Source of the DNA: Psychroflexus sediminis
Lineage (GTDB): Bacteria > Bacteroidota > Bacteroidia > Flavobacteriales > Flavobacteriaceae
Direction of reading: 5' to 3'
DNA length: 64,000 nucleotides
Assembly (NCBI RefSeq): GCF_900099815.1
Contig: NZ_FNCW01000001.1
Coordinates: 5,933-69,932 of the forward strand
The notes under the pieces are model-generated. The model was not told the origin of the DNA and did not search any database. It was given only the letters and a program-made list of their open reading frames with translations. Every line of letters begins with the position of its first letter. Position 1 is the stretch's first letter. The translations under genes were made by a program, and so were the position numbers. Shown one piece after another: positions 1 through 64,000 of the stretch.

Positions 1-39
1 TTGACCACTTGACCACTTGACCACTTGACCACTTGACCA
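1..39. repeat. 8-bp tandem repeat at window edge
   Basis: Almost five perfect copies of the unit TTGACCAC run from the first base and may continue upstream of the window. They lie in the intergenic region before the DUF2795 gene. No function can be read from them; a slippage-prone microsatellite is the simplest view. Confidence 0.9.
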
Positions 40-97
40 ACATATTTTGAAATCAGCGTCTTAGCAAAAATTTCATCTCAAATAAATGTCAAAAATG

Positions 98-127
98 TTG
101 ACTGTTATCCTAAAAAAATTACATTTG
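98..127 (+). promoter_or_regulatory. Bacteroidetes-type promoter of the DUF2795 gene
   Basis: TTG at 98-100 and TACATTTG at 120-127 are separated by 19 bases, matching the TTG / TAnnTTTG promoter pattern of the Bacteroidota primary sigma factor. The start codon at 150 is 22 bases downstream. Confidence 0.6.
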
Positions 128-149
128 CAAAAATTAAAATATCCTTGTA

Positions 150-371
150 ATGTATTGGACTTTAGAACTTGCCTCATATTTAAGTGACGCGCCTTGGCCA
201 GCAACCAAAGACGAATTGATAGATTATGCGATACGAACAGGTGCACCGTTGGAGGTTGTAGAAAACCTGCAATCCATAGAAGATGAAGGCGATACTTACG
301 ACTCTATAGAAGAAATTTGGCCGGATTATCCTACCGATGACGATTATTTATGGAATGAAGACGAATATTAG
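150..371 (+). CDS. DUF2795 family small acidic protein
   Basis: A 73-residue, strongly acidic protein that resembles the DUF2795 family, common and well conserved in Bacteroidota but without an assigned function. The N-terminal part (about residues 1-45) carries the family pattern of a short helical domain (LELASYLSDAPWPATKDEL). The last 25 residues are almost all D, E, Y and P. It has its own promoter and is followed by a terminator at 401-428, so it is a monocistronic unit ahead of secA. No signal peptide or membrane segment is visible, so it is expected in the cytoplasm. Confidence 0.8.
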   Translation: MYWTLELASYLSDAPWPATKDELIDYAIRTGAPLEVVENLQSIEDEGDTYDSIEEIWPDYPTDDDYLWNEDEY

Positions 372-400
372 CGTCTTTTTCTTTACCTTAAATCACACTT

Positions 401-428
401 AAAGTCTCGTAAAGGGACTTTTTTTTTT
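401..428 (+). terminator. Rho-independent terminator after the DUF2795 gene
   Basis: AAAGTC (401-406) pairs with GACTTT (416-421), and the right arm runs into a ten-base T tract (419-428). It separates the DUF2795 gene from secA. Confidence 0.7.
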
Positions 429-431
429 CGT

Positions 432-439
432 TACCTTTG
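432..439 (+). promoter_or_regulatory. Probable -7 box of secA
   Basis: TACCTTTG matches the TAnnTTTG consensus 25 bases before the secA start and just after the preceding terminator. A clear upstream TTG at the usual distance is not visible. Confidence 0.45.
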
Positions 440-464
440 AATCAATAAATTAATAAAACCATTT

Positions 465-3400
465 ATGGGTGTTTTAGATTCCGTATTAAAAGTATTCGTA
501 GGCGATAAGACCAAAAAGGATCTTAAAGTTATTACTCCGATTGTAGACCAAATCAAAAGCTTCGAAAGTCAGTTTGAAGCCCTTAGCATAGATGAACTTC
601 GTGAAAATACTTCCCGTTTTAAAGCTAAAATAAAAGAGGCTACCGCCGACCTGCAGGCTCAGATCGATGACCTGAAAGCTAAAGCTGAAGATGAACAGGA
701 TATCGACGTTAAAGAGGAAATTTATACAGAAATTGACGAACTCAACGAAAAAGTATATCAAACCACGGAAGATGTTCTTAACGATATCCTTCCTGAAGCC
801 TTTGCTACCGTTAAAGAAACGGCGAAACGCTTTTTCCATAATACCACCCTGGAGGTTTCGGCAACAGAATTTGACAGAAGCCTTTCTGCCGACAAAGATT
901 ATGTGACCCTGGAAGGCGAAAAAGCCATCTGGAGCAACTCCTGGGATGCCGCCGGAAAGCCTGTGACCTGGGATATGATACATTACGATGTCCAGCTGAT
1001 TGGGGGTATCGCCATGCATCAGGGTAAAATCGCTGAAATGCAGACAGGGGAAGGTAAAACCCTGGTGGCTACCTTGCCGATGTACCTGAACGCCCTAAGC
1101 GGCAAAGGAGTGCATCTGGTTACGGTAAACGATTACTTGGCCAAGCGGGATAGCGCGTGGATGGCTCCCATTTTTCAATTTCACGGACTGAGCGTGGATT
1201 GTGTAGATTACTACAAACCCAATTCTGCAGCCAGACGAAAAGCCTATAACGCCGATATTACCTACGGTACCAACAACGAATTTGGTTTTGACTACCTGCG
1301 TGATAACATGAGCCACTCCCCGGAGGATCTCGTTCAGCGCCCGCACCATTATGCGATTGTGGATGAGGTGGATTCCGTATTGATTGATGATGCGCGAACA
1401 CCGCTGATCATTTCCGGGCCTGTGCCTAAAGGCGATGTCCACGAATTTGAAAACCTAAAGCCTCAGATTGCCAAAATCGTTGAGGTACAGCGCAAGCATT
1501 TAACCGGTGTTTTGGCTGAAGCCAAAAAACTGATCAAAGACGGGGATACCAAAGAAGGCGGATTTCAGTTACTGAGAGTTTACAGGGGTTTGCCCAAGAA
1601 TAAAGCACTGATTAAGTTTTTGAGTGAAGAAGGCGTGAAGCAGCTTCTCCAAAAAACCGAGAATCAGTACATGCAGGACAACAACAGGGAAATGCATAAG
1701 GTGGATGCCGAATTGTATTTTACGATTGAAGAAAAAAGCAACCAGATCGACTTGACCGATAAGGGGATTGAGTTCCTCTCCGGAGAGGATGACAAAGATT
1801 TCTTTGTGATGCCGGAAATCGGGATGGAAATTGCCCAGATTGAAAAGCAAAACCTGCCTAAGGAAGAGGAAGCTGAGAGAAAAGAAGAACTATACAGGGA
1901 TTTTAGCGTCAAAAGTGAGTGTATCCACACCTTGAGACAGCTGCTCAAAGCCTATACTTTATTTGAAAAGGACACCGAATATGTGGTCATGGACAATAAA
2001 GTGAAAATTGTCGATGAGCAAACGGGTCGTATTATGGATGGACGCCGCTATTCCGACGGGCTTCACCAGGCTATTGAAGCCAAGGAGAATGTCAAGATTG
2101 AAGATGCTACCCAGACTTTTGCGACAGTTACACTTCAGAATTACTTTAGAATGTACAATAAGCTGGCCGGTATGACGGGTACAGCCTTGACTGAAGCTGG
2201 AGAATTCTGGGAAATCTACAAGTTGGATGTGATGGAAATCCCAACCAACAAGCCTATTGCCAGGGACGACAAGCAGGACAAGGTTTATAAAACCAAACGA
2301 GAAAAATACAACGCCATTATCGAGGAGGTGGCCCAGCTTTCAGCTCAGGGCAGACCGATTTTGATAGGAACTACTTCTGTAGAAATCTCCGAATTATTGA
2401 GCAGGATGCTGAAGCTGCGTACCGTTCCTCACAATGTTTTGAATGCCAAGCTGCACAAGCGCGAGGCCGATATTGTGGCTGAAGCGGGTAAGGCCGGTAT
2501 CGTCACGATTGCCACCAATATGGCTGGTCGTGGTACGGATATCAAGCTGTCCAAAGAGGTGAAGGAAGCCGGAGGTCTGGCCATTATAGGGACTGAGCGT
2601 CACGATTCCAGGCGTGTCGACAGACAGTTGAGAGGTCGTGCCGGTCGTCAGGGTGACCCGGGGAGCTCACAGTTTTACGTGTCTCTGGAAGACAACCTGA
2701 TGCGTTTGTTTGGTAGTGAAAAAATTGCCAAGCTCATGGATAGAATGGGTCTTGAGGAAGGTGAAGTGATTCAGCATTCCATGATTTCCAAATCCATAGA
2801 GCGCGCCCAGAAGAAAGTCGAGGAAAATAACTTCGGAATCAGAAAGCGTTTGCTTGAATATGACGATGTGATGAATGCACAGCGTGAAGTCATTTACAAG
2901 CGACGTTACAATGCCTTATTTGGCGAACGATTGAGAATCGATATTGCCAATATGATTTTTGATACGGCTGAAGTCATTACGGCTTCCAATGCCGCGGCCA
3001 ACGACTTTGAGAATTTCGAGTTTGAGTTGATTCGATTCTTCTCCATGAATTCGCCGGTGACCAAAGCTCAGTTTGAAAAACAACCCGTGCAAAAGACAGC
3101 GGGGATTGTCTATAAAGAAGCTTACGAAAACTATAAAAATAAGATGATCAGCAATGCTGAAGAAGCATTCCCGGTCATCAAGCAGGTTTACGAAAAGCAG
3201 GGTGAGAAGTTTGAGCGTATTGCGGTGCCGTTTACAGACGGACAAAAAACCCTGCAGGTAGTCACCAACCTGAAGAAAGCCTATGAAAGTGAAGGGAAAG
3301 AGTTAATCACCGATTTTGAGAAGAATATCTCTCTGGCCATTATCGATGAAGCCTGGAAAAATCACCTTCGTAAGATGGACGAATTAAAGCAAAGTGTGCA

Positions 3401-3824
3401 GCTGGCAGTTCACGAACAGAAGGATCCTTTACTGATTTATAAATTTGAAGCTTTTGAGTTGTTCAAGGTCATGATTGAAGAAGTCAATAAAGACGTAATT
3501 TCCTTCCTGTTCAAAGGAGAGTTGCCTCAGCGGGATACGGAGCAGATCACCGAAGCCAGACAGCGCAGACCTAAGGAGCAGCTTCAGACGCAGAAAGACG
3601 AAATTCAGAACCTGGATGAGCGCGCAGCAGAATCTCGTAGAGCGGGAGCGCAGGCGAGTCAGCAGCAGCAAACGGTTGAAACGGTAATAAGAGAGCAGCC
3701 AAAAATTGGCAGGAACGAAAAGGTAACGATCAAGCACGTGGGTTCCGGCGAAGAAAAAACCCTGAAATACAAACAAGCTATTCCGATGATAGATAAAGGG
3801 GAGTGGGTCTTGTTGAACCAATAA
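465..3824 (+). CDS. secA: Preprotein translocase ATPase SecA
   Basis: Motor ATPase that drives unfolded preproteins through the SecYEG channel at the inner membrane. The 1119-residue length is above the roughly 850-900 of many bacterial SecAs and is normal for Bacteroidota, which carry insertions. Walker A is seen as MQTGEGKT (about residue 195) and the DEAD-like motif as DEVDSVLID (about residue 300). The helicase C-terminal core holds TNMAGRGTDIKLS and the arginine-rich QLRGRAGRQGDPG segment. The extreme C-terminus (KGEWVLLNQ) lacks the Cys-rich zinc/SecB-binding tail of proteobacterial SecA. The start is supported by the TAnnTTTG box at 432-439. A DUF4199-like gene follows 15 bases later. 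Confidence 0.97.
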   Translation: MGVLDSVLKVFVGDKTKKDLKVITPIVDQIKSFESQFEALSIDELRENTSRFKAKIKEATADLQAQIDDLKAKAEDEQDIDVKEEIYTEIDELNEKVYQTTEDVLNDILPEAFATVKETAKRFFHNTTLEVSATEFDRSLSADKDYVTLEGEKAIWSNSWDAAGKPVTWDMIHYDVQLIGGIAMHQGKIAEMQTGEGKTLVATLPMYLNALSGKGVHLVTVNDYLAKRDSAWMAPIFQFHGLSVDCVDYYKPNSAARRKAYNADITYGTNNEFGFDYLRDNMSHSPEDLVQRPHHYAIVDEVDSVLIDDARTPLIISGPVPKGDVHEFENLKPQIAKIVEVQRKHLTGVLAEAKKLIKDGDTKEGGFQLLRVYRGLPKNKALIKFLSEEGVKQLLQKTENQYMQDNNREMHKVDAELYFTIEEKSNQIDLTDKGIEFLSGEDDKDFFVMPEIGMEIAQIEKQNLPKEEEAERKEELYRDFSVKSECIHTLRQLLKAYTLFEKDTEYVVMDNKVKIVDEQTGRIMDGRRYSDGLHQAIEAKENVKIEDATQTFATVTLQNYFRMYNKLAGMTGTALTEAGEFWEIYKLDVMEIPTNKPIARDDKQDKVYKTKREKYNAIIEEVAQLSAQGRPILIGTTSVEISELLSRMLKLRTVPHNVLNAKLHKREADIVAEAGKAGIVTIATNMAGRGTDIKLSKEVKEAGGLAIIGTERHDSRRVDRQLRGRAGRQGDPGSSQFYVSLEDNLMRLFGSEKIAKLMDRMGLEEGEVIQHSMISKSIERAQKKVEENNFGIRKRLLEYDDVMNAQREVIYKRRYNALFGERLRIDIANMIFDTAEVITASNAAANDFENFEFELIRFFSMNSPVTKAQFEKQPVQKTAGIVYKEAYENYKNKMISNAEEAFPVIKQVYEKQGEKFERIAVPFTDGQKTLQVVTNLKKAYESEGKELITDFEKNISLAIIDEAWKNHLRKMDELKQSVQLAVHEQKDPLLIYKFEAFELFKVMIEEVNKDVISFLFKGELPQRDTEQITEARQRRPKEQLQTQKDEIQNLDERAAESRRAGAQASQQQQTVETVIREQPKIGRNEKVTIKHVGSGEEKTLKYKQAIPMIDKGEWVLLNQ

Positions 3825-3839
3825 ATCCAAACCAGTCAC

Positions 3840-4319
3840 ATGAAGAAATTTGACATTGAATTAAAATGGGCTTCAGTATTTACAGCCCTGAGCATCGCCT
3901 GGGTCTATTTAGAAAAATATCTGGGATACCATGACGAATTTGTAAGTACTCAGGCTATTTTTTCGTTCTGGTTACTGATTCCACAGGCTTTGATTTACGT
4001 CCTGGCTATTCGTGAAAAGCGGGAAAAATATTACGATGGTCAGATCACCTGGCAGAAGGCTTTTATTTCTGGCGTGATCCTGTCGGCCATCATTGCAGGC
4101 TTGTCCCCGGCAGCGGTGTACATTATGGTAGAATTTGTTTCACCGGAATTTTTATCTATCATAGTGGAGGAAAAAGCAGCTCAGGGCATGCCCAGAGAAG
4201 GTGCGGTACAAATTTATAACCTGAATTCACTAGTCACACAGGCTATCTTCAATAACCTGGCCAGTGGGGTATTCTTTTCGGCGGTTATTGCGTTGATCTT
4301 CAGGAATAAAAAGGTTTAA
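3840..4319 (+). CDS. DUF4199-like integral membrane protein
   Basis: A 159-residue protein with four predicted hydrophobic segments (about residues 13-28, 40-60, 72-98 and 130-153), resembling the DUF4199 family of small Bacteroidota membrane proteins of unknown function. Between segments three and four is a loop with EFVSPEFLSIIVEEKAAQG. It starts 15 bases after secA and is probably co-transcribed. Its last four bases overlap tail to tail with the convergent gene that ends at 4316. A function in the inner membrane cannot be specified. Confidence 0.7.
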   Translation: MKKFDIELKWASVFTALSIAWVYLEKYLGYHDEFVSTQAIFSFWLLIPQALIYVLAIREKREKYYDGQITWQKAFISGVILSAIIAGLSPAAVYIMVEFVSPEFLSIIVEEKAAQGMPREGAVQIYNLNSLVTQAIFNNLASGVFFSAVIALIFRNKKV

Positions 4320-4996
4320 AAGGGAAATATCACTTGCAAACGCAGTCTGTTCCCCGTTTCCTCAATGCTGTTATTTACCTGCGCATAATCGGATTCCCAG
4401 CTATTGCCGGAAATGTTGAAATCATAAGTCAGTTGCAGCCTTAAATATTCCTCACGATCTTTAGGTGAAAAGAGTGAGAATCCGAGACTAGGCCCGATAT
4501 AAAACTGGGAATTATTGAGTTTGGCCAGATCTCCAAAGCCTCCTGCATCGTTTAAATCGATGCTTTCGCTTTTGTCGTAAAATTCCAGTTCTGAAGTCCT
4601 GTAACTCAGCCCTGCTCCGATGAAAATTCGGCTTTTATCTTCGAACTGAACCACATTTCTAAGGTACCTTAGACTTAGCTGAGCGGAATTCAATTGATGA
4701 CCATAATCACCGCGTTCGCGCTCCTGATTGTAAAATCCGAAATCCAAATCAATTCGATTTTCGCCAAAATCTCCCGTAAATCCAAATGAAAGTTCAAAGG
4801 GAAAACGTCTGACCGTAGGCACATTGCTTTCGCTTAAAAAAGGATTGATTTCTAACGCATCTGTGTATTGTAGCCCGAGTCCAAAATAGAAGTTGATATC
4901 CAGTCCTTTTTTATCAGACGCCAGGAGCTCAGATTCCTGGGCAAAAGTCATTCCCACGAATAAGAAGAGTAAAAGAGAGGTGAATAAGTTTTTCAT
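4316..4996 (-). CDS. Predicted outer-membrane beta-barrel protein
   Basis: A 226-residue protein with an N-terminal signal peptide (cleavage likely after MTFAQ) and alternating hydrophobic/polar strands typical of an 8- to 10-stranded outer-membrane barrel. It ends with the aromatic terminus RLQVIFPF, which fits the C-terminal barrel-assembly signal. Segments such as FYFGLGLQYTDAL and FIGAGLSYRTSEL are strand-turn-strand patterns. It starts 14 bases after the YebC-type gene on the same strand and may be co-transcribed. No specific ligand or family could be recognised. Confidence 0.7.
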   Translation of the reverse strand: MKNLFTSLLLFLFVGMTFAQESELLASDKKGLDINFYFGLGLQYTDALEINPFLSESNVPTVRRFPFELSFGFTGDFGENRIDLDFGFYNQERERGDYGHQLNSAQLSLRYLRNVVQFEDKSRIFIGAGLSYRTSELEFYDKSESIDLNDAGGFGDLAKLNNSQFYIGPSLGFSLFSPKDREEYLRLQLTYDFNISGNSWESDYAQVNNSIEETGNRLRLQVIFPF

Positions 4997-5010
4997 ATTA
5001 GTAAGATTAG

Positions 5011-5766
5011 TTAGTCATTCATAGATTCGATAAGTTCATCAGTGATTTCTAAAGTATGATAAACATTTTGAACGTCATCATCCTCTTCAAATTTATCGAT
5101 TAGATTTAGGATTTGTTTGCCCTGTTCCACCGGAAGTTCTGTAGTGTTCAGTGGTATTCGCTGTACCTCTGCGTTTTTGGGTTCGATGTGGAGCTCTTCC
5201 AGCTTAGCTGACATTTTTCCAAAGTCCGTAAACTCGGTGTAAACCCTTAGCAGGTCTTCGTCCCTTTCAAAGTCTAAGGCACCTCCATCGATTAATTCGA
5301 GCTCAAGTTTTTCAAGGCTTTGCTCTATTTCTGTGGTATTGATAACGAAAACACCTTTACGATCAAAAAGAAATTCCAGGGACCCGTTGGTGCCCAGGCT
5401 ACCTCCGTGTTTGCTAAAAATAGAGCGTATAGAAGCGACGGTTCGGTTGGTATTGTCGGTCGTGCATTCCACGAAAACAGCAATCCCATGGGGTCCGTAG
5501 CCTTCAAAAGTCACCAGCTCATAAGCATCGGCATCGGCACCCGAGGCTTTTTTAATAGCGCGCTCTATGGTGTCTTTGGGCATATTCACCCCTTTGGCAT
5601 TGGAAATGGCGTTTCTTAAGGTCGGATTGGTTTCCGGATCTGCACTGTTTCCTTCCTTCACCGCAACTGTTATTTCCTTAATTGCTCTGGTGAATTCCTT
5701 TGCTCGCTTTTTGTCCTGAGCTCCTTTTCTATGTTTGATATTGGCCCATTTGCTGTGTCCAGCCAT
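5011..5766 (-). CDS. YebC/PmpR-family regulatory or translation factor
   Basis: A 251-residue protein of the YebC/PmpR (TACO1-like) family, starting with the hallmark MAGHSKWANIKHRKGAQD. Members are cytoplasmic; some bind DNA as regulators, and others have been linked to relief of ribosome stalling. The three-domain layout is visible: an N-terminal helical part (1-75), then central and C-terminal alpha/beta parts. Motifs include LRNAISNAKGVNMPKDTIERA and the conserved YGPHGIAVFVE (about 106-116). Length is normal. It lies between an acyltransferase gene upstream and an outer-membrane barrel gene downstream on the same strand. Confidence 0.93.
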   Translation of the reverse strand: MAGHSKWANIKHRKGAQDKKRAKEFTRAIKEITVAVKEGNSADPETNPTLRNAISNAKGVNMPKDTIERAIKKASGADADAYELVTFEGYGPHGIAVFVECTTDNTNRTVASIRSIFSKHGGSLGTNGSLEFLFDRKGVFVINTTEIEQSLEKLELELIDGGALDFERDEDLLRVYTEFTDFGKMSAKLEELHIEPKNAEVQRIPLNTTELPVEQGKQILNLIDKFEEDDDVQNVYHTLEITDELIESMND

Positions 5767-5829
5767 ATGCTTTGTATTTTTTGAATGGGAACCAATATAA
5801 CCAATAGAACTAAGAAAGTCAACTTTAGG

Positions 5830-6576
5830 CTACCAGTAAAGCTCAGACTGAATGGCTTCTGCCGTTTTTTGTTTAAGGAACCTTCGATTTTGCAGATTCA
5901 GTTCCAGTCCCTTGGTATGAATCAACGGATGAACCACTGCCCGAAGCACACCGGGACTGCCAGAGTCGAAGCCATAACGAAAGCGTTTTTTGCTGTCCGG
6001 GAAGGAAATCGGAACAATAGGAATCTGGTGTTCTATGGATAACCTGAAAGCGCCTTCTTTAAACTGGTCCAGCTTTACGTGAATGTCATCCGGCACACCG
6101 CCTTCCGGGAAAATACAAATACTCACTCCGTTTTTAAGTCGGCGTTGGGCTTCTTCAAAGGCTTTTTTTCTGCTTTTGGCATTGCCTCGATCCACAAGAA
6201 TACAAGACCGCCTATAGATCAAGCCAAACACGGGAAGTTTCGCCAGTTCGCGTTTTCCTATAAATACAAAAGGGGTTTTGGACACATAGATCATCATCAT
6301 GATATCTACCATGCTGGTATGATTGGCAGTGAGCATATAGCTTTTCGTCCATTCCAGATTTGTTTTGTAAGTGACTTTGGGGAAAAATCCCATGCCGTAT
6401 AAAACTAGATAAGCCCACACTTTACCTAAGAAAAAAGTACCTGGATACCATTTTTCCTTGGAAGTGGTAATCAGTAAAAAGGGAAGTAAAATAATGAGTG
6501 GCGTGATGACGAGGATGTAAAACCAAATTCGCCAAACAACTATAAAAACCTTCTTAATCCATTTCATAAGCGGCAA
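5830..6576 (-). CDS. plsC: 1-acyl-sn-glycerol-3-phosphate acyltransferase (PlsC family)
   Basis: Membrane-associated acyltransferase expected to acylate lysophosphatidic acid to phosphatidic acid in phospholipid synthesis. The protein has 248 residues. An N-terminal hydrophobic segment (about residues 8-32) anchors it. The catalytic NHTSMVD motif (H-x4-D) is at about residues 85-91 and the substrate-binding FPEGG at about 157-161. The block LVDRGNAKSRKKAF matches the conserved region between them. It is divergent from trpS. A second PlsC-type domain, fused to another acyltransferase, is encoded at 45908-47716, so this one is the better candidate for general phospholipid synthesis. Confidence 0.88.
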   Translation of the reverse strand: MPLMKWIKKVFIVVWRIWFYILVITPLIILLPFLLITTSKEKWYPGTFFLGKVWAYLVLYGMGFFPKVTYKTNLEWTKSYMLTANHTSMVDIMMMIYVSKTPFVFIGKRELAKLPVFGLIYRRSCILVDRGNAKSRKKAFEEAQRRLKNGVSICIFPEGGVPDDIHVKLDQFKEGAFRLSIEHQIPIVPISFPDSKKRFRYGFDSGSPGVLRAVVHPLIHTKGLELNLQNRRFLKQKTAEAIQSELYW

Positions 6577-6595
6577 ATTTAATAAATAGAATGGG

Positions 6596-6622
6596 TTGAG
6601 ATAAACAAAACATTTATCTTTG
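6596..6622 (+). promoter_or_regulatory. Probable promoter of trpS
   Basis: TATCTTTG (6615-6622) fits TAnnTTTG, with TTG at 6596-6598, 16 bases upstream (slightly short). The trpS start is 27 bases downstream. Confidence 0.5.
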
Positions 6623-6648
6623 ATGCCATTTGTAATTTATCTCATTCT

Positions 6649-7617
6649 ATGTCCAGAATTCTAACCGGTGTGCAAAGCACAGGAGTACCACATTTAGGAA
6701 ATCTATTAGGAGCCATTATCCCTGCGATACAACTGGCCAATTCGCCTAAAAACGAATCTTTTCTCTTTATAGCTAACCTGCATTCTCTAACGCAAATAAA
6801 GGATGCCGAGGTTCTGAAAGAAAATACCTATGCCACGGCAGCTACCTGGCTTGCTTTTGGTCTGGATGTAGAAAAAACTACATTTTACAGACAGAGCGAT
6901 GTCCCTCAGGTAACTGAACTGACCTGGTATCTCAACTGTATGTTTCCCTACCAGCGTCTGACTTTGGCCCATTCCTTTAAAGATAAGGCAGACCGTTTGA
7001 GCGATGTCAATGCCGGTTTATTTACCTACCCCATGTTGATGGCAGCCGATATCCTGCTATACGATGCTGAATTTATTCCCGTTGGCAAAGATCAACTGCA
7101 GCATATCGAAATGACACGGGATGTGGCTGAACGCTTTCATGCCCAATATGGAGAAACCTTTGTGTTGCCTGAAGCTAAACTCTCGGAATCCTCCAAATAT
7201 GTTCCCGGAACCGACGGTGCCAAGATGAGCAAGTCTAAAGGCAATACCATCAATCTGTTCCAGACCGATAAGAAACTCCGCAAGCAAATCATGCAGATTG
7301 AAACCGACAGCACCCCCCTTGAAGCTCCTAAAGACCCGGGAACCTGCAATGTGTTTCAGATTTATAAACTGATAGGCACTGAAACGCAGGTAGCCGATTT
7401 GAAATCCAGGTACCTCGCCGGTGGATTTGGTTACGGTCATGCCAAACAGGCCTTGTTTGAATTGATAAGAGATACTTACCAGAAAGAACGGGAGCAGTTT
7501 GAGTACTTTATGAATAACAAGCCCGAAATCGATAGGTTGCTGGGGATAGGTGCAGATAAAGCCAAAGGGGTTGCCGATGAGGTTTTAAACAGAGTAAGAG
7601 TTAAATTAGGATACTGA
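6649..7617 (+). CDS. trpS: Tryptophan-tRNA ligase
   Basis: Class I aminoacyl-tRNA synthetase that charges tRNA-Trp in the cytoplasm. The 322-residue length is typical. The HIGH-type signature appears as TGVPHLGN (about residues 11-18) and the KMSKS loop as KMSKSKGN (192-199). The conserved PMLMAADILLYDAEFIPVGKDQ block (about 125-145) is present. The stop at 7617 is one base from the start of the next gene, an aldo/keto reductase, so the two are probably co-transcribed, although no functional link is evident. Confidence 0.96.
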   Translation: MSRILTGVQSTGVPHLGNLLGAIIPAIQLANSPKNESFLFIANLHSLTQIKDAEVLKENTYATAATWLAFGLDVEKTTFYRQSDVPQVTELTWYLNCMFPYQRLTLAHSFKDKADRLSDVNAGLFTYPMLMAADILLYDAEFIPVGKDQLQHIEMTRDVAERFHAQYGETFVLPEAKLSESSKYVPGTDGAKMSKSKGNTINLFQTDKKLRKQIMQIETDSTPLEAPKDPGTCNVFQIYKLIGTETQVADLKSRYLAGGFGYGHAKQALFELIRDTYQKEREQFEYFMNNKPEIDRLLGIGADKAKGVADEVLNRVRVKLGY

Positions 7618-7618
7618 T

Positions 7619-8476
7619 ATGGGACTTTCTAAAATTATTCAGGGCTGCATGACCTATGGGGAATGGGGTAAGCAGTTAACGACTCATGACATTGCAAAGC
7701 GTATAGAGTCGAATGTAGAAAACGGCATCACAAGCTTTGATCATGCCGATATTTATGGAGGTTACACCACGGAAGCTGATTTTGGCAAAGGCTTACAAGC
7801 CAGCCATATCCAGCGCAGCGATATCCAGATCATCTCTAAATGCGGTTTGCAATTGCCCTCTCCGGAGCGGGGAAATCAGTTGAAGCATTATCAGTACGAT
7901 GCTGATTATATCGTGGCACAGGCCCGGCAAAGCATCAGCAATTTGCAGTGTGATTATTTAGATGTGTTTTTACTGCATCGCCCCAGTCCGTTGATGCAAA
8001 AAGATGAAATTGCTAAAGCCATAAGCCTCCTTAAAAGCGAAGGCTTAATCAAGGCTTTTGGGGTCTCTAACTTCAGTTTAGCCCAGATTGACTATTTAAG
8101 TTCTTCGGTTGAGATTTTATATAATCAGATTCAGATCTCATGCACACATCTGGAGGCTCTGGAAAATGACCACCTGTATGGATTGAGCCAGCGGCAAATT
8201 CAGCCCATGGCCTGGCAGCCTTTGGGCGAAGTCTTTAAACTCGATTCTGATCATAATTTGAAAATATGCTTAAGCGAGTTAAGTTCAAAATACAACTTAA
8301 ATGAGGCACAGCTGGCTATCGCATTTTTGAACAAGTTGCCTTTCGATATTTTACCCGTCATCGGGACAACCTCCGTCGAGCGCTCAAGATTATCCATGGA
8401 AGCCACTCAGGTAGATTTGGAGCTTCAGGACTGGTTCAGGCTTTACGAAGCCTCGCGTGGTCATGAAGTGGCTTAG
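7619..8476 (+). CDS. Aldo/keto reductase
   Basis: A 285-residue NAD(P)H-dependent oxidoreductase of the aldo/keto reductase superfamily, closest in style to the YdhF-like group. The catalytic tetrad can be read as D and Y in FDHADIYGGY, K in IISKCGL and H in FLLHRPSP. The cofactor-binding C-terminal half includes VSNFSLAQIDYL and PVIGTTSVER. The substrate is unknown. It begins one base after the trpS stop codon. The next 170 bases hold REP-like palindromes. Confidence 0.9.
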   Translation: MGLSKIIQGCMTYGEWGKQLTTHDIAKRIESNVENGITSFDHADIYGGYTTEADFGKGLQASHIQRSDIQIISKCGLQLPSPERGNQLKHYQYDADYIVAQARQSISNLQCDYLDVFLLHRPSPLMQKDEIAKAISLLKSEGLIKAFGVSNFSLAQIDYLSSSVEILYNQIQISCTHLEALENDHLYGLSQRQIQPMAWQPLGEVFKLDSDHNLKICLSELSSKYNLNEAQLAIAFLNKLPFDILPVIGTTSVERSRLSMEATQVDLELQDWFRLYEASRGHEVA

Positions 8477-8506
8477 ATTCCATTCTTTTAGTTATTAGAT
8501 GGTCTC

Positions 8507-8549
8507 GCGCGATACAATCGCGCTCTTACGCGATACAATCGCATAAGAG
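8507..8549. repeat. REP-like palindromes upstream of the RAYT gene
   Basis: Two adjoining palindromes lie here. GCGCGAT-ACA-ATCGCGC (8507-8523) is a perfect 7-bp stem. The second (8523-8549) has a 12-bp stem, CTCTTACGCGAT against ATCGCATAAGAG, with one mismatch and an ACA loop. The same CGCGAT-loop-ATCGCG core recurs downstream of the transposase gene, as expected for REP sequences tied to a RAYT. Confidence 0.85.
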
Positions 8550-8643
8550 TAGATATCGTTGCCGCACGATTAAATCCTGTGGTATAGCACTATAATTTAA
8601 TTTTAAATAAATACTTTAAATTTATCAAAGCATAAATTTAGAG

Positions 8644-9210
8644 ATGAGCAGAAACTACAAATTTCACAATCCTGAAGGTTTATATTTTGTGAGCTTTGCT
8701 GTTGTGGAATGGCTGGAGGTATTTTCTAGTAATTCTTACAAAGATATAGTGGTGGATAGTTTGTCTTATTGCCAAAAACACAAAGGCATGGAACTCGCAG
8801 CCTGGTGTATCATGACCAATCATGTTCATTTGGTTTTCAGAAGTGTAGAGGACTTACATCCCGCAAATCTACTTGGTGATTTTAAACGATTTACCAGTAA
8901 AGCCATAGTGAAATCTATAGCAGATAACCCAGGGGATAGCAGAAGAGACTTTTTATTAGATCACTTCCAAAAAGCTGCGAATCGATCGTCAAATGTGAAG
9001 AACTATCAGTTTTGGAGGCATGATAACCAGCCTATTGAATTGTGGAGTAATAAAGTCATAGCACAGAAAATAAATTACATCCATCAAAATCCAGTTAAAG
9101 CCGGCTTAGTATTTAGGCCGGAAGATTATAAATACAGCAGTGCTGTAGATTACTCAGGGAAAAAAGGTTTGCTTGAGGATATACTGGTGTTTCGAAATTT
9201 TGGATTCTAA
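8644..9210 (+). CDS. REP-associated tyrosine transposase (RAYT, Y1_Tnp family)
   Basis: A 188-residue single-strand DNA transposase-like protein of the IS200/IS605-related Y1 (HUH) superfamily. The metal-binding HUH motif is NHVHLVF (about residues 59-65). The candidate catalytic tyrosine lies in NYIHQNPVKAGLV (about 142-154), the typical RAYT C-terminal block. RAYTs are usually single-copy, domesticated and flanked by the REP palindromes they recognise. That is seen here, with inverted repeats on both sides (8507-8549 and 9221-9446). No terminal repeats of an autonomous insertion sequence were found. Expected role: nicking and mobilisation of REP hairpins. Confidence 0.9.
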   Translation: MSRNYKFHNPEGLYFVSFAVVEWLEVFSSNSYKDIVVDSLSYCQKHKGMELAAWCIMTNHVHLVFRSVEDLHPANLLGDFKRFTSKAIVKSIADNPGDSRRDFLLDHFQKAANRSSNVKNYQFWRHDNQPIELWSNKVIAQKINYIHQNPVKAGLVFRPEDYKYSSAVDYSGKKGLLEDILVFRNFGF

Positions 9211-9220
9211 AGTTTAAGGC

Positions 9221-9446
9221 AGTTATCACGCGATACAATCGCGCGATAACTTAAGGGTAAAGTTTAAAGTAGCTCTTGCGCGATTGCATCGCGTAAGAGA
9301 TAACTTAAGAGTAAAGTTTAAAAGTAGCTCTTGCGCGATAACTTAAGGGTAAAGTTAAAAGTAGCTCTTGCGCGATTGTATCGCGTAAGAGGATAACTTA
9401 AGGGTAAAATTAAAAGTAGTTCTTGCGCGATTGCATCGCGTAAGAG
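9221..9446. repeat. REP-like palindrome array downstream of the RAYT gene
   Basis: This array fills the gap before the DUF2237 gene. It holds four complete palindromes: 9221-9251 (14-bp arms, one mismatch), 9273-9299, 9365-9391 and 9420-9446 (12-bp arms, CTCTTGCGCGAT against ATCGCGTAAGAG with TGC or TGT loops). A chimeric half unit sits at 9328-9343. They are joined by a near-identical AT-rich linker containing ATAACTTAAGGGTAAAGTT. Full period is about 55 bp. Confidence 0.9.
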
Positions 9447-9526
9447 TATATTTTGTATATGTTGAAAGCCAACTGACTTTATCTATTATTCCTTAACTTA
9501 CACCAAATTCAAAAGAAGAAATTAGC

Positions 9527-9886
9527 ATGAAAAATGTACTGGGTACAGAGTTAAAAGCCTGTTCTTATGATCCCATGACGGGAGTGTTTAGAGACGGATT
9601 TTGCAAGTATGCTGAGCAGGACAGGGGCCTGCATATCGTAGCGGCGAAAGTGACTGAAGGTTTTTTGGAATGGAATAAAGCGCGGGGAAATGACTTGGTC
9701 ACGCCCAAGCCCCAATGGAGTTTTCCCGGGTTAAAACCCGGTGACTGGTGGTGTGTGTGCATGGGCGTCTGGCTCAAAAGTAAAGAAGCCGGGTTTCCGT
9801 TGTACCTCAAACTGGAGTCCTGCCACGAGAAAATGCTGGACTATATGCCTCTGGACACCCTGAAGGAATGGGAATATCAGGATTAA
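9527..9886 (+). CDS. DUF2237 family protein
   Basis: A 119-residue cytoplasmic protein that matches the DUF2237 family: NVLGTELKACSYDPMTGVFRDG at the N-terminus, then KPQWSFPGLKPGDWWCVC and a C-terminal LESCHEKMLDYMPLDTL. The family is widespread and has no established function. Conserved cysteines (in KACSYD, FCKYA, WCVCMG and ESCHE) could bind metal, but this is only a suggestion. It is transcribed alone after the REP array and ends at the strong terminator at 9913-9952. Confidence 0.88.
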   Translation: MKNVLGTELKACSYDPMTGVFRDGFCKYAEQDRGLHIVAAKVTEGFLEWNKARGNDLVTPKPQWSFPGLKPGDWWCVCMGVWLKSKEAGFPLYLKLESCHEKMLDYMPLDTLKEWEYQD

Positions 9887-9912
9887 GGCTGATTATTTTT
9901 AAATCTGCTATA

Positions 9913-9952
9913 AAAAACGCCCTTCCGACATCAGGTTCAGAAGGGCGTTTTT
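9913..9952. terminator. Bidirectional-looking rho-independent terminator
   Basis: AAAAACGCCCTTC (9913-9925) pairs perfectly with GAAGGGCGTTTTT (9940-9952) around a 14-base loop. A-rich and T-rich flanks allow use in both directions, so it may serve the DUF2237 gene and the convergent dehydrogenase gene. Confidence 0.85.
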
Positions 9953-10042
9953 ATTTTCTTCACCTCGACCGGGCTCAGCCTTTGATCAGCCTGATGGTTT
10001 CAAGCTTGAGCAGAGTCGGGAAGGCTTTGGTTATGATCTAAC

Positions 10043-11092
10043 CTATTTCTTGAGCGACTGCATATCGATGACAAATCTGTATTTGACATCGGAGTTTACG
10101 ACTCTTTCATAAGCGGTATTGATGTTCTGTATATCGATCATTTCAATATCTGAAACGATGTCATGTTCTCCGCAGAAGTCCAGCATGTCCTGCGTTTCTT
10201 CAATTCCACCGATAAGTGAACCGGCCAGTCGTTTTCTTTTGATGATCAGTGCGCCGCCGTTAACGTCTTTCAGCGGTTCAATAGCACCGACGAGAACCAT
10301 GGTTTTATCGCGTTTGAGCAAATTCAGGTAGGGGTTCACATCGTGACCAACAGGAATGGTATTCAGTATAAAATCAAACGAGTTAGCCTGTTCTTTCATT
10401 TGTTTTTCGTCTTTGGAAATCAAAACTTCATCTGCTCCAAGTTTTTCGGCATCCTTGCTTTTTTCCGGAGAGGTGGTAATCATAACCACATGAGCTCCCA
10501 TGGCGTGAGCAAATTTAATTCCCATATGTCCAAGTCCGCCAAGACCTACAACCCCAACTTTATCGCCTTTCTGTACATTCCACTGTCTCAGGGGGGACCA
10601 GGTAGTAATGCCGGCACAAAGCAGCGGTGGTACAGCCTTTGTGTCCAGGTTTTCCGGGATATTCAAAACAAATTTTTCGTCCACTACGATTTCTTCAGAA
10701 TATCCGCCAAAGGTATGTCCGCCAAGATGTTTGTCTTTACCATTATAGGTAGCGGTCATTCCATTTTCACAAAACTGTTCAAGACCTTCATCGCAGGCTT
10801 CGCAATTCTGGCAGGAATCTACCATACAGCCTACACCCACTTGCTGTCCTTTTTTGAATTTGGTGACCTCACTTCCCACTGCGACGACATGTCCGATAAT
10901 TTCGTGACCTGGAATGACGGGGTATTTAGAATTTTTCCAGTCGTTTCTCACCTGATGAATATCACTGTGACAAACGCCACAGTAATCTATTTCTATATGA
11001 ACGTCTGTAGCTAAAGGCGTTCTTCTTTTGATGTCTAATTGTTCTAAATCGGCGTCGCTGGCTTTGGCACCGTAAGCTTTTACTTCACTCAT
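10043..11092 (-). CDS. Zinc-dependent NAD(P) alcohol dehydrogenase (cinnamyl/YahK-like)
   Basis: Medium-chain dehydrogenase that interconverts alcohols and aldehydes in the cytoplasm. Catalytic zinc ligands lie in CGVCHSDIH and GHEIIGHV, and structural zinc ligands in the C-x2-C-x2-C-x7-C cluster (SCQNCEACDEGLEQFC). The Rossmann motif is GLGGLGHMG. The frame is open 14 codons further, but MSEVKAYGAKASD aligns with the usual N-terminus and an ATG is present at 11092-11090, so the 349-residue form was chosen. It is divergent from the YceI gene, with a 227-base gap. The closest subgroup appears to be broad-specificity aldehyde reductases; the physiological substrate is unknown. Confidence 0.9.
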   Translation of the reverse strand: MSEVKAYGAKASDADLEQLDIKRRTPLATDVHIEIDYCGVCHSDIHQVRNDWKNSKYPVIPGHEIIGHVVAVGSEVTKFKKGQQVGVGCMVDSCQNCEACDEGLEQFCENGMTATYNGKDKHLGGHTFGGYSEEIVVDEKFVLNIPENLDTKAVPPLLCAGITTWSPLRQWNVQKGDKVGVVGLGGLGHMGIKFAHAMGAHVVMITTSPEKSKDAEKLGADEVLISKDEKQMKEQANSFDFILNTIPVGHDVNPYLNLLKRDKTMVLVGAIEPLKDVNGGALIIKRKRLAGSLIGGIEETQDMLDFCGEHDIVSDIEMIDIQNINTAYERVVNSDVKYRFVIDMQSLKK

Positions 11093-11241
11093 AAGTTTAT
11101 TTTTCTTAAAAATAAGATTTGATTTTCGCCTCACACCCCATTTGACTTCATTTTAACCTTAAACCCGAGTGGATTTATAATCTGGGGCCCATTTGACAGG
11201 CTATATTCCGTGAAAACCATCAATATATGACATTGCTCATT

Positions 11242-11270
11242 TTGTGAACACTATTTGAGTTTTAAATTTG
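11242..11270 (+). promoter_or_regulatory. Promoter of the YceI-porin operon
   Basis: TTG (11242-11244), an 18-base spacer and TAAATTTG (11263-11270) form a textbook Bacteroidota promoter, 49 bases before the YceI start at 11320. Confidence 0.65.
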
Positions 11271-11319
11271 CATTAACAAATAATTAGAGATTGATTCATC
11301 AATTTAAATAGTTTGACTT

Positions 11320-11904
11320 ATGAAACTTACACCATTAATTTCCGCTTTCGTTTTACTCCTTATTTTTTCAGTAGGGCAATCACAAACTCAGTTTAAAGCT
11401 GTTCCCGCAGATGGAAATTCTATTTTAATAGAAGGGACATCCAATATTCACGACTGGGAAATCCTGGCTAAAGATTTTGCCAGTGAAATGGATTTAGTTA
11501 TCGAGGAAGATGACTTAAAAGCAGTAAACGCTATCAACTTATCTATTCCTGTAAAAAGTTTTGATAGTGGAAAAGGTAAAATGGACAAAAATACTTACGA
11601 GGCCATGAACGCGGATACCTATGAACTGGTTTCGTTCACCTCTACGTCACCGGCTTCAGTAGTGGAAAAATCTCCCGGTGTTTATCAGGCTCTGGTGAAA
11701 GGGGAATTGAGTATGTCTGGAGCGACCAATATGGTAAGCATACCTGTAGAACTCTATAAAACCCAATCCGGTTACACCCTAAAAGCAGAGCAGGGTCTCA
11801 ATATGATAGACTATGAGATTGAACCGCCTACCGCATTGTTTGGAACGATTACCACAGGGGAGACTGTAAACGTAATTTTTGACCTGACCCATTATAAATC
11901 GTAA
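11320..11904 (+). CDS. YceI family periplasmic protein (first copy)
   Basis: A 194-residue exported protein with a signal peptide (cleavage near SVGQSQ). It has the YceI lipocalin-like fold: ILIEGTSNIHDWE, then MNADTYELVSFTS, and a C-terminal GTITTGETVNVIFDLTHYKS. YceI proteins bind polyisoprenoid-like lipids in a beta-barrel, and their physiological roles are poorly defined. It is followed 39 bases later by a porin-like gene, and a divergent second YceI-like gene lies after that. The tandem YceI-porin-YceI arrangement suggests a common envelope role. Confidence 0.88.
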   Translation: MKLTPLISAFVLLLIFSVGQSQTQFKAVPADGNSILIEGTSNIHDWEILAKDFASEMDLVIEEDDLKAVNAINLSIPVKSFDSGKGKMDKNTYEAMNADTYELVSFTSTSPASVVEKSPGVYQALVKGELSMSGATNMVSIPVELYKTQSGYTLKAEQGLNMIDYEIEPPTALFGTITTGETVNVIFDLTHYKS

Positions 11905-11943
11905 ACACTTTTAATTACTTAAACACTATTAAATACTATAACT

Positions 11944-13206
11944 ATGAAAACTCTAAAATTAACTTTAATGATTTGCCTGTCACTGGCATTTTCCTTCAGC
12001 GCTTTTGCACAGAAAAGAGACCTGGATAACTTCAGGCCAAGGGACCAGCGCGGTATCCACATTTTTGAAGCTCCGAAAGATACCGTAAGCGATTTTGATG
12101 GAGTAAAAGTAAGAGTCGGAGGTGCTTCCACCATTCAGTTTCAGGCGTTAAACCATGAAAACAGCGGAGCGGTGCCTTTGGTGGATTTAGGAGATAACTT
12201 TAACCTGGCGACAGCCAATTTGGACCTGGATGTAGCGCTTTACGATGGGGTAAGAATGCACTTAAGAACTTACCTGTCTGCCCGCCACCACCCGGAAGCC
12301 TGGGTAAAAGGAGGATACCTTTTGATTGACAAACTTGAGTTTGTAAAAGAAGGCTTCATGGAAGATGCGATGAAGTACTTAACCTTCAAGTTTGGACACA
12401 TGGAAATCAACTATGGGGATGCGCATTTCAGAAGAACCGATAATGCGATGGCCCTGTACAATCCTTTTGTAGGAAACTACCTGATGGATTCGTTTACCAC
12501 AGAAGTTGGTTTTGAAGGATACTTTAGAAAAAATGGCTGGATAGCTATGCTTGGAGTGACCAATGGCAGACTAAATCAATCTGCTGAAGAAACAAACACA
12601 AAACCTTCTTTCGTAGCTAAATTGGGTTACGATAAGCAACTGACCCAGGATTTAAGATTTAGATTGACAGGTTCTATGTATACCACAAGTGAGTCTTCAA
12701 AAAACTTCCTTTACGACGGTGACCGAGCTGGCTCAAGATACTACTTCGTGATGGAGGAAGTTGGAGCTTCTTCTGCAGGTAATTTCCGATCTGGTCGTGT
12801 AAATCCAGGATTTGGCACAGAGCTAACTTCTATCATGATCAATCCTTTTGTAAAATACAAAGGCCTAGAATTCTTCGGTATCTATGAAAATGCAACCGGG
12901 AAAGGTTTTGGACCTAACCCTCCAAGCCGTACCTACAACCATTATGCTGCCGATTTAATTTACAGATTTGGCGCAAATGAAGATATTTATATAGGCGGTA
13001 GATACAGTTTTGTTGATGGAGAGCATCCTTCTGGACAAGACATCAGTGTCGATAGATTACAACTTGGAGCTGGTTGGTTTATGACCAAAAACATCCTTGC
13101 CAAATTAGAGTATGTCAATCAGTCTTATTCTGATTATCCTTTGGGAACTATACTTGCTGGCGGACAGTTTGATGGACTTATGCTTGAAGCTGTAATTAGT
13201 TTTTAA
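11944..13206 (+). CDS. Outer-membrane porin-like beta-barrel protein
   Basis: A 420-residue exported protein with a clear signal peptide (LSLAFSFSAFAQ) and a barrel-like series of amphipathic strands with short turns, ending in the aromatic MLEAVISF. The general layout is that of phosphate-selective porin (OprO/OprP)-like proteins: an N-terminal segment, then strands such as DVALYDGVRMHLRTYLSAR and LTFKFGHMEINYGDAHFRR. The substrate is not predictable. It sits between two YceI genes and ends at the terminator at 13227-13252. Confidence 0.75.
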   Translation: MKTLKLTLMICLSLAFSFSAFAQKRDLDNFRPRDQRGIHIFEAPKDTVSDFDGVKVRVGGASTIQFQALNHENSGAVPLVDLGDNFNLATANLDLDVALYDGVRMHLRTYLSARHHPEAWVKGGYLLIDKLEFVKEGFMEDAMKYLTFKFGHMEINYGDAHFRRTDNAMALYNPFVGNYLMDSFTTEVGFEGYFRKNGWIAMLGVTNGRLNQSAEETNTKPSFVAKLGYDKQLTQDLRFRLTGSMYTTSESSKNFLYDGDRAGSRYYFVMEEVGASSAGNFRSGRVNPGFGTELTSIMINPFVKYKGLEFFGIYENATGKGFGPNPPSRTYNHYAADLIYRFGANEDIYIGGRYSFVDGEHPSGQDISVDRLQLGAGWFMTKNILAKLEYVNQSYSDYPLGTILAGGQFDGLMLEAVISF

Positions 13207-13226
13207 TTAAATAATTTGAATTAGCC

Positions 13227-13252
13227 AAAGGGCTTGATCTTTCAGGCCCTTT
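13227..13252 (+). terminator. Terminator after the porin gene
   Basis: AAAGGGC (13227-13233) pairs with GCCCTTT (13246-13252), followed by AATTTTTTTT. It lies only 14 bases before the second YceI start, so some read-through would be needed to co-express that gene. Confidence 0.75.
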
Positions 13253-13265
13253 AATTTTTTTTACT

Positions 13266-13826
13266 ATGAAAGCCTTACTACACATATTTTGTATACTGAG
13301 TCTCGGCTTTTTTATGTCAACTGATAATTCGGCTGATGTTCACATAAAAAAAGGAAGTCAAATTACCATTAGTGGTAAATCCAATGTCAATCAGTTTTCC
13401 TGTGCTTATACAACACAAATAGCAGAAGGTGGTAAGAACATCACCTATAATTATTTCAGCAATGTCATTACATTGAATAAAGCTGAAATCAAACTGAAAA
13501 GCGATGCTTTTGATTGTGGTGGCAAGATGATAAACAAAGATTTTAACGAGCTGATGCAATCCGAGGACTACCCTAATGTTGGTATTACACTTATTCAAAT
13601 TGCAGTTAAAGAAAAAGTCTATGTAGTTGATGCTATGATCGAAATAGCAGATGAAATCAATGTTTACTCATTTGTCATTTCACCTCGACAGGGCGATCAC
13701 TATACAGGGAGCTTAGAGTTGAACATCAATGACTTTGACATGGAGGCCCCACGAAAATTATTAGGAGCCATCAAAGTGGATCCCAATATCAATATTGAAT
13801 TTGATCTATATCTGGAGGTTATCTAA
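13266..13826 (+). CDS. YceI-like exported protein (second, divergent copy)
   Basis: A 186-residue protein with an N-terminal hydrophobic signal (residues 4-18) and YceI features: ITISGKSNVNQFSC, FDCGGKMINKDFNELMQSEDYPN, and the terminal APRKLLGAIKVDPNINIEFDLYLEVI. It diverges strongly from the first YceI and has three cysteines, which is less usual. It follows the porin terminator closely. The 178-base gap to the next gene holds a TAATTTTG box (13937-13944) that could serve the PUL regulator. Confidence 0.7.
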   Translation: MKALLHIFCILSLGFFMSTDNSADVHIKKGSQITISGKSNVNQFSCAYTTQIAEGGKNITYNYFSNVITLNKAEIKLKSDAFDCGGKMINKDFNELMQSEDYPNVGITLIQIAVKEKVYVVDAMIEIADEINVYSFVISPRQGDHYTGSLELNINDFDMEAPRKLLGAIKVDPNINIEFDLYLEVI

Positions 13827-14004
13827 ACTGAATTACCTCTACACCTCTTCAAAACGGGCTTAAAGCTTTTTAACTCAACATCTCTTAAAAGTGAAGAGCA
13901 AACCCATTGTTTTTTCGTATTTAAACTGTAGTGACCTAATTTTGTTGTAATTTTCGTTTAACAAACACTTTTCAACATATAAATAACTAGAATTTAGGCC
14001 TATA

Positions 14005-16824
14005 ATGAATTGTTTTAAAACTTATTTTATTGCGCTTTTAATTCTATTCTGCTTACCTATTCTAAGTTTTTCTCAGGAACTTCCACCTGTTCTTACGTTC
14101 TCTCCTAAAGATTACCAGGCGGATAATCAAAACTGGTCTGTCACCCAGGGTTTCAACCATTATATGTACATGGCCAATAATATTGGCCTGCTTGAATATG
14201 ACGGTGAAGACTGGAGGCTATATCCCTCACCCAATCAAAGTATTCTTCGCTCTGTCTTTTACCATGACCAAAAGATTTACACCGGGAGTTACCGGGAATT
14301 TGGATTTTGGGAAAAACAACCTGCCGGAAACTTAATCTATAATTCCCTTTCCAAAGACATAATTGATTCCATCGGCACAGATGAGCAGTTCTGGACGATA
14401 GAACGTCTCGAAAACTGGATTATTTTCCAGTCTTTGGATAACCTTTATACCTTTCATATTGAGAACAAGTCGCTTAAGAAAATTTCTATCGATGGTGCGA
14501 TTACAAAAATATATAAGGTAGACGGCGATCTTTTCTTTCAGATTGTAAACAAAGGTCTTTTCAAAATTGAAGATGGTGAACCGGTTTTGGTTTCAGATCA
14601 TTACCTGTTCAGAGAACATGCAATCATAAACCTCTATGCTTACCCTTCCCAGGTTTTAGTTCAAACCGATACAGAGGGCATTTTTACCCTGGAAGAAACA
14701 CCTCAGCCCTGGCCTTCCACGTCAAATGCCATCGATGACTTTACCGTTTATACCAGCCTGCAGACCAAAAATGATGGCATTGTCCTCGGAACGATTTCTG
14801 AAGGCGTTGTTTTTCTGGATTCTGAAGGAATAATCCAGAATCAAATCACCGAACAGGAAACCTTGTTTAACAACACGGTTTTATCTGTTTTTGAAGATGA
14901 AGATGCTAATATCTGGCTAGGCCTCGACAATGGGATTAACTGTGTTAATGTTAATTCCCCGATTTCTGTGTTTAATGATGATAATGGCGTCCTTGGCACT
15001 ATCTACGCTTCATTGGTTTTTGAAGGAAAACTTTTTATTGGAACCAATCAGGGGCTTTTTTACAGACAGCTGGAGGATTCAACGGCTGATTTTAAATTTG
15101 TAGAAGGCTCAAAAGGACAGGTGTGGACCCTTCGTGAAGTTGATGGTTATTTGCTATGTGGTCACAATAATGGCTCCTTTATTTTTTCTGAAGATGAGTT
15201 CAGGCAGATTTCAGATTTGCTTGGCACCTGGTGTTTCAAAACTATTCCGGGTCGCCCGGATCTCCTTTTACAGGGAAATTATAATGGCTTGAGTATCCTG
15301 GAGAAAACAGAGAATACCTGGAGATTCAGAAACCGCTTAGATAATTTTGATGTGTCTTCAAAATTTGTTGAATTTACCTCGCCCAATGAAATTCTGATCG
15401 ACCATGAATACAAAGGCGTATACAGGCTTAAGCTAAACGATAGATTTACAGCAGTAGATACGGTTTCTCAGTTTGAAGCGATCAGCAATGGTCTATATTC
15501 AAGTTTGGTCAAATACAAAGACACTATTTATTATGCTCAGCAAAGAGGGGTTTGGAGGTTCGATTCCGCGAAAAACGAATTTTTAAAAGACAGTCTGTTG
15601 AGTCGGTTATATACCGAAAATGTCTATTCTTCAGGTAAACTTGTAACGACTGGCGGGGAGATCGGTCTTTGGAGTTTTAATAAAAACAGCATAGACTTTA
15701 CGCTTCAGGGTAAGATCAACAATTCCTTCAGATTAGCCTCTATTCCGATCACTTCAGATATTAGAGGGGCCATGGTAGGCTATGAAAACGTGTATCATCT
15801 TGGTGATGAAAGGTATCTTTTGGGACTGACTCAGGGCTATATCATTATTGATTATAAAAAGTTTCTGGATACTGCGATCGATGAATCTTTATACATCACT
15901 TCAGTAAAATACTGGCAGACGGGAAAACAGGCCTCATTTCTGGATCTTGAAACCTCCTCTGAATTAAAAAACAATATGAACAATGTTCATTTTAACTTTA
16001 GTGTGCCTTATTTTGAAAAGTATTTCACTTCCGAATATCAATACCGGCTTAATGGTTTTATAGACGAATGGTCTTCCTGGAATGAGCGGCATGAAGTAGC
16101 CTTTAATAACCTTCCCTTTGGTGATTATGAGTTTCAGGTTCGGGCCCGGGTTGGAGACCGTTATTTTTCAGAACCTGAGGCCTTTAGTTTCAAAATCAAT
16201 CGTCCGTTTGCATTATCGAATGCCATGTTATTCCTGTATTTGATTCTCATCATCATTTTGTTTTCCATTATCCACAATGTTTATAAGCGGTATTATAAAA
16301 AACAAAAACTCGAGTTGCAGCATCAGGCCAATAGGGAGTTGGAATTGAAACAACTGGAAAGCCAGCAGGAAATCATGCAGGTTAAAAATGAACAGCTCAA
16401 GCAGGATATCGATAACAAAAGCCGTGAACTTGCTGCGTCCACCATGAGTCTAATCAAGAAAAATGAGTTCCTGGGATCTATCAAAGATGAGCTTCAAAAA
16501 GCCAAGCCTATTCCGTTAAACGCCAAGAAAGTTATCAAGATCATCGATAAGAATATCAATAATACGGACGACTGGAAAATGTTTGAAGAAGCCTTTAACA
16601 ATTCGGACAAAGACTTCTTAAAAACAATGAAATCCAAGCATCCTTCGTTGACGCCAAACGATCTCAGGCTATGTGCTTACCTGCGCCTCAATTTATCCTC
16701 CAAAGAGATTGCGCCGCTTTTCAATATATCCACGAAGAGTGTAGAAGTGAAACGATATCGTTTGCGTAAAAAAATGGACCTATCCAGAGAAATTGGTTTA
16801 ACAGATTATATTTTAGGAATATAA
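14005..16824 (+). CDS. Membrane-spanning PUL regulator: beta-propeller, Y_Y_Y domain, LuxR-type HTH
   Basis: A 939-residue one-component sensor-regulator. It has a signal peptide (1-24, ending SFSQ), then a large periplasmic region of propeller-like repeats (about 30-620; NIWLGLDNGINCV is a Reg_prop-like repeat). A Y_Y_Y-type immunoglobulin-like domain follows (about 650-730; YQYRLNGFIDEWSSW). There is one membrane helix at about 738-760 and a coiled coil at about 765-815. A LuxR/GerE-like helix-turn-helix is at about 880-939 (TPNDLRLCAYLRLNLSSKEIAPLF). It lacks the histidine kinase and receiver domains of the hybrid systems of Bacteroides, so the signal would pass directly to a membrane-bound DNA-binding domain. 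Position just before susC suggests it senses the glucan and activates this locus. Confidence 0.85.
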   Translation: MNCFKTYFIALLILFCLPILSFSQELPPVLTFSPKDYQADNQNWSVTQGFNHYMYMANNIGLLEYDGEDWRLYPSPNQSILRSVFYHDQKIYTGSYREFGFWEKQPAGNLIYNSLSKDIIDSIGTDEQFWTIERLENWIIFQSLDNLYTFHIENKSLKKISIDGAITKIYKVDGDLFFQIVNKGLFKIEDGEPVLVSDHYLFREHAIINLYAYPSQVLVQTDTEGIFTLEETPQPWPSTSNAIDDFTVYTSLQTKNDGIVLGTISEGVVFLDSEGIIQNQITEQETLFNNTVLSVFEDEDANIWLGLDNGINCVNVNSPISVFNDDNGVLGTIYASLVFEGKLFIGTNQGLFYRQLEDSTADFKFVEGSKGQVWTLREVDGYLLCGHNNGSFIFSEDEFRQISDLLGTWCFKTIPGRPDLLLQGNYNGLSILEKTENTWRFRNRLDNFDVSSKFVEFTSPNEILIDHEYKGVYRLKLNDRFTAVDTVSQFEAISNGLYSSLVKYKDTIYYAQQRGVWRFDSAKNEFLKDSLLSRLYTENVYSSGKLVTTGGEIGLWSFNKNSIDFTLQGKINNSFRLASIPITSDIRGAMVGYENVYHLGDERYLLGLTQGYIIIDYKKFLDTAIDESLYITSVKYWQTGKQASFLDLETSSELKNNMNNVHFNFSVPYFEKYFTSEYQYRLNGFIDEWSSWNERHEVAFNNLPFGDYEFQVRARVGDRYFSEPEAFSFKINRPFALSNAMLFLYLILIIILFSIIHNVYKRYYKKQKLELQHQANRELELKQLESQQEIMQVKNEQLKQDIDNKSRELAASTMSLIKKNEFLGSIKDELQKAKPIPLNAKKVIKIIDKNINNTDDWKMFEEAFNNSDKDFLKTMKSKHPSLTPNDLRLCAYLRLNLSSKEIAPLFNISTKSVEVKRYRLRKKMDLSREIGLTDYILGI

Positions 16825-16839
16825 AACCAATACAATTAA

Positions 16840-16865
16840 CTTTTTTAACTATACATTAGCCATAC
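16840..16865 (+). promoter_or_regulatory. Conserved PUL element, site 1 (before susC)
   Basis: Contains CATTAGCCATAC (16854-16865), preceded by a TTTAAC-like half. About 20 of 26 bases match the element before the T9SS protein (42699-42724), and it resembles 27182-27207. It ends 195 bases before the susC start, a plausible activator-binding position. Confidence 0.55.
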
Positions 16866-16910
16866 AAAACAGTTTTTTTAGCTTTCTACATCGATGTAGT
16901 TGCCTGTTTT
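16866..16910. promoter_or_regulatory. Nested inverted repeat before susC
   Basis: A perfect 14-bp palindrome, CTACATCGATGTAG (16886-16899), is enclosed by AAAACAG (16866-16872) and CTGTTTT (16904-16910). No T tract follows, so it is better read as an operator-like site than a terminator. The central CG fits the habit of LacI-family operators, but the binder is unknown. Confidence 0.45.
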
Positions 16911-17059
16911 AACATATAGCTTAGCCCCCTAAAAATAAGCCTTAGCAATAATATATTTAACAAAATTTAAACTTTTAACGAAGTGTAGTTTTTTTGTAAC
17001 CAAAAAAAAGCATAAAAAAATAATCTTAACATTAGATTTACATTAAACAATTTATAGAT

Positions 17060-20000
17060 ATGGTTAAAAACTTTTTAATAGCGACGTTATGTCTATTATC
17101 CACGTGGACATATTCACAAGAAATCGACATCGAGGGTAGTGTATCGGATATGGATTCCGGTATGCCCTTACTTGGTGTGAATGTGATAATAGAAGGTACT
17201 ACTAAGGGAACAACTACTAACTTTGACGGAGAATTCCTTCTCACTTCAGTTCCCACAGATGCCACTTTGGTTTTTTCTTATTTAGGATATGAAACCAAAA
17301 AAGTAAATGTAGCAGAAACTACAGATTTCACTATTCAGCTGCAGTCTGACACTCAGGCTTTGGATGATGTGGTTGTCATTGGTTATGGTGCCAGTAGCAG
17401 GAGGAAATTAACAGGTTCCGTATCTACAGTAGATGCTGAGTCAATACAAGACTTAGAGCCCCTCAATGCGGCCAATGCACTGCAGGGAACAACTGCCGGG
17501 GTGAGCGTAACTCCCCAGTCCGGGTCTCCGGGTGCCGAATCGAATATTCGTATTCGAGGGATCTCTACCAATGGGAACAGTTCTCCGCTTATCATATTGG
17601 ATGGATTTCAATACGATGGAGGTCTTAATTCGATTAACCCGCAGGACATTGAGTCGATCACTGTTCTTAAAGATGCACAGGCTGCCATTTATGGATCGGT
17701 TGGTGCTAATGGTGTGGTTTTAATCGAGACCAAAACCGGTAAAAGGAATCAGGCCGCAGAAGTGACCTATAACACCTATTTTGGTTTACAACAAACCACC
17801 AGAGAATTGCCACTTCTAAACAATTTGGAGTACGCATTGCTTACCAATGAAAAATATGCCAATGCCGGACAAAGTCTGCCTTTTCCTGATCCTACACAAA
17901 TAAGGACCAATACAGACTGGCAGGATCAGGTTTTTGAAACTGCAGCAATCGTTAGTAATAATGTCTCTGTAAGAGGGGGTTCTGAAAATACGGATTATTC
18001 GTTTAGTGCTTCACATCTGTATCAGAAAGGTATAGTAGCACCGGAGAAATCAAATTTTAAACGAACAACGGCGAATTTATCTGTCAATACTGATGTTCGT
18101 GACTTCTTAAACCTGAGTGCAAAAGTTATTTATACCAATAACCGTTCTCAGGGCATCAACTCTTTCGGACTTGGTTCCGTGTTGTTCAATGCTATCAACA
18201 TTGCACCAACGATTAGACCTGACCGCTTTAATCTGGATGGAACCATCGATCTGGGCAATGAGGTCGCTAATCCACTGGCGCAAATCAATAATACCTTTAA
18301 TGATTTTGAAAGCAACAGGCTGAGTGGATCTTTTCAGGCTGAGTTGGAATACATCAAAGATTTCAAGCTTACAGCTCGCTATGGTTTTAACTCTTCCAAT
18401 TTAAATAACAGGGAATTCTTCCCGGAATTTGATTTTGGAACAGGGAAAGTGTTTAACAGACCTTTTAATCAGGTCAATTTGAACCAGCAGGAATTTTACG
18501 ATTACACCTTCGATTTATTTAATACCATTGAAAAGTCATTTTTTGACAGGGAGTTAGATGTAACCTTTACAGTGGGTATGACTGCATTCAGAACCCATGG
18601 TGAAGGCCTTTTTGGAGCCAGAACGGGGGTGCCTAGAAACAGCTATGAATTTGCCGACTTAGGCACTGCCACCGGATTGGGAGATAACCAAACCAACGGG
18701 TCTTTTGTAAGCGAATTTCGAAGACTGTCTTATTTTAGCAGGGTACAATTTTCATTTAAAGACCGTTACTTATTAACTGGGATTCTCAGAAGAGATACCT
18801 CTTCAAGTTTTGGTCCCAACAACTCAACAGCCTGGTTTCCTTCTGTAACAGGAGGCTGGATAATCACTGAAGAAGATTTTATCGGAACAAGTGATGTATT
18901 GAATTTTGCTAAATTAAGAGCCAGTTATGGTGAGTTGGGGAACGACAGAATACCTAATTTTCTATTCTTGTCAGTCCTAAGTGGAGAAGCCACTTATGTG
19001 CTTGGAGAAGAGCAAAACTTGGTTAACGGCCAGGCTCTGGGACCGGTTGCCAATCCTAACGTAAAATGGGAAACCGCGAAAAAACTGGATATAGGTTTAG
19101 ATTTAAAATTGTTCAATAACAACCTTGACGTCACTTTAGATTATTACGATAATACCAGAGAAGATCTGCTTATTCCTTTTATTCCTACTTCTGGTATTTT
19201 TGGTACCGCTGCTCCGGGAAGTTCTGCACCTACCAGGAATGCCGGAACAGTTAAGAATTACGGATTTGAAGCGGCTATCGGATATAGCAAAGAAGTCAGT
19301 AAAGATTTTTCTTTCAACGTAAATTACAATATAAGCACCATCAACAATGAAGTCACCGAAATTAATGGCGCCCCGTTTTTGGAAGGCGGACAGTTTAGTG
19401 TTGGACAACTCCCTCCGGCAAGAATGGAAGTGGGACAGCCTATCGGTTACTTCTACGGGCTTAAAACCGACGGGATATTCCAAAACCAGACCGAAGTAGA
19501 GGCTCACCCTTCACAAAGAGAGCTTGCTGGGGTAGAGGCGAGTCCTGGAGACATTCGGTTTGTAGATGTCAATGGAGATGGCATCGTTAACCAGGATGAC
19601 AGAACCTACATTGGAGACCCAATTCCAGATGTAACCATGGGATTGAATTTATCTTTCAATTATAAGAACTTTGAATTTAGTGCCTATTCATTTGCAAATC
19701 TGGGAAGTGATATTGTGAGAAATTTTGAACGGGATCAGCCTAATGTAAATATGTTGAGCCGCCGTTTGGATCGCTGGACAGGACCCGGCACTTCAAATTT
19801 TGAACCAAGAGTAACAGCTGCGGCTACTGCCAATAAATTATTTTCAGATTATTTTGTTGAGGATGGCTCTTTCTTAAGAATACAAACCATTTCTTTAGGT
19901 TACTATGTCCCTGAAAAAGCCCTTGAATCTGTTGGTATCAGCTCAGTAAAGCTTTATGCGAAAGTTGATAATGCGTTCACGTTCACCGAATATTCAGGCT

Positions 20001-20104
20001 ATGACCCAACAGCTTCAACCGGAGCTCCGATTGGCGGAGGGATAGATTTAGGGTTTTATCCTTTGCCTAGAACATTCTCACTTGGTTTAAATGTAAAACT
20101 TTAA
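17060..20104 (+). CDS. SusC/RagA-family TonB-dependent glycan importer
   Basis: A 1014-residue outer-membrane transporter. In order: signal peptide (to about residue 20), carboxypeptidase-like regulatory domain (about 24-105; VSDMDSGMPLLGVNVIIEGT), the SusC junction VVVIGYGASSRRKLTGSV (about 108-125), a plug domain (to about 230; IRIRGISTNGNSSPLIILDGF) and a 22-stranded barrel ending LPRTFSLGLNVKL. With the downstream SusD it would form the pedal-bin importer for oligosaccharides; the neighbouring enzymes suggest beta-glucan. Length is normal. Regulatory elements occupy the 236-base upstream gap. SusD starts 11 bases after its stop. Confidence 0.95.
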   Translation: MVKNFLIATLCLLSTWTYSQEIDIEGSVSDMDSGMPLLGVNVIIEGTTKGTTTNFDGEFLLTSVPTDATLVFSYLGYETKKVNVAETTDFTIQLQSDTQALDDVVVIGYGASSRRKLTGSVSTVDAESIQDLEPLNAANALQGTTAGVSVTPQSGSPGAESNIRIRGISTNGNSSPLIILDGFQYDGGLNSINPQDIESITVLKDAQAAIYGSVGANGVVLIETKTGKRNQAAEVTYNTYFGLQQTTRELPLLNNLEYALLTNEKYANAGQSLPFPDPTQIRTNTDWQDQVFETAAIVSNNVSVRGGSENTDYSFSASHLYQKGIVAPEKSNFKRTTANLSVNTDVRDFLNLSAKVIYTNNRSQGINSFGLGSVLFNAINIAPTIRPDRFNLDGTIDLGNEVANPLAQINNTFNDFESNRLSGSFQAELEYIKDFKLTARYGFNSSNLNNREFFPEFDFGTGKVFNRPFNQVNLNQQEFYDYTFDLFNTIEKSFFDRELDVTFTVGMTAFRTHGEGLFGARTGVPRNSYEFADLGTATGLGDNQTNGSFVSEFRRLSYFSRVQFSFKDRYLLTGILRRDTSSSFGPNNSTAWFPSVTGGWIITEEDFIGTSDVLNFAKLRASYGELGNDRIPNFLFLSVLSGEATYVLGEEQNLVNGQALGPVANPNVKWETAKKLDIGLDLKLFNNNLDVTLDYYDNTREDLLIPFIPTSGIFGTAAPGSSAPTRNAGTVKNYGFEAAIGYSKEVSKDFSFNVNYNISTINNEVTEINGAPFLEGGQFSVGQLPPARMEVGQPIGYFYGLKTDGIFQNQTEVEAHPSQRELAGVEASPGDIRFVDVNGDGIVNQDDRTYIGDPIPDVTMGLNLSFNYKNFEFSAYSFANLGSDIVRNFERDQPNVNMLSRRLDRWTGPGTSNFEPRVTAAATANKLFSDYFVEDGSFLRIQTISLGYYVPEKALESVGISSVKLYAKVDNAFTFTEYSGYDPTASTGAPIGGGIDLGFYPLPRTFSLGLNVKL

Positions 20105-20114
20105 TACAAATATT

Positions 20115-21605
20115 ATGATGAGTACCTTATATAGAAATTTATTTATGGCCTGTGTAGCACTTAGTTTGCTTTCCTGTGCTGATGATTTTGTGGAAGAACA
20201 ACCACCATATCAACTGACTTCTGAAACCTTTTTTGAGACTGCAGAAGATTTTCAAGCTGCTTTAATCGGCGCTTACGATCCCCTGCAGGCCACCTACGTC
20301 AATGTTATTCTAGGCGAAATAGCTTCCGATAATACACATGCCGGAGGAGAAAGCGCTACAGATGTGGTAGGCTGGCAGCAGGTAGACAAGATGGAGCATA
20401 CCCCCGTAAATGATAATATAGATGATGTGTGGGATTTTAATTTTGCAGGAGTTTACAGAGCTTCCTATATCATCGAAAATAAAGATAACATTGATTTCGA
20501 TGGTAAAAGCCAGATCATTGCAGAAGCCAGGTTTTTGAGAGCTTATTTTAACTTTGAACTGGTCAAATGGTTTGGAGCTATTCCCATCAAACCTGAAGGA
20601 AGGTTTGAACTGGGTGAAGAAACGTCTATTCCAAGATCTCCCGTAGAGGATGTGTACACTTATATTGAAAATGATTTGAATTTAGCCATAGCAGATATGT
20701 CTTTGGAGCCACCTCAAGTAGGACGAGCTTCAAAAGCATCTGCTCAAGCTTTGCTTGGTAAAGTTCACCTGTATCAGGATGAATTTATTCTTGCAGCTCC
20801 AGTGCTAAATGAAGTGATCAATTCTGGTCAATTTCACCTCTATGGTACAGAAGGCGACGAAGAATTTTTAAATCTTTTCGAGTTTAATGCTGAAAATAGT
20901 GCTGAATCTGTTTTTGAAGTACAATACACAGGCGCAGAAGGTGCCGGTTTTGGCTGCCTGCAATGCAGTGAAGGTAATGTGATGGTTGGATTTAGCGGAG
21001 TCAGAGGATACAGTGGCCCTGTATATGAATCTGGTTTTGGCTTTAATTTGCCAACGCAGGAGGCCTACGATGCTTTTGAATCTAATGATCTCAGAAGAGA
21101 ATTGAGCATCCTGGATATAGAAGCCTGGGTAGATGAAACAGGGGCCTCTTATACCATAGGAAATCAGGACCCTAGAACTGGTCACACCGGTTACTACAAC
21201 AAAAAATATTTACCTAGGAAAAATGATAATTTAGGGGATGCCAATTTAACGCAACCCAATAACTACAGAGCTATTCGCTATGCCGATGTATTACTGATGG
21301 CTGCAGAAGCTCTAAATAGAGGAAATATCGACGATGCACTTGCTTTGGATTACGTAAACCAGGTAAGAGTAAGAGCTGGTTTGTCAGAAGTCGATATTTC
21401 AGGAAGTCAGCTTACAGAGGAAATCTTTGAACAGAGACGCTTAGAACTTATTGGTGAAGGCCACCGTTTCTTCGATCTGGTTAGAACAGGTCGTGCGGCA
21501 GAGGCTATCCAGGGATTTACAGCTCCAAAAAATAATGTATTCCCAATTCCATTAGAAGAAATTCAGTTTTCTCAAGGCAATTGGTCACAAAACACAGGCT
21601 ATTAA
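20115..21605 (+). CDS. SusD/RagB-family surface glycan-binding lipoprotein
   Basis: A 496-residue lipoprotein with lipobox cysteine at residue 21 (LSLLSC), followed by the acidic ADD that resembles the lipoprotein export signal for surface display. The SusD fold is visible: N-terminal EQPPYQLTSETFFETAEDFQ, TPR-like helices including IIAEARFLRAYFNFELVKWFG, and the C-terminal RRLELIGEGHRFFDLVRTGRA and NVFPIPLEEI blocks. It would cap the SusC barrel and deliver the glycan. It lies 11 bases after susC and nearly abuts the PKD-domain gene (its stop codon overlaps an upstream extension of that frame). Confidence 0.95.
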   Translation: MMSTLYRNLFMACVALSLLSCADDFVEEQPPYQLTSETFFETAEDFQAALIGAYDPLQATYVNVILGEIASDNTHAGGESATDVVGWQQVDKMEHTPVNDNIDDVWDFNFAGVYRASYIIENKDNIDFDGKSQIIAEARFLRAYFNFELVKWFGAIPIKPEGRFELGEETSIPRSPVEDVYTYIENDLNLAIADMSLEPPQVGRASKASAQALLGKVHLYQDEFILAAPVLNEVINSGQFHLYGTEGDEEFLNLFEFNAENSAESVFEVQYTGAEGAGFGCLQCSEGNVMVGFSGVRGYSGPVYESGFGFNLPTQEAYDAFESNDLRRELSILDIEAWVDETGASYTIGNQDPRTGHTGYYNKKYLPRKNDNLGDANLTQPNNYRAIRYADVLLMAAEALNRGNIDDALALDYVNQVRVRAGLSEVDISGSQLTEEIFEQRRLELIGEGHRFFDLVRTGRAAEAIQGFTAPKNNVFPIPLEEIQFSQGNWSQNTGY

Positions 21606-21607
21606 TT

Positions 21608-23629
21608 ATGAAAATTATGAATTTAAAAAACAACATAAGAGTCAGTATATTAATGCTCCTACTATTAAGTATGATCAGTTGTACTGAAGATGAAGGTTTA
21701 ACAAAAATAGACCTTGAAGCACCGAGCAATATCGATGCGACAATTAGCATCGAGCAGGATAATTCTGGTGAAGTCACTTTTACCCCTACAGGGCAAAATG
21801 CCAATGAATTCTTTATGAATTTTGGCGATGGGAGTGAGCTTTCAGATACTATTGCTGCAGGAGAAACCTTTAAGCATATCTATGCTGAAGGCAATTATGA
21901 CGTGGAGCTTTTCGCTTTAAATATTGCTGATGAAATAACTCAGGCTACCAAGCCCCTCGTCGTTTCTTTTCTGCCTCCGGAAAATTTAGAGGTTACGATC
22001 ACAAAATTTCCAGCCGACCCTTTATCTGTCAATGTGTCTGCGACAGCAGATAATGCTGCTGGTTTTGAAGTGACTTTTGGTGAAATGCCGGATGAAACTC
22101 CAGTTAGCTTCGGCTTAGGTGATATTGTAAGTTATACTTACTCCAGTGTTGGAGATTTCGAAATTACCGTAACCGCTTTGAGTGGCGGAGAGGCTACGAC
22201 CTCTTATTCGGAAACCATTACGATAACAGATCCTTTGGTATTTCCTGTGGATTTCGAATCTGCTACTGTGGATTATACCTTTTATAATTTTGGCGGCGGC
22301 GAGTCTGCGGGTGTGCCAATTGTTGCAAACCCCGATCCTAATGCTGTCAATGATTCTGAAACGGTGGCAAGTTATACCAAGGTTGCAGGTTCTGAAACCT
22401 GGGCGGGAACCTCAACAACCCTCAGTGCACCGATCGATTTTACTAACGGTACGCTTATCAAAATGGACGTTTATTCTCCACAGGCCGGTGTTCCTGTGCT
22501 TTTCAAAATTGAAAACGGTCTGGACAACACTATTTTTGTTGAATCCCAGGAGTCTACGACAGTTGCTAACGAATGGGAAACCCTGACTTTCGATATGTCT
22601 GCACTGGATTTATCAACAACCTATGAAGTTCTTGCTATATTTTTCAACTTCAATACAGCCGGATCTGGTGAGACCTATTATTTCGATAACCTCCGCACCG
22701 CCAGTGCTGTAGATATCTCACTTCCTTTAAGGTTTGAACAAGACGCTGCGATTTATAACTTCATTGGTTTTGGAGGCGGCTCTGCGGCGGTTATTGCAAA
22801 TCCTGATGCCAGTGGTTTAAACACGAGTTCACAGGTTGTAAGACAAAATAAATCGAGCGGTTCTCAGGTTTGGGCCGGAGTAGTTACCGATTTAACTGAG
22901 AAAGTTGATTTTAGCATATCGACTACACTCACGATGAAAGTCTGGTCTCCAACGGCCAATATTCCAGTTCTCCTTAAATTTGAAGACCCTAATGATCCCA
23001 ATACTTTTGTTGAAACTACTTCTATCGTCCCAGAAGCCAATAAATGGGTCGAAGTCGAGTTTGATTTTGCAGGAGCAGACCCTTCTTTAAATTTCGGAAG
23101 AATGGCCGTTTTCTTTGATTTTGGAACTGCGGGAACTGGTGCCGATTATTATTTCGATGATATAAATTACAGCGGTAAGGCCATTGAAGATTTTGAAGGT
23201 ACAGCCCCTGCTTTTATCGTATTTGGAAATATAGACCCGGTTGAAGTGGTTTCAAATCCAAACCCAACCGGAATCAATACGACTAGCCAGGTTGCAAACC
23301 TGACCAAGACTGCCGGATCTGAAACATGGGCGGGTGCATTATTTGAAGTTGATACCCCTTTAGACTTAGATACTTTCTCTAAAATAAGGGTACTGACGCA
23401 TTCTCCAACTTCCGGCATACCTATTAAACTCAAGTTGGAAAATCAGGACGCGAGTGTAACTCATGAAGTGGATATCACAAATACTGTGGCCAACGACTGG
23501 GAAGAACTGGTCTATGATTTTAGCGGTGCACCCGAAGCAGATTATATGAGAATTGTTATATTCTTTGATTTTGGAACTGCTGGAGATGGTAGTGAATACT
23601 ATTATGATGAAATAAAACTTGTAAATTAA
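21608..23629 (+). CDS. Surface glycan-binding lipoprotein: PKD domains and three tandem CBM-like modules
   Basis: A 673-residue non-catalytic lipoprotein at the SusE/F-like position. The frame is open from 21581 inside susD, but ATG at 21608 gives a proper lipoprotein signal (lipobox SMISC, Cys 25), so that start was chosen. Two PKD/Ig-like domains (about 35-215; FMNFGDGSELSDTI is the PKD hallmark) precede three homologous modules of about 155 residues starting near 214, 372 and 527. Each has an F/V-x-GG or N-rich start, a G-S-x-x-W-A-G motif, a V-x-S-P-x-x-x-x-P-V/I strand, and ends FFNFNTAG or FFDFGTAG before a Y-Y-x-D-x-I/L strand. Likely role: glucan capture at the cell surface. Confidence 0.85.
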   Translation: MKIMNLKNNIRVSILMLLLLSMISCTEDEGLTKIDLEAPSNIDATISIEQDNSGEVTFTPTGQNANEFFMNFGDGSELSDTIAAGETFKHIYAEGNYDVELFALNIADEITQATKPLVVSFLPPENLEVTITKFPADPLSVNVSATADNAAGFEVTFGEMPDETPVSFGLGDIVSYTYSSVGDFEITVTALSGGEATTSYSETITITDPLVFPVDFESATVDYTFYNFGGGESAGVPIVANPDPNAVNDSETVASYTKVAGSETWAGTSTTLSAPIDFTNGTLIKMDVYSPQAGVPVLFKIENGLDNTIFVESQESTTVANEWETLTFDMSALDLSTTYEVLAIFFNFNTAGSGETYYFDNLRTASAVDISLPLRFEQDAAIYNFIGFGGGSAAVIANPDASGLNTSSQVVRQNKSSGSQVWAGVVTDLTEKVDFSISTTLTMKVWSPTANIPVLLKFEDPNDPNTFVETTSIVPEANKWVEVEFDFAGADPSLNFGRMAVFFDFGTAGTGADYYFDDINYSGKAIEDFEGTAPAFIVFGNIDPVEVVSNPNPTGINTTSQVANLTKTAGSETWAGALFEVDTPLDLDTFSKIRVLTHSPTSGIPIKLKLENQDASVTHEVDITNTVANDWEELVYDFSGAPEADYMRIVIFFDFGTAGDGSEYYYDEIKLVN

Positions 23630-23634
23630 TAACT

Positions 23635-24546
23635 ATGAAACTAAAAAATTATATAATCGGTTTACTTGGCCTGATGCTTTTTGCTTGCCAAGACGATGAT
23701 CATCAGTTTGGAGATATTGTTGCTCCGTCCAATTTGACGGTTACTGCGGAACTGGCTGGCGCAGATGCCGATAACCCTAACGGGGATGGCTCTGGAGTTG
23801 TTACCTTCACGGCTAACGCAGATAATGCTATTTCGTACAGTTTTATCCACAATGGCAATCAAAAAACTGAACCATCGGGAAGCACCTCCTTTATCTTTTC
23901 AGATCTGGGAGTAAACACCTACACGATCACTGCGATTGCTTATGGTACTGCGGGTGTAAAATCGTCTACAACAGTTGAAGTTGAAGTTCTTGCTACCTAT
24001 GCTCCACCGCCAGAATTGTTACAAAAACTTATTGGCGATGGTTCCAAGACCTGGAGAATCAAATCTTCACAGGCTGGACACTTCGGCTTAGGACCCCCTG
24101 AAGGATCTGTGCCAGCAGAGTGGTATGCTGCCGGACCTAACGAAAAAGCAGGTGTAGGCATGTATGATGACAGATACATCTTTAATGAGGATGGAACCTT
24201 TACTTTTATTACCAATGCTACTAACGATGATGGAGGAACAGATCCATCGGGTACGGTGTTTGGACGTGCTGGTTTAGTCGATCAGCTGGGTAGCTCTGGT
24301 GGTGAAACAAATGGCGCCGATATTGAAAATTTGCCTTATGATGACTTCCAGGAAAGCTGGGTTATCATTGGACCAGGGGGTGTAGAGACAATTAGTCTGA
24401 CCGGACTTGGATTCATTGGCTACTATACCGGGGGTTCTCATAATTACAGAATATTTGACTGGACCTCTAGTCCTAATGATATCGTACTGAGTACCACAGA
24501 CGGTAATGGTGAATTTGAGTGGTGGTTCGTACTTACCTCTGAATAA
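23635..24546 (+). CDS. PKD-domain PUL lipoprotein, probable glycan-binding
   Basis: A 303-residue lipoprotein (Cys 18, LFACQDDD; the QDDD fits a surface-export signal). The N-terminal PKD-like domain (about 30-122; FGDIVAPSNLTVTAEL) is followed by a distinct C-terminal domain (about 128-303). That domain contains LIGDGSKTWRIKSSQAGHFGLG and ends DIVLSTTDGNGEFEWWFVLTSE; similar domains accompany beta-glucan PULs of flavobacteria. No catalytic glutamate pair of a known family is visible, so it is called a binding protein. It starts five bases after the previous stop and is probably in the susCD operon. Confidence 0.75.
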   Translation: MKLKNYIIGLLGLMLFACQDDDHQFGDIVAPSNLTVTAELAGADADNPNGDGSGVVTFTANADNAISYSFIHNGNQKTEPSGSTSFIFSDLGVNTYTITAIAYGTAGVKSSTTVEVEVLATYAPPPELLQKLIGDGSKTWRIKSSQAGHFGLGPPEGSVPAEWYAAGPNEKAGVGMYDDRYIFNEDGTFTFITNATNDDGGTDPSGTVFGRAGLVDQLGSSGGETNGADIENLPYDDFQESWVIIGPGGVETISLTGLGFIGYYTGGSHNYRIFDWTSSPNDIVLSTTDGNGEFEWWFVLTSE

Positions 24547-24609
24547 GCCTAAAGCTTATAGAGTAATCATTATTAAATAAAGACACTATAAAATTATATA
24601 ATTAGATAT

Positions 24610-26883
24610 ATGAAATGGAATGTATTGGGTTTTGTTGGCCTCCTTTTAATAGGATGCCAGCAAGACCCTTCTTTAAATAAAAATATAGAGGAATCAAAAA
24701 TCGACCAGAACGTGGAGGAACTTTTGGCTAAAATGACACTGGAAGAAAAAGTTGGTCAAATGAATCAGTACAGTGGATTCATGGATTTTACTGGGCCGCA
24801 GCCCGATCAGGGGAGAGCCGCCAAAAAATTGGAACATATCAAACAGGGTTTGGTCGGTTCTATGCTCAATGTGCATGGCGTTGAAAATGTGAGGGCTGTT
24901 CAAAAGATAGCTGTTGAAGAATCCCGACTGGGCATTCCGCTTATTTTTGGCTTTGATGTTATCCACGGCTATAAGTCTGTGAGTCCTATTCCCTTGGCTG
25001 AAGCGGCGAGCTGGGATCTTAAAGCGATTAAACGCTCTGCTGAAATCGCTGCAGAAGAAGCTTCAGCTGCAGGAATCAACTGGACCTTTGCACCCATGGT
25101 AGATATTTCCAGAGATGCCAGATGGGGACGTGTTATGGAAGGTGCCGGCGAAGATCCGTATCTTGGCAGTGAAATCGCCAAAGCAAGGATAAACGGTTTT
25201 CAGGGTGATGATTTATCCGCTACTCATACCGTTGCGGCTACAGCCAAACATTTTGCGGCCTATGGCTTTGCCGAGGCAGGCAGAGAATACAATACTGTAG
25301 ATATCGGCACGTCTACGCTTTATAATGTCGTTTTTCCTCCTTTTAGAGCTGCCGTGGAAGCTGATGTCAAAACCATTATGACTGCGTTCAATGTTCTCAA
25401 TGGCATTCCTGCCACCGGGAATAAATTTCTGCTAAGAGATATACTCAAAGGCAAATGGAATTTTGACGGATTTGTGGTGACCGACTGGGATTCTGCGGGA
25501 GAAATGATAGCTCATGGATTCGTAAAAGATGGGCGTGCTGCTGCTAAACAAGCCGTAATTGCGGGTTCCGACATGGATATGGAATCTTACCACTATATAG
25601 AAGAGCTTGTAAGCCTGGTTGAAGCCGGTGAAGTAGATGTGAAATTGATCGATGACTCTGTACGTCGAATTCTCAAGGTCAAATATGAACTTGGGCTTTT
25701 CGAAGACCCTTATAAATATTGCTCAGAAGCGCGCGAACAGGAGACCGTAAATCATCCAAAATTTAGAGAAGAACTAAGAGACATCGCCAAAAAGTCTATT
25801 GTCCTGCTCAAAAATGAAAAGGATTTACTACCCTTGAAATCCGCGGGTCAAAATATTGCTGTGATCGGTGCACTTGCCAACGATAAAACCTCTCCTCTAG
25901 GAAGCTGGAGGCTCGCAGCAGACACCGGAACAGCCGTTTCCGTACTGGAAGGCCTGGCGAAATTCGATCAAAATACCTATACCTATTCCAAAGGAGCTGA
26001 AGTAATTATAGGCAAAGCGTCTTTTACCAAAGAACTTCAAATCAATACCAGCGATACAAGTGGTTTTGCGGACGCCATTTCAGCAGCAAAATCTGCAGAT
26101 GTTGTGGTAATGGTCCTGGGAGAGCATGGATTACAAAGCGGGGAGGCGAGAAGCAGAACGCGAATAGATTTACCCGGCGTTCAACAGGAGCTATTAGAAG
26201 AAGTGTATAAGGTCAATCCGAACATTGTTTTGGTCTTACAAAACGGAAGGCCTCTTGCGCTTCCCTGGGCAGATGAACATATTCCGGCGATTGTGGAAGC
26301 CTGGCAGCTCGGTACCGAAAGCGGAAATGCCATTGCAGACGTTCTTTATGGAGCATACAACCCGAGTGGTAAATTACCGATGACCTTTCCGCGCCATGTC
26401 GGTCAGGTTCCTATCTATTACAATCATAAATCTACCGGGAGACCTTACCTTCCTTCGCCTGGAGAGGTATTTTGGTCACATTATTCCGATGAGAAAAACA
26501 CGCCTCTGTATCCATTTGGCTATGGCTTGAGCTATACCAGTTTCAGTTTTAAAGACTTACAGGTTAAAAATACTTATGCTGATAACAAGACCGTTTCTGT
26601 TTCAGTTACTTTAAGTAATACAGGAAAGCGCAAGGGTAAAGCTACGGCGCAGTTATACATTCATGATGAATATGCCAGTGTAACACGGCCTGTAAAGGAA
26701 CTTAAACGTTTTGAGCAGGTTGAGCTGCAACCCGGAGAAAGCCAGAACATCACATTTCAACTGACAGATGAAGACTTAGGCTTTTACACCAATAAAGGGG
26801 AATTTATAGTCGAAGAGGGAAGCTTTCGAGTATTTGTAGGGGAAGACTCTCAGGCTGAGCTAACAGAAACTTTTGAACTGTAG
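24610..26883 (+). CDS. bglX: GH3 beta-glucosidase (BglX-like)
   Basis: A 757-residue lipoprotein (lipobox Cys 16, LLIGCQQ) of glycoside hydrolase family 3, expected to release glucose from the non-reducing ends of beta-gluco-oligosaccharides in the periplasm. The catalytic nucleophile is D292 in FVVTDWDSAG. The acid/base candidate is E512 in QSGEARSRT. The (alpha/beta)8 domain covers about 40-370, the alpha/beta sandwich about 390-600, and the C-terminal fibronectin III-like domain about 670-750. KHFAAYG and GRVMEGAGEDPYL are family blocks. It is the last gene of the first transcript, ending before the terminator at 26960-26992. Confidence 0.94.
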   Translation: MKWNVLGFVGLLLIGCQQDPSLNKNIEESKIDQNVEELLAKMTLEEKVGQMNQYSGFMDFTGPQPDQGRAAKKLEHIKQGLVGSMLNVHGVENVRAVQKIAVEESRLGIPLIFGFDVIHGYKSVSPIPLAEAASWDLKAIKRSAEIAAEEASAAGINWTFAPMVDISRDARWGRVMEGAGEDPYLGSEIAKARINGFQGDDLSATHTVAATAKHFAAYGFAEAGREYNTVDIGTSTLYNVVFPPFRAAVEADVKTIMTAFNVLNGIPATGNKFLLRDILKGKWNFDGFVVTDWDSAGEMIAHGFVKDGRAAAKQAVIAGSDMDMESYHYIEELVSLVEAGEVDVKLIDDSVRRILKVKYELGLFEDPYKYCSEAREQETVNHPKFREELRDIAKKSIVLLKNEKDLLPLKSAGQNIAVIGALANDKTSPLGSWRLAADTGTAVSVLEGLAKFDQNTYTYSKGAEVIIGKASFTKELQINTSDTSGFADAISAAKSADVVVMVLGEHGLQSGEARSRTRIDLPGVQQELLEEVYKVNPNIVLVLQNGRPLALPWADEHIPAIVEAWQLGTESGNAIADVLYGAYNPSGKLPMTFPRHVGQVPIYYNHKSTGRPYLPSPGEVFWSHYSDEKNTPLYPFGYGLSYTSFSFKDLQVKNTYADNKTVSVSVTLSNTGKRKGKATAQLYIHDEYASVTRPVKELKRFEQVELQPGESQNITFQLTDEDLGFYTNKGEFIVEEGSFRVFVGEDSQAELTETFEL

Positions 26884-26959
26884 CTGTGCATGAAGTAATC
26901 TGTATGGTTTTACTTTTCATTTTCCAAGAGGAAGTTAATACCCTATGAACCGTCACTAC

Positions 26960-26992
26960 AAACACCGTTTTTTCATTAATAAAGCGGTGTTT
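26960..26992 (+). terminator. Terminator after the GH3 gene
   Basis: AAACACCG (26960-26967) pairs with CGGTGTTT (26985-26992) around a 17-base loop and is followed by a short T-rich tract (ATATTTTT). It closes the susC-to-GH3 transcript. Confidence 0.65.
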
Positions 26993-27181
26993 ATATTTTT
27001 TAAATCAAAACCTTAAGAATACTTTAGAGAGGTTTGAAAATGTTTCGAAAATTAGAAATTCGCTTCAGGCAATCTGCCTTCTGAAATTAATATGAATCTA
27101 TATCGATTGCGAGGGACTGTAATTTTGATGTAAATCCTTAAGTTTAAATTGAGGCTCTGTGTCCAGCACCTTAACATTAGG

Positions 27182-27207
27182 CTCTTTAAACCAAACATTA
27201 ACTATAC
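27182..27207 (+). promoter_or_regulatory. Conserved PUL element, site 2 (before the hydrolase-barrel gene)
   Basis: Contains CATTAACTATAC (27196-27207), preceded by CTTTAAACC. About 21 of 26 bases match site 3 at 42699-42724. It lies 201 bases before the start at 27408. Confidence 0.55.
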
Positions 27208-27407
27208 AAGCAGGGAACTCACTTCGTTTAAGGACTTTATTTAAAATACTGTGATTCAGTAAACTTAGTGTTTTCATTCAAAGATTATGTATTTCTTAAA
27301 AAAAATAACATTTTATTACAGTGTATATATTTTGTAGTGTAATTCCATAGGCAAATATCAACTCAATCCTTTAAGTTTGAGTACATGAGTTCCTTAAATT
27401 CTTTAAC

Positions 27408-30400
27408 ATGAAAAATCTTTTATTCGCCTTTGTTTTCTTTTTCGTTTGCTCTTTTGGTTTTTCTCAAGGGCACGAGGTAGAAATCATATCTAATGAACAA
27501 GGTATGAAGTTGGAAGTTGATGGTAAAAACTTAATCATAAATGGTATGAACTGGAGTTATGTCCCTATTGGGAGAAACTTCAATTATAGTTTATGGAATC
27601 AATCTGACGAGATTATCAAAGCTGCGCTGGATGCCGAAATGGGTTTACTCAGCAATATGGGGGTAAATACTATACGAGTATACACAGGTATTCAGCCTAA
27701 GTGGATCACCTATATTTATGAAAACTATGGCATTTATACCATGCTCAACCATTCCTTCGGTCGTTATGGTTTAACTATAGATGGTGTGTGGACACCTGTG
27801 ACCAAATATGATGACGCCGCTACGCAGGACCTGCTCCTTTCGGAGGTTACTCAGCTGGCGCAGGAGTATAAAGGCACTCCAGGTCTTTTGCTTTTTCTTT
27901 TAGGCAATGAAAATAACTACGGATTGTTTTGGGCCGGTGCAGAAACTGAGGATTTTCCTGATGAAGAAGATCAAATTAAAGCCATAGGCGAAAATCGGGG
28001 CAGGCCCATGTATAATTTGATGAATCAGGCTGCGGTAGCCATGAAAGACATTGACGGCTCACTGCCGGTTGCCATTTGTAATGGAGATGTTTTATTCTTA
28101 GAAATCATTGCTGAAGAATGTCCCGATGTCGATATCTACGGGACCAACATGTACAGAGGGGCATCTTTTGGTGACGCGTTTCAAAAAGTAAAGGAAGTCT
28201 ATGGAAAACCCATCTTATTCACTGAATTTGGTGCCGATGCTTTCAATGCGATAGAAATGCAGGAAGACCAAAAGGCGCAGGCCTATTATATGGTAGAGAA
28301 CTGGAGGGAAATTTATCAAAATGCTGCGGGACTTGGTCTTGCGGAAAACTCGCTGGGTGGATTTACCTTTCAGTTTAGCGATGGATGGTGGAAGTACGGC
28401 CAGACAGAAAACCTTGAAGTGCATGACAGTAATGCCTCCTGGGCCAATGGAGGATACAGCAGGGATTTTGAAGAAGGTGAAAACAACATGAATGAAGAGT
28501 GGTTTGGAATTTGTGCTAAAGGACCTACCAGCGCAAGGGGTTTATACGATTTATATCCCAGAGCAGCTTATTATGCTTTAAAAGAAGCTCACCAGCTCAA
28601 TCCATATGCCGAGGATAATGATCTTTCTGATGTTGAAATGCATTTTAATGATATCAGTTTAATGGATGCGGTTTTGCAGGCAAGAGGAGATAAAGCAGCC
28701 TTAGGCGGCGGAGATTCTGAAAAAGTTGGAATTAGCCGATTAGCAGCGCATTTATCTACCTTTTATACCGGGGGTAATTTAATTACAACACCGGATAATC
28801 CAGATCCGAACAGCAACTCCTATCCAAACCAACTTGGGTTTGATCAAATGCAGTCCTATTTCATAGGCGTAGGTGGTAAACCTGCTGCCAATGTCAGTTT
28901 TAATGTGGACTTCAACTTCGTTGGGGATGTGGCTGAAAATCCTATCAATGAAATCTTTTATGAAAACCGAGCAAGACCTGTAACAGTAACTACGCCAGAT
29001 GGTGAAGTGATCATTCAGAATGACAATTTACAGGTTTACCAGGCAGAATTTGAATGGAGTAACGATTTATTCGACTTAAGAGGATTCTACAGGACAGGTC
29101 ACTACCACTGGGGTTACGAAGGCGATGTCTTTGGATTATATCCGGAAGCCAATTATGGACCCAATTTAGATATTTATGGCGGTGTTATTTCAGGTATCGA
29201 GATTGACGCTAAAGGAAGTTTAGAGGGTCTGAAAGCAGCTATTGGTCCTCAATTGTGGTGGGGTGCCAATCCAACCATGCTTTATAAATACAGTAAAACG
29301 ATTAAGAATTGGGATGTTACAGGAATATACCATAGAGATTTAGAAACAGAACTAGAATTTGATGAAAATGGACGCCGAATCTTGGATCAAAATCAGGTGC
29401 GTAGTGGTGTGATTCCTCCCTGGCCTCAGGAAAGAGCTACATTGGCACTAGAAAGAGATTTCGGTAAATTTGGGTTGACTCTTGGTGGAATTTGGGCTGG
29501 TAGTCCTCTCAACGGAAGCACCTATCAGGATATAGATGATGCTGGTAATGTGGTGGTAGATCAGGTAAACGCAGATGACAACTGGGGTGGTAAAGCAAAA
29601 ATCACCTATGCTGGAGGAAAATTTAACTGGTATGCTCAGGGAGCTGTCATGGGAATTGTAGCCAATGGAGGTGCAGATCCAACCTTAACCTTTACAGGCT
29701 GGAAACTGAAAGATAACGGAAGCGGTAACCAGTCTAATTTCCTGTCTGGTTTTACCTATAACATAGGGAAATGGCAGATTGCTCCTAATTTTTTATGGCA
29801 AAAACCTTTGGTAGATCCCATGCCAAACAATGGGGACGCGCCAGGAAGACTGAGAAATGTAATCGATGATCCATTCGCCGTAAGGTGGAATAGAGAAACT
29901 ACAGCCGGGGAGATCCTGTTTACTTTCGATCCCACTCCCGGTACGTATATGTACAACTGGGATAACAATAGATCCGAAGATGCGGAATTTGCTTTGAGTG
30001 CGGGCTTTGTTTACAGACACTTACCCACTACCATGGACGCCCACATTGGGTTTCTGGATACACGTGAATTTTTTGCCTTTTCCAATTCTGTTCCTGCAGA
30101 AGATCTCTGGGAAGCGCATGCTAAAGTAGTTTCCAGGTTAAGTCCGGATCTCGGTTTTGTAGGGACCTTTTATTATGGTAACGGTCAGGCTCAGGGAGAT
30201 TCTGAAAGACTGGTTACCGGCAGATTTGGCGCGAATTTAGATGTGAGGTATAAAAAATATTGGATTGTAGCGGATGTAAAAGTCGACGACTGGGGGCCTT
30301 ATGACTACCATAGGGATTTTAACTTAACCTTTCCCCTGCAAACCATGCTGGATATGTCCATGACGCTGGCAAAACCAGAGTGGTTTATTTTACCCACTAC

Positions 30401-30575
30401 CCAAATCGGTATACGAGGAATATGGAGATCATTAAATGAGTTTTCACCAAGATACTCTCCTAATGCAACTCCTATTGGTTCTTTTAATGCAGAACCCATT
30501 CTTAGCGCTGTTGGGTTTCCTAACGGCTCGGAGTGGGAGATCATGACATACATTAGATTTAACATAGGCAAATAA
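27408..30575 (+). CDS. Clan GH-A-like glycoside hydrolase fused to a predicted outer-membrane beta-barrel
   Basis: A 1055-residue exported protein (signal peptide to about residue 20, FGFSQ). Residues about 25-400 look like a clan GH-A TIM-barrel hydrolase: LLGNENNYGLFW gives an N-E pair (E168, acid/base candidate), and FTEFGADAF supplies E273 as nucleophile candidate, about 105 residues later. Residues about 440-1055 are a long run of alternating amphipathic strands (FIGVGGKPAANVSFNVDFNFV to MTYIRFNIGK) resembling an outer-membrane barrel or porin. The exact GH family cannot be fixed by eye (GH2-, GH5- or GH158-like are possible). It heads the second PUL transcript. Such a fusion would anchor a glucanase at the outer membrane. 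Confidence 0.7.
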   Translation: MKNLLFAFVFFFVCSFGFSQGHEVEIISNEQGMKLEVDGKNLIINGMNWSYVPIGRNFNYSLWNQSDEIIKAALDAEMGLLSNMGVNTIRVYTGIQPKWITYIYENYGIYTMLNHSFGRYGLTIDGVWTPVTKYDDAATQDLLLSEVTQLAQEYKGTPGLLLFLLGNENNYGLFWAGAETEDFPDEEDQIKAIGENRGRPMYNLMNQAAVAMKDIDGSLPVAICNGDVLFLEIIAEECPDVDIYGTNMYRGASFGDAFQKVKEVYGKPILFTEFGADAFNAIEMQEDQKAQAYYMVENWREIYQNAAGLGLAENSLGGFTFQFSDGWWKYGQTENLEVHDSNASWANGGYSRDFEEGENNMNEEWFGICAKGPTSARGLYDLYPRAAYYALKEAHQLNPYAEDNDLSDVEMHFNDISLMDAVLQARGDKAALGGGDSEKVGISRLAAHLSTFYTGGNLITTPDNPDPNSNSYPNQLGFDQMQSYFIGVGGKPAANVSFNVDFNFVGDVAENPINEIFYENRARPVTVTTPDGEVIIQNDNLQVYQAEFEWSNDLFDLRGFYRTGHYHWGYEGDVFGLYPEANYGPNLDIYGGVISGIEIDAKGSLEGLKAAIGPQLWWGANPTMLYKYSKTIKNWDVTGIYHRDLETELEFDENGRRILDQNQVRSGVIPPWPQERATLALERDFGKFGLTLGGIWAGSPLNGSTYQDIDDAGNVVVDQVNADDNWGGKAKITYAGGKFNWYAQGAVMGIVANGGADPTLTFTGWKLKDNGSGNQSNFLSGFTYNIGKWQIAPNFLWQKPLVDPMPNNGDAPGRLRNVIDDPFAVRWNRETTAGEILFTFDPTPGTYMYNWDNNRSEDAEFALSAGFVYRHLPTTMDAHIGFLDTREFFAFSNSVPAEDLWEAHAKVVSRLSPDLGFVGTFYYGNGQAQGDSERLVTGRFGANLDVRYKKYWIVADVKVDDWGPYDYHRDFNLTFPLQTMLDMSMTLAKPEWFILPTTQIGIRGIWRSLNEFSPRYSPNATPIGSFNAEPILSAVGFPNGSEWEIMTYIRFNIGK

Positions 30576-30583
30576 TATTTAGA

Positions 30584-32026
30584 ATGATACATAACAACTA
30601 TTTTCAATTATTAGGGCTTGTTATACTATCTGTGATAGTGACTACAAGTTGCGAAAGAGAGGTGTCGGATGATGCTGCTTTGGCTACGTATCCTACCAAC
30701 GGACAAATCTTTACTGATGCCCCCGTAGGTCTTACAGATGAATTCTTCATATCCTTTGATCCAGCAGGCGGAGCAAACGTAAACGGTTTTGGCACCGATG
30801 ACTCTGAGGCCTATCAGGGGACCACGTCAATTAAAATTGATGTTCCCGATCCAAACGATCCGGACGGAGGATTTATAGGAGGTATATTCAGAGACAGGGG
30901 AGAAGGAAGAAATCTAACCGGTTACGATGCATTAACCTTCTGGGCTAAAGGGTCTACAACGGCAGTTATTGAAGCTGGTTTCGGAAGCGATTTTATAGAT
31001 GATACATACAGAGCGACTACCGATATACAATTGTCAACCGGCTGGAAAAAATACATTATTCCTATACCAGACCCCTCCAAATTAGTTCAGGAAAGGGGCA
31101 TGTTTACATTTGCTGCCGGAACCCAAAGCACCAATGGCTTGGGGTATGCGATTTGGATAGATGAGATAAAATTTGAAAACCTGGGGACTGTTGCCCAGCC
31201 CAGACCAAGAATAGAAAATGGTGATAACAGCTTCGCTCAGACTTTTACTGGGGGAAATTTACAGGTAGAAGGATTAACGCAAACCTTTAGTACAACCCAG
31301 GGAGACGTAACGACAAATGTTACTCCAAATTATTTCGAATTCTCCTCATCAGATGCAAGTGTGGCTACAGTCAGTGAACTTGGTAAGGTTGATGTTGTCG
31401 GTTCAGGAACGGCTGAAATTACGGCCACTTTAGGAGGTGAGGAAGCTGCCGGTTCTTTAGTAGTGGAATCTTTAGGAGACTTTTTTTCTGCTCCTGCACC
31501 TACACGGGATCCACAGAGTGTTATTTCTTTATTTAGCAATGCCTATCAGGATAGGCCGGTTGATTTTTTCAATGGATTCTATGCGCCTTTTCAAACCACG
31601 ACTTCATCCGATTTTACAATTCAAGGGGATGATGTACTTTATTATCTGAATTTCAACTTTGTGGGTATAGAATTCAACCGAGGGGTATCTACCATAAACG
31701 CTAGTTTGGCTACGCATCTGCATTTTGACATATTTATTCCGGTAGATCCACCGGTGAATACCGGACTTAGAATCGACCTGGTTGATTTTGGTGCGGATGA
31801 TTCGTTTGCAGGCGGTGACGATACGGTTATTTCTCAGGGCTTTACCTCCGGATTTGTTTCAGGAGAATGGATTTCAATTGATTTCAATATTACAGGCTTA
31901 AACCCAAGAACCAATTTAGGCCAAATTATTTTAGCTGATTTTGCAGGGAGAACACCACCCTCAGAATTTTATGTGGATAACATCTACTTCTACAGAGAAG
32001 ATGGCGGAAACATCAATCCTGAATAA
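30584..32026 (+). CDS. CBM-like PUL lipoprotein with Big2-like domain
   Basis: A 480-residue lipoprotein (lipobox Cys 23, TTSC). An N-terminal CBM-like jelly roll (about 40-205; TTSIKIDVPDPN and GYAIWIDEIKFENLG) is followed by a bacterial Ig-like domain (about 225-300; VEGLTQTFSTTQG, FEFSSSDASVATVSELGKVDVVGSGTAEITA). The third module (about 305-475) begins APAPTRDPQSVISLFSNAYQD. That third module also occurs in the T9SS protein at 42879 (PLPPSRNSSDVISIFSDAYTD). No catalytic motif was seen. It lies between the hydrolase-barrel gene (8-base gap) and GH16, so it probably supports glucan binding. Confidence 0.75.
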   Translation: MIHNNYFQLLGLVILSVIVTTSCEREVSDDAALATYPTNGQIFTDAPVGLTDEFFISFDPAGGANVNGFGTDDSEAYQGTTSIKIDVPDPNDPDGGFIGGIFRDRGEGRNLTGYDALTFWAKGSTTAVIEAGFGSDFIDDTYRATTDIQLSTGWKKYIIPIPDPSKLVQERGMFTFAAGTQSTNGLGYAIWIDEIKFENLGTVAQPRPRIENGDNSFAQTFTGGNLQVEGLTQTFSTTQGDVTTNVTPNYFEFSSSDASVATVSELGKVDVVGSGTAEITATLGGEEAAGSLVVESLGDFFSAPAPTRDPQSVISLFSNAYQDRPVDFFNGFYAPFQTTTSSDFTIQGDDVLYYLNFNFVGIEFNRGVSTINASLATHLHFDIFIPVDPPVNTGLRIDLVDFGADDSFAGGDDTVISQGFTSGFVSGEWISIDFNITGLNPRTNLGQIILADFAGRTPPSEFYVDNIYFYREDGGNINPE

Positions 32027-32077
32027 TAAGGAAATTAAATGCTGACTATAATCGAGGTTAATGATAAATAAGAAAAG

Positions 32078-32905
32078 ATGAAGAATTATAAAATACTCTG
32101 CTCAATGCTCATCATGAGTATGCTTACACTCAGTTTTCAAAGCTGTGACCTGGACGAAACACAAACCGTTACTACACTCAATGACCTGGTCATGGAAGAA
32201 CAATTTGAGGGGTCCGAACTGGATCCCTCTCTGTGGTCTTTTGTAGTTGGAGATGGTTCTGAGGAAGGTATTCCGGGATGGGGAAATAACGAACTTCAGC
32301 ACTATACCGACCGGGAGGAAAATCTAAAAGTAGAAAATGGGATGCTGGTTATAACTGCCCGCCAAGAGTCTTTTGAAGGCTCTGCATATACCTCTGCACG
32401 TATAGTGACTAAAGCCAAATTTGAAAAGCAGTATGGCCGGATAGAAGCGCGTATGAAAATGCCATGGGGTGCGGGTCTGTGGCCGGCTTTCTGGATGCTG
32501 GGCACAGATATAGATCAGGTAGGCTGGCCTCAAACCGGCGAGATTGACATTATGGAATATGATGGGAGTGAACCCACTATAGTTCACGGAAGCGTTCATG
32601 GACCAGGTTATTCCGGAGGCAATGCTGTGACTAAAAGTTATGAATTTATGGATGAAAGACTGGATACAGGTTTTCATACCTATGGTATTGAATGGGGAAA
32701 AAATTACATCAATTACTATGTCGATGATGTGCTTTACAATCAAATCACACCAGATGATGAAGACTTAACTGGTGAATGGGTATTCAATAAGCCTTTTTAT
32801 ATTATAATCAATATGGCCGTGGGCGGCTCTTTTGTGGGGCCTCCAAATGCTAATACGGTCTTCCCACAAACTCTGGAAGTGGATTATGTAAAGGTTTACG
32901 AGTAG
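32078..32905 (+). CDS. GH16 endo-beta-1,3-glucanase (laminarinase-like) lipoprotein
   Basis: A 275-residue lipoprotein (Cys 23, SFQSCDLDE; the acidic stretch after Cys favours surface display). It is a compact GH16 jelly roll with the signature GEIDIMEYDG: E155 nucleophile, D157 and E160 acid/base, in the beta-bulge spacing typical of laminarinases. Conserved aromatic patches PWGAGLWPAFWMLG and GWGNNELQHYTDR match beta-1,3-glucanases. It is expected to cut internal beta-1,3 bonds. A hairpin follows 24 bases after the stop (32930-32961), separating it from the phosphorylase gene. Confidence 0.94.
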   Translation: MKNYKILCSMLIMSMLTLSFQSCDLDETQTVTTLNDLVMEEQFEGSELDPSLWSFVVGDGSEEGIPGWGNNELQHYTDREENLKVENGMLVITARQESFEGSAYTSARIVTKAKFEKQYGRIEARMKMPWGAGLWPAFWMLGTDIDQVGWPQTGEIDIMEYDGSEPTIVHGSVHGPGYSGGNAVTKSYEFMDERLDTGFHTYGIEWGKNYINYYVDDVLYNQITPDDEDLTGEWVFNKPFYIIINMAVGGSFVGPPNANTVFPQTLEVDYVKVYE

Positions 32906-32929
32906 TCCCTAACTCAACACAAAGATGAC

Positions 32930-32961
32930 AAAAGCGGTATTGCTAAAACCTTACCGCTTTT
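32930..32961 (+). terminator. Hairpin between GH16 and the phosphorylase genes
   Basis: AAAAGCGGTA (32930-32939) and TACCGCTTTT (32952-32961) form a perfect 10-bp stem around a 12-base loop. The right arm ends in four Ts but no long T tract, so it may be a weak terminator, an attenuator or an mRNA-stability hairpin. It would lie inside a longer reading of the next ORF, which is one reason to prefer the start at 33000. Confidence 0.6.
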
Positions 32962-32999
32962 GCAAATATAAAACTGAACGAAAAACAAATATTAAATTG

Positions 33000-35900
33000 A
33001 TGAACAAAAACCAGATTATTGACAATCAAACGTCAAAAACGAGTGACTTGGAACAGGTAAGATTAAACGGTGAAAAATTTCTGAAAATCACCAATAATGA
33101 CGCTTTGAGGCCGTTTTTCATGAGTATTGTGAGTGATTCTAATCACTGGATGTTTATTTCTAGTAACGGAGGTTTAACCGCGGGTAGACGCAATGCGGAA
33201 TACGCCCTTTTTCCTTACTACACAGACGATAAAATTACCGAATCTGCCCACTACACCGGGAGCAAAACCATAGTTAAAATCCATTCTTCAGATCAGATCA
33301 ACTACTGGGAGCCCTTTTCAAACCGCTTTGTTGAGCAGTATGAAATCACCAGGAACATATATAAGAACATTTATGGCGATAAATTGATTTTTGAAGAAAT
33401 CAATCACAGCTTAAAACTCAAGTTCACCTACCGCTGGTCCACCAGTGATAACTATGGGTTTGTAAAAGAAGCTCAGTTGTCTAACCTGGATTCCAAACCG
33501 GTTAAGCTTGAAGTTTTAGACGGACTCCAAAATGTATTACCTGCCGGTGTGGTTAGCGATTTACAGATACAAAGCAGTAATCTTGTAGATGCCTACAAAC
33601 GCAGCGAACTCGATGAAAAAACGGGTCTGGGCATTTTTGCCCTTAGCGCTGTTCCTGTCGATAAAGCCGAACCTAGCGAAGCTTTGAAAGCCAATGTGGT
33701 TTGGTCTCTGGGTGTCGAAAATCCAACCCATTTACTTTCTTCTTTGCAGCTCGAAAACTTTAGATCGGGAAAAGCCCTCACTGAAGAAACCGATGTTAAA
33801 GCTGAAAAAGGAGCCTACTTTATTCACGACACACTTGAGCTAAAGGCAGAAGCAGGCAAGTCCTGGCACATCATCGCCGATGTGAATTACAACCACGCTT
33901 CAGTGGTTAAGCTTCAGCAAGACTTACAGAAAGATAACCTGTTACAGCTCATTGAACAAGATATTCAATTGGGTACTGAAAAATTAATTCAGCTGAATGG
34001 CGCAGCAGATGGTTTACAGCGTTCTAATGACAACCTAAGAGATATACGTCACTATTCCAATACCATGTTCAACATCATGCGTGGCGGTATTTTTGACAAT
34101 AATTACCAGATCGAACGCTGGGATTTTAAAGCATACCTGCATAAGGCTAACCAGCCTTTAGCCGAAAAATTTTCAGATGAAATCAAGTCCTTGCCAGAGG
34201 TTTTTTCTCTAAGCGATCTGAAAGCCCTGGCTGAATCTAAAAATGACAAAGATTTTTCACGTCTTGCTCTTGAATATCTTCCCTTGAAATTTAGCCGAAG
34301 ACACGGTGACCCGAGCAGACCCTGGAATCAATTTTCGATTAATACAAAAGATGATGAGGGGCATAAAATTCTGGATTATGAAGGGAACTGGCGGGATATT
34401 TTTCAAAACTGGGAAAGTCTTGCCCATTCGTATCCTGAGTTTATCGAAAGCATGATCTATAAATTTTTAAACGCAAGTACCTTTGATGGGTATAATCCTT
34501 ACCGCGTCACCAAGGACGGTTTTGACTGGGAAACCATCGAGCCGGATGATCCCTGGTCGTATATCGGGTATTGGGGAGATCATCAAATTATTTACCTGCT
34601 CAAGTTTCTAGAATTTTACGAAGATTACAAGCCAAATAATTTAGCTGGCCTGTTTAATAAATCAGAGTTTGTTTACGCCAATGTTCCTTACAAAATCAAG
34701 TCTTATCAGGACATTTTGAACGATCCTAAGGACACGATAGAATTCGATCATAAAGCCGATACCAGAATCCGTAAAAAACGAAATGAAATCGGAGCAGACG
34801 GCGCATTGCGACGAGATAAAAAAGGCAACATTATTCATGTCAATTTTATTGAAAAAATACTGGCAACTGCTTTAGCAAAACTCTCTAATTTTATTCCTGA
34901 AGCCGGGATCTGGATGAATACGCAGCGTCCTGAATGGAACGATGCCAACAATGCTTTGGTGGGTAATGGGGTTTCCATGGTGACCTTATCCTACCTCAGA
35001 CGTTTTCTGGCTTTCTTCGAATCCGTTCTTGAAGAGGTTGAGGCTTCAGAAGGCTATGAGATTTCAGAAGAACTGGCTGACATGTTTGCCAAAATGGAAG
35101 TTACTTTTAAGACGTACCAGGATTTAACTGAAGGCAGGTTTACTGACCGTCAGCGTAAAGACATCTTGGATGAACTGGGAGAGGCGGCGAGTATTTTCAG
35201 AACTCAGGTTTACACGGCCGGGTTTTCAGGAACCAAAACCGAAGTTTCTGCCGGACAGCTTAGCGATTTCATAAGCTCAAGTCTGGTTTATCTGGAACAT
35301 GCGATTGAAGCTAACAAACGAACAGATAACCTGTACCACGCGTATAATTTAATGACGCTAAACGAAGATGGGGTTTCCATCGATTATCTGTCTGAAATGC
35401 TGGAAGGTCAGGTGGCCGTCTTAAGTTCCGGCTATTTAAATTCTGACCAGGCTTTGAGTTTGCTGGATGCCTTAAAACAAAGCGCATTATTCAGACCAGA
35501 CCAGTACAGTTATTTACTGTATCCTAACAAAGAACTGAAGGGCTTTTTAGAACGAAATACGATTCAGGAATCCTCGGTAAATTCTTCTGAATTACTTCAG
35601 AAAATGATCGAAGATGGAAACAGAAAAATCATTGAAAAAGACGCTAAAGGGAATTATCATTTCAATGCCAATTTCAATAATGGAAAGAAATTAAAACAGG
35701 CTTTACTAAATCTTGATGATGAATACTATGCTGCTTTAGCTGAAAGCGAGCTGGACAGGATTCTAAAGATCTACGAAGAGGTTTTCAACCATAAATCCTT
35801 TACAGGCCGATCGGGAACCTTTTACGGCTATGAAGGTTTGGGTTCTATCTATTGGCATATGGTTTCTAAACTGCAATTATCGGTTTTAGAAACCTGTGTT

Positions 35901-36452
35901 CAGGCGATAAACACTGAGGCCTCAGCCGAGGTTACCGGTCGTCTTCTGGAACATTACTACGAAATTAACGAAGGTATTGGTGTTCATAAGTCACCCAAAC
36001 TTTACGGGGCATTCCCAACCGATCCCTATTCGCATACACCGCAGGGGAAAGGAGCACAACAGCCGGGTATGACCGGTCAGGTCAAAGAAGATATCTTGAG
36101 TCGGTTTGGCGAACTGGGCGTCAGCATCAAAAAAGGTAAGCTTCAGTTTAAGCCGCACCTGCTCAGAAAAACAGAATTTCTGGATGAAAAACATATTTTT
36201 AGATATGTTGATGTGGCCAATAAAAAACATCAACTTCAACTCGAAAAGAATTCGCTAGGATTTACATTTTGTCAGGTACCCATCCTTTATACCAGGTCAA
36301 CTCAAAATAAAGTTGAGGTTGAGTTTAGTAAAGGCGGTTCAGAGCAAATCGACGGACTTCAATTGCCAAAAGAAATTAGTCAGGAGGTATTTGACCGATC
36401 TGGGAAAATCAAAATGATCCACGTTCAGGTTGAAGATTCATTTTTAAAATAA
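33000..36452 (+). CDS. GH149-type beta-1,3-oligoglucan phosphorylase
   Basis: A large 1150-residue cytoplasmic protein (no signal peptide) that resembles the GH149 / cellobiose-phosphorylase-like proteins of beta-glucan clusters, such as those described from Euglena and bacteria. It would phosphorolyse beta-1,3-oligoglucans to glucose-1-phosphate, saving ATP. Seen directly: an N-terminal NDALRPFFMSIVSDSNHWMFISSNGGL block and a central WRDIFQNWESLAHSYPEF, DPWSYIGYWGDHQIIYLLKFLEFY stretch typical of inverting phosphorylase (alpha/alpha)6 domains. The frame is open from 32925, but that stretch crosses a hairpin; ATG at 33000 opens with MNKNQIIDNQTSK and is preferred. GH17 follows 6 bases later. 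Confidence 0.8.
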   Translation: MNKNQIIDNQTSKTSDLEQVRLNGEKFLKITNNDALRPFFMSIVSDSNHWMFISSNGGLTAGRRNAEYALFPYYTDDKITESAHYTGSKTIVKIHSSDQINYWEPFSNRFVEQYEITRNIYKNIYGDKLIFEEINHSLKLKFTYRWSTSDNYGFVKEAQLSNLDSKPVKLEVLDGLQNVLPAGVVSDLQIQSSNLVDAYKRSELDEKTGLGIFALSAVPVDKAEPSEALKANVVWSLGVENPTHLLSSLQLENFRSGKALTEETDVKAEKGAYFIHDTLELKAEAGKSWHIIADVNYNHASVVKLQQDLQKDNLLQLIEQDIQLGTEKLIQLNGAADGLQRSNDNLRDIRHYSNTMFNIMRGGIFDNNYQIERWDFKAYLHKANQPLAEKFSDEIKSLPEVFSLSDLKALAESKNDKDFSRLALEYLPLKFSRRHGDPSRPWNQFSINTKDDEGHKILDYEGNWRDIFQNWESLAHSYPEFIESMIYKFLNASTFDGYNPYRVTKDGFDWETIEPDDPWSYIGYWGDHQIIYLLKFLEFYEDYKPNNLAGLFNKSEFVYANVPYKIKSYQDILNDPKDTIEFDHKADTRIRKKRNEIGADGALRRDKKGNIIHVNFIEKILATALAKLSNFIPEAGIWMNTQRPEWNDANNALVGNGVSMVTLSYLRRFLAFFESVLEEVEASEGYEISEELADMFAKMEVTFKTYQDLTEGRFTDRQRKDILDELGEAASIFRTQVYTAGFSGTKTEVSAGQLSDFISSSLVYLEHAIEANKRTDNLYHAYNLMTLNEDGVSIDYLSEMLEGQVAVLSSGYLNSDQALSLLDALKQSALFRPDQYSYLLYPNKELKGFLERNTIQESSVNSSELLQKMIEDGNRKIIEKDAKGNYHFNANFNNGKKLKQALLNLDDEYYAALAESELDRILKIYEEVFNHKSFTGRSGTFYGYEGLGSIYWHMVSKLQLSVLETCVQAINTEASAEVTGRLLEHYYEINEGIGVHKSPKLYGAFPTDPYSHTPQGKGAQQPGMTGQVKEDILSRFGELGVSIKKGKLQFKPHLLRKTEFLDEKHIFRYVDVANKKHQLQLEKNSLGFTFCQVPILYTRSTQNKVEVEFSKGGSEQIDGLQLPKEISQEVFDRSGKIKMIHVQVEDSFLK

Positions 36453-36458
36453 ACGCTC

Positions 36459-37742
36459 ATGAAGCCTATAATAAAGACAATTTTAATAGGATGCCTGGTT
36501 TTACTGGCTTCGTGCACTCAAACCAAAAAAGAGCAAAAATCAATGCAAAATAACCGCAATTTGACCGCTAAAGAGATTTTAAATAAGCCAGATTATTTGG
36601 CCATTTCGTATGGCGGCTACCGTAAGAAAACTCGCGATTCTCAACCGACGCTAAAAGAGCTTAAAGAAGATTTGAAAATCCTTCATGCTATGGATATTCG
36701 TGTTTTACGCACCTATAATGTTCGTCTGCCACATGCGGCAAACATTTTAAAAGCGATAAAGGAGTTGAAAGCAGAAGATGAAAATTTTGAAATGTATGTT
36801 ATGCTCGGGGCCTGGATAGACTGCAAAAATGCCTGGACAGAGCTGCCTCTCAACCATAACGAAGGGAGTGTGAACAACGCTGCCGAAATTGACCGGGCTG
36901 TGGAGCTGGCCAATATGTATCCGGACATTGTCAAGATCATTGCTGTAGGAAACGAGGCTATGGTGAAATGGGCATCGGCTTATTTTGTTCAGCCCCATAT
37001 TATTTTAAAATGGGTTAAGCATCTGCAGAACATCAAAAAAGAAGGAGGCTTAGATAAAAATGTATGGATTACCAGCTCAGATAATTTTGCGTCCTGGGGA
37101 GGAGGAGAAAGTGAATATCACACCCCGGAACTCGAGGAGCTTATCAAAAGTGTAGATTATCTTTCGGTTCATACTTACCCTATGCATGACACGCATTACA
37201 ATCCTGTATTTTGGGGGATTTTACCCAAAGAAACCAAATTGACCAACCTCGAAAAGCTAGACAAAGTCATGGATCGGGCATTGAGTTATGCGGTGACGCA
37301 ATACGATAGTGTAGCCAGTTATGTGAAAAGTTTAGGACTTAAAAAACAAATACACATCGGTGAAACAGGCTGGGCAAGTTATTCAGACGGATTTTATAGT
37401 ATGACCGGTTCCAGAGCCACCGATGAATACAAACAAGCCTTATACTATCATAAAATGCGCGAATGGTCCACAGAAAACAAGGTCAAATGCTTCTACTTTG
37501 AAGCTTTTGATGAGCCCTGGAAAGATGCGCATAACCCTAAAGGTTCCGAAAATTATTTTGGCTTATTTACCGTTGATGGGAAAGCCAAATATGCGCTTTG
37601 GGAGGCTGTAGACAGGGGTGCTTTTGAGGGTCTGAAACGCGGTAAACATGAAATTACAAAGACCTATGACGGTAAATTGGGTAATCTGCTTTTGGATGTG
37701 CAAATGCCTTTAGTTAAAAATGAAATTATGGTCAACCATTAA
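36459..37742 (+). CDS. GH17 beta-1,3-glucanase lipoprotein
   Basis: A 427-residue lipoprotein (lipobox Cys 19, LLASCTQTKKE; no acidic cluster after the Cys, so periplasmic sorting is more likely than surface). It is a GH17 TIM barrel, with acid/base E166 in AVGNEAMVK and nucleophile E302 in HIGETGWASYS. Other blocks are VDYLSVHTYPMHDTHYN and CFYFEAFDEPWKD. It begins 6 bases after the phosphorylase stop and belongs to the same tightly packed operon. Its sequence is distant from the two downstream GH17 domains, which are a closely related pair. Likely substrate: laminari-oligosaccharides. Confidence 0.9.
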   Translation: MKPIIKTILIGCLVLLASCTQTKKEQKSMQNNRNLTAKEILNKPDYLAISYGGYRKKTRDSQPTLKELKEDLKILHAMDIRVLRTYNVRLPHAANILKAIKELKAEDENFEMYVMLGAWIDCKNAWTELPLNHNEGSVNNAAEIDRAVELANMYPDIVKIIAVGNEAMVKWASAYFVQPHIILKWVKHLQNIKKEGGLDKNVWITSSDNFASWGGGESEYHTPELEELIKSVDYLSVHTYPMHDTHYNPVFWGILPKETKLTNLEKLDKVMDRALSYAVTQYDSVASYVKSLGLKKQIHIGETGWASYSDGFYSMTGSRATDEYKQALYYHKMREWSTENKVKCFYFEAFDEPWKDAHNPKGSENYFGLFTVDGKAKYALWEAVDRGAFEGLKRGKHEITKTYDGKLGNLLLDVQMPLVKNEIMVNH

Positions 37743-37765
37743 CTTAATTATGAAAATCACTATTT

Positions 37766-39262
37766 ATGAAACCTTTGAAAATTTTATCTCTCACTTTAAT
37801 ATCACTTATGTTAGCTAGTTCTTGTGTAGAAAAAGAAAAATCATTGACAGTTGAGGTTTTTGAAACTTCCAGAAGTGGAAATAAACTCTCTAAAATAGAC
37901 TCTTTCAGCCCTGGGACTGAGTCAGCCTCTAAAATCAGCTTAAATCCTAAAAAAACCTTTCAAACCTTTACGGGTTTTGGGGGCTCTTTTACAGAATCTT
38001 CGGCCTATTTGCTGAATCAGTTAGGGAAAGAAAATCGTCAAAAAATCATCGATGCTTATTTTGCTGATAGTGGTGCGCGCTATTCTTTAACCAGGACGCA
38101 TATGAATTCAAGTGATTTTTCACTTGACCAATACTCTTATGCACCAGTTGAAGGCGATACCTTATTAAAATTTTTCAGCATTGAAGAAGATAAGGACGAT
38201 ATCATTCCTATGATTAAAGATGCTATGGCAGCTTCCTCAGAAGGATTTAATATTATTTCATCGCCATGGACGGCTCCGCCCTGGATGAAAACCAACAACG
38301 CCTGGGTGGGTGGTGAATTAAAGCGAGAGCATTACGATACCTGGGCCTTATTCTTTTCCAAATATGCCGATGCTTACAAAGCTGAAGGTATTGATATTTG
38401 GGGGTTTACTGTGGAAAACGAACCACACGGCAACGGGAATAACTGGGAAAGTATGCATTACAACCCTGAAGAAATGACCGAATTTGTGCGAGACTACCTC
38501 GGTCCGCAACTTGAAAATGACGGCAAGGGAGATTTAAAAATCCTGGGTTATGATCAAAACAGGAAGGGTATTAAGGAATGGGTAGATGTGATGTATAAAA
38601 ATGAAGCGAATGCTAAATATTATGACGGAATGGCTATTCACTGGTATGAAAGTACGTTTAAAGTTTTTCCTGAAGCCCTGCAATATGCTCATGAAAAAGC
38701 ACCTGATAAATATCTGATTCAGACCGAGGCTTGTGTAGATTCAGAAGTTCCAAAATGGCAGAATGACGACTGGTACTGGCAAAAAGAGGCTACCGACTGG
38801 GGCTGGGACTGGGCCCCGGAAGACCAGAAACACTTACACCCCAAATACCGACCGGTTTACCGCTATGCCAGAGATATTATCGGGTGTATGAACAACTGGG
38901 TAGACGGCTGGGTAGACTGGAATATGGTGCTCGACCGTCAGGGTGGCCCCAACTGGTTTAAAAACTGGTGCGTAGCTCCGGTTATCGTAGATCCAGACCA
39001 GGATGAAGTTTATTTTACGCCTTTGTATTACACCATGGCGCACTTCAGTAAATACATTAGACCAGGGGCCAAACGTATCGCTTTTGAATCGACAGACCAG
39101 GACCTGCAGGTGAGTGCTGCAACCAACCCTGATGGGAGCCATGTGGTGATTGTGTTCAATCCTTCCAAAGAAGAAAAAGTATTTGATCTTCATTTGGATG
39201 ATGCTGTAAAAACACTTTCAATCAGTCCACAGGCAATCCAAACCATCACACTCATTAACTAA
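37766..39262 (+). CDS. GH30 glucanase lipoprotein (probable beta-1,6-glucan activity)
   Basis: A 498-residue lipoprotein (Cys 20, ASSCVEK) of family GH30, whose members include beta-1,6-glucanases and glucosylceramidase-type enzymes. Catalytic pair: E219 in TVENEPHGNG (acid/base) and E321 in LIQTEACVD (nucleophile). The N-terminal GFGGSFTESSAYLLNQLG and the C-terminal beta-sandwich with VSAATNPDGSHVVIVFNPS match the family. In a laminarin-type locus it would remove beta-1,6-linked side groups. It is 24 bases after GH17 and 12 bases before the symporter-GH17 gene. Confidence 0.9.
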   Translation: MKPLKILSLTLISLMLASSCVEKEKSLTVEVFETSRSGNKLSKIDSFSPGTESASKISLNPKKTFQTFTGFGGSFTESSAYLLNQLGKENRQKIIDAYFADSGARYSLTRTHMNSSDFSLDQYSYAPVEGDTLLKFFSIEEDKDDIIPMIKDAMAASSEGFNIISSPWTAPPWMKTNNAWVGGELKREHYDTWALFFSKYADAYKAEGIDIWGFTVENEPHGNGNNWESMHYNPEEMTEFVRDYLGPQLENDGKGDLKILGYDQNRKGIKEWVDVMYKNEANAKYYDGMAIHWYESTFKVFPEALQYAHEKAPDKYLIQTEACVDSEVPKWQNDDWYWQKEATDWGWDWAPEDQKHLHPKYRPVYRYARDIIGCMNNWVDGWVDWNMVLDRQGGPNWFKNWCVAPVIVDPDQDEVYFTPLYYTMAHFSKYIRPGAKRIAFESTDQDLQVSAATNPDGSHVVIVFNPSKEEKVFDLHLDDAVKTLSISPQAIQTITLIN

Positions 39263-39273
39263 CTCTCATTTGT

Positions 39274-41766
39274 ATGTCTGAAATAAAAACACCACTCAAA
39301 GATCGGGTTCCGGTTGGTCAGAAGGCTGCCTTTGGGGCAGGCCATTTTGTATTAAATCTCCTGCCGGGAGTTTTGGGGGTTTACCTGCAGGTATTTATTC
39401 TTACGGCTTTTGGAATGGATCCTATATGGGCTGGACTTTTAGGTGGTTTGCCCAGAATTTTCGATGCCCTTACAGACCCCATCATGGGCTTTATTTCTGA
39501 CAATACAAAATCAAGATACGGAAGACGCCGGCCTTATATTTTTTCAGGAGCAATTATTAGTGGGATATTGTTCATCCTGATGTGGCAACTGGATGAAAAT
39601 GCATCTATGACCTATAATTTCTGGTACGTGATGATTCTGCAAATTTTATTCCTTGTTGGAAACACCATGTTTGCCACGCCTCTGGTCGGACTTGGCTATG
39701 AAATGACCCCGGATTATAATGAAAGAACACGCTTGATGAGTCTTGCCAATTCCATGGGGCAAATTGCCTGGATCATTGTGCCCTGGCTATACGTGATTAT
39801 ACCGGATCCTAACACCTTCGATAATCCAGCTCAGGGGGTGAGAACCATGGCTTATATCGTTGGTGGGGTATGTATGGTTTTTGGAATATTACCCGCTTTG
39901 TTCTGCAAGGGAATGGATGCCGGAGAGATGGAAGATCGGGAAAGGATCAGTCTCAAAACACTGGCAAAGAATATGAAAAAGCTTTATGAAGGAATTGTTC
40001 AGGTTTCCAAAAACAAGCCGTTTATGAAGCTTTGCGGAGCCACTTTTTTAGTGTTTAATGGTTTTCAGCTGGTGGCGGCTTTTTCAGTGTTTATCATTGT
40101 GTTTTATATGTACCAGGGGAGCTGGGAAATGGCAGGAACTTGGCCGGCCTGGTTCAATTCACTCAATGCGGTTATTACGGCCCTCATTGTGATTCCGATC
40201 GTTTCTAAAATGGCAACCCGGTTTGGAAAACGAAAGGCTTTCTTAATTGCAACTTTCTTATCTATAATAGGTTATATCCTGAAGTGGTGGGGATTTGATG
40301 TTGAATTGAATGAACAATTCAATCAAACGGCACTCGGTGAAAGTCTTACAGAGGCTTTAGGCTCTCTTTTTAATTTTCTGAATCCCTATCTGGAAAGTAT
40401 AGGAGCAACCTGGTTTACTATCAACGTGGAAGACGGTGTGCCCTGGTTGATTTTCTTGCCCATACCGTTTTTTGCTTTTGGAATGGGCGGTCTTTTTACC
40501 CTGATGATGAGTATGACCGCAGATGTTTGTGACCTGGATGAACTGGAAAACGGCTTGCCCCGAAAAGAAGGGACGTTTGGTGCTATTTACTGGTGGATGG
40601 TGAAAGTGGGTCAGGCTTTGGCCATCATATTGAGCGGAGTTATTTTGAAAATAGTAGGCTTTGACCAAAACATAACCGATCAAAGTCTGGAGACCATGAC
40701 GAATCTTAGAATTGCAGATATCCTTGTTCCGGCATCAACCGCTGCTTTAGCCTTTCTGGTCATGTGGCGTTATGATCTGGGCGAGAAAAGGGTGAGAGAA
40801 ATAGCAGCTGAGCTCAAGAAAAGAAAGGCACTGCCAAAAAGAACGAGTTCCTCCTATCATGCTCAAAACCTGCTTTCGCTGACTTCGTTGCAAATCGCTC
40901 CCGATTTTAAATATGATATAGATTTCTCAGACAAATCCATAGATGAGGTACTCCATCTTTTTTCAACTACCCTCAACAAGGGCATGCATGGCTTATGCTT
41001 CAGCCCTTACGAAGAAGGACAGGATATAGAGGATGTTCTCTCTGAAGAACAAATCATAAGACGGGTTGATATCGTTAAACCTTATACAAACTGGTTAAGG
41101 TCTTTTTCATCTACCGGAGGAAATGAATACATCCCTCAGGTCGCCAGGAGATCTGGTATTAAAACCATGGCCGGGGCCTGGATAAGCGAAGATAAAGCGC
41201 AAAACCAGATAGAAATTGAGGAACTGATTAAACTTGGTAAAGCAGGCCATGTGGACATAGCCGTAGTTGGTAACGAAGTACTGCTCCGCGAAGAACTTAC
41301 CGAAGAAGAACTTTTAGTGTATATTGAAACCGTCAAAAAAGCACTGCCAGGTATCCCGGTGGGTTATGTTGATGCGTATTCCCTGTTTAATGAAAGTTCG
41401 TCGCTTATAGAGGCCTGTGATGTTATTTTAATCAACTGCTATCCGTTCTGGGAAGGGGCAGAAATCGAAATAGCAACGTCTTATTTAAGGGAAATGTACT
41501 CACTCGTTAAAGCGAAAGCTAAAGACAAACCGGTGATGATTGCTGAAACAGGCTGGCCAACTCAGGGAGAAAATACAGGGAAAGCCATTCCTACCAGGCT
41601 CAACGCGATGAAATACTTCATCAATGTGAATAACTGGGCGCAAAAAGAAAATATAGACTTATTTTATTTCTCATCTTTTGACGAATCCTGGAAAGCACGC
41701 CATGAAGGGGATGTTGGTCAACGCTGGGGAATATGGGATAAAAACGAAAAAATTAAATTTAAGTAA
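39274..41766 (+). CDS. GPH-type sugar symporter fused to a GH17 domain
   Basis: An 830-residue protein with two parts. Residues about 10-510 are a 12-helix transporter of the glycoside-pentoside-hexuronide:cation symporter type; FDALTDPIMGFISDNTKSRYG at about 62-82 is the family signature. Residues about 545-830 are a GH17 TIM barrel with acid/base E668 in VVGNEV and nucleophile E758 in AETGWPTQG. With 12 helices both ends should face the cytoplasm, so imported beta-glucosides would meet the hydrolase at once. The linker (about 510-545; KRKALPKRTSSSYHAQ) is basic and polar. The GH17 part closely resembles the next gene, pointing to a duplication. No frameshift is present. Confidence 0.85.
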   Translation: MSEIKTPLKDRVPVGQKAAFGAGHFVLNLLPGVLGVYLQVFILTAFGMDPIWAGLLGGLPRIFDALTDPIMGFISDNTKSRYGRRRPYIFSGAIISGILFILMWQLDENASMTYNFWYVMILQILFLVGNTMFATPLVGLGYEMTPDYNERTRLMSLANSMGQIAWIIVPWLYVIIPDPNTFDNPAQGVRTMAYIVGGVCMVFGILPALFCKGMDAGEMEDRERISLKTLAKNMKKLYEGIVQVSKNKPFMKLCGATFLVFNGFQLVAAFSVFIIVFYMYQGSWEMAGTWPAWFNSLNAVITALIVIPIVSKMATRFGKRKAFLIATFLSIIGYILKWWGFDVELNEQFNQTALGESLTEALGSLFNFLNPYLESIGATWFTINVEDGVPWLIFLPIPFFAFGMGGLFTLMMSMTADVCDLDELENGLPRKEGTFGAIYWWMVKVGQALAIILSGVILKIVGFDQNITDQSLETMTNLRIADILVPASTAALAFLVMWRYDLGEKRVREIAAELKKRKALPKRTSSSYHAQNLLSLTSLQIAPDFKYDIDFSDKSIDEVLHLFSTTLNKGMHGLCFSPYEEGQDIEDVLSEEQIIRRVDIVKPYTNWLRSFSSTGGNEYIPQVARRSGIKTMAGAWISEDKAQNQIEIEELIKLGKAGHVDIAVVGNEVLLREELTEEELLVYIETVKKALPGIPVGYVDAYSLFNESSSLIEACDVILINCYPFWEGAEIEIATSYLREMYSLVKAKAKDKPVMIAETGWPTQGENTGKAIPTRLNAMKYFINVNNWAQKENIDLFYFSSFDESWKARHEGDVGQRWGIWDKNEKIKFK

Positions 41767-41769
41767 ATC

Positions 41770-42687
41770 ATGTCGTACAGAAAAGAACAACAGGTAACAG
41801 AGCAGCAAAAACAGTTTTTAGCTTCTATACAGGACTCAGGTATCATGCCGGAGGTTTCGAAAAAGGAGCTTTATGATCTATTCAAATCCATAATGAAAGA
41901 TGGATTTCACGGCATATGTTTTAGTATGTATGAAGACGGACAGGAGCCGGGGGACAGCATCACTGAAGAACAGGTGCGACGACGTATAAACATTTTGAAA
42001 CCACACGTCCAATGGGTGCGTTCGTTTTCGTGTATTGAAGGCAATGAATTTGTGCCTAAAGTAGCCAAAGAAGAAGGCATGAAAACCCTGGTAGGCGCAT
42101 GGATTAGCGACGATAAAGAAAAGAATAGAGAAGAACTGGACGCTCTTATAAAATTGGCAAATGAAGGTAAAGTAGATATCGCTGCAGTTGGCAACGAAGT
42201 TTTATATCGAAATGATATACCGCTTGAAGAATTGAAAGCACATATAGAAGAGGTAAAACGCTCCATACCTTCCCACATTCCGGTAGGTTACGTGGATGCA
42301 TATTATGAATTTGCCGTGCATCCGGACCTGACAGATTTATGTGATATCATCTTATCCAACTGCTATCCGTTCTGGGAAAAATGCCATCACGACTATGCAC
42401 TCACCCATATGCAGCAAATGTATGGGCAGGCTCTACAGGCGGGTAGAGGTAAAAAAGTAATCATTACCGAAACAGGCTGGCCAAGCCAGGGTGAAAGTTT
42501 AGGGGCTGCAGAGCCCTCTGCTGAAAATGCCCTGAAGTACTTCATTAACACGCAGTTATGGTGTAAAAAGGCTGGTATTGAAAGTTTTTATTTTTCATCC
42601 TTTGATGAATCCTGGAAAGTTGGCGCTGAAGGCGTCGTTGGAGCCTACTGGGGAATCTGGGATAAACTCGAGAAATTGAAATACTGA
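41770..42687 (+). CDS. Cytosolic GH17 beta-1,3-glucanase
   Basis: A 305-residue stand-alone GH17 enzyme without signal peptide or lipobox, so cytoplasmic. Acid/base E143 is in AVGNEVLYR and nucleophile E234 in ITETGWPSQG. Blocks such as GICFSMYEDGQEPGD, VGYVDAYYEF and ILSNCYPFWEK have direct counterparts in the GH17 half of the gene immediately upstream (3-base gap), so the two are tandem paralogues. Together with the phosphorylase it would process oligosaccharides inside the cell. It is the last gene of the transcript that starts at 33000; the conserved element before the T9SS protein begins 12 bases after its stop. Confidence 0.9.
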   Translation: MSYRKEQQVTEQQKQFLASIQDSGIMPEVSKKELYDLFKSIMKDGFHGICFSMYEDGQEPGDSITEEQVRRRINILKPHVQWVRSFSCIEGNEFVPKVAKEEGMKTLVGAWISDDKEKNREELDALIKLANEGKVDIAAVGNEVLYRNDIPLEELKAHIEEVKRSIPSHIPVGYVDAYYEFAVHPDLTDLCDIILSNCYPFWEKCHHDYALTHMQQMYGQALQAGRGKKVIITETGWPSQGESLGAAEPSAENALKYFINTQLWCKKAGIESFYFSSFDESWKVGAEGVVGAYWGIWDKLEKLKY

Positions 42688-42698
42688 CAATAATTTAA

Positions 42699-42724
42699 CA
42701 CTTTAACCTATACATTAACAATAC
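42699..42724 (+). promoter_or_regulatory. Conserved PUL element, site 3 (before the T9SS protein)
   Basis: Contains CATTAACAATAC (42713-42724), preceded by CACTTTAACC. Here the core extends to the perfect inverted repeat CATTAAC-AATAC-GTTAATG (42713-42731), 7-bp arms with a 5-base spacer, which supports a dimeric binding site. The gene start is 155 bases downstream. Confidence 0.6.
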
Positions 42725-42878
42725 GTTAATGCCAGTATTGCCTCATACCAGCCTTTTAGCAAAGGGTAAACCTGAATAAAAAGGCGTATGAATTTTGTAG
42801 TGGTCTAATTATCAATATATTATATTTTTAATGTATATTTAGTAATTCATTAATTAATATTAATTAAAAATAAAAACT

Positions 42879-44222
42879 ATGAAAAAAATTACACTTTTAA
42901 TTATGATGTTGCTAATAGTGACATTCGGATTTTCACAACAAGTCTTGCAAGATTTTGAATCTGAAAAGAATGTAGAATTTTCAGATATTTACGGGGCATT
43001 TGGAGGCGGATTAACGGCATCTTTAGCAGCAGACCCTACAGATGCATCAAACCAAGCTGGTAAAATAGAAGAAGTATCTGGAGGTGATGTATGGAAAGGT
43101 ATTTTTGTAAGGCCACAAACCAATTATATTGACTTAACTTCTAGTCAAGTTGTAAGTATTGATGTATATGCTACGTCCACTACTTATTTTACAGGAATAG
43201 TTCAGGATGGTCAGAGTAATCAGGCAACTATTGAGTTAAATTCTGCTGTAGAACATACTGGAACTGGTTGGGAAACATTGACTTTTACATTTACTGGTGC
43301 GTCAGGAGAATGGGGTGAATTTGCGATGCGTGTTAATGTTGACGCTTCTGGAAATCTGGTAAATCCAGCAACAGAAGTAATCACAACCTATGTAGATAAC
43401 CTTACAGCTCCTCAAGGTTCGGCTATTACAGTACCACCTCAGCCATCTACAGCTGCTCCTTTACCTCCTAGTAGAAATTCTAGTGATGTTATTTCTATCT
43501 TTAGCGATGCTTATACTGATATAACCGTTGATACCTTTGATACCGATTGGTGCCCAGGAGAAACTGTTGAACTCATGATAGAAGGGAACGCAACAAAAAG
43601 GATTTCCGGATTAGGTTGTGAAGGAATAGACTGGCAAAGTGCAAGAACTGTTGATGCCTCTGGAATGACACATTTTCACATGGATATTTGGACAGAATCA
43701 GAAACTTTAGATAAAAGTTTTAATATGAAATTTTCAAACTGGGCAGGAGGAACTGCTGAAGCTAATGCTATTGAATTTTCTGCTACTAATGCTAGTAATC
43801 CAGCCTTGCCAAATCCAAATCCTGGAACTTGGATATCTTTTGATATTCCTTTAACTTCATTTACTGAAATAGATGGTAGCAGTATAAGTGATATTGTTCA
43901 GTTCGTTATAACTTCAAATTTAGGAACCGTATACTACGATAACCTATATCTGTATAGTGATACTTCATTAAGCAACGATTCGTTTAGCAAAGCTGAATTT
44001 AAGTCTTATCCTAATCCCACTCAGGATGTTTGGACCATTAAGACCACAGAGAACATCCAAACGGTTCAGGTTTTTAATGTCACCGGACGTTTAGTGAAGG
44101 ACTTAAAGGTGAACGCCTCAGAAGTTATGATAAACGCTAATGACTTAGCCAGTGGAATCTATTTAGCTAAGATTTCAAATGAATTTGATCAGACCAAAAC
44201 GATCAAATTAATAAAGGAATAA
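42879..44222 (+). CDS. T9SS-exported CBM-like glycan-binding protein
   Basis: A 447-residue exported protein (signal peptide to about residue 19, TFGFSQ). The N-terminal module (about 20-180; VLQDFESEKN, GGDVWKGI, TGTGWETLTFTFTG) resembles the repeated modules of the lipoprotein at 21608. A proline-rich linker leads to a second module (about 195-365; SSDVISIFSDAYTD) shared with the lipoprotein at 30584. The last 75 residues are a type A T9SS sorting domain: YPNPTQDVWTIKTTENIQ, VFNVTGRLVKDLK, LASGIYLAKIS, KTIKLIKE. It would be secreted or attached to the surface and bind glucan. No catalytic pair was seen. It is monocistronic: element at 42699, terminator at 44242. Confidence 0.82.
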   Translation: MKKITLLIMMLLIVTFGFSQQVLQDFESEKNVEFSDIYGAFGGGLTASLAADPTDASNQAGKIEEVSGGDVWKGIFVRPQTNYIDLTSSQVVSIDVYATSTTYFTGIVQDGQSNQATIELNSAVEHTGTGWETLTFTFTGASGEWGEFAMRVNVDASGNLVNPATEVITTYVDNLTAPQGSAITVPPQPSTAAPLPPSRNSSDVISIFSDAYTDITVDTFDTDWCPGETVELMIEGNATKRISGLGCEGIDWQSARTVDASGMTHFHMDIWTESETLDKSFNMKFSNWAGGTAEANAIEFSATNASNPALPNPNPGTWISFDIPLTSFTEIDGSSISDIVQFVITSNLGTVYYDNLYLYSDTSLSNDSFSKAEFKSYPNPTQDVWTIKTTENIQTVQVFNVTGRLVKDLKVNASEVMINANDLASGIYLAKISNEFDQTKTIKLIKE

Positions 44223-44241
44223 TTTATTAACTTATTAAAAT

Positions 44242-44272
44242 AGCGTATGTTTGGTAAAATCTAGCATACGCT
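44242..44272 (+). terminator. Terminator after the T9SS protein gene
   Basis: AGCGTATG (44242-44249) pairs with CATACGCT (44265-44272) around a 15-base loop, followed by TTTTCTT. It ends only 7 bases before the lacI-type start codon. Confidence 0.75.
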
Positions 44273-44279
44273 TTTTCTT

Positions 44280-45275
44280 ATGGTCACTTTAAAAGAACTT
44301 GCCAAACAGCTCAATGTTTCTGTATCTACGGTTTCCAAAGCACTTCACGATGCTAAAGATATAGGAGAGGATACCAAAAAGAGAATTAAGGAAGCAGCCG
44401 AGCTATACAACTACAGACCCAATAAGACCGCTCTGGCTCTTAAGGTCAATAAAACCAATACGATTGGTGTAGTTGTTCCCGACATTTTAAATCCTTTCTT
44501 TGCCAAAGTCCTTCATGGTATCGAAGAATTTGCAACGACAAAGGGGTACGACACCATCATTTGTGTAAGCCACGAACAGCTTAAAAAAGAAGCGAAAAGC
44601 GTTGAGCTCATGCTGCAGGGCCGTGTGGATGGCTTTATTATTTCGCTTTCTACCGAAACTCTTTCCAGGGAAGATTTCGTGCATTTAGACCAGATCAGTC
44701 TCAACAAGAAAGGCCTTGTCCTGTTCGACCGGACCACTTCTGAAATCGATTGTGATAAAGTAGTGATCAACGATCAAAAGGCGATGTATGATGCGACGCG
44801 AATTCTGATTTCCAAGAAAAAAACCAAAATAGCCTTTGTGAGTTCAATTGAGGATCTGCCTATTGGTTTGCTTAGGAAAGGAGGCTATCAGAAAGCCCTT
44901 ATAGATCACGGCATAGAGCCGGATCCGAATTTAGAACTAGATCTTACGGGATCCTCTCAGCCGCATAGTTTGATCAAAGCCTTTTTATCCTTAAATGAAT
45001 TTGATGCGGTTATTTCTGCAGACAACACCTCCTCACTGATGTTCCAAAGCATCGTAAAATCCGAAAAACCAGAACTGACGGATGACATCATGCTTATAGG
45101 CTTCTCAGATGAAAAAAATGCATTGCTGAGTTACCCAAGACTCAACTACATCGATCAAAAAGCGATGAAAATTGGCGAAAAAGCAGCTGAAATGCTGATT
45201 AGCCGATTAGAATCCAAAGACTCCACAGAAAAACCAAAAACCTTCGATATGCCCTTTGAAATTCATATTGCTTAA
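44280..45275 (+). CDS. LacI-family transcriptional regulator
   Basis: A 331-residue DNA-binding regulator. The N-terminal LacI helix-turn-helix (VTLKELAKQLNVSVSTVSKALHD, residues 2-24, plus the hinge helix to about 60) is followed by a periplasmic-binding-protein-like effector domain (about 61-331; TIGVVVPDILNPFFAKVLHGIEE). It is positioned at the end of the locus, probably sensing a glucan-derived sugar in the cytoplasm. It complements the membrane regulator at 14005, giving two layers of control. Its start is 7 bases after a terminator, leaving almost no room for a promoter, so transcription is likely by read-through or from within the upstream gene. Confidence 0.92.
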   Translation: MVTLKELAKQLNVSVSTVSKALHDAKDIGEDTKKRIKEAAELYNYRPNKTALALKVNKTNTIGVVVPDILNPFFAKVLHGIEEFATTKGYDTIICVSHEQLKKEAKSVELMLQGRVDGFIISLSTETLSREDFVHLDQISLNKKGLVLFDRTTSEIDCDKVVINDQKAMYDATRILISKKKTKIAFVSSIEDLPIGLLRKGGYQKALIDHGIEPDPNLELDLTGSSQPHSLIKAFLSLNEFDAVISADNTSSLMFQSIVKSEKPELTDDIMLIGFSDEKNALLSYPRLNYIDQKAMKIGEKAAEMLISRLESKDSTEKPKTFDMPFEIHIA

Positions 45276-45399
45276 TTTGCAAGGCTTGGTTTTTTGCATA
45301 TTTTAGTTATGAGCGGTACAATCACTTAGTGAAAATTGGGAAAATAAGCTTTAAGCTTCTAAAAAATCATACCAGTTTTAGGTCTAAATTTAAGTTAGA

Positions 45400-45825
45400 A
45401 TGAAAATCCTCAAAGAATTTAAAGAGTTTGCCGTCAAGGGTAATATGTTTGATATGGCTATAGGTATCATTATTGGTACAGCTTTTAGCAAAATTGTCAC
45501 TTCTTTAGTCAATGATCTGTTCATGCCCTTACTGGGTTCCATTTTGGGTAATGTCAATTTCAAAGCTTTAAAAATTGTTCTTAAAAATGAAGTTGAAAAA
45601 GACGGAGTCATTATCCAGCCAGCCATAGAAATGACCTATGGCAATTTTATTCAAACGGGTATAGATTTTCTAATTATCGCAGTCTGTATTTTTCTGGTGA
45701 TTAAAGGCTTAAATCGTCTAAGAACCAAATCAGAAGACGAAACCAATCCCAAAGTGGCTACGCCAAAAGATATTGAGTTATTAGCTGAGATTCGGGACTT
45801 ATTGAAACAACAGAACAATTCCTGA
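45400..45825 (+). CDS. mscL: Large-conductance mechanosensitive channel
   Basis: A 141-residue inner-membrane channel that opens on osmotic downshock. It starts with FAVKGNMFDMAIGIIIGTAF (the conserved first helix), has MTYGNFIQTGIDFLIIAVCIFLVIK as the second helix (about 85-109), and a charged cytoplasmic helix at the end (IELLAEIRDLLKQQ). Length is normal. It is separated from the regulator by 124 bases. An MscS-type channel is encoded at 52775, so two pressure-release channels are close together. Confidence 0.96.
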   Translation: MKILKEFKEFAVKGNMFDMAIGIIIGTAFSKIVTSLVNDLFMPLLGSILGNVNFKALKIVLKNEVEKDGVIIQPAIEMTYGNFIQTGIDFLIIAVCIFLVIKGLNRLRTKSEDETNPKVATPKDIELLAEIRDLLKQQNNS

Positions 45826-45907
45826 ACTTCACGGTTTATTTGCCACTTTCCAGGCCAGACATTCCTAAACAAAATCCCAAACTTTAGTATATTTACTCAC
45901 TAAACAA

Positions 45908-47716
45908 ATGGATATGGGATTTATTACTGCTACTGAAATTGCCAGCGGGCTTAACTTGTCCAGGTTTGGAATACTTGGTAATGTCATGGGCAGCTTTATT
46001 ATGCAGACCACACGGATTTCAGAGTTAAATGAAATTTACGATCAGTATGCGCATCTGGAAGGGGTGGAGTTTATCAATGCGGTTTTACTGCATCTTGATG
46101 TTCATTTTGAAATTCCGGAAAAAGACCTGAAACGCATTCCGAAAATGGGTCCGTTTGTCACTATTTCCAACCACCCCCTTGGCGCTGTAGATGGACTCAT
46201 TTTACTCAAGTTACTTCTGGAACAACGGCCGGATTATAAAGTGGTGGCCAATTTTTTGCTTCACCGCTTAGAACCCTTGAAGCCATACGTGATGCCCGTC
46301 AATCCTTTCGAATCGAGAAAAGAGGCGAAATCGAGTGTAGCAGGAATTAAGCAGGCCTTGTCTCATATACAATCAGGAAGTCCTTTTGGTGTTTTTCCTG
46401 CAGGTGAAGTATCTACGCATCTGGAGGAGCGCAAGGTGGTGGATAAGCTCTGGTCCAGCGAAGCGATACGATTGATCAAAAAGGTGGAGGTTCCTGTGAT
46501 TCCGGTATACTTTCACGCTAAAAATTCAGCATCTTTTTATCGCCTGGCAAAGCTGAATGAAAACCTGAGAACAGCCAGACTTCCAGGTGAAATGCTTAAA
46601 AAGAATCACCGACCTATTCGCGTGAGAATTGGAAATTCGATTTCGGTGAAGGATCAAAATAGCTTTGAAGACCTCACAGCCTATTCTAATTTCCTGAGAC
46701 AGAAAACCTATTTTCTGGCGAATTCCTATGAAAAAAAGAATCTGCTTGAAAACATACCCCAGCAAATCAAATTTCCTCTGAAACGGCCTCCTAAGTCCAT
46801 CGCCGATGAAATCGATTGTGAAGCTCTGGCAAGAGAGGTACAAGACTGCAGGGATCAGTCCCGAAGGCTTCTCGTGAGTAATAACTACGAAGTCTTTATT
46901 GCAGAACGTCAAGATATCCCCAACATAGTTTTGGAAATTGGAAGGCTTCGGGAAATCACCTTCAGGTCGGTGGGCGAAGGCACCAATAAGTCTTTAGACT
47001 TAGACAAATACGATGATTACTATCAGCACATGTTTTTATGGGATCACCAGGCCAAAAAACTGGCCGGGGCCTATAGAATGGGCCTGGGAAGTCAGATTTA
47101 TGAGAAATATGGCATCGAAGGCTTTTACCTCAATGAGTTGTTTCGCTTCGAACCGGAGCTTTATAAAACCATGAGCGAATCCATAGAAATGGGACGGGCG
47201 TTTATCACCGCCGAATATCAGCAAAAACCCATGCCCTTGTTTTTACTTTGGAAAGGGATTGTACATTGCACCCTGAGGTTTCCTGAGCATAAATACCTTA
47301 TTGGAGGTGTCAGCATCAGTAATAAATTTTCGAAATTTTCCAAATCCATGATGATTGAATTCATGAAATCCAATTATTACGATCCGTACATGGCTCAGTA
47401 CGTCAGGCCTAAAAAAGAATTTAAAGTTAAGCTAAAGGATAGTGATAAAGACTTTGTTTTCGATTCTACAAAAGCTGATTTGACTAAATTTGATAAAATC
47501 ATTGATGAAATAGAGCCGGGAAACCTGAGACTCCCGGTATTGATCAAAAAATACATCAAGCAAAATGCGAAAGTGGTCGCTTTCAATGTGGATCCGCTTT
47601 TCAACAACTCGGTAGATGGTTTGATGTACATTCGCATAGAAGACATTCCGGAAAGCACTGTAAAACCAGTGATGGAGGAATTTCAGGCAGAATTGGAGAA
47701 ACAGAATAAAAATTAA
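45908..47716 (+). CDS. Bifunctional acyltransferase: PlsC-like domain fused to GNAT/hemolysin-like domain (OlsF-like)
   Basis: A 602-residue fusion. The N-terminal half (about 60-290) is a PlsC-like acyltransferase with ISNHPLGAVDGLIL (NH-x-D catalytic motif) and FPAGEVSTHL. The C-terminal half (about 320-560) resembles Acetyltransf_5/hemolysin-type acyltransferases: YEVFIAERQDIPNIVLEIGRLREITFRSVGEG, then YLNELFRFEPELYKT. This order is that of OlsF, which acylates ornithine twice to make ornithine lipids, or related aminolipid (glycine or serine lipid) synthases of Bacteroidota. The amino acid acylated here cannot be told. It probably heads the transcript that includes the HIT and CYTH genes (12-base gap). 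Confidence 0.8.
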   Translation: MDMGFITATEIASGLNLSRFGILGNVMGSFIMQTTRISELNEIYDQYAHLEGVEFINAVLLHLDVHFEIPEKDLKRIPKMGPFVTISNHPLGAVDGLILLKLLLEQRPDYKVVANFLLHRLEPLKPYVMPVNPFESRKEAKSSVAGIKQALSHIQSGSPFGVFPAGEVSTHLEERKVVDKLWSSEAIRLIKKVEVPVIPVYFHAKNSASFYRLAKLNENLRTARLPGEMLKKNHRPIRVRIGNSISVKDQNSFEDLTAYSNFLRQKTYFLANSYEKKNLLENIPQQIKFPLKRPPKSIADEIDCEALAREVQDCRDQSRRLLVSNNYEVFIAERQDIPNIVLEIGRLREITFRSVGEGTNKSLDLDKYDDYYQHMFLWDHQAKKLAGAYRMGLGSQIYEKYGIEGFYLNELFRFEPELYKTMSESIEMGRAFITAEYQQKPMPLFLLWKGIVHCTLRFPEHKYLIGGVSISNKFSKFSKSMMIEFMKSNYYDPYMAQYVRPKKEFKVKLKDSDKDFVFDSTKADLTKFDKIIDEIEPGNLRLPVLIKKYIKQNAKVVAFNVDPLFNNSVDGLMYIRIEDIPESTVKPVMEEFQAELEKQNKN

Positions 47717-47728
47717 AAAACATATATT

Positions 47729-48124
47729 ATGTCAACACTATTCACAAAAATAATTTCAGGAGAAGTCCCTGCCCATAAAGTAGCAGAAACCGAAGATTTC
47801 CTCGCGTTTTTAGATATCAACCCCAATGCCAAAGGTCATACGCTTTGCATTCCGAAGAAAGAAGTCGATAAGATATTCGACCTGGATGAACAAACTTATT
47901 TGGATTTGATGGCATTTTCAAAAAAAGTGGCTCATGCCCTTGAGTCCACTATTGACTGTAAGAGAGTAGGTCTGGCCGTTATTGGTCTGGAGGTGCCTCA
48001 TGTGCATGTTCACCTGATTCCTATAAATACGATGGACGATATGCGTTTTCAGAAGAAAGATTCTTTTTCTGAAGACGAGTTTAAGTCTATTGCCAAATCG
48101 ATAAGTGAAAATGTAAGTTTGTAA
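47729..48124 (+). CDS. HIT-family nucleotide hydrolase/transferase
   Basis: A 131-residue cytoplasmic protein with the histidine triad HVHVHLIPI (about residues 91-99) in the Hint/HinT style. Other family blocks: IFxKIISGEVPAHKVAETEDFLAFLDINPNAKGHTLCIPKKEV. HIT proteins hydrolyse nucleotide phosphoramidates or similar. The frame ends with TAA at 48122-48124, immediately followed by the CYTH start. The last ~115 bases of this gene recur at 49425-49542 as part of a duplicated block. Confidence 0.92.
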   Translation: MSTLFTKIISGEVPAHKVAETEDFLAFLDINPNAKGHTLCIPKKEVDKIFDLDEQTYLDLMAFSKKVAHALESTIDCKRVGLAVIGLEVPHVHVHLIPINTMDDMRFQKKDSFSEDEFKSIAKSISENVSL

Positions 48125-48592
48125 ATGCAGGAAATTGAACGCAAATTTTTAGTCAGTTCTGATGCTTTTAAAGAAGAAGCTTTCAAAACCAGCAACATTG
48201 CACAGGGATTTCTAAACTCGAATAAATCTCGAACTGTTAGGATTCGCATTACCGATGATAAAGGTTTTCTTACCATCAAAGGGCCGAGTTCGGCTTCGGG
48301 ACTTTCCAGACTGGAATGGGAAAGAGAAATCCCTAAGGATGAAGCAAAAACCTTGCTTGAACTTTGTGAACCCGGACAAATTGAAAAGACGCGTTACTAC
48401 GTGAATGCAGGTCCGCATGTATTTGAAGTCGACGAGTTTTATGGCGAAAATCAGGGTCTCACCGTCGCAGAGGTTGAATTGTCCTCGGAAGACGAAGCTT
48501 TCCAAAAACCGGACTGGCTGGGACAAGAGGTGTCAGGTGATGCCAACTATTACAATTCCATGCTTTCTAAAAAACCTTATTCCAAGTGGTAA
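48125..48592 (+). CDS. CYTH-domain protein (triphosphate tunnel enzyme)
   Basis: A 155-residue CYTH/TTM protein. The N-terminal EIERKF is the diagnostic E-x-E-x-K motif. RTVRIRIT, FLTIKG, LEWEREI, and FEVDEFYGENQGLTVAEVEL supply the charged tunnel residues. Members hydrolyse inorganic triphosphate or similar substrates. It starts directly after the HIT stop codon and so is co-transcribed. A duplicate of exactly equal length, broken by one stop codon, is at 49543-50010. Confidence 0.9.
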   Translation: MQEIERKFLVSSDAFKEEAFKTSNIAQGFLNSNKSRTVRIRITDDKGFLTIKGPSSASGLSRLEWEREIPKDEAKTLLELCEPGQIEKTRYYVNAGPHVFEVDEFYGENQGLTVAEVELSSEDEAFQKPDWLGQEVSGDANYYNSMLSKKPYSKW

Positions 48593-48674
48593 AAATAAAT
48601 TTTCTAAAACTTATTTTGAATAAATAGAATCCAGTTTTCTATCCTCGACCTTTAGTTACAATCTAACCGAAAAA

Positions 48675-48947
48675 AGCTTCAAAGGCAATGTCTTTATTTG
48701 GAAGACTCCATGTATTCTGAATATAAAAACCCAGTACTTAGGATAGTTTCCTCACGAAAAGGAACTGTATTCAATTCTTTTTGCTATCGTAAAACGCATG
48801 ATTATTTATTCCAAGAGATGCCTCTTCATTATCGCTAATTTCCAGAAAATCACCTTTCGAGTTTCGCCACCTAAAGTTTGGTGTGAAATTAGCTTTTATA
48901 ACTCTGGGGGTTTCATTTAAAACCTTAAAATTTTATTCATTTGTTTT
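48675..48947 (-). pseudogene. Remnant of a DUF481-like gene (block 1 copy)
   Basis: About 270 bases align with 51585-51925, the 5' part of the intact gene in block 2: matching stretches include TGTATTCAA, GCTATCGTAAA and TTGGYGTGAAATTA. The 3' half is absent, the signal-peptide coding region is deleted and the frame is broken. The gap 48593-48674 before it shows nothing recognisable. Confidence 0.8.
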
Positions 48948-48948
48948 C

Positions 48949-48985
48949 AAAAAAAAGTCGGCTATACAGTGAAAGTATAGCCGAC
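48949..48985 (-). terminator. Terminator of the first coiled-coil gene
   Basis: On the minus strand GTCGGCTATAC pairs with GTATAGCCGAC (48957-48967 and 48975-48985 on the plus strand), followed by eight Ts. An almost identical terminator follows the paralogue at 51929-51964. Confidence 0.85.
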
Positions 48986-48994
48986 AAAAATTCA

Positions 48995-49279
48995 CTAAGA
49001 AAAGCGAGATTTTACTTTAGAAAACTCTTCTTCAAAAGAGTTGGAAGCAGATAAGAATGCAGCTTTTGCTTCTTCCCATTGGTCATCCGCTGGATGCTCT
49101 AACTTAGAGTATTTGTTATCTAAGTCTGATTTCATTGATTCTAATTCCTTGAGCGCTTCATCAAAGTCGGATTTCGAATCTTCATGTGCTGCTGCTTTTT
49201 CAGCTATCAGGTCGTTCAATTTTGCAGTAAATTCATCGATTTTCTGTTTTGCTTTTGCTTTGAATTCTCCTTTGTTCAT
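48995..49279 (-). CDS. Small coiled-coil stress-like protein (copy 1)
   Basis: A 94-residue, highly charged, almost entirely helical protein without signal peptide. It contains KQKIDEFTAKLNDL, DEALKELESMKSDL and the terminal WEEAKAAFLSASNSFEEEF. It resembles short sll1863-type stress-response proteins, but this is only a likeness. A 95-residue paralogue (51975-52259) and the N-terminal third of the 233-residue protein at 53684 share the same pattern (AKAxQKIDE...LESKFEEL...WEEAK). Three related sequences within 5.5 kb suggest local expansion. Confidence 0.75.
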   Translation of the reverse strand: MNKGEFKAKAKQKIDEFTAKLNDLIAEKAAAHEDSKSDFDEALKELESMKSDLDNKYSKLEHPADDQWEEAKAAFLSASNSFEEEFSKVKSRFS

Positions 49280-49375
49280 AATTCTAAAATTTAATTATTA
49301 ATAAAATAGTCTAATTTTTCAGCCATACTCTAAATATAATAAATCTTATGTTGCTGTTCCTTTAAATCTGGAGTA

Positions 49376-49424
49376 AAGTCTGCAGTAGGAGTTGCTTTTT
49401 TTATACCGGGAACCTATTTTCCAG
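49376..49424 (-). pseudogene. Fragment of a lipoprotein gene (block 1 copy)
   Basis: About 49 bases (minus strand) match 52624-52685, the 5' region of the intact 136-residue lipoprotein gene: TCTGCWGYAGGWGTT and ATACCGGGAAC are shared. Coding capacity is lost. The fragment abuts the duplication junction. The stretch 49280-49375 resembles the upstream region of the coiled-coil paralogue. Confidence 0.65.
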
Positions 49425-49542
49425 TGTTCACCTTACTCCTATAAATACGATGGATGATATGCATTTTGAAATGAAAGAATCATTTTTTGAAGATGAGTTT
49501 AAGTCCATTGCCAAAACGATAAGCGAAAATGTAAGTTTGTAA
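49425..49542 (+). pseudogene. 3' fragment of the HIT gene (block 2 copy)
   Basis: This matches the last ~115 bases of the HIT gene (48007-48124), beginning TGTTCACC. The frame remains open through INTMDDMHFEMKESFFEDEF to a TAA at 49540-49542, but the catalytic histidine triad and the whole N-terminus are missing. Confidence 0.88.
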
Positions 49543-50010
49543 ATGCTGGAAATTGAACTTAAGTTTTTAGTCAGTTCTGAAGCGTTTAAAAAAGAAGCTT
49601 TCAAGGCCAGCAACATGGCTCAGGGATTCTTAAATTCTAATGAATCGCGATGCGTAAGAATCCGCATCACGGGTGACAAAGGTTTTCTTACCATCAAAGG
49701 GGAAAGTTTGGCTTCCGGACTTTTCAGACTGGAATAGGAACGGGAAATCCCTGAGGGTGAAGCCGCAATTTTGCTTGAGCTTTGTGAACCCGGGCACATA
49801 GAGAAAACACCTTCCTACGTTAATACAGGTCAGCATGTATTTGAAGTTGACGAATTCTATGGTGAAAACCAAGGCCTCATTGTTGCTGAAGTCGAACTTT
49901 CCTCTGAAGATGAGGTGTTTGAAAAACCAGACTGGCTGGAGGAGGAGGTGACAGGAGATGTAAAATACTACAACTCCATGCTATCCAAGCAGCCTTATTC
50001 AAAATGGTAA
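49543..50010 (+). pseudogene. CYTH gene copy interrupted by one stop codon (block 2 copy)
   Basis: The reading frame has the same 156-codon length as the intact gene at 48125-48592 with no indel. Codon 65 is TAG (49735-49737) where the intact copy has TGG (LEWERE becomes LE-stop-ERE). Beyond it the frame continues normally to SKQPYSKW. The N-terminal half has EIELKF, so the second R/K of E-x-E-x-K is altered (ERKF to ELKF). The product would be a 64-residue fragment. Confidence 0.9.
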
Positions 50011-50024
50011 ATGCTTTTTGGAAA

Positions 50025-50957
50025 TTATACGTCTGGACTTGCTATCATTGTCATAATCCCAAGTGATAATTTCTTTTCCATAAGTCGTTTTGGTAGAAAA
50101 GCTATCATTCCCATGATGAAAAATACAATCTCACTCTCCATGTTTTTATCCCATTCGATTTCTTTTTCTTCCATTCTACTCATCCACTCTATGAGGTAAG
50201 GGCCCATAGTTCCATAATCAAAACTGCGTTCCAATTTCCAGCCACTTTTATTGAGCATCATCTTAAGATTATTTGGCGAAAACAAAGAGGTATGTCTGGG
50301 AGTGTGCCAGCCGGCTCAGTGCTTTCCGAATTTTTTTCTACTTGACGAGTCAAAATTAGGAACTTCAATGATCAGCTTTGTAGAAGATTTTGAGATGGAC
50401 TTTAGATAACTTAGGTTTTCTATAGGAGAATAATCGTGTTCCAAATAGTGCCACATAGTGATGACATCCGGTCTTAATTTTTCAGATAAATCCCGAACTT
50501 CACCGATCTGTAATTCTATATTTTGGTATTTATGGTTTTGGTTGCTCCAGCCTTCATTGGAGAAATCAATTCCTAAAGTTTGACAGTTAGATTTCTCTTT
50601 ACTTAGTTTCAAAAAACTGGGTTGACCACAGCCCACATCGAGCAGTAAAGATGAAGAGTTGAGTTTTTGGACACTATTTACAAATTTCAATTTTCTTAAA
50701 TCAAGCTTCTTGAGACTGTTATTAACCAATTTTCCACATTTACCCCATGCTTCTGCTCCACGATAAGGCAAATAATACTTTGTATAGTAATTCTTAAGCT
50801 GCTCCGGCGAGACTTTTGGGTTTAAAAAGACAAATTCGCAATCTGTGCATTGGTCAAACTTAAAAACCTCCTTGTCGGAATGCATTTGCGCAGAAGTAGA
50901 TATAAAATGTTGTACTTTTTCTGAACTGCAAACAGGACAGTTTTCAATTTTTCTCAT
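50025..50957 (-). pseudogene. Class I SAM-dependent methyltransferase with in-frame stop
   Basis: Probable methyltransferase (about 310 codons), starting ATG at 50957 (MRKIENCPVCSS). An N-terminal zinc-ribbon-like C-P-V-C ... C-T-D-C precedes the SAM-binding LLLDVGCGQPSFL and ITMWHYLEH. At 50316-50318 there is a TGA at ...KKFGKH-stop-AGWHTPRHTSLF..., where related sequences carry Trp. The frame continues in phase to 50025 (DYGTMGPYLIEWMSR). It lies between the broken CYTH copy and the DUF481-like gene and has no counterpart in block 1. The TGA could be a true nonsense mutation or a sequencing error. Confidence 0.8.
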
Positions 50958-51117
50958 GCGCACAAACTTAATCTAATACTATTCTGTATAGATTTAAACA
51001 GTTTGTAAATTCTACTTATGAATGTTTACTTTTATGTTCAATGTTATACATCTCATTAAAAAAGTTTTTAAAGGACTAGTTTGCTATTTTAAGGCTTAAA
51101 TTGAGATTATTCAGATC

Positions 51118-51921
51118 CTAGAAAGTAAGAGTAATTCCAAAGTTTATATCATGGTATAACCTATCTATAGGAACCAATGGATCTGGGTCGTATATATTTT
51201 GATAAAGCAATCTGAGGCCCAGGAATTTTGTGATGTTATAAGTTAATTCAAAACTACTTGCAAGCCTGTAATTTGAAAAAAAAGATGAAAAGGCCGGTTG
51301 GTAATAGCCACTTATGTCTAGATCGAACAAAGAGCCAAATTTTTGCTTAAAACTTATGTAGGAATTAGCTCGTATTTTACTTGACTCAACCGGGTCTGTA
51401 TTAGGAGGTAATAATTCTTCCTTTACTCCGGAATAACCCCACCGTTCAAACTCGTAAAAGCTACCAATAGCAAAGAATAAACCTGTACTCTTTTTCTCAA
51501 GAGCTCTCCATCTAAAATTCATTCCTGAGGCATATTTCTCTTTGAGACCTCTCACTTCATTCCAATGTACCTGGAAGAAAGGTTCAAATGCAATTTTTTT
51601 ATTTTGAAGATTCATATATTCTAAATATAAAAATCCACCACTTAGAATATCTTCATCACCAAAAAAACTGTATTCAACTCTGTTGGCTATCGTAAATGCA
51701 TGTTTATTTATTCTTAGAGATACATCTGCAGTATTGCTTATTTCTAAAAAGTCATCTTTCAGATTACGGTACCTAAAACTTGGCGTGAAATTACCTTTTA
51801 CGGTTTTAGAGGTGTCAATTACAACGTTGAAGTTTTCTGTATGCAGAACCTGAGTAAATGCTTTAATATTTGACAGGAAAAGGGCTAGTATAACAGAGGC
51901 GGAGATAAGAGTTTTATTCAT
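51118..51921 (-). CDS. DUF481-like outer-membrane beta-barrel protein
   Basis: A 267-residue exported protein. The frame is open to 51966, but the extension covers a terminator, so ATG at 51921 (MNKTLISASVILALFLSNIKAFTQ, a normal signal peptide) is chosen. Barrel strands such as GNFTPSFRYRNL, FEPFFQVHWNEVRGL and ANSYISFKQKFGSLFDLDISG, and the terminal DINFGITLTF with a C-terminal Phe, resemble DUF481/YdiY-like outer-membrane proteins. Function unknown. It is the intact version of the remnant at 48675-48947. Its start is just 8 bases past the terminator of the coiled-coil gene. Confidence 0.75.
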   Translation of the reverse strand: MNKTLISASVILALFLSNIKAFTQVLHTENFNVVIDTSKTVKGNFTPSFRYRNLKDDFLEISNTADVSLRINKHAFTIANRVEYSFFGDEDILSGGFLYLEYMNLQNKKIAFEPFFQVHWNEVRGLKEKYASGMNFRWRALEKKSTGLFFAIGSFYEFERWGYSGVKEELLPPNTDPVESSKIRANSYISFKQKFGSLFDLDISGYYQPAFSSFFSNYRLASSFELTYNITKFLGLRLLYQNIYDPDPLVPIDRLYHDINFGITLTF

Positions 51922-51928
51922 TTTTTTT

Positions 51929-51964
51929 AAAAAAAAGCGGCTATACCACGAAAGTATAGCCGAC
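51929..51964 (-). terminator. Terminator of the second coiled-coil gene
   Basis: On the minus strand GTCGGCTATAC (51954-51964) pairs with GTATAGCCGC (51937-51946), followed by eight Ts (51929-51936). It is the paralogue of the terminator at 48949-48985. Confidence 0.85.
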
Positions 51965-51974
51965 AAAAATCTTG

Positions 51975-52259
51975 TTAGGAAAAGAGAGATTTAATTTTAG
52001 TAAGACCGTCTTCAAATGAGTCTGACGCAGATGAAAATGCATCTTTTGCTTCCTCCCATTTGTCTTCAGCAGCATTCTCTAGTTCAGAGTATTTATTTTC
52101 TAAGTCAGATTTCTTTGACTCTAACTCTTTAAGAGCTTCATCATAATCAGACTTTGCATCTTCTTTTGCAGATTCTCTCTTTGCTTTTACTTCATTCATT
52201 TTTGCAGAAACTTCGTCGATTTTCTGGTTTGCTTTAGCTTTGAATTCTTCTTTATTCAT
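51975..52259 (-). CDS. Small coiled-coil stress-like protein (copy 2)
   Basis: A 94-residue charged helical protein: MNKEEFKAKANQKIDEVSAKM and KDAFSSASDSFEDGLTKIKSLFS at the ends. ATG at 52259 is chosen over an upstream TTG at 52268 because it aligns with the paralogues. It is the closest relative of the gene at 48995-49279, has the same gene order and terminator, and belongs to block 2 of the duplication. Its C-terminal pattern also matches residues 71-92 of the 233-residue fusion at 53684. Confidence 0.75.
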   Translation of the reverse strand: MNKEEFKAKANQKIDEVSAKMNEVKAKRESAKEDAKSDYDEALKELESKKSDLENKYSELENAAEDKWEEAKDAFSSASDSFEDGLTKIKSLFS

Positions 52260-52329
52260 GATTTTCAAATTTTAGTGTTAATAAAAGTGTTTGAATTTTT
52301 TAGTCAGATATTAAATATACTCTGATTTA

Positions 52330-52740
52330 CTATTTTTTATTTTTCCTAAGATTTAATCTTGAAATTTCTATGCCATCCGGAAAGCACCCTCCTTCTTCGT
52401 CTTCAGCAGTAATTAATATCTCCATTGGCTGGTAAGGAAAGGATGCTGTATAAGTAGATTTTACTGCGTTTTCCTGATTAAAATGTCCTACATTTCTAAG
52501 TGTTCCTTTTTTAGACATCACCCATATGACATAATTCTTCTTTGGCTTTTCTAATCTCTCAGGAGCAGCTAAGTTTTTTGCTTCCAGACTTACTAAATAG
52601 TTAGGATCCTGTTGCTCTTTTATCTCAGCAATAATATCTGCTGCAGGTGTTACCTTTGATACCGGGAACTCGTAGGTTTCTGAACAGGAATTTAAAATGA
52701 ATATTAAGGCTGCAAGTAGTGTGAATTTTATGCTTTTCAT
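52330..52740 (-). CDS. Small lipoprotein of unknown function
   Basis: A 136-residue protein with a lipoprotein signal (FILNSCSET, Cys 19). The rest (residues 20-136) is a compact beta-rich domain: KNYVIWVMSKKGTLRNVGHFNQ and PYQPMEILITAEDEEGG. No family was recognised. A fragment homologous to its 5' part is at 49376-49424. It lies between the MscS gene (upstream on the same strand, 34 bases away) and the coiled-coil gene. Confidence 0.75.
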   Translation of the reverse strand: MKSIKFTLLAALIFILNSCSETYEFPVSKVTPAADIIAEIKEQQDPNYLVSLEAKNLAAPERLEKPKKNYVIWVMSKKGTLRNVGHFNQENAVKSTYTASFPYQPMEILITAEDEEGGCFPDGIEISRLNLRKNKK

Positions 52741-52774
52741 ATGCTTAGTATTGACAATGCTGAATTTATAAAGT

Positions 52775-53647
52775 TTATTTGTCTAATTTGATTTTTAAAG
52801 AGTTTGAAGATTCATAATTTTTTAACTCAACGATAGATGCTGGCAAGCTAAAGCCCTCAGAAGTTAAGGCTGCAACCACTTTATTCATGACCTCAGAACG
52901 CACACTTTGATGTACAGAACGCTTTTTTGATTTAAATGTATCTACCCAGAATCTTATTTTTAGATTGATGGTATTAGTTGCCAACTCGTCAATAGCTATG
53001 GTAGGGTTTTTATCTCCTTTGAGGACGTCTTCGGTCTGGTTGAGAGTTTTTTCAATGATTTCAGTTGCTCTGGTAGGACTGTTTTCATAGGCAATACCCA
53101 CTATAAATTCATATCTTAAAAAACCATCAATAGTGTAATTGAAAAGTGGGTTCTTTAGAATGATAGAATTCGGTAAAAAAACATCTTTCCCATCTGGTGT
53201 TTTTATGAGAGTTTCGCGAATGCTGATATCTTTGACAAAACCGACAATTTGATTTACTTCTATCAGATCATCTAGCCTGAAAGGACTTTTAAAGGCAAGA
53301 ATAATCCCGGCTAAAAAGTTTTCTCCAATGTCTTTTAAAGCAAAACCGATAACGAAGGTTAACAATCCTGCACCTGCCAGAATTTTATTTGTGAAAGAAT
53401 CGAGTCCAAGCAAATAAAGCGTAATCAATATCACAGCAGTTTTGATAACGAAACTGATGATTTGAGATATAAACGTAGCTGTGATTCGGTTTGGAGACTT
53501 CTTAACCAAACGTAATTTTATCCTTTGCTTTACAAAATTGGCTATCAAAAACCCTACAATTAAGAAAAGCAGGGTTAAGCCAAGATTGATGTAATTTGTC
53601 TCAAAGTAAAAAATCACATCTTCATAAAACTCCTCAGATCTATTCAT
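52775..53647 (-). CDS. Small-conductance mechanosensitive channel (MscS family)
   Basis: A 290-residue inner-membrane channel. Three membrane helices: about 20-38 (NLGLTLLFLIVGFLIANFV), 62-85 (FVIKTAVILITLYLLGL), and the pore helix 93-120 (ILAGAGLLTFVIGFALKDIGENFLAG), the glycine/alanine-rich TM3 of MscS. The FRLDDLIEVNQIVGFVKDISIRET and PNSIILKNPLFNYT blocks form the cytoplasmic beta domain. It would release solutes on hypo-osmotic shock. It lies 36 bases downstream of the coiled-coil fusion gene. Confidence 0.9.
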   Translation of the reverse strand: MNRSEEFYEDVIFYFETNYINLGLTLLFLIVGFLIANFVKQRIKLRLVKKSPNRITATFISQIISFVIKTAVILITLYLLGLDSFTNKILAGAGLLTFVIGFALKDIGENFLAGIILAFKSPFRLDDLIEVNQIVGFVKDISIRETLIKTPDGKDVFLPNSIILKNPLFNYTIDGFLRYEFIVGIAYENSPTRATEIIEKTLNQTEDVLKGDKNPTIAIDELATNTINLKIRFWVDTFKSKKRSVHQSVRSEVMNKVVAALTSEGFSLPASIVELKNYESSNSLKIKLDK

Positions 53648-53683
53648 AGGTTTTTAAAGAAATTAAGTTAGACTCAAGATCCA

Positions 53684-54385
53684 TTACTGCTGGTTTTCTT
53701 CCATTTCTTTTTTGAAAGTTGAAACACTTTTGTCTAAAGCAGATTTAAGCTGAATAACTTCGGACTTTAACTCTTCTTTTTTCTCACCAGATGCATTTTG
53801 AAAGGCTTCAATCTTTTTGTCCAGTTCAGTTTTTTGATTGGAAATCTCTTGCTTTTGTTCTTTGTATTTATCTTGAAGGTCATCACTTAGATTGTTGTAC
53901 TGCTCTTCGACTTCTTTGGTTCTGTCTTCAACATCATTTTTTAATTCTTCGACTTTATTGCTTAAGTCCTCCCACTTTTCTGCACTATAATCTTTAGACA
54001 CCTCAATGACATCATTCATTTCTTTCTGTACATCTTCAGATGTCGTCTTTTCATCTTTATTTGATGAATTACAGGCAACTAATAAAGTTAAAACGATAAG
54101 TATCGTAAATATTGATTTTAATTTACTCCACCCTTCTTCAAAAGAATCAAAAGCAGAAGAAAACTTTACTTTAGACTCTTCCCATTTGTCCTCTGAAGAA
54201 GTTTTCAATTCTTCAAATTTCGATTCCAGATCAGTTTTTTTAGCTTCAAATTCTGCTATTGCGTCGTCGTATTTTGTTTCAGAATCTTCTTTAGCAGATT
54301 CTTTTTTAGCCTTCAATTCATTGATTTTTGCAGAAGCCTCATCTATAAGTTGTGCTGCCTTTGCTTTATATTCTTCTTTATTCAT
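53684..54385 (-). CDS. Coiled-coil protein fused in frame to a lipoprotein
   Basis: A 233-residue protein with two parts. Residues 1-92 are clearly homologous to the 94-residue coiled-coil proteins nearby (AQLIDEASAKINELKAKKESAKED, KFSSAFDSFEEGWSKLKSIF). Residues about 90-105 read SIFTILIVLTLLVAC, a complete lipoprotein signal with lipobox LVAC (Cys 105), now internal. The tail (106-233) is a second charged coiled coil (SNKVEELKNDVEDRTKEVEEQYNNL). The join at KLKSIF suggests that a lipoprotein gene lost its start codon and fused in frame. Residues 1-85 could act as a cytoplasmic extension with a membrane anchor. Confidence 0.7.
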   Translation of the reverse strand: MNKEEYKAKAAQLIDEASAKINELKAKKESAKEDSETKYDDAIAEFEAKKTDLESKFEELKTSSEDKWEESKVKFSSAFDSFEEGWSKLKSIFTILIVLTLLVACNSSNKDEKTTSEDVQKEMNDVIEVSKDYSAEKWEDLSNKVEELKNDVEDRTKEVEEQYNNLSDDLQDKYKEQKQEISNQKTELDKKIEAFQNASGEKKEELKSEVIQLKSALDKSVSTFKKEMEENQQ

Positions 54386-54463
54386 TGTGTAAGGTTTTAA
54401 TTAATTCAGTTTAAATTTATAGATATTAAGATAGTCAATTTTCAGATTCTAATCTTAATTTAT

Positions 54464-55123
54464 TTACTCTTCTTCAAAATTTTTGACTTCGATATCATAG
54501 TCAGAGCCTACAATATCTTCTTTGCTTATCCAGTACTTTGAAGTTAATACATGATACTTATTCTTTTCAGGATTTTTTATGGTCCAGATGAATTTGTGAG
54601 CATCTTCAAATTTTACACTAGCTTCAAGTTGATCCGCGAAAAGTCTTTTTACAAGGCTTCTATTTTTGAGGGCTCCCGCAATTACTTTTGCCAGGATTTC
54701 TCTGTCTTCTCCAATTTCAATTCCATCGTCTTCCACAACTTCCAATTTTAGCAGTGTAGCTTCAGTATTAGGAAAAGTACCGTTATAAGCCTTGTATAAA
54801 AGCTGATTGATGTTGAATAAATCGTAGTGTAAACTAGGTTCGGGATATTCTTCAGCCACCTTATCATTTGTCATTTCATGAGATATAGAATGAATTTGGC
54901 CTTCATTCAGTTGATCGCTCAATTTGTAGGTTAGAATAATACTGGCAGCTTCGTCCGGCTCAAAATCTGAAATGGCCATGAAAAGCATTTCTCTCAAATT
55001 TTCATCCTTAACCTCATCAGCTTCGGGGAAGTCAAACTCTTTTAGTAAAGCTGAGTAATCTTCATTTGACCAATAAGAATCGAGTTCGTTTAGGGTTTTG
55101 GCTTCTAAAATTTTTACTTTCAT
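54464..55123 (-). CDS. Hypothetical acidic protein
   Basis: A 219-residue, acidic, soluble protein without signal peptide; not recognised. It contains LREMLFMAISDFEPDEAASIILTYKLSDQL (about 45-75), SHEMTNDKVAEEYPEPSLHYDLFNINQLLYKAYNG and a C-terminal beta-rich part ending WISKEDIVGSDYDIEVKNFEEE. Three bases separate its ATG from the end of the OmpA-type gene on the same strand, so it is in the same operon as that gene. Its genomic partners suggest an envelope-stress role, but nothing in the sequence proves it. Confidence 0.6.
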   Translation of the reverse strand: MKVKILEAKTLNELDSYWSNEDYSALLKEFDFPEADEVKDENLREMLFMAISDFEPDEAASIILTYKLSDQLNEGQIHSISHEMTNDKVAEEYPEPSLHYDLFNINQLLYKAYNGTFPNTEATLLKLEVVEDDGIEIGEDREILAKVIAGALKNRSLVKRLFADQLEASVKFEDAHKFIWTIKNPEKNKYHVLTSKYWISKEDIVGSDYDIEVKNFEEE

Positions 55124-55126
55124 ATC

Positions 55127-56560
55127 TTATTTATCAATTTTAATTTGTTCATTTTCTGGCTTGATGTACACTTTAATCTCAACTCTTCGCTCTGTCGGAA
55201 TAATTTCACTTGAAGCAAATCTATCCCCAAAATTTTGCACATAAATTTTATGGACAGGTACAACTTTGGCCATGAGTTCCTTTATGTATTCCAGCCTTCT
55301 ATCCGTCAAAGCCTTATTGATGCTTTGGTTTCCCGAAGCATCGGTATAGCCGGAAAGCATAATTTTTCCTACATGCTTACTTTCTAGTACTTCCTTTAGT
55401 TCCTTCATCACATCGTTGGAAGGTGCTGTTTTACCTATATCATAAAATGCAGTAATACTTAGAGAATCAACCTCCTTTGTTTTATAAACAGGGACTTCAT
55501 TTATCTTATATATGGTATCCGTTTTTTGTTGTAAAAGCGCCTTCTGAGTAAGCTGTTCTTTAAGTTGTTTAATCGTATCATTTTGAGAATTTAGCTTTTC
55601 GTAAACAGCTTTATCACTCTTGTTTTCTAAAACTATTGTTTCTTTTACAGGCACTTCTTTTTCGATGTAGACAGTATCTCGTTGCTGTGGAATAGTTATC
55701 AGAGGCTGGATTCTATTATTTTGTGGTCTGGCAGGTTCATACCTTACAACTTCTTTGTAAACAGACTCAAAACTTTCATCACTGCTTTTTTCTACTTCTT
55801 TAGACGGAACTTCTTTTTCTATATAAACAGGCTCCTTATCTTGCTGAACTTTTTTTTGAGACTCTAATCGCTCTATTCGCTTTTTTAAATCGTCGTTTTC
55901 AGATTCGGTTTTTTCTGAAAAATTAGCGTTTGTATTCCTGTAAATTTCTTTTACAATAAAGACTGTATCCGTTTTCTGTGTCTGATTTCGGTCAGTATTC
56001 GCTTTATTATAATTCTCTGCTTCTTCCTGAGTCTTTTTTTCTCCAGATACAATTTGAAGTTTCTGTGCTCTGGTTAAAGTGAAAGAACTATCTCTAAGAT
56101 ACATTGAATTTTTATCTTCAGTAATCTTCTGTTGTAGTTTTTTGAACTCTTTATTTTGTGCGTCCAGACTGATTTTGTTTACAGAATCTTTAGTCTTAGA
56201 ACCTGAAACGCTATTACCTTCTGTTGATTTTCTATCCTCTCTCATACTTTTTTTACGAGAATGATTCTTAAGTAACGAAGAGGTGTTTTCGTAAATAAGT
56301 TTTTTTGAATATACACTATCAGAAGAGATGTTCATAACTCTTTTTTGTTCATGAGGACTTACTACTGAATCTGTACGATCCACTTGAGTTAAATCAACTT
56401 TCTCTGGCTTTATTACTTCAGTTTCTACAGGAAATTCAAGTGCTGAGTCACTATCAATATACAATCCTGTGTAGCTCGTACTCTGAATACTGCAGGCAGT
56501 GATTGAAACGACCAGAACAAGTGAATAAACCAGTGCTTTTATTTTCTTATTCCCATCCAT
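55127..56560 (-). CDS. OmpA-family lipoprotein with long charged linker
   Basis: A 477-residue lipoprotein (Cys 23, SITAC). A long, charged central region (about 60-350) repeats a D-T-V-Y/F-I-x-K-E motif at least four times (TVFIVKEIY, PVYIEKEVP, TVYIEKEVP, TIYKINEVP). The C-terminal OmpA domain (about 365-465; KIMLSGYTDASGNQSINKALTDRRLEYI) would bind peptidoglycan, so the protein may bridge membrane and cell wall. Its first 22 bases overlap the end of the upstream gene, indicating translational coupling. No barrel domain is present. Confidence 0.85.
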   Translation of the reverse strand: MDGNKKIKALVYSLVLVVSITACSIQSTSYTGLYIDSDSALEFPVETEVIKPEKVDLTQVDRTDSVVSPHEQKRVMNISSDSVYSKKLIYENTSSLLKNHSRKKSMREDRKSTEGNSVSGSKTKDSVNKISLDAQNKEFKKLQQKITEDKNSMYLRDSSFTLTRAQKLQIVSGEKKTQEEAENYNKANTDRNQTQKTDTVFIVKEIYRNTNANFSEKTESENDDLKKRIERLESQKKVQQDKEPVYIEKEVPSKEVEKSSDESFESVYKEVVRYEPARPQNNRIQPLITIPQQRDTVYIEKEVPVKETIVLENKSDKAVYEKLNSQNDTIKQLKEQLTQKALLQQKTDTIYKINEVPVYKTKEVDSLSITAFYDIGKTAPSNDVMKELKEVLESKHVGKIMLSGYTDASGNQSINKALTDRRLEYIKELMAKVVPVHKIYVQNFGDRFASSEIIPTERRVEIKVYIKPENEQIKIDK

Positions 56561-57705
56561 AGGTCAAGTTCTAAGGCTAATCCAGCCGTTGGTATGATAG
56601 ATAATTTTTCAAGATTTTCGGTTCCTTTTTCTCCAAGTATGAGGATACCAGCGTTAAAACGTACAACTTTAAACATCCTAAAACCAAGACCGGTATAGAC
56701 AGGTAAATCTACTCCTGGTGTCACATATTCTGTGCCTTCAGCATCTTCGATTGGCTCAAGTAATACGCCTACAGAAAAGCCAAAAGAGTCAAAAATACGA
56801 GATTTCATTGCTAGCTTACTTTTGTTGTTGAAAGGAATGGTAATGCCAACTCCAGGGGTGAAATCAATATTTTCAACAGATGAATTGTTGATATCCACAG
56901 ATTTGCTCCAGGCGTACATGCCAACATTTACTGGTAAAGTGAAGCGTTCTTTATCTGTCTTTACTGATTTTATATTTACCAGCTTATAATGCTGTACAAC
57001 ATCACTATTGATAAAAGGAGCAAGTTCAGTGCTTATTAATTTCACAAGGTGATCTACCTTTTCTTGGATCAATTCGTTCGCTTTTTCGCTTTTCTCATCT
57101 CTGGTCGTTTTCTTAAAAAATCTACTGAATTTAAAATCATTTTGTTTTTTTAATTCCTGTAGTACCAAAGACGATGGAGCTTCTACAGAAATCATGTTTT
57201 TAGATTCATGGTATTTTAATGATTCCTTCACCAGCTTTTCCAATTCCTCATACACGTGTTTTGGTTTGTTTACCACGACATTTTTCCCATCGTAATACAT
57301 ATTGTTCATCAAAAGAAAACGTATTCTGCTTTTAAGATTTTCAAGCAATTTTGACTTTTGCGAATTAGATAACAGCTTGTAGGTGATGATTTCAAAATCA
57401 TATTTTGTATTCGATCTTAAAACAGGAGGAACTACTATGTTGAAGGTTTCAGAAGAGTTTCTTTCTATTCTATTCCATAGATAAGAATGCAGGGTGTAAT
57501 CTTTCTCTTCGTAAGAGATATTGACTTTTACCATCTCTATATCTTTTCCAGCTTCGCCTACTATTGAGAGGGTTTCATCAAAAGGTATTCTTGGAGTGTT
57601 ATAAAATGTTCCAGATTCAAAATCAATTTTAACGCTTCTTTCTTGTGAATAAGATGCAGTTAGGGAACAAAGAAGTAAAAGAGTCGTAAGTAATGTTTTA
57701 TTCAT
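56539..57705 (-). CDS. Hypothetical exported protein with barrel-like C-terminus
   Basis: A 388-residue protein with a signal peptide (SLTASYSQ). Residues about 25-240 are mixed alpha/beta (IRFLLMNNMYYDGKNVVVNKPKHVYEELEKLVKES) and not recognised. The last ~140 residues (VNVGMYAWSKSVDINNS to LALELDLWMGIRK) show strand-turn patterns of an outer-membrane barrel. It overlaps the downstream OmpA-type gene by 22 bases, so the two products are probably made together. Role unknown; a link to the cell wall or to envelope integrity is plausible from its neighbour only. Confidence 0.6.
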   Translation of the reverse strand: MNKTLLTTLLLLCSLTASYSQERSVKIDFESGTFYNTPRIPFDETLSIVGEAGKDIEMVKVNISYEEKDYTLHSYLWNRIERNSSETFNIVVPPVLRSNTKYDFEIITYKLLSNSQKSKLLENLKSRIRFLLMNNMYYDGKNVVVNKPKHVYEELEKLVKESLKYHESKNMISVEAPSSLVLQELKKQNDFKFSRFFKKTTRDEKSEKANELIQEKVDHLVKLISTELAPFINSDVVQHYKLVNIKSVKTDKERFTLPVNVGMYAWSKSVDINNSSVENIDFTPGVGITIPFNNKSKLAMKSRIFDSFGFSVGVLLEPIEDAEGTEYVTPGVDLPVYTGLGFRMFKVVRFNAGILILGEKGTENLEKLSIIPTAGLALELDLWMGIRK

Positions 57706-57790
57706 GTTTAATAGTTTCTATAAAGGGTTTGTAAATTATAAAGCTTTAGTATGAGCTTCAGAATTAATTTATTTTTTTAATTGTGAATTT

Positions 57791-58012
57791 CTAATTTCTG
57801 CTTTTATTTTCGATAGCAAGTTTCTTTAGCATTGAAAAAATCAAACCTCCGGAAACCGCACCTAAAACATACAACAGTATACTTGCAGCAGATAGGGGTA
57901 TTTCTAGCTGCCATATGATAAATTTTAAGCTAACGGTTTCCATATTTTGGAATATGAAAATAGTAGCTGCTATTATGATTATCAGTAATAAAATGGATTT
58001 AAGAGTGCGCAT
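57791..58012 (-). CDS. LapA-like (DUF1049) small membrane protein
   Basis: A 73-residue protein with two membrane helices (about 4-22 and 38-60): LKSILLLIIIIAATIFIFQNMETVSLKFI and ILLYVLGAVSGGLIFSMLK. The pattern F-x-x-Q-N-x-x-x-V-x-x-x-F-x-x-W is that of LapA/DUF1049 proteins, small inner-membrane proteins of envelope metabolism. The ATG at 58012 is used; a TTG three codons upstream also opens the frame. The 85-base gap to the next gene and the 218 bases upstream contain nothing else recognisable. Confidence 0.8.
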   Translation of the reverse strand: MRTLKSILLLIIIIAATIFIFQNMETVSLKFIIWQLEIPLSAASILLYVLGAVSGGLIFSMLKKLAIENKSRN

Positions 58013-58230
58013 TAGGGGCAATTTATTTCTATTTTAAAACTTTAATTTTTTTTAAAGCCCATTTTTAAATAAAAAAAGTTTCAGTATTTATCCAATGGTA
58101 GAAGAGTAGATCGATAGAACTCTAGTTCTTGATTGACATGCATTTAAATTTTTAGTAAATGTATAATAGAAATACATTCAAATCTTTCTTTTTTGAAAAG
58201 TTCACCCGATTGAGATGAAAAAAAAGCTTT

Positions 58231-59232
58231 TTAAGAGTTTTTATACTTGCCAGGTGTAGTTCCGAAGCGTTGTTTGAACCTAGTGCTGAACATTGATGTG
58301 CTTTTATAGCCACAAAAATTAGCAATTTCTTTTATGCTTAGATCGCCATCATCTATGAGAGCTTTTGCTTTATTCAATCGCTCCAGTCTTATAATGTCAG
58401 TGAAAGTTTTGCCATATAATTTTCTAAATCCAGTTTTAAGCTTTGTTTCATTTGTGCCTATTTCTCGAGAAATTAAAGACAATGTCAGTTTTTTCTCAAG
58501 ATTGTTATGAATGTATTCTTTTGCTTTTTTGATTACAGGCACGTCTTGCTTTCTCAGGACTTTTTTACTGTAACCTTCAGAGGTTTCTTTGTCAAACTGT
58601 TCGGACTGAAGCCAAAGTAATTCAAGAGCTTTGGACTCCAAAAAGAATCGCTTCACCATCCCTTCTTTTTCAGTGTTTATTATTTCTGAAATAGTTTCGC
58701 TGATGTCTAAAGTGTAAAGGCTGTGGTAAATAAAATGATCATCCATTTTCTTATTCATCAATACATTACCTATTTGTTTAGGTAAGCTAAAAAAATCTGA
58801 TTTCAAATCAATAGAAAAGCTTTGAGTTTCAACCTGCAGAAACAAGAGCTCAATATCATTCTGGACAGGGAATGTAAATAGTTGATTTTCACCACCTTTT
58901 GCTGCAACCATACAAGAAAAGTTGTCTGTAAGCCTATAACGAATATTTGGAGATACATTATGAATTAGCTCTCCTTTCCTTACAAAGAAAAATCTCAAAT
59001 AATTATTTTTATCTTCTTCAAAGTCAAGTTCTAGTAAAGAGCTGATATCTCCTTTTAAAATGTTAAAATTAAAACCTTTGTCAAATTCATAGCTAATAAG
59101 ATTGAGATCTCCTATTCCATTTGTAATTTGGGTCTTAAGCTCAAAACCTCTTTTAGAGTCAATAGTATGAAGGTTTTGATTTAATGCGGTATGTAAACCT
59201 AGGGCATTATTTTTTTCTATTTTTATTTTCAT
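58231..59232 (-). CDS. AraC-family transcriptional regulator
   Basis: A 333-residue regulator. The C-terminal AraC/XylS double helix-turn-helix occupies about residues 235-333 (LTLSLISREIGTNETKLKTGFRKLYG, then LSIKEIANFCGYKSTSMFSTRFKQRFGTTPGKYKNS). The N-terminal ~230 residues are a sensory domain with no recognised family, containing MVAAKGGENQLFTFPVQND. It lies at the 5' end of the minus-strand envelope cluster. The 218-base gap before the LapA-like gene suggests a separate transcript. It could control the cluster, though no operator was identified. Confidence 0.9.
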   Translation of the reverse strand: MKIKIEKNNALGLHTALNQNLHTIDSKRGFELKTQITNGIGDLNLISYEFDKGFNFNILKGDISSLLELDFEEDKNNYLRFFFVRKGELIHNVSPNIRYRLTDNFSCMVAAKGGENQLFTFPVQNDIELLFLQVETQSFSIDLKSDFFSLPKQIGNVLMNKKMDDHFIYHSLYTLDISETISEIINTEKEGMVKRFFLESKALELLWLQSEQFDKETSEGYSKKVLRKQDVPVIKKAKEYIHNNLEKKLTLSLISREIGTNETKLKTGFRKLYGKTFTDIIRLERLNKAKALIDDGDLSIKEIANFCGYKSTSMFSTRFKQRFGTTPGKYKNS

Positions 59233-59375
59233 TAATAGTAAAAACTGAGTGCAAATTCAATCATTTTAATTTATTATACAATTATCGTTGTTTAAATTTG
59301 AAATTACATTTTGAAAGGTAAACTCAAAGCTATTAGAACTAGATGTATAATTAATAACTGAAATTCAACTAGTAG

Positions 59376-59421
59376 TTTAAACGATCAAAGCACAGAACTC
59401 TCTGTGCTTTGATCGTTTAAA
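59376..59421. terminator. Strong 21-bp stem terminator downstream of the dksA-like gene
   Basis: Perfect inverted repeat: TTTAAACGATCAAAGCACAGA (59376-59396), a four-base loop (59397-59400) and its complement (59401-59421). It is placed 17 bases after the end of the dksA-like gene on the minus strand. The A/T-rich ends suit both directions. Confidence 0.9.
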
Positions 59422-59437
59422 AAATGTATAGTTTATT

Positions 59438-59821
59438 TTACTGCTTATTTTTTGCTTCTATGCTAAGTGTTGCATGCGGTACTAAAATCAATCGTTCTTT
59501 ACGAATCAATTTTCCGGTTTCACGGCAAATTCCGTAGGTCTTATTTTCGATGCGAATCAAAGCATTTTGAAGATCACGGATAAATTTCCCCTGTCTAATA
59601 GCCAGTTGTGAATTGGCTTCCTTACTTAAGGTGTTGCTGCCATCGTCAAAAGATTTAAATGTAGGAGCGGTATCTTCAGTATCGTTGCTGCTGCCATTTT
59701 TGTAAGCGTCTTCGTAAGTTTGGAGTTGTTTCTTAGCTTTTTCGATTTTTTCCTGAATCAACTTTTTAAATTCTGCAAGATCTTCATCAGAATAACGCTC
59801 TTTATTGTTTTGTTCTGCCAT
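59438..59821 (-). CDS. TraR/DksA-family protein lacking the C4 zinc finger
   Basis: A 127-residue protein related to DksA/TraR, which act at the RNA polymerase secondary channel. The N-terminal half is a long coiled coil (FKKLIQEKIEKAKKQLQTYEDAY). The zinc finger region reads YGICRETGKLIRKERLILVPHATLS: only one Cys of the C-x2-C pair remains, with H in place of another ligand. Such degenerate fingers are common in the family in this phylum. It starts one base after the ileS stop, so it is in an ileS operon. A strong terminator follows. Confidence 0.85.
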   Translation of the reverse strand: MAEQNNKERYSDEDLAEFKKLIQEKIEKAKKQLQTYEDAYKNGSSNDTEDTAPTFKSFDDGSNTLSKEANSQLAIRQGKFIRDLQNALIRIENKTYGICRETGKLIRKERLILVPHATLSIEAKNKQ

Positions 59822-59822
59822 T

Positions 59823-62800
59823 TTAATTTAGTTTTTCAATTGCTAAAACGGTTTGGATATCATCAAATTCTATCTGTAAACCATCTTTTACTTTTGGGGT
59901 TAAATTTATAGTATTCGTTAGTGTTTCTGTTTTTATATAGCCCAGGTTTTGATGAACAGCCTCGGAAAGTTTTCCGCTTTCCTGAAGATGAATATCGATG
60001 CGGTCTGTCACTTCAAGACCAGAGTCTTTTCTCAGGTTTTGAATTCTGTTGACCAGTTCCCTGGCTATGCCTTCGTTTACTAAATCTTCGTTGAGCGTAA
60101 CATCTAAAGCTACTGTGAGACCATTTCCACTGGCTACCAGCCAGCCTTCAATATCCTGAGAAAGAATCTCTACTTCTTCAAGACGGATTTCAGTAGGTTC
60201 TCCGTTCACTTTTAGCTCAATATGCTTGTTTTTTTCTAATTCTGCAATGTCTTTGGCGTCCATATTTTGGATGGCCTGAGCGACATGCTTCATCTCTTTT
60301 CCAAAACGCGGTCCTAAAACCTTGAAATTGGGTTTGATATCCTTGACTAAAATCCCTGAGGTGTCATCGATAAATTCGATGGTCTTTACGTTGATTTCTG
60401 ACTTGATCAGGTCTGAAACTTCAGCGATTTTTTCTTTGACCGTTGGATCCAAAACCGGTATCATAATACGTTCCAAAGGTTGTCTCACTTTAATCATTTC
60501 CTTTTTTCTCAAGGATAAGGCTAAAGAGGATATGCTTTGAGCCATCTGCATTTTATGCTCCAAATCTTTATCGATTAACTCAGGATTTTGCTTAGGAAAA
60601 TTGGCCAAATGTACACTCTCTTTATGATCCCCAAGACTAGTCGATGTTAAATCTTTGTAGAGTCGGTCAGAGAAAAAGGGTGCAACAGGTGCAGAGAGCT
60701 GTGCGATGGTTTTTAAACAGGTAAACAGGGTCTGGTAAGCCGATATTTTATCGGTTTTGTAGTCGCCTTTCCAGAAGCGTCGTCTACTTAAACGTACATA
60801 CCAGTTACTCATGTTTTCCTGGACGAATTCTGAAATGGCTCGCGTGGCCTTCGTCGGTTCGTAGTTGGCATAAAATTCATCTACGGTTTGGATAAGCGTA
60901 TTCAGTTCTGAAAGAATCCAGCGGTCAATTTCCGGGCGTTCTTTGCTGTCGATGTCTTGTTCTTTATACTGAAACTGATCCAGGTTGGCATACATGGAAA
61001 AGAACGAATAGGTGTTATAAAGCGTACCGAAAAACTTTCGCTGGACTTCGCCAATGCCTTCCAGATCAAATTTTAAGTTGTCCCAGGGGTTGGCGTTGGA
61101 AATCATATACCAACGCGTGGCATCCGGGCCGTAAGTGTCCAGGGTGATAAACGGATCTGCAGCATTGCCTAGTCGCTTGGACATTTTCTGTCCGTTTTTA
61201 TCTAAAACCAGGCCGTTGGAAACCACGTTTTTATAAGCCACATCATCAAAAATCATCGTGCCAATGGCATGCAGGGTATAAAACCAGCCTCTGGTCTGGT
61301 CAACGCCTTCCGCGATAAAATCTGCAGATCTCCAGGTGTCTTCCACTTTTTCTTTGTTTTCGAAAGGGTAGTGCCACTGCGCATAAGGCATGGATCCGGA
61401 ATCGAACCATACATCTATCAAATCTGCTTCGCGTTTCATAGGTTGTCCTGTAGACGATACCAGGGTGATTTGATCTACGGTGTTTTTATGTAAGTCTACT
61501 TTCTCGTAGTTTTCCTCGCTGAGGTTGTCTACTTCGAAACTTGCAAAGGGATCTTCATCCATAACCCCGGCGTTTACCGCTTTTTGGATTTCTGCTTTCA
61601 GTTCTTTGATAGAACCTATGATGATCTCTTCTTTGCCGTCTTCGGTTCTCCAGATAGGCAGAGGGATTCCCCAGTAGCGAGATCTGGATAAGTTCCAGTC
61701 GTTGGCATTGGCAAGCCAGTTTCCAAAACGACCCTCTCCTGTTGCTGCGGGTTTCCAGTTGATGGACTTATTGAGTTCGTGCATTCTGTCCTTAAATTCG
61801 GTCACTTTGATAAACCAGGAATCCAGGGGATAATATAGAATAGGCTTATCGGTTCTCCAGCAGTTGGGATAGGAGTGCACGTATTTTTCAACCAAAAAGG
61901 CTCTGTTTTGTTCTTTTAACTGAATGGCGATTTCCACATCTACAGATTTCTCCGGGGCCTCGCCATCTTCGTAGTATTCATTTTTGACATACTTGCCCGC
62001 GAGGTGACCGGCTTCCGGGCGGAATCTTCCTTTTAGGTCGACCAAAGGCACTAAGTTGTCATTGTCATCTTTGACCAAAAGTCCGGGAACTTCCGGCTTC
62101 GCCTGCTTACAAACCATGGCATCATCTGCCCCAAAGGTTGGCGCCGTATGAACAATTCCTGTACCGTCCTCTGTCGTGACAAAATCTCCGGCAATGACCC
62201 GAAAAGCGTCTTTTGGCGAATGGTAGGGCAGAGCAAACTTCATCAGTTGTTCGTATCGAGCTTCGATTAGGCTTTCTCCTTTAATTTCAGCAACAATTGT
62301 ATAAGGCAGTTTCTTAAGGGAATTAACCAAGTCAATTGTATCTGTTAGTTGGTCTAGATCACCAGAATTTTTTGTAACCGACTTTAGAATATCATAAATA
62401 TGTTCATTATCCTTTGTCTTTTTAGGAACCGTACTTGAATCAATAAGAAATTCATACAAATCTTCACTTTCAAAATACTTTTTACCTAAAAGGTTTTTAA
62501 CTAAGTTCTTAGCAAATATTACGTTGATAGGTTCGAAAGTATATTGATTGAAAGTTTTAACAACTACATACTCTATTTTTTTACCGATGGTAAGCGCCGT
62601 ATTACTTGGCAGTGTCCAGGGTGTGGTGGTCCAGGCCAGGAAGAAAATATCACCTTCCACGGTTTGAAGCTGTTCCGGTAAGCTGTTTTTGATGGCTTTA
62701 AACTGAGCAGTGACCGTCGTGTCTGAGACATCCTGATACGTCCCCGGCTGGTTGAGCTCGTGAGAACTCAAGCCTGTTCCTGCTTTTGGTGAATAGGGCT

Positions 62801-63341
62801 GAATGGTATAGCCTTTATAAATCAGGCCTTTTTTATAAATTTCGGAAAGCAGCCACCAAACGCTTTCCATATATTTGGATTTGTAGGTGATGTACGGATT
62901 TTCCATATCTACCCAGTAGCCAATTTTTTTGGTCAGGTCGTTCCACACATCGGTGTAACGCATGACTGCTTCTTTACAGGCGTTGTTGTAGTCTTCTATA
63001 GAAATTTTGGTTCCGATATCTTCTTTGGAAATTCCAAGCTCTTTCTCCACTTTGAGTTCCACGGGAAGTCCGTGAGTGTCCCAGCCCGCTTTTCGCTTGA
63101 CCTGAAATCCCTTCTGAGTTTTGTAGCGGCAAAAAATATCCTTGATGCTTCTGGCCATGACATGGTGAATACCAGGCATGCCATTGGCAGATGGAGGACC
63201 TTCGAAGAAAATGAAAGGCTCCGCGCCTTCGCGCTCGTCCATGCTTTTATCGAAAATAGCATTTTCATCCCAAAAACGCGTGATGTCTTCTGCGACTTTT
63301 GGGAGGTCAAGTCCTTTATATTCAGGAAATTTCTTGCTCAT
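59823..63341 (-). CDS. ileS: Isoleucine-tRNA ligase
   Basis: A 1172-residue class I aminoacyl-tRNA synthetase. HIGH motif as GMPGIHHVMAR (about residues 54-64); KMSKS motif as KMSKRLGN at about residue 720. The editing domain is between them (WTTTPWTLPSNTAL, GTGIVHTAPTFGADDAMV). Anticodon-binding and C-terminal parts follow. Length is usual for the long eukaryote-like IleS of many bacteria. A probable promoter lies at 63366-63398. The dksA-like gene follows after one base. The upstream 242-base gap to radA has no other feature. Confidence 0.97.
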   Translation of the reverse strand: MSKKFPEYKGLDLPKVAEDITRFWDENAIFDKSMDEREGAEPFIFFEGPPSANGMPGIHHVMARSIKDIFCRYKTQKGFQVKRKAGWDTHGLPVELKVEKELGISKEDIGTKISIEDYNNACKEAVMRYTDVWNDLTKKIGYWVDMENPYITYKSKYMESVWWLLSEIYKKGLIYKGYTIQPYSPKAGTGLSSHELNQPGTYQDVSDTTVTAQFKAIKNSLPEQLQTVEGDIFFLAWTTTPWTLPSNTALTIGKKIEYVVVKTFNQYTFEPINVIFAKNLVKNLLGKKYFESEDLYEFLIDSSTVPKKTKDNEHIYDILKSVTKNSGDLDQLTDTIDLVNSLKKLPYTIVAEIKGESLIEARYEQLMKFALPYHSPKDAFRVIAGDFVTTEDGTGIVHTAPTFGADDAMVCKQAKPEVPGLLVKDDNDNLVPLVDLKGRFRPEAGHLAGKYVKNEYYEDGEAPEKSVDVEIAIQLKEQNRAFLVEKYVHSYPNCWRTDKPILYYPLDSWFIKVTEFKDRMHELNKSINWKPAATGEGRFGNWLANANDWNLSRSRYWGIPLPIWRTEDGKEEIIIGSIKELKAEIQKAVNAGVMDEDPFASFEVDNLSEENYEKVDLHKNTVDQITLVSSTGQPMKREADLIDVWFDSGSMPYAQWHYPFENKEKVEDTWRSADFIAEGVDQTRGWFYTLHAIGTMIFDDVAYKNVVSNGLVLDKNGQKMSKRLGNAADPFITLDTYGPDATRWYMISNANPWDNLKFDLEGIGEVQRKFFGTLYNTYSFFSMYANLDQFQYKEQDIDSKERPEIDRWILSELNTLIQTVDEFYANYEPTKATRAISEFVQENMSNWYVRLSRRRFWKGDYKTDKISAYQTLFTCLKTIAQLSAPVAPFFSDRLYKDLTSTSLGDHKESVHLANFPKQNPELIDKDLEHKMQMAQSISSLALSLRKKEMIKVRQPLERIMIPVLDPTVKEKIAEVSDLIKSEINVKTIEFIDDTSGILVKDIKPNFKVLGPRFGKEMKHVAQAIQNMDAKDIAELEKNKHIELKVNGEPTEIRLEEVEILSQDIEGWLVASGNGLTVALDVTLNEDLVNEGIARELVNRIQNLRKDSGLEVTDRIDIHLQESGKLSEAVHQNLGYIKTETLTNTINLTPKVKDGLQIEFDDIQTVLAIEKLN

Positions 63342-63365
63342 TTCTGGTTTTTTTCAAATGATTTG

Positions 63366-63398
63366 CAAAAATAGGGATTTTATCCAAATTGACCCCAA
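63366..63398 (-). promoter_or_regulatory. Probable promoter of ileS
   Basis: On the minus strand TATTTTTG (63373-63366) fits TAnnTTTG, and TTG (63398-63396) lies 22 bases upstream of it. The ileS start is 24 bases downstream. Confidence 0.5.
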
Positions 63399-63583
63399 GT
63401 CTCAGGAAAATCTGAAATAAACTTGAGTAAATTAAACGGTTTAATCTATAACGCAGAATTTCAGTCTTAAAATACCGACAGTCCTGGGCTTCAGGTCACT
63501 TAAGGGTTTAGGTTCCTGTCTGGAAAACCTGCATACAGGCAGCTTTAGATTCCGAAGAACTTAAATTTTAAATCAGTAGTTTC

Positions 63584-64000
63584 CTAAAAAAGGGTATCGA
63601 CCACATCTTCAATTTTAGCGACGCGGATCACGTTAATTTTATAATCACTGCGCGGTAATTTGCTTTGTTTGGAGATAAGGATTGAGGCAAAACCTAGTTT
63701 TTCGGCTTCCATCACACGCTGCTCCACCCGTGTTACCGGGCGAATTTCTCCGGCAAGACCGACTTCTGCAGCGAAGCAAATGTCTTTGGAAATGGAAACG
63801 TCTTCACTGGACGATAAAATGGCCGCGACCACTGCCAAATCAATAGCAGGGTCGTCTATGCTGATGCCACCTGTGATATTGAGAAAAACGTCTTTCGCAC
63901 CGAGGCGGAAACCCGCTCTTTTTTCCAAAACAGCCAAGACCATGTTGAGTCGTTTGAGGTTATAACCTGTCGCCGAACGCTGAGGAGTGCCGTAAACAGC
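63584..64000 (-). CDS. radA: DNA repair protein RadA, C-terminal part (continues beyond window)
   Basis: The last 138 codons of RadA/Sms, open across the window edge (AVYGTPQRSATGYNLKRLNMVLAVLEKR). It shows the Lon-protease-like C-terminal domain: VFLNITGGISIDDPAIDLAVVAAILSS, and FAAEVGLAGEIRPVTRVEQRVMEAEKLGF. RadA is an ATPase/helicase for branch migration in recombination; its ATPase core and zinc finger lie outside the window. The 5' end is not seen here. Confidence 0.93.
   Translation of the reverse strand, partial: AVYGTPQRSATGYNLKRLNMVLAVLEKRAGFRLGAKDVFLNITGGISIDDPAIDLAVVAAILSSSEDVSISKDICFAAEVGLAGEIRPVTRVEQRVMEAEKLGFASILISKQSKLPRSDYKINVIRVAKIEDVVDTLF

Follow-up and report, generated by a model that had tools for sequence, protein, structure and literature searches.

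The locus described here raises three linked questions: why a membrane transporter and a GH17 glycoside hydrolase are encoded as a single protein, on which side of the inner membrane the enzyme would work, and where its GH17 domain came from. The window analysed, a stretch of 64,000 nucleotides from Psychroflexus sediminis, carries an uninterrupted frame of 830 codons (39274-41766) in which the transporter precedes the GH17 domain in one gene; this gene, its parts and its assigned neighbours in the window lie on the forward strand. Pfam matched MFS_2 to residues 20-503 (E 2.8e-61, 207.8 bits against a cut-off of 27) and GH17 (PF00332) to residues 752-829 (E 2.5e-11, 44.2 bits against a gathering score of 28.2), and a PDB sequence match to 4wtp_A spanned residues 598-815 (E 1.9e-30). 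An AlphaFold model calculated from a 36-row alignment returned a mean pLDDT of 84.3 and a pTM of 0.63. The transporter half (residues 1-497, 39274-40764) shows 12 membrane-length helices and a MelB-like fold according to Pfam, the model, Foldseek and the alignment to 4m64_A. It is followed by a linker (residues 498-555, 40765-40938), which on the model and hydropathy contains a helix at 504-519, a disordered stretch at 520-527 with pLDDT below 50 and no membrane helix. The GH17 barrel (residues 556-830, 40939-41763) starts at about residue 556 in the model and was delimited by Pfam, the PDB match, the model and Foldseek. Pfam, the PDB match and the model thus agreed with the initial annotation in placing a 12-helix transporter and a complete GH17 domain in one frame.

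A missed stop codon or frameshift between the two halves was also considered. The frame is open, and the same fusion occurs in both other Psychroflexus genomes searched (G236, locus L005; G039, locus L008) and in six more named loci of the Psychroflexus/Mesohalobacter group (L069, L070, L071, L074, L075 and L077). Since it recurs in independent genomes, the fusion is not a sequencing slip, and a frame artefact was ruled out. Similar linkers are present in other fusions.

The architecture is not new: a fusion of this kind was already described in 2018, and it is widespread. FbGH17B (FORMB_24740, AOR29491.1) from Formosa sp. Hel1_33_131 is presented in passages of Unfried et al. 2018 (PMC6246565), where a 12-helix MFS and a GH17 are encoded in the same order by one gene that has GH30 and GH17A as neighbours in its laminarin locus. 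These passages call the fusion "common among marine Flavobacteriia" and report that the protein cleaves debranched laminarin and laminari-oligosaccharides, releasing glucose. According to passages of PMC10108472, 11 of 15 active bacteroidetal genomes and 7 of 18 gammaproteobacterial ones expressed variant 1 laminarin loci, most of which had a GH17-MFS fusion, and such loci ranked with the most strongly expressed polysaccharide loci of a North Sea bloom. These fusions, matched here by description, have the same architecture and occur in Bacteroidota, SAR92, Luminiphilus and SAR86. The window protein therefore belongs to a known, already published kind of MFS-GH17 fusion. Neither the side of the membrane on which the fused GH17 lies nor an exchange of the transporter was found in the main-text passages of the published descriptions.

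An order-level survey of 395 genomes returned 40 matches at E 1e-20, and a family-level survey of 397 genomes returned 137 matching ones. Eighty-one of these 137 were read as loci and contained 28 true fusions, a number that is a lower bound for the 137 and not a rate, as the choice favoured fused-looking rows. The 80 loci scoring best against a profile built from six fused GH17 sequences, taken whether fused or not, comprised 74 full-length fusions, two shorter fused frames (L079 and L092), one frame ending at a contig edge (L096) and three loci in which the match was a free gene (L112, L134 and L143). The final set contained 98 distinct fused proteins, 77 split transporters and 171 free GH17s, with fusions spread over Flavobacteriaceae, Cyclobacteriaceae and Saprospiria-type genomes. 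In the split relatives the transporter and GH17 genes directly adjoin, with small gaps. Larger fusions of 1020-1274 amino acids, suggested by open-frame lengths, were discarded as they turned out to be separate genes when the open reading frames of the loci were read.

The best Foldseek match of the transporter half was MelB (7l16, TMt 0.82, 18% identity), a separate protein with which it shares the fold and the Asp pair of the cation site. Residues D64 and D68 align with D55 and D59 of MelB (4m64_A) and are invariant in 36 of 36 fusions (alignment A2), and D55C is named as a cation-site mutant in PDB titles for MelB. By analogy, the transporter half probably performs cation-coupled sugar transport. 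The NCBIfam GPH model TIGR00792 scored 186.3 bits, below its cut-off of 231.35, and the original label "GPH-type" was therefore replaced by the safer "MelB-like, Pfam MFS_2".

The 12 helices expected for the transporter were recovered in the AlphaFold model, the first at residues 14-45 and the last at 472-497, with the linker helix in addition. Hydropathy analysis gave 11 peaks on the Kyte-Doolittle scale and 12 on the GES scale; both missed model helix 2, and GES counted instead part of the loop that joins helices 9 and 10. When the model helices were applied to 36 fusions, Lys plus Arg residues averaged 32.4 in the would-be cytoplasmic segments versus 2.4 in the periplasmic ones, and 22.8 versus 2.4 when the tail 493-550 was left out. 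No hydrophobic stretch was detected by hydropathy beyond residue 498. On the basis of this charge bias and of the even number of helices, the location of the GH17 domain on the cytoplasmic side, as originally proposed, is well supported by prediction.

The GH17 half was matched by Foldseek to Rhizomucor miehei RmBgt17A (4wtr, TMt 0.87; 4wtp, TMt 0.86; 268 aligned columns), a separate protein of 28% identity with the same fold and catalytic Glu positions. E668 (codon 41275-41277) aligns with the glutamate in the 4wtp motif GSEVLYR and is the acid/base by homology, and E758 (codon 41545-41547), which is Ala in the active-site mutant 4wtr, is the nucleophile by homology. Both glutamates stand at the positions originally assigned to them and occur in every one of the 98 fused and 171 free GH17s (269/269), as do the equivalents of Trp191 and Glu192. 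A Pfam match above threshold, two catalytic Glu residues and a barrel fold place the fused domain in family GH17.

A single further residue, at column 671, largely distinguishes the fused sequences from their free neighbours. In transglycosylases this position is Tyr (MlGH17B Y136, RmBgt17A Y102); passages of PMC11005184 report that Tyr136 of MlGH17B is required for transglycosylation and that the residue is Met in FbGH17B. The window fusion has Leu (L671, codon 41284-41286), and the fusion of the only Formosa-named relative in the set, a MAG (L072), whose transporter is 42% identical to that in the window, has Met. Column counts were Leu 58, Met 18, His 11, Tyr 6, Gln 4 and Phe 1 in the 98 fused GH17s, and Tyr 155 and Leu 16 in the 171 free ones, so that Tyr is missing from 92/98 fused domains and kept in 155/171 free proteins. 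Columns that separate the two groups at 85% or more in both were only 637 and 738, both conservative; the Tyr column misses this threshold because the residues of the fused group are mixed. The six fused GH17s that keep Tyr are L057, L165 and L167-L170, and L057, L169 and L170 group with the Tyr-less L166 as one of the two branches that diverge first within the fused GH17s (IQ-TREE, 75 rows). On a tree of 251 rows the pattern needed four changes, two per group, and it therefore represents few events observed in many sequences. These data lead us to predict a hydrolase for the fused GH17 and a transglycosylase for the free neighbour, and the Tyr position could serve as a simple predictor of the two activities for marine GH17 genes.

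The free gene begins at 41770, 3 bases past the stop codon of the fusion, exactly as had been reported, while its description as closely related was generous, the identity to the fused GH17 being 51-52% over the matched stretch. The two groups were separated on the 251-row FastTree tree by a single branch, with one change and support 99, and the corresponding branch on the 75-row IQ-TREE tree had support 99/95. The nine Psychroflexus/Mesohalobacter fused GH17s form a clade (100/98) inside the other fused ones, and L072 falls inside the same fused GH17 clade. No member of the fused clade occurred as a free gene among the 171 free GH17s. Forcing the fused and free GH17s of the window together was rejected by the AU test (p 0.000538), as was forcing together all 18 Psychroflexus/Mesohalobacter GH17s (p 0.000692). 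The fused GH17 was therefore not copied from its free neighbour, and the duplication suggested by the initial annotation was ruled out. A motif in the linker of 79 of the 98 fusions lies mostly 45-48 residues ahead of a G.CFS motif, whereas in free genes the distance from Met1 is most often 37 and, in a second group, 44-47; this gives a weak hint that a GH17 gene might once have started at the motif. In Kordia (L104 and L107/L154) two free GH17 genes follow the fusion, and the pair in L104 belongs to different free clades.

The transporter halves showed a different history. Identity to the window transporter was 38.6-44.2% in 88 of the 98 fusions and above 50% in the other 10. On a tree of 63 chosen rows, in which long branches meet according to a program warning, short and long transporter types divided at 100/100. 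Short-type fused transporters were intermixed with split short-type ones, and the nine Psychroflexus/Mesohalobacter fused transporters were of the long type, lying among split transporters at three places: the window with P. longus and two Mesohalobacter-group loci; P. montanilacus, P. salis, P. gondwanensis and P. salarius; and P. curvus, next to the split transporter L183 (100/100). The tenth fusion above 50% identity, L057 (G455), stood next to the split transporter L011 (100/100). The transporter lineage used by the Psychroflexus/Mesohalobacter fusions otherwise occurs unfused in this sample. Forcing together all 26 fused transporters was rejected (p 2.6e-77), and so was forcing together the nine of Psychroflexus/Mesohalobacter (p 2.5e-10); joining the eight that remain without P. 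curvus was not rejected (p 0.112), so that of the three possible origins within this group just two are firm.

Pairwise identities agreed with this picture. Between the window and P. longus they were 92.0% for the transporter, 60.2% for the fused GH17, 78.5% for GH30 and 85.6% for the free GH17, with a fall near residue 480; between the window and P. curvus the corresponding values were 69.7%, 77.9%, 91.3% and 86.2%. SecA was 95% (P. longus) and 96% (P. curvus) identical to that of the window genome. Transporter and GH17 histories therefore differ, with a breakpoint near the transporter end, and since the window groups with P. longus by its transporter but with P. curvus by its GH17, a faster change of the GH17 alone is an insufficient explanation. 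By these comparisons, the transporter half is the odd one out in P. curvus, where it is read as having been exchanged at least one more time. The Psychroflexus-group linkers are like those found in short-type fusions, so that the linker appears to have moved together with the GH17. These results suggest that the enzyme half was joined to different importers in evolution. The new element, as judged from the trees, is a distinct fused GH17 clade that stayed attached while the transporter lineage changed, and this replacement of the transporter with the enzyme still attached would provide a natural experiment on the payoff of tethering an enzyme to a transporter.

The neighbouring genes were then assigned by Pfam unless otherwise stated, and signal peptides and lipobox-like starts were judged by eye from the sequence. 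The locus includes a SusC-like TonB receptor (17060-20104) with SusD (20115-21605), a GH3 (24610-26883), a GH16 (32078-32905), a GH149 beta-1,3-glucan phosphorylase with no visible signal peptide (32925-36452; NCBIfam NF058639, 1803 bits against a cut-off of 1150), a GH17A-like protein (36459-37742) and a GH30 (37766-39262), both with lipobox-like starts, and the free GH17 (41770-42687), placed in clade B by the tree and bearing no visible signal peptide. A PKD protein (Pfam) and a LacI-like regulator, whose NCBIfam matches are all under cut-off, also occur in the locus. GH30, GH17A and GH149 alongside the fusion mark the locus as laminarin-type. Among 80 related named loci, the 62 with full 5 kb flanks contained GH149 in 53 cases, GH17A in 61 and GH30 in 45. 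Passages of PMC5827456 describe gammaproteobacterial GH149 clusters with a cytoplasmic GH17 and a pfam13347 MFS. A secreted-looking protein of 1055 amino acids (27408-30575) carries at its N-terminus a sub-threshold glycosyl hydrolase match (PF11790, E 0.0081).

The observations cover the open frame with its domains and number of helices, the bias in charge, the residues of the active site, the gene neighbourhood and the clades; from these we infer the transport substrate, the direction and coupling of transport, and a division of labour in the cytoplasm. With moderate confidence, we favour an inner-membrane importer of short beta-1,3-gluco-oligosaccharides, probably cation-coupled, with an exo-type GH17 hydrolase tethered at its cytoplasmic exit, so that the substrate would be cut upon entry at the inner face. 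In the periplasm, GH30 and GH17A would debranch and cut laminarin, activities transferred from the Formosa homologues. The transporter half would then bring debranched laminari-oligosaccharides inward, and the fused GH17, devoid of the transglycosylation Tyr, would cleave them at the inner face. GH149 would convert oligosaccharides to glucose-1-phosphate by phosphorolysis, and the free GH17, which retains the Tyr, may act as a cytoplasmic transglycosylase. The GH17 can be placed at the transporter exit only tentatively, as the model has a pTM of 0.63 and its linker residues 520-527 are below a pLDDT of 50. The uptake of beta-1,3-gluco-oligosaccharides, already put forward in the initial annotation, is plausible given a GH149 with no visible signal peptide in the same locus, and the presence of GH149 in 53/62 related loci also counts for oligosaccharide import. 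A tethered hydrolase is favoured by the fused clade remaining fused on differing transporter lineages and by the activity reported in the FbGH17B passages on laminari-oligosaccharides. The periplasmic-type GH3 counts against this explanation, as it could finish digestion ahead of uptake. Should the fused GH17 indeed be cytoplasmic and linked to import, these bacteria would degrade laminarin in part after uptake, and whether import or cutting comes first is directly testable.

A possible, though less probable, alternative is that the two halves are tethered and uncoupled: the transporter would import glucose, laminaribiose or another small sugar, the GH17 would act independently on cytoplasmic glucan or oligosaccharides, and the fusion would just fix their expression ratio or place. 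GH3 and other glycoside hydrolases could indeed free glucose before uptake, and the 77 split transporters indicate that a fusion is not required, since in many relatives transporter and GH17 are separate genes. Furthermore, MlGH17B of Muricauda lutaonensis, a relative located beside MFS and GH30 genes in a laminarin locus, is described in passages of PMC11005184 and PMC13188888 as a free transglycosylase, predicted cytoplasmic, whose locus holds an unfused MFS gene, and passages of PMC13188888 propose that it acts on the cell's own beta-1,3-glucan. MlGH17B is a free protein with Tyr136, and its counterpart is the free gene at 41770 rather than the fused domain. Independent action fits poorly with the failure of the fused clade to appear among the 171 free GH17s, and with a GH149 in the locus that suggests a cytoplasmic supply of oligosaccharides.

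It is unlikely that the fusion represents a neutral accident in which adjoining genes lost a stop codon with no advantage. The short gaps between the genes of split relatives would make such an event easy to envisage, but the fusion recurs on several transporter lineages and across all three groups of genomes named above, and its GH17 was never found free in our set. A periplasmic GH17 cutting oligosaccharides just ahead of product uptake is very improbable: the passages of Unfried et al. give no side for the fused enzyme and so leave room for it, but the even helix number, the clear N-in/C-in charge bias, the lack of a hydrophobic stretch past residue 498 and free relatives lacking a signal peptide (judged by eye; passages of PMC11005184) all oppose it.

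Returning to the import-first tethered hydrolase, a broader and more tentative proposal can be made. The fused GH17 with its linker may be a plug-in catalytic module that works only at a transporter exit. Its ancestor would have been a soluble transglycosylase, and the Tyr would have disappeared once the first branches of the fused clade had diverged. At least four transporter lineages (the short type, the main Psychroflexus/Mesohalobacter long type, the P. curvus type and the G455 type) would have acquired the module, which never became free again, and the physical coupling of import to the first cut would be a selected trait. The locus might then parallel maltodextrin use in part, for beta-1,3-linked substrates, through its hydrolase, transglycosylase and phosphorylase. 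MlGH17B is reported, in the passages available, to make beta-1,6 linkages, and such products need not be cut by GH149, which argues against a simple parallel.

Finally, the survey returned some loci of other composition. A frame of 511 amino acids (L079, 4317-5852) joins a partial transporter to a GH17 within a chromosome record and may be a truncated or frameshifted copy. Loci L059, L061-L065 and L058 contain a long-type transporter, a gene of 204-211 amino acids with no clear Pfam match and a free GH17, and several of them also carry a second, short-type transporter. A protein of 685 amino acids in G306 (L067, 2430-4487) shows MFS_2 at residues 51-435 followed by about 250 residues with no Pfam match above cut-off, and might represent a further transporter fusion.
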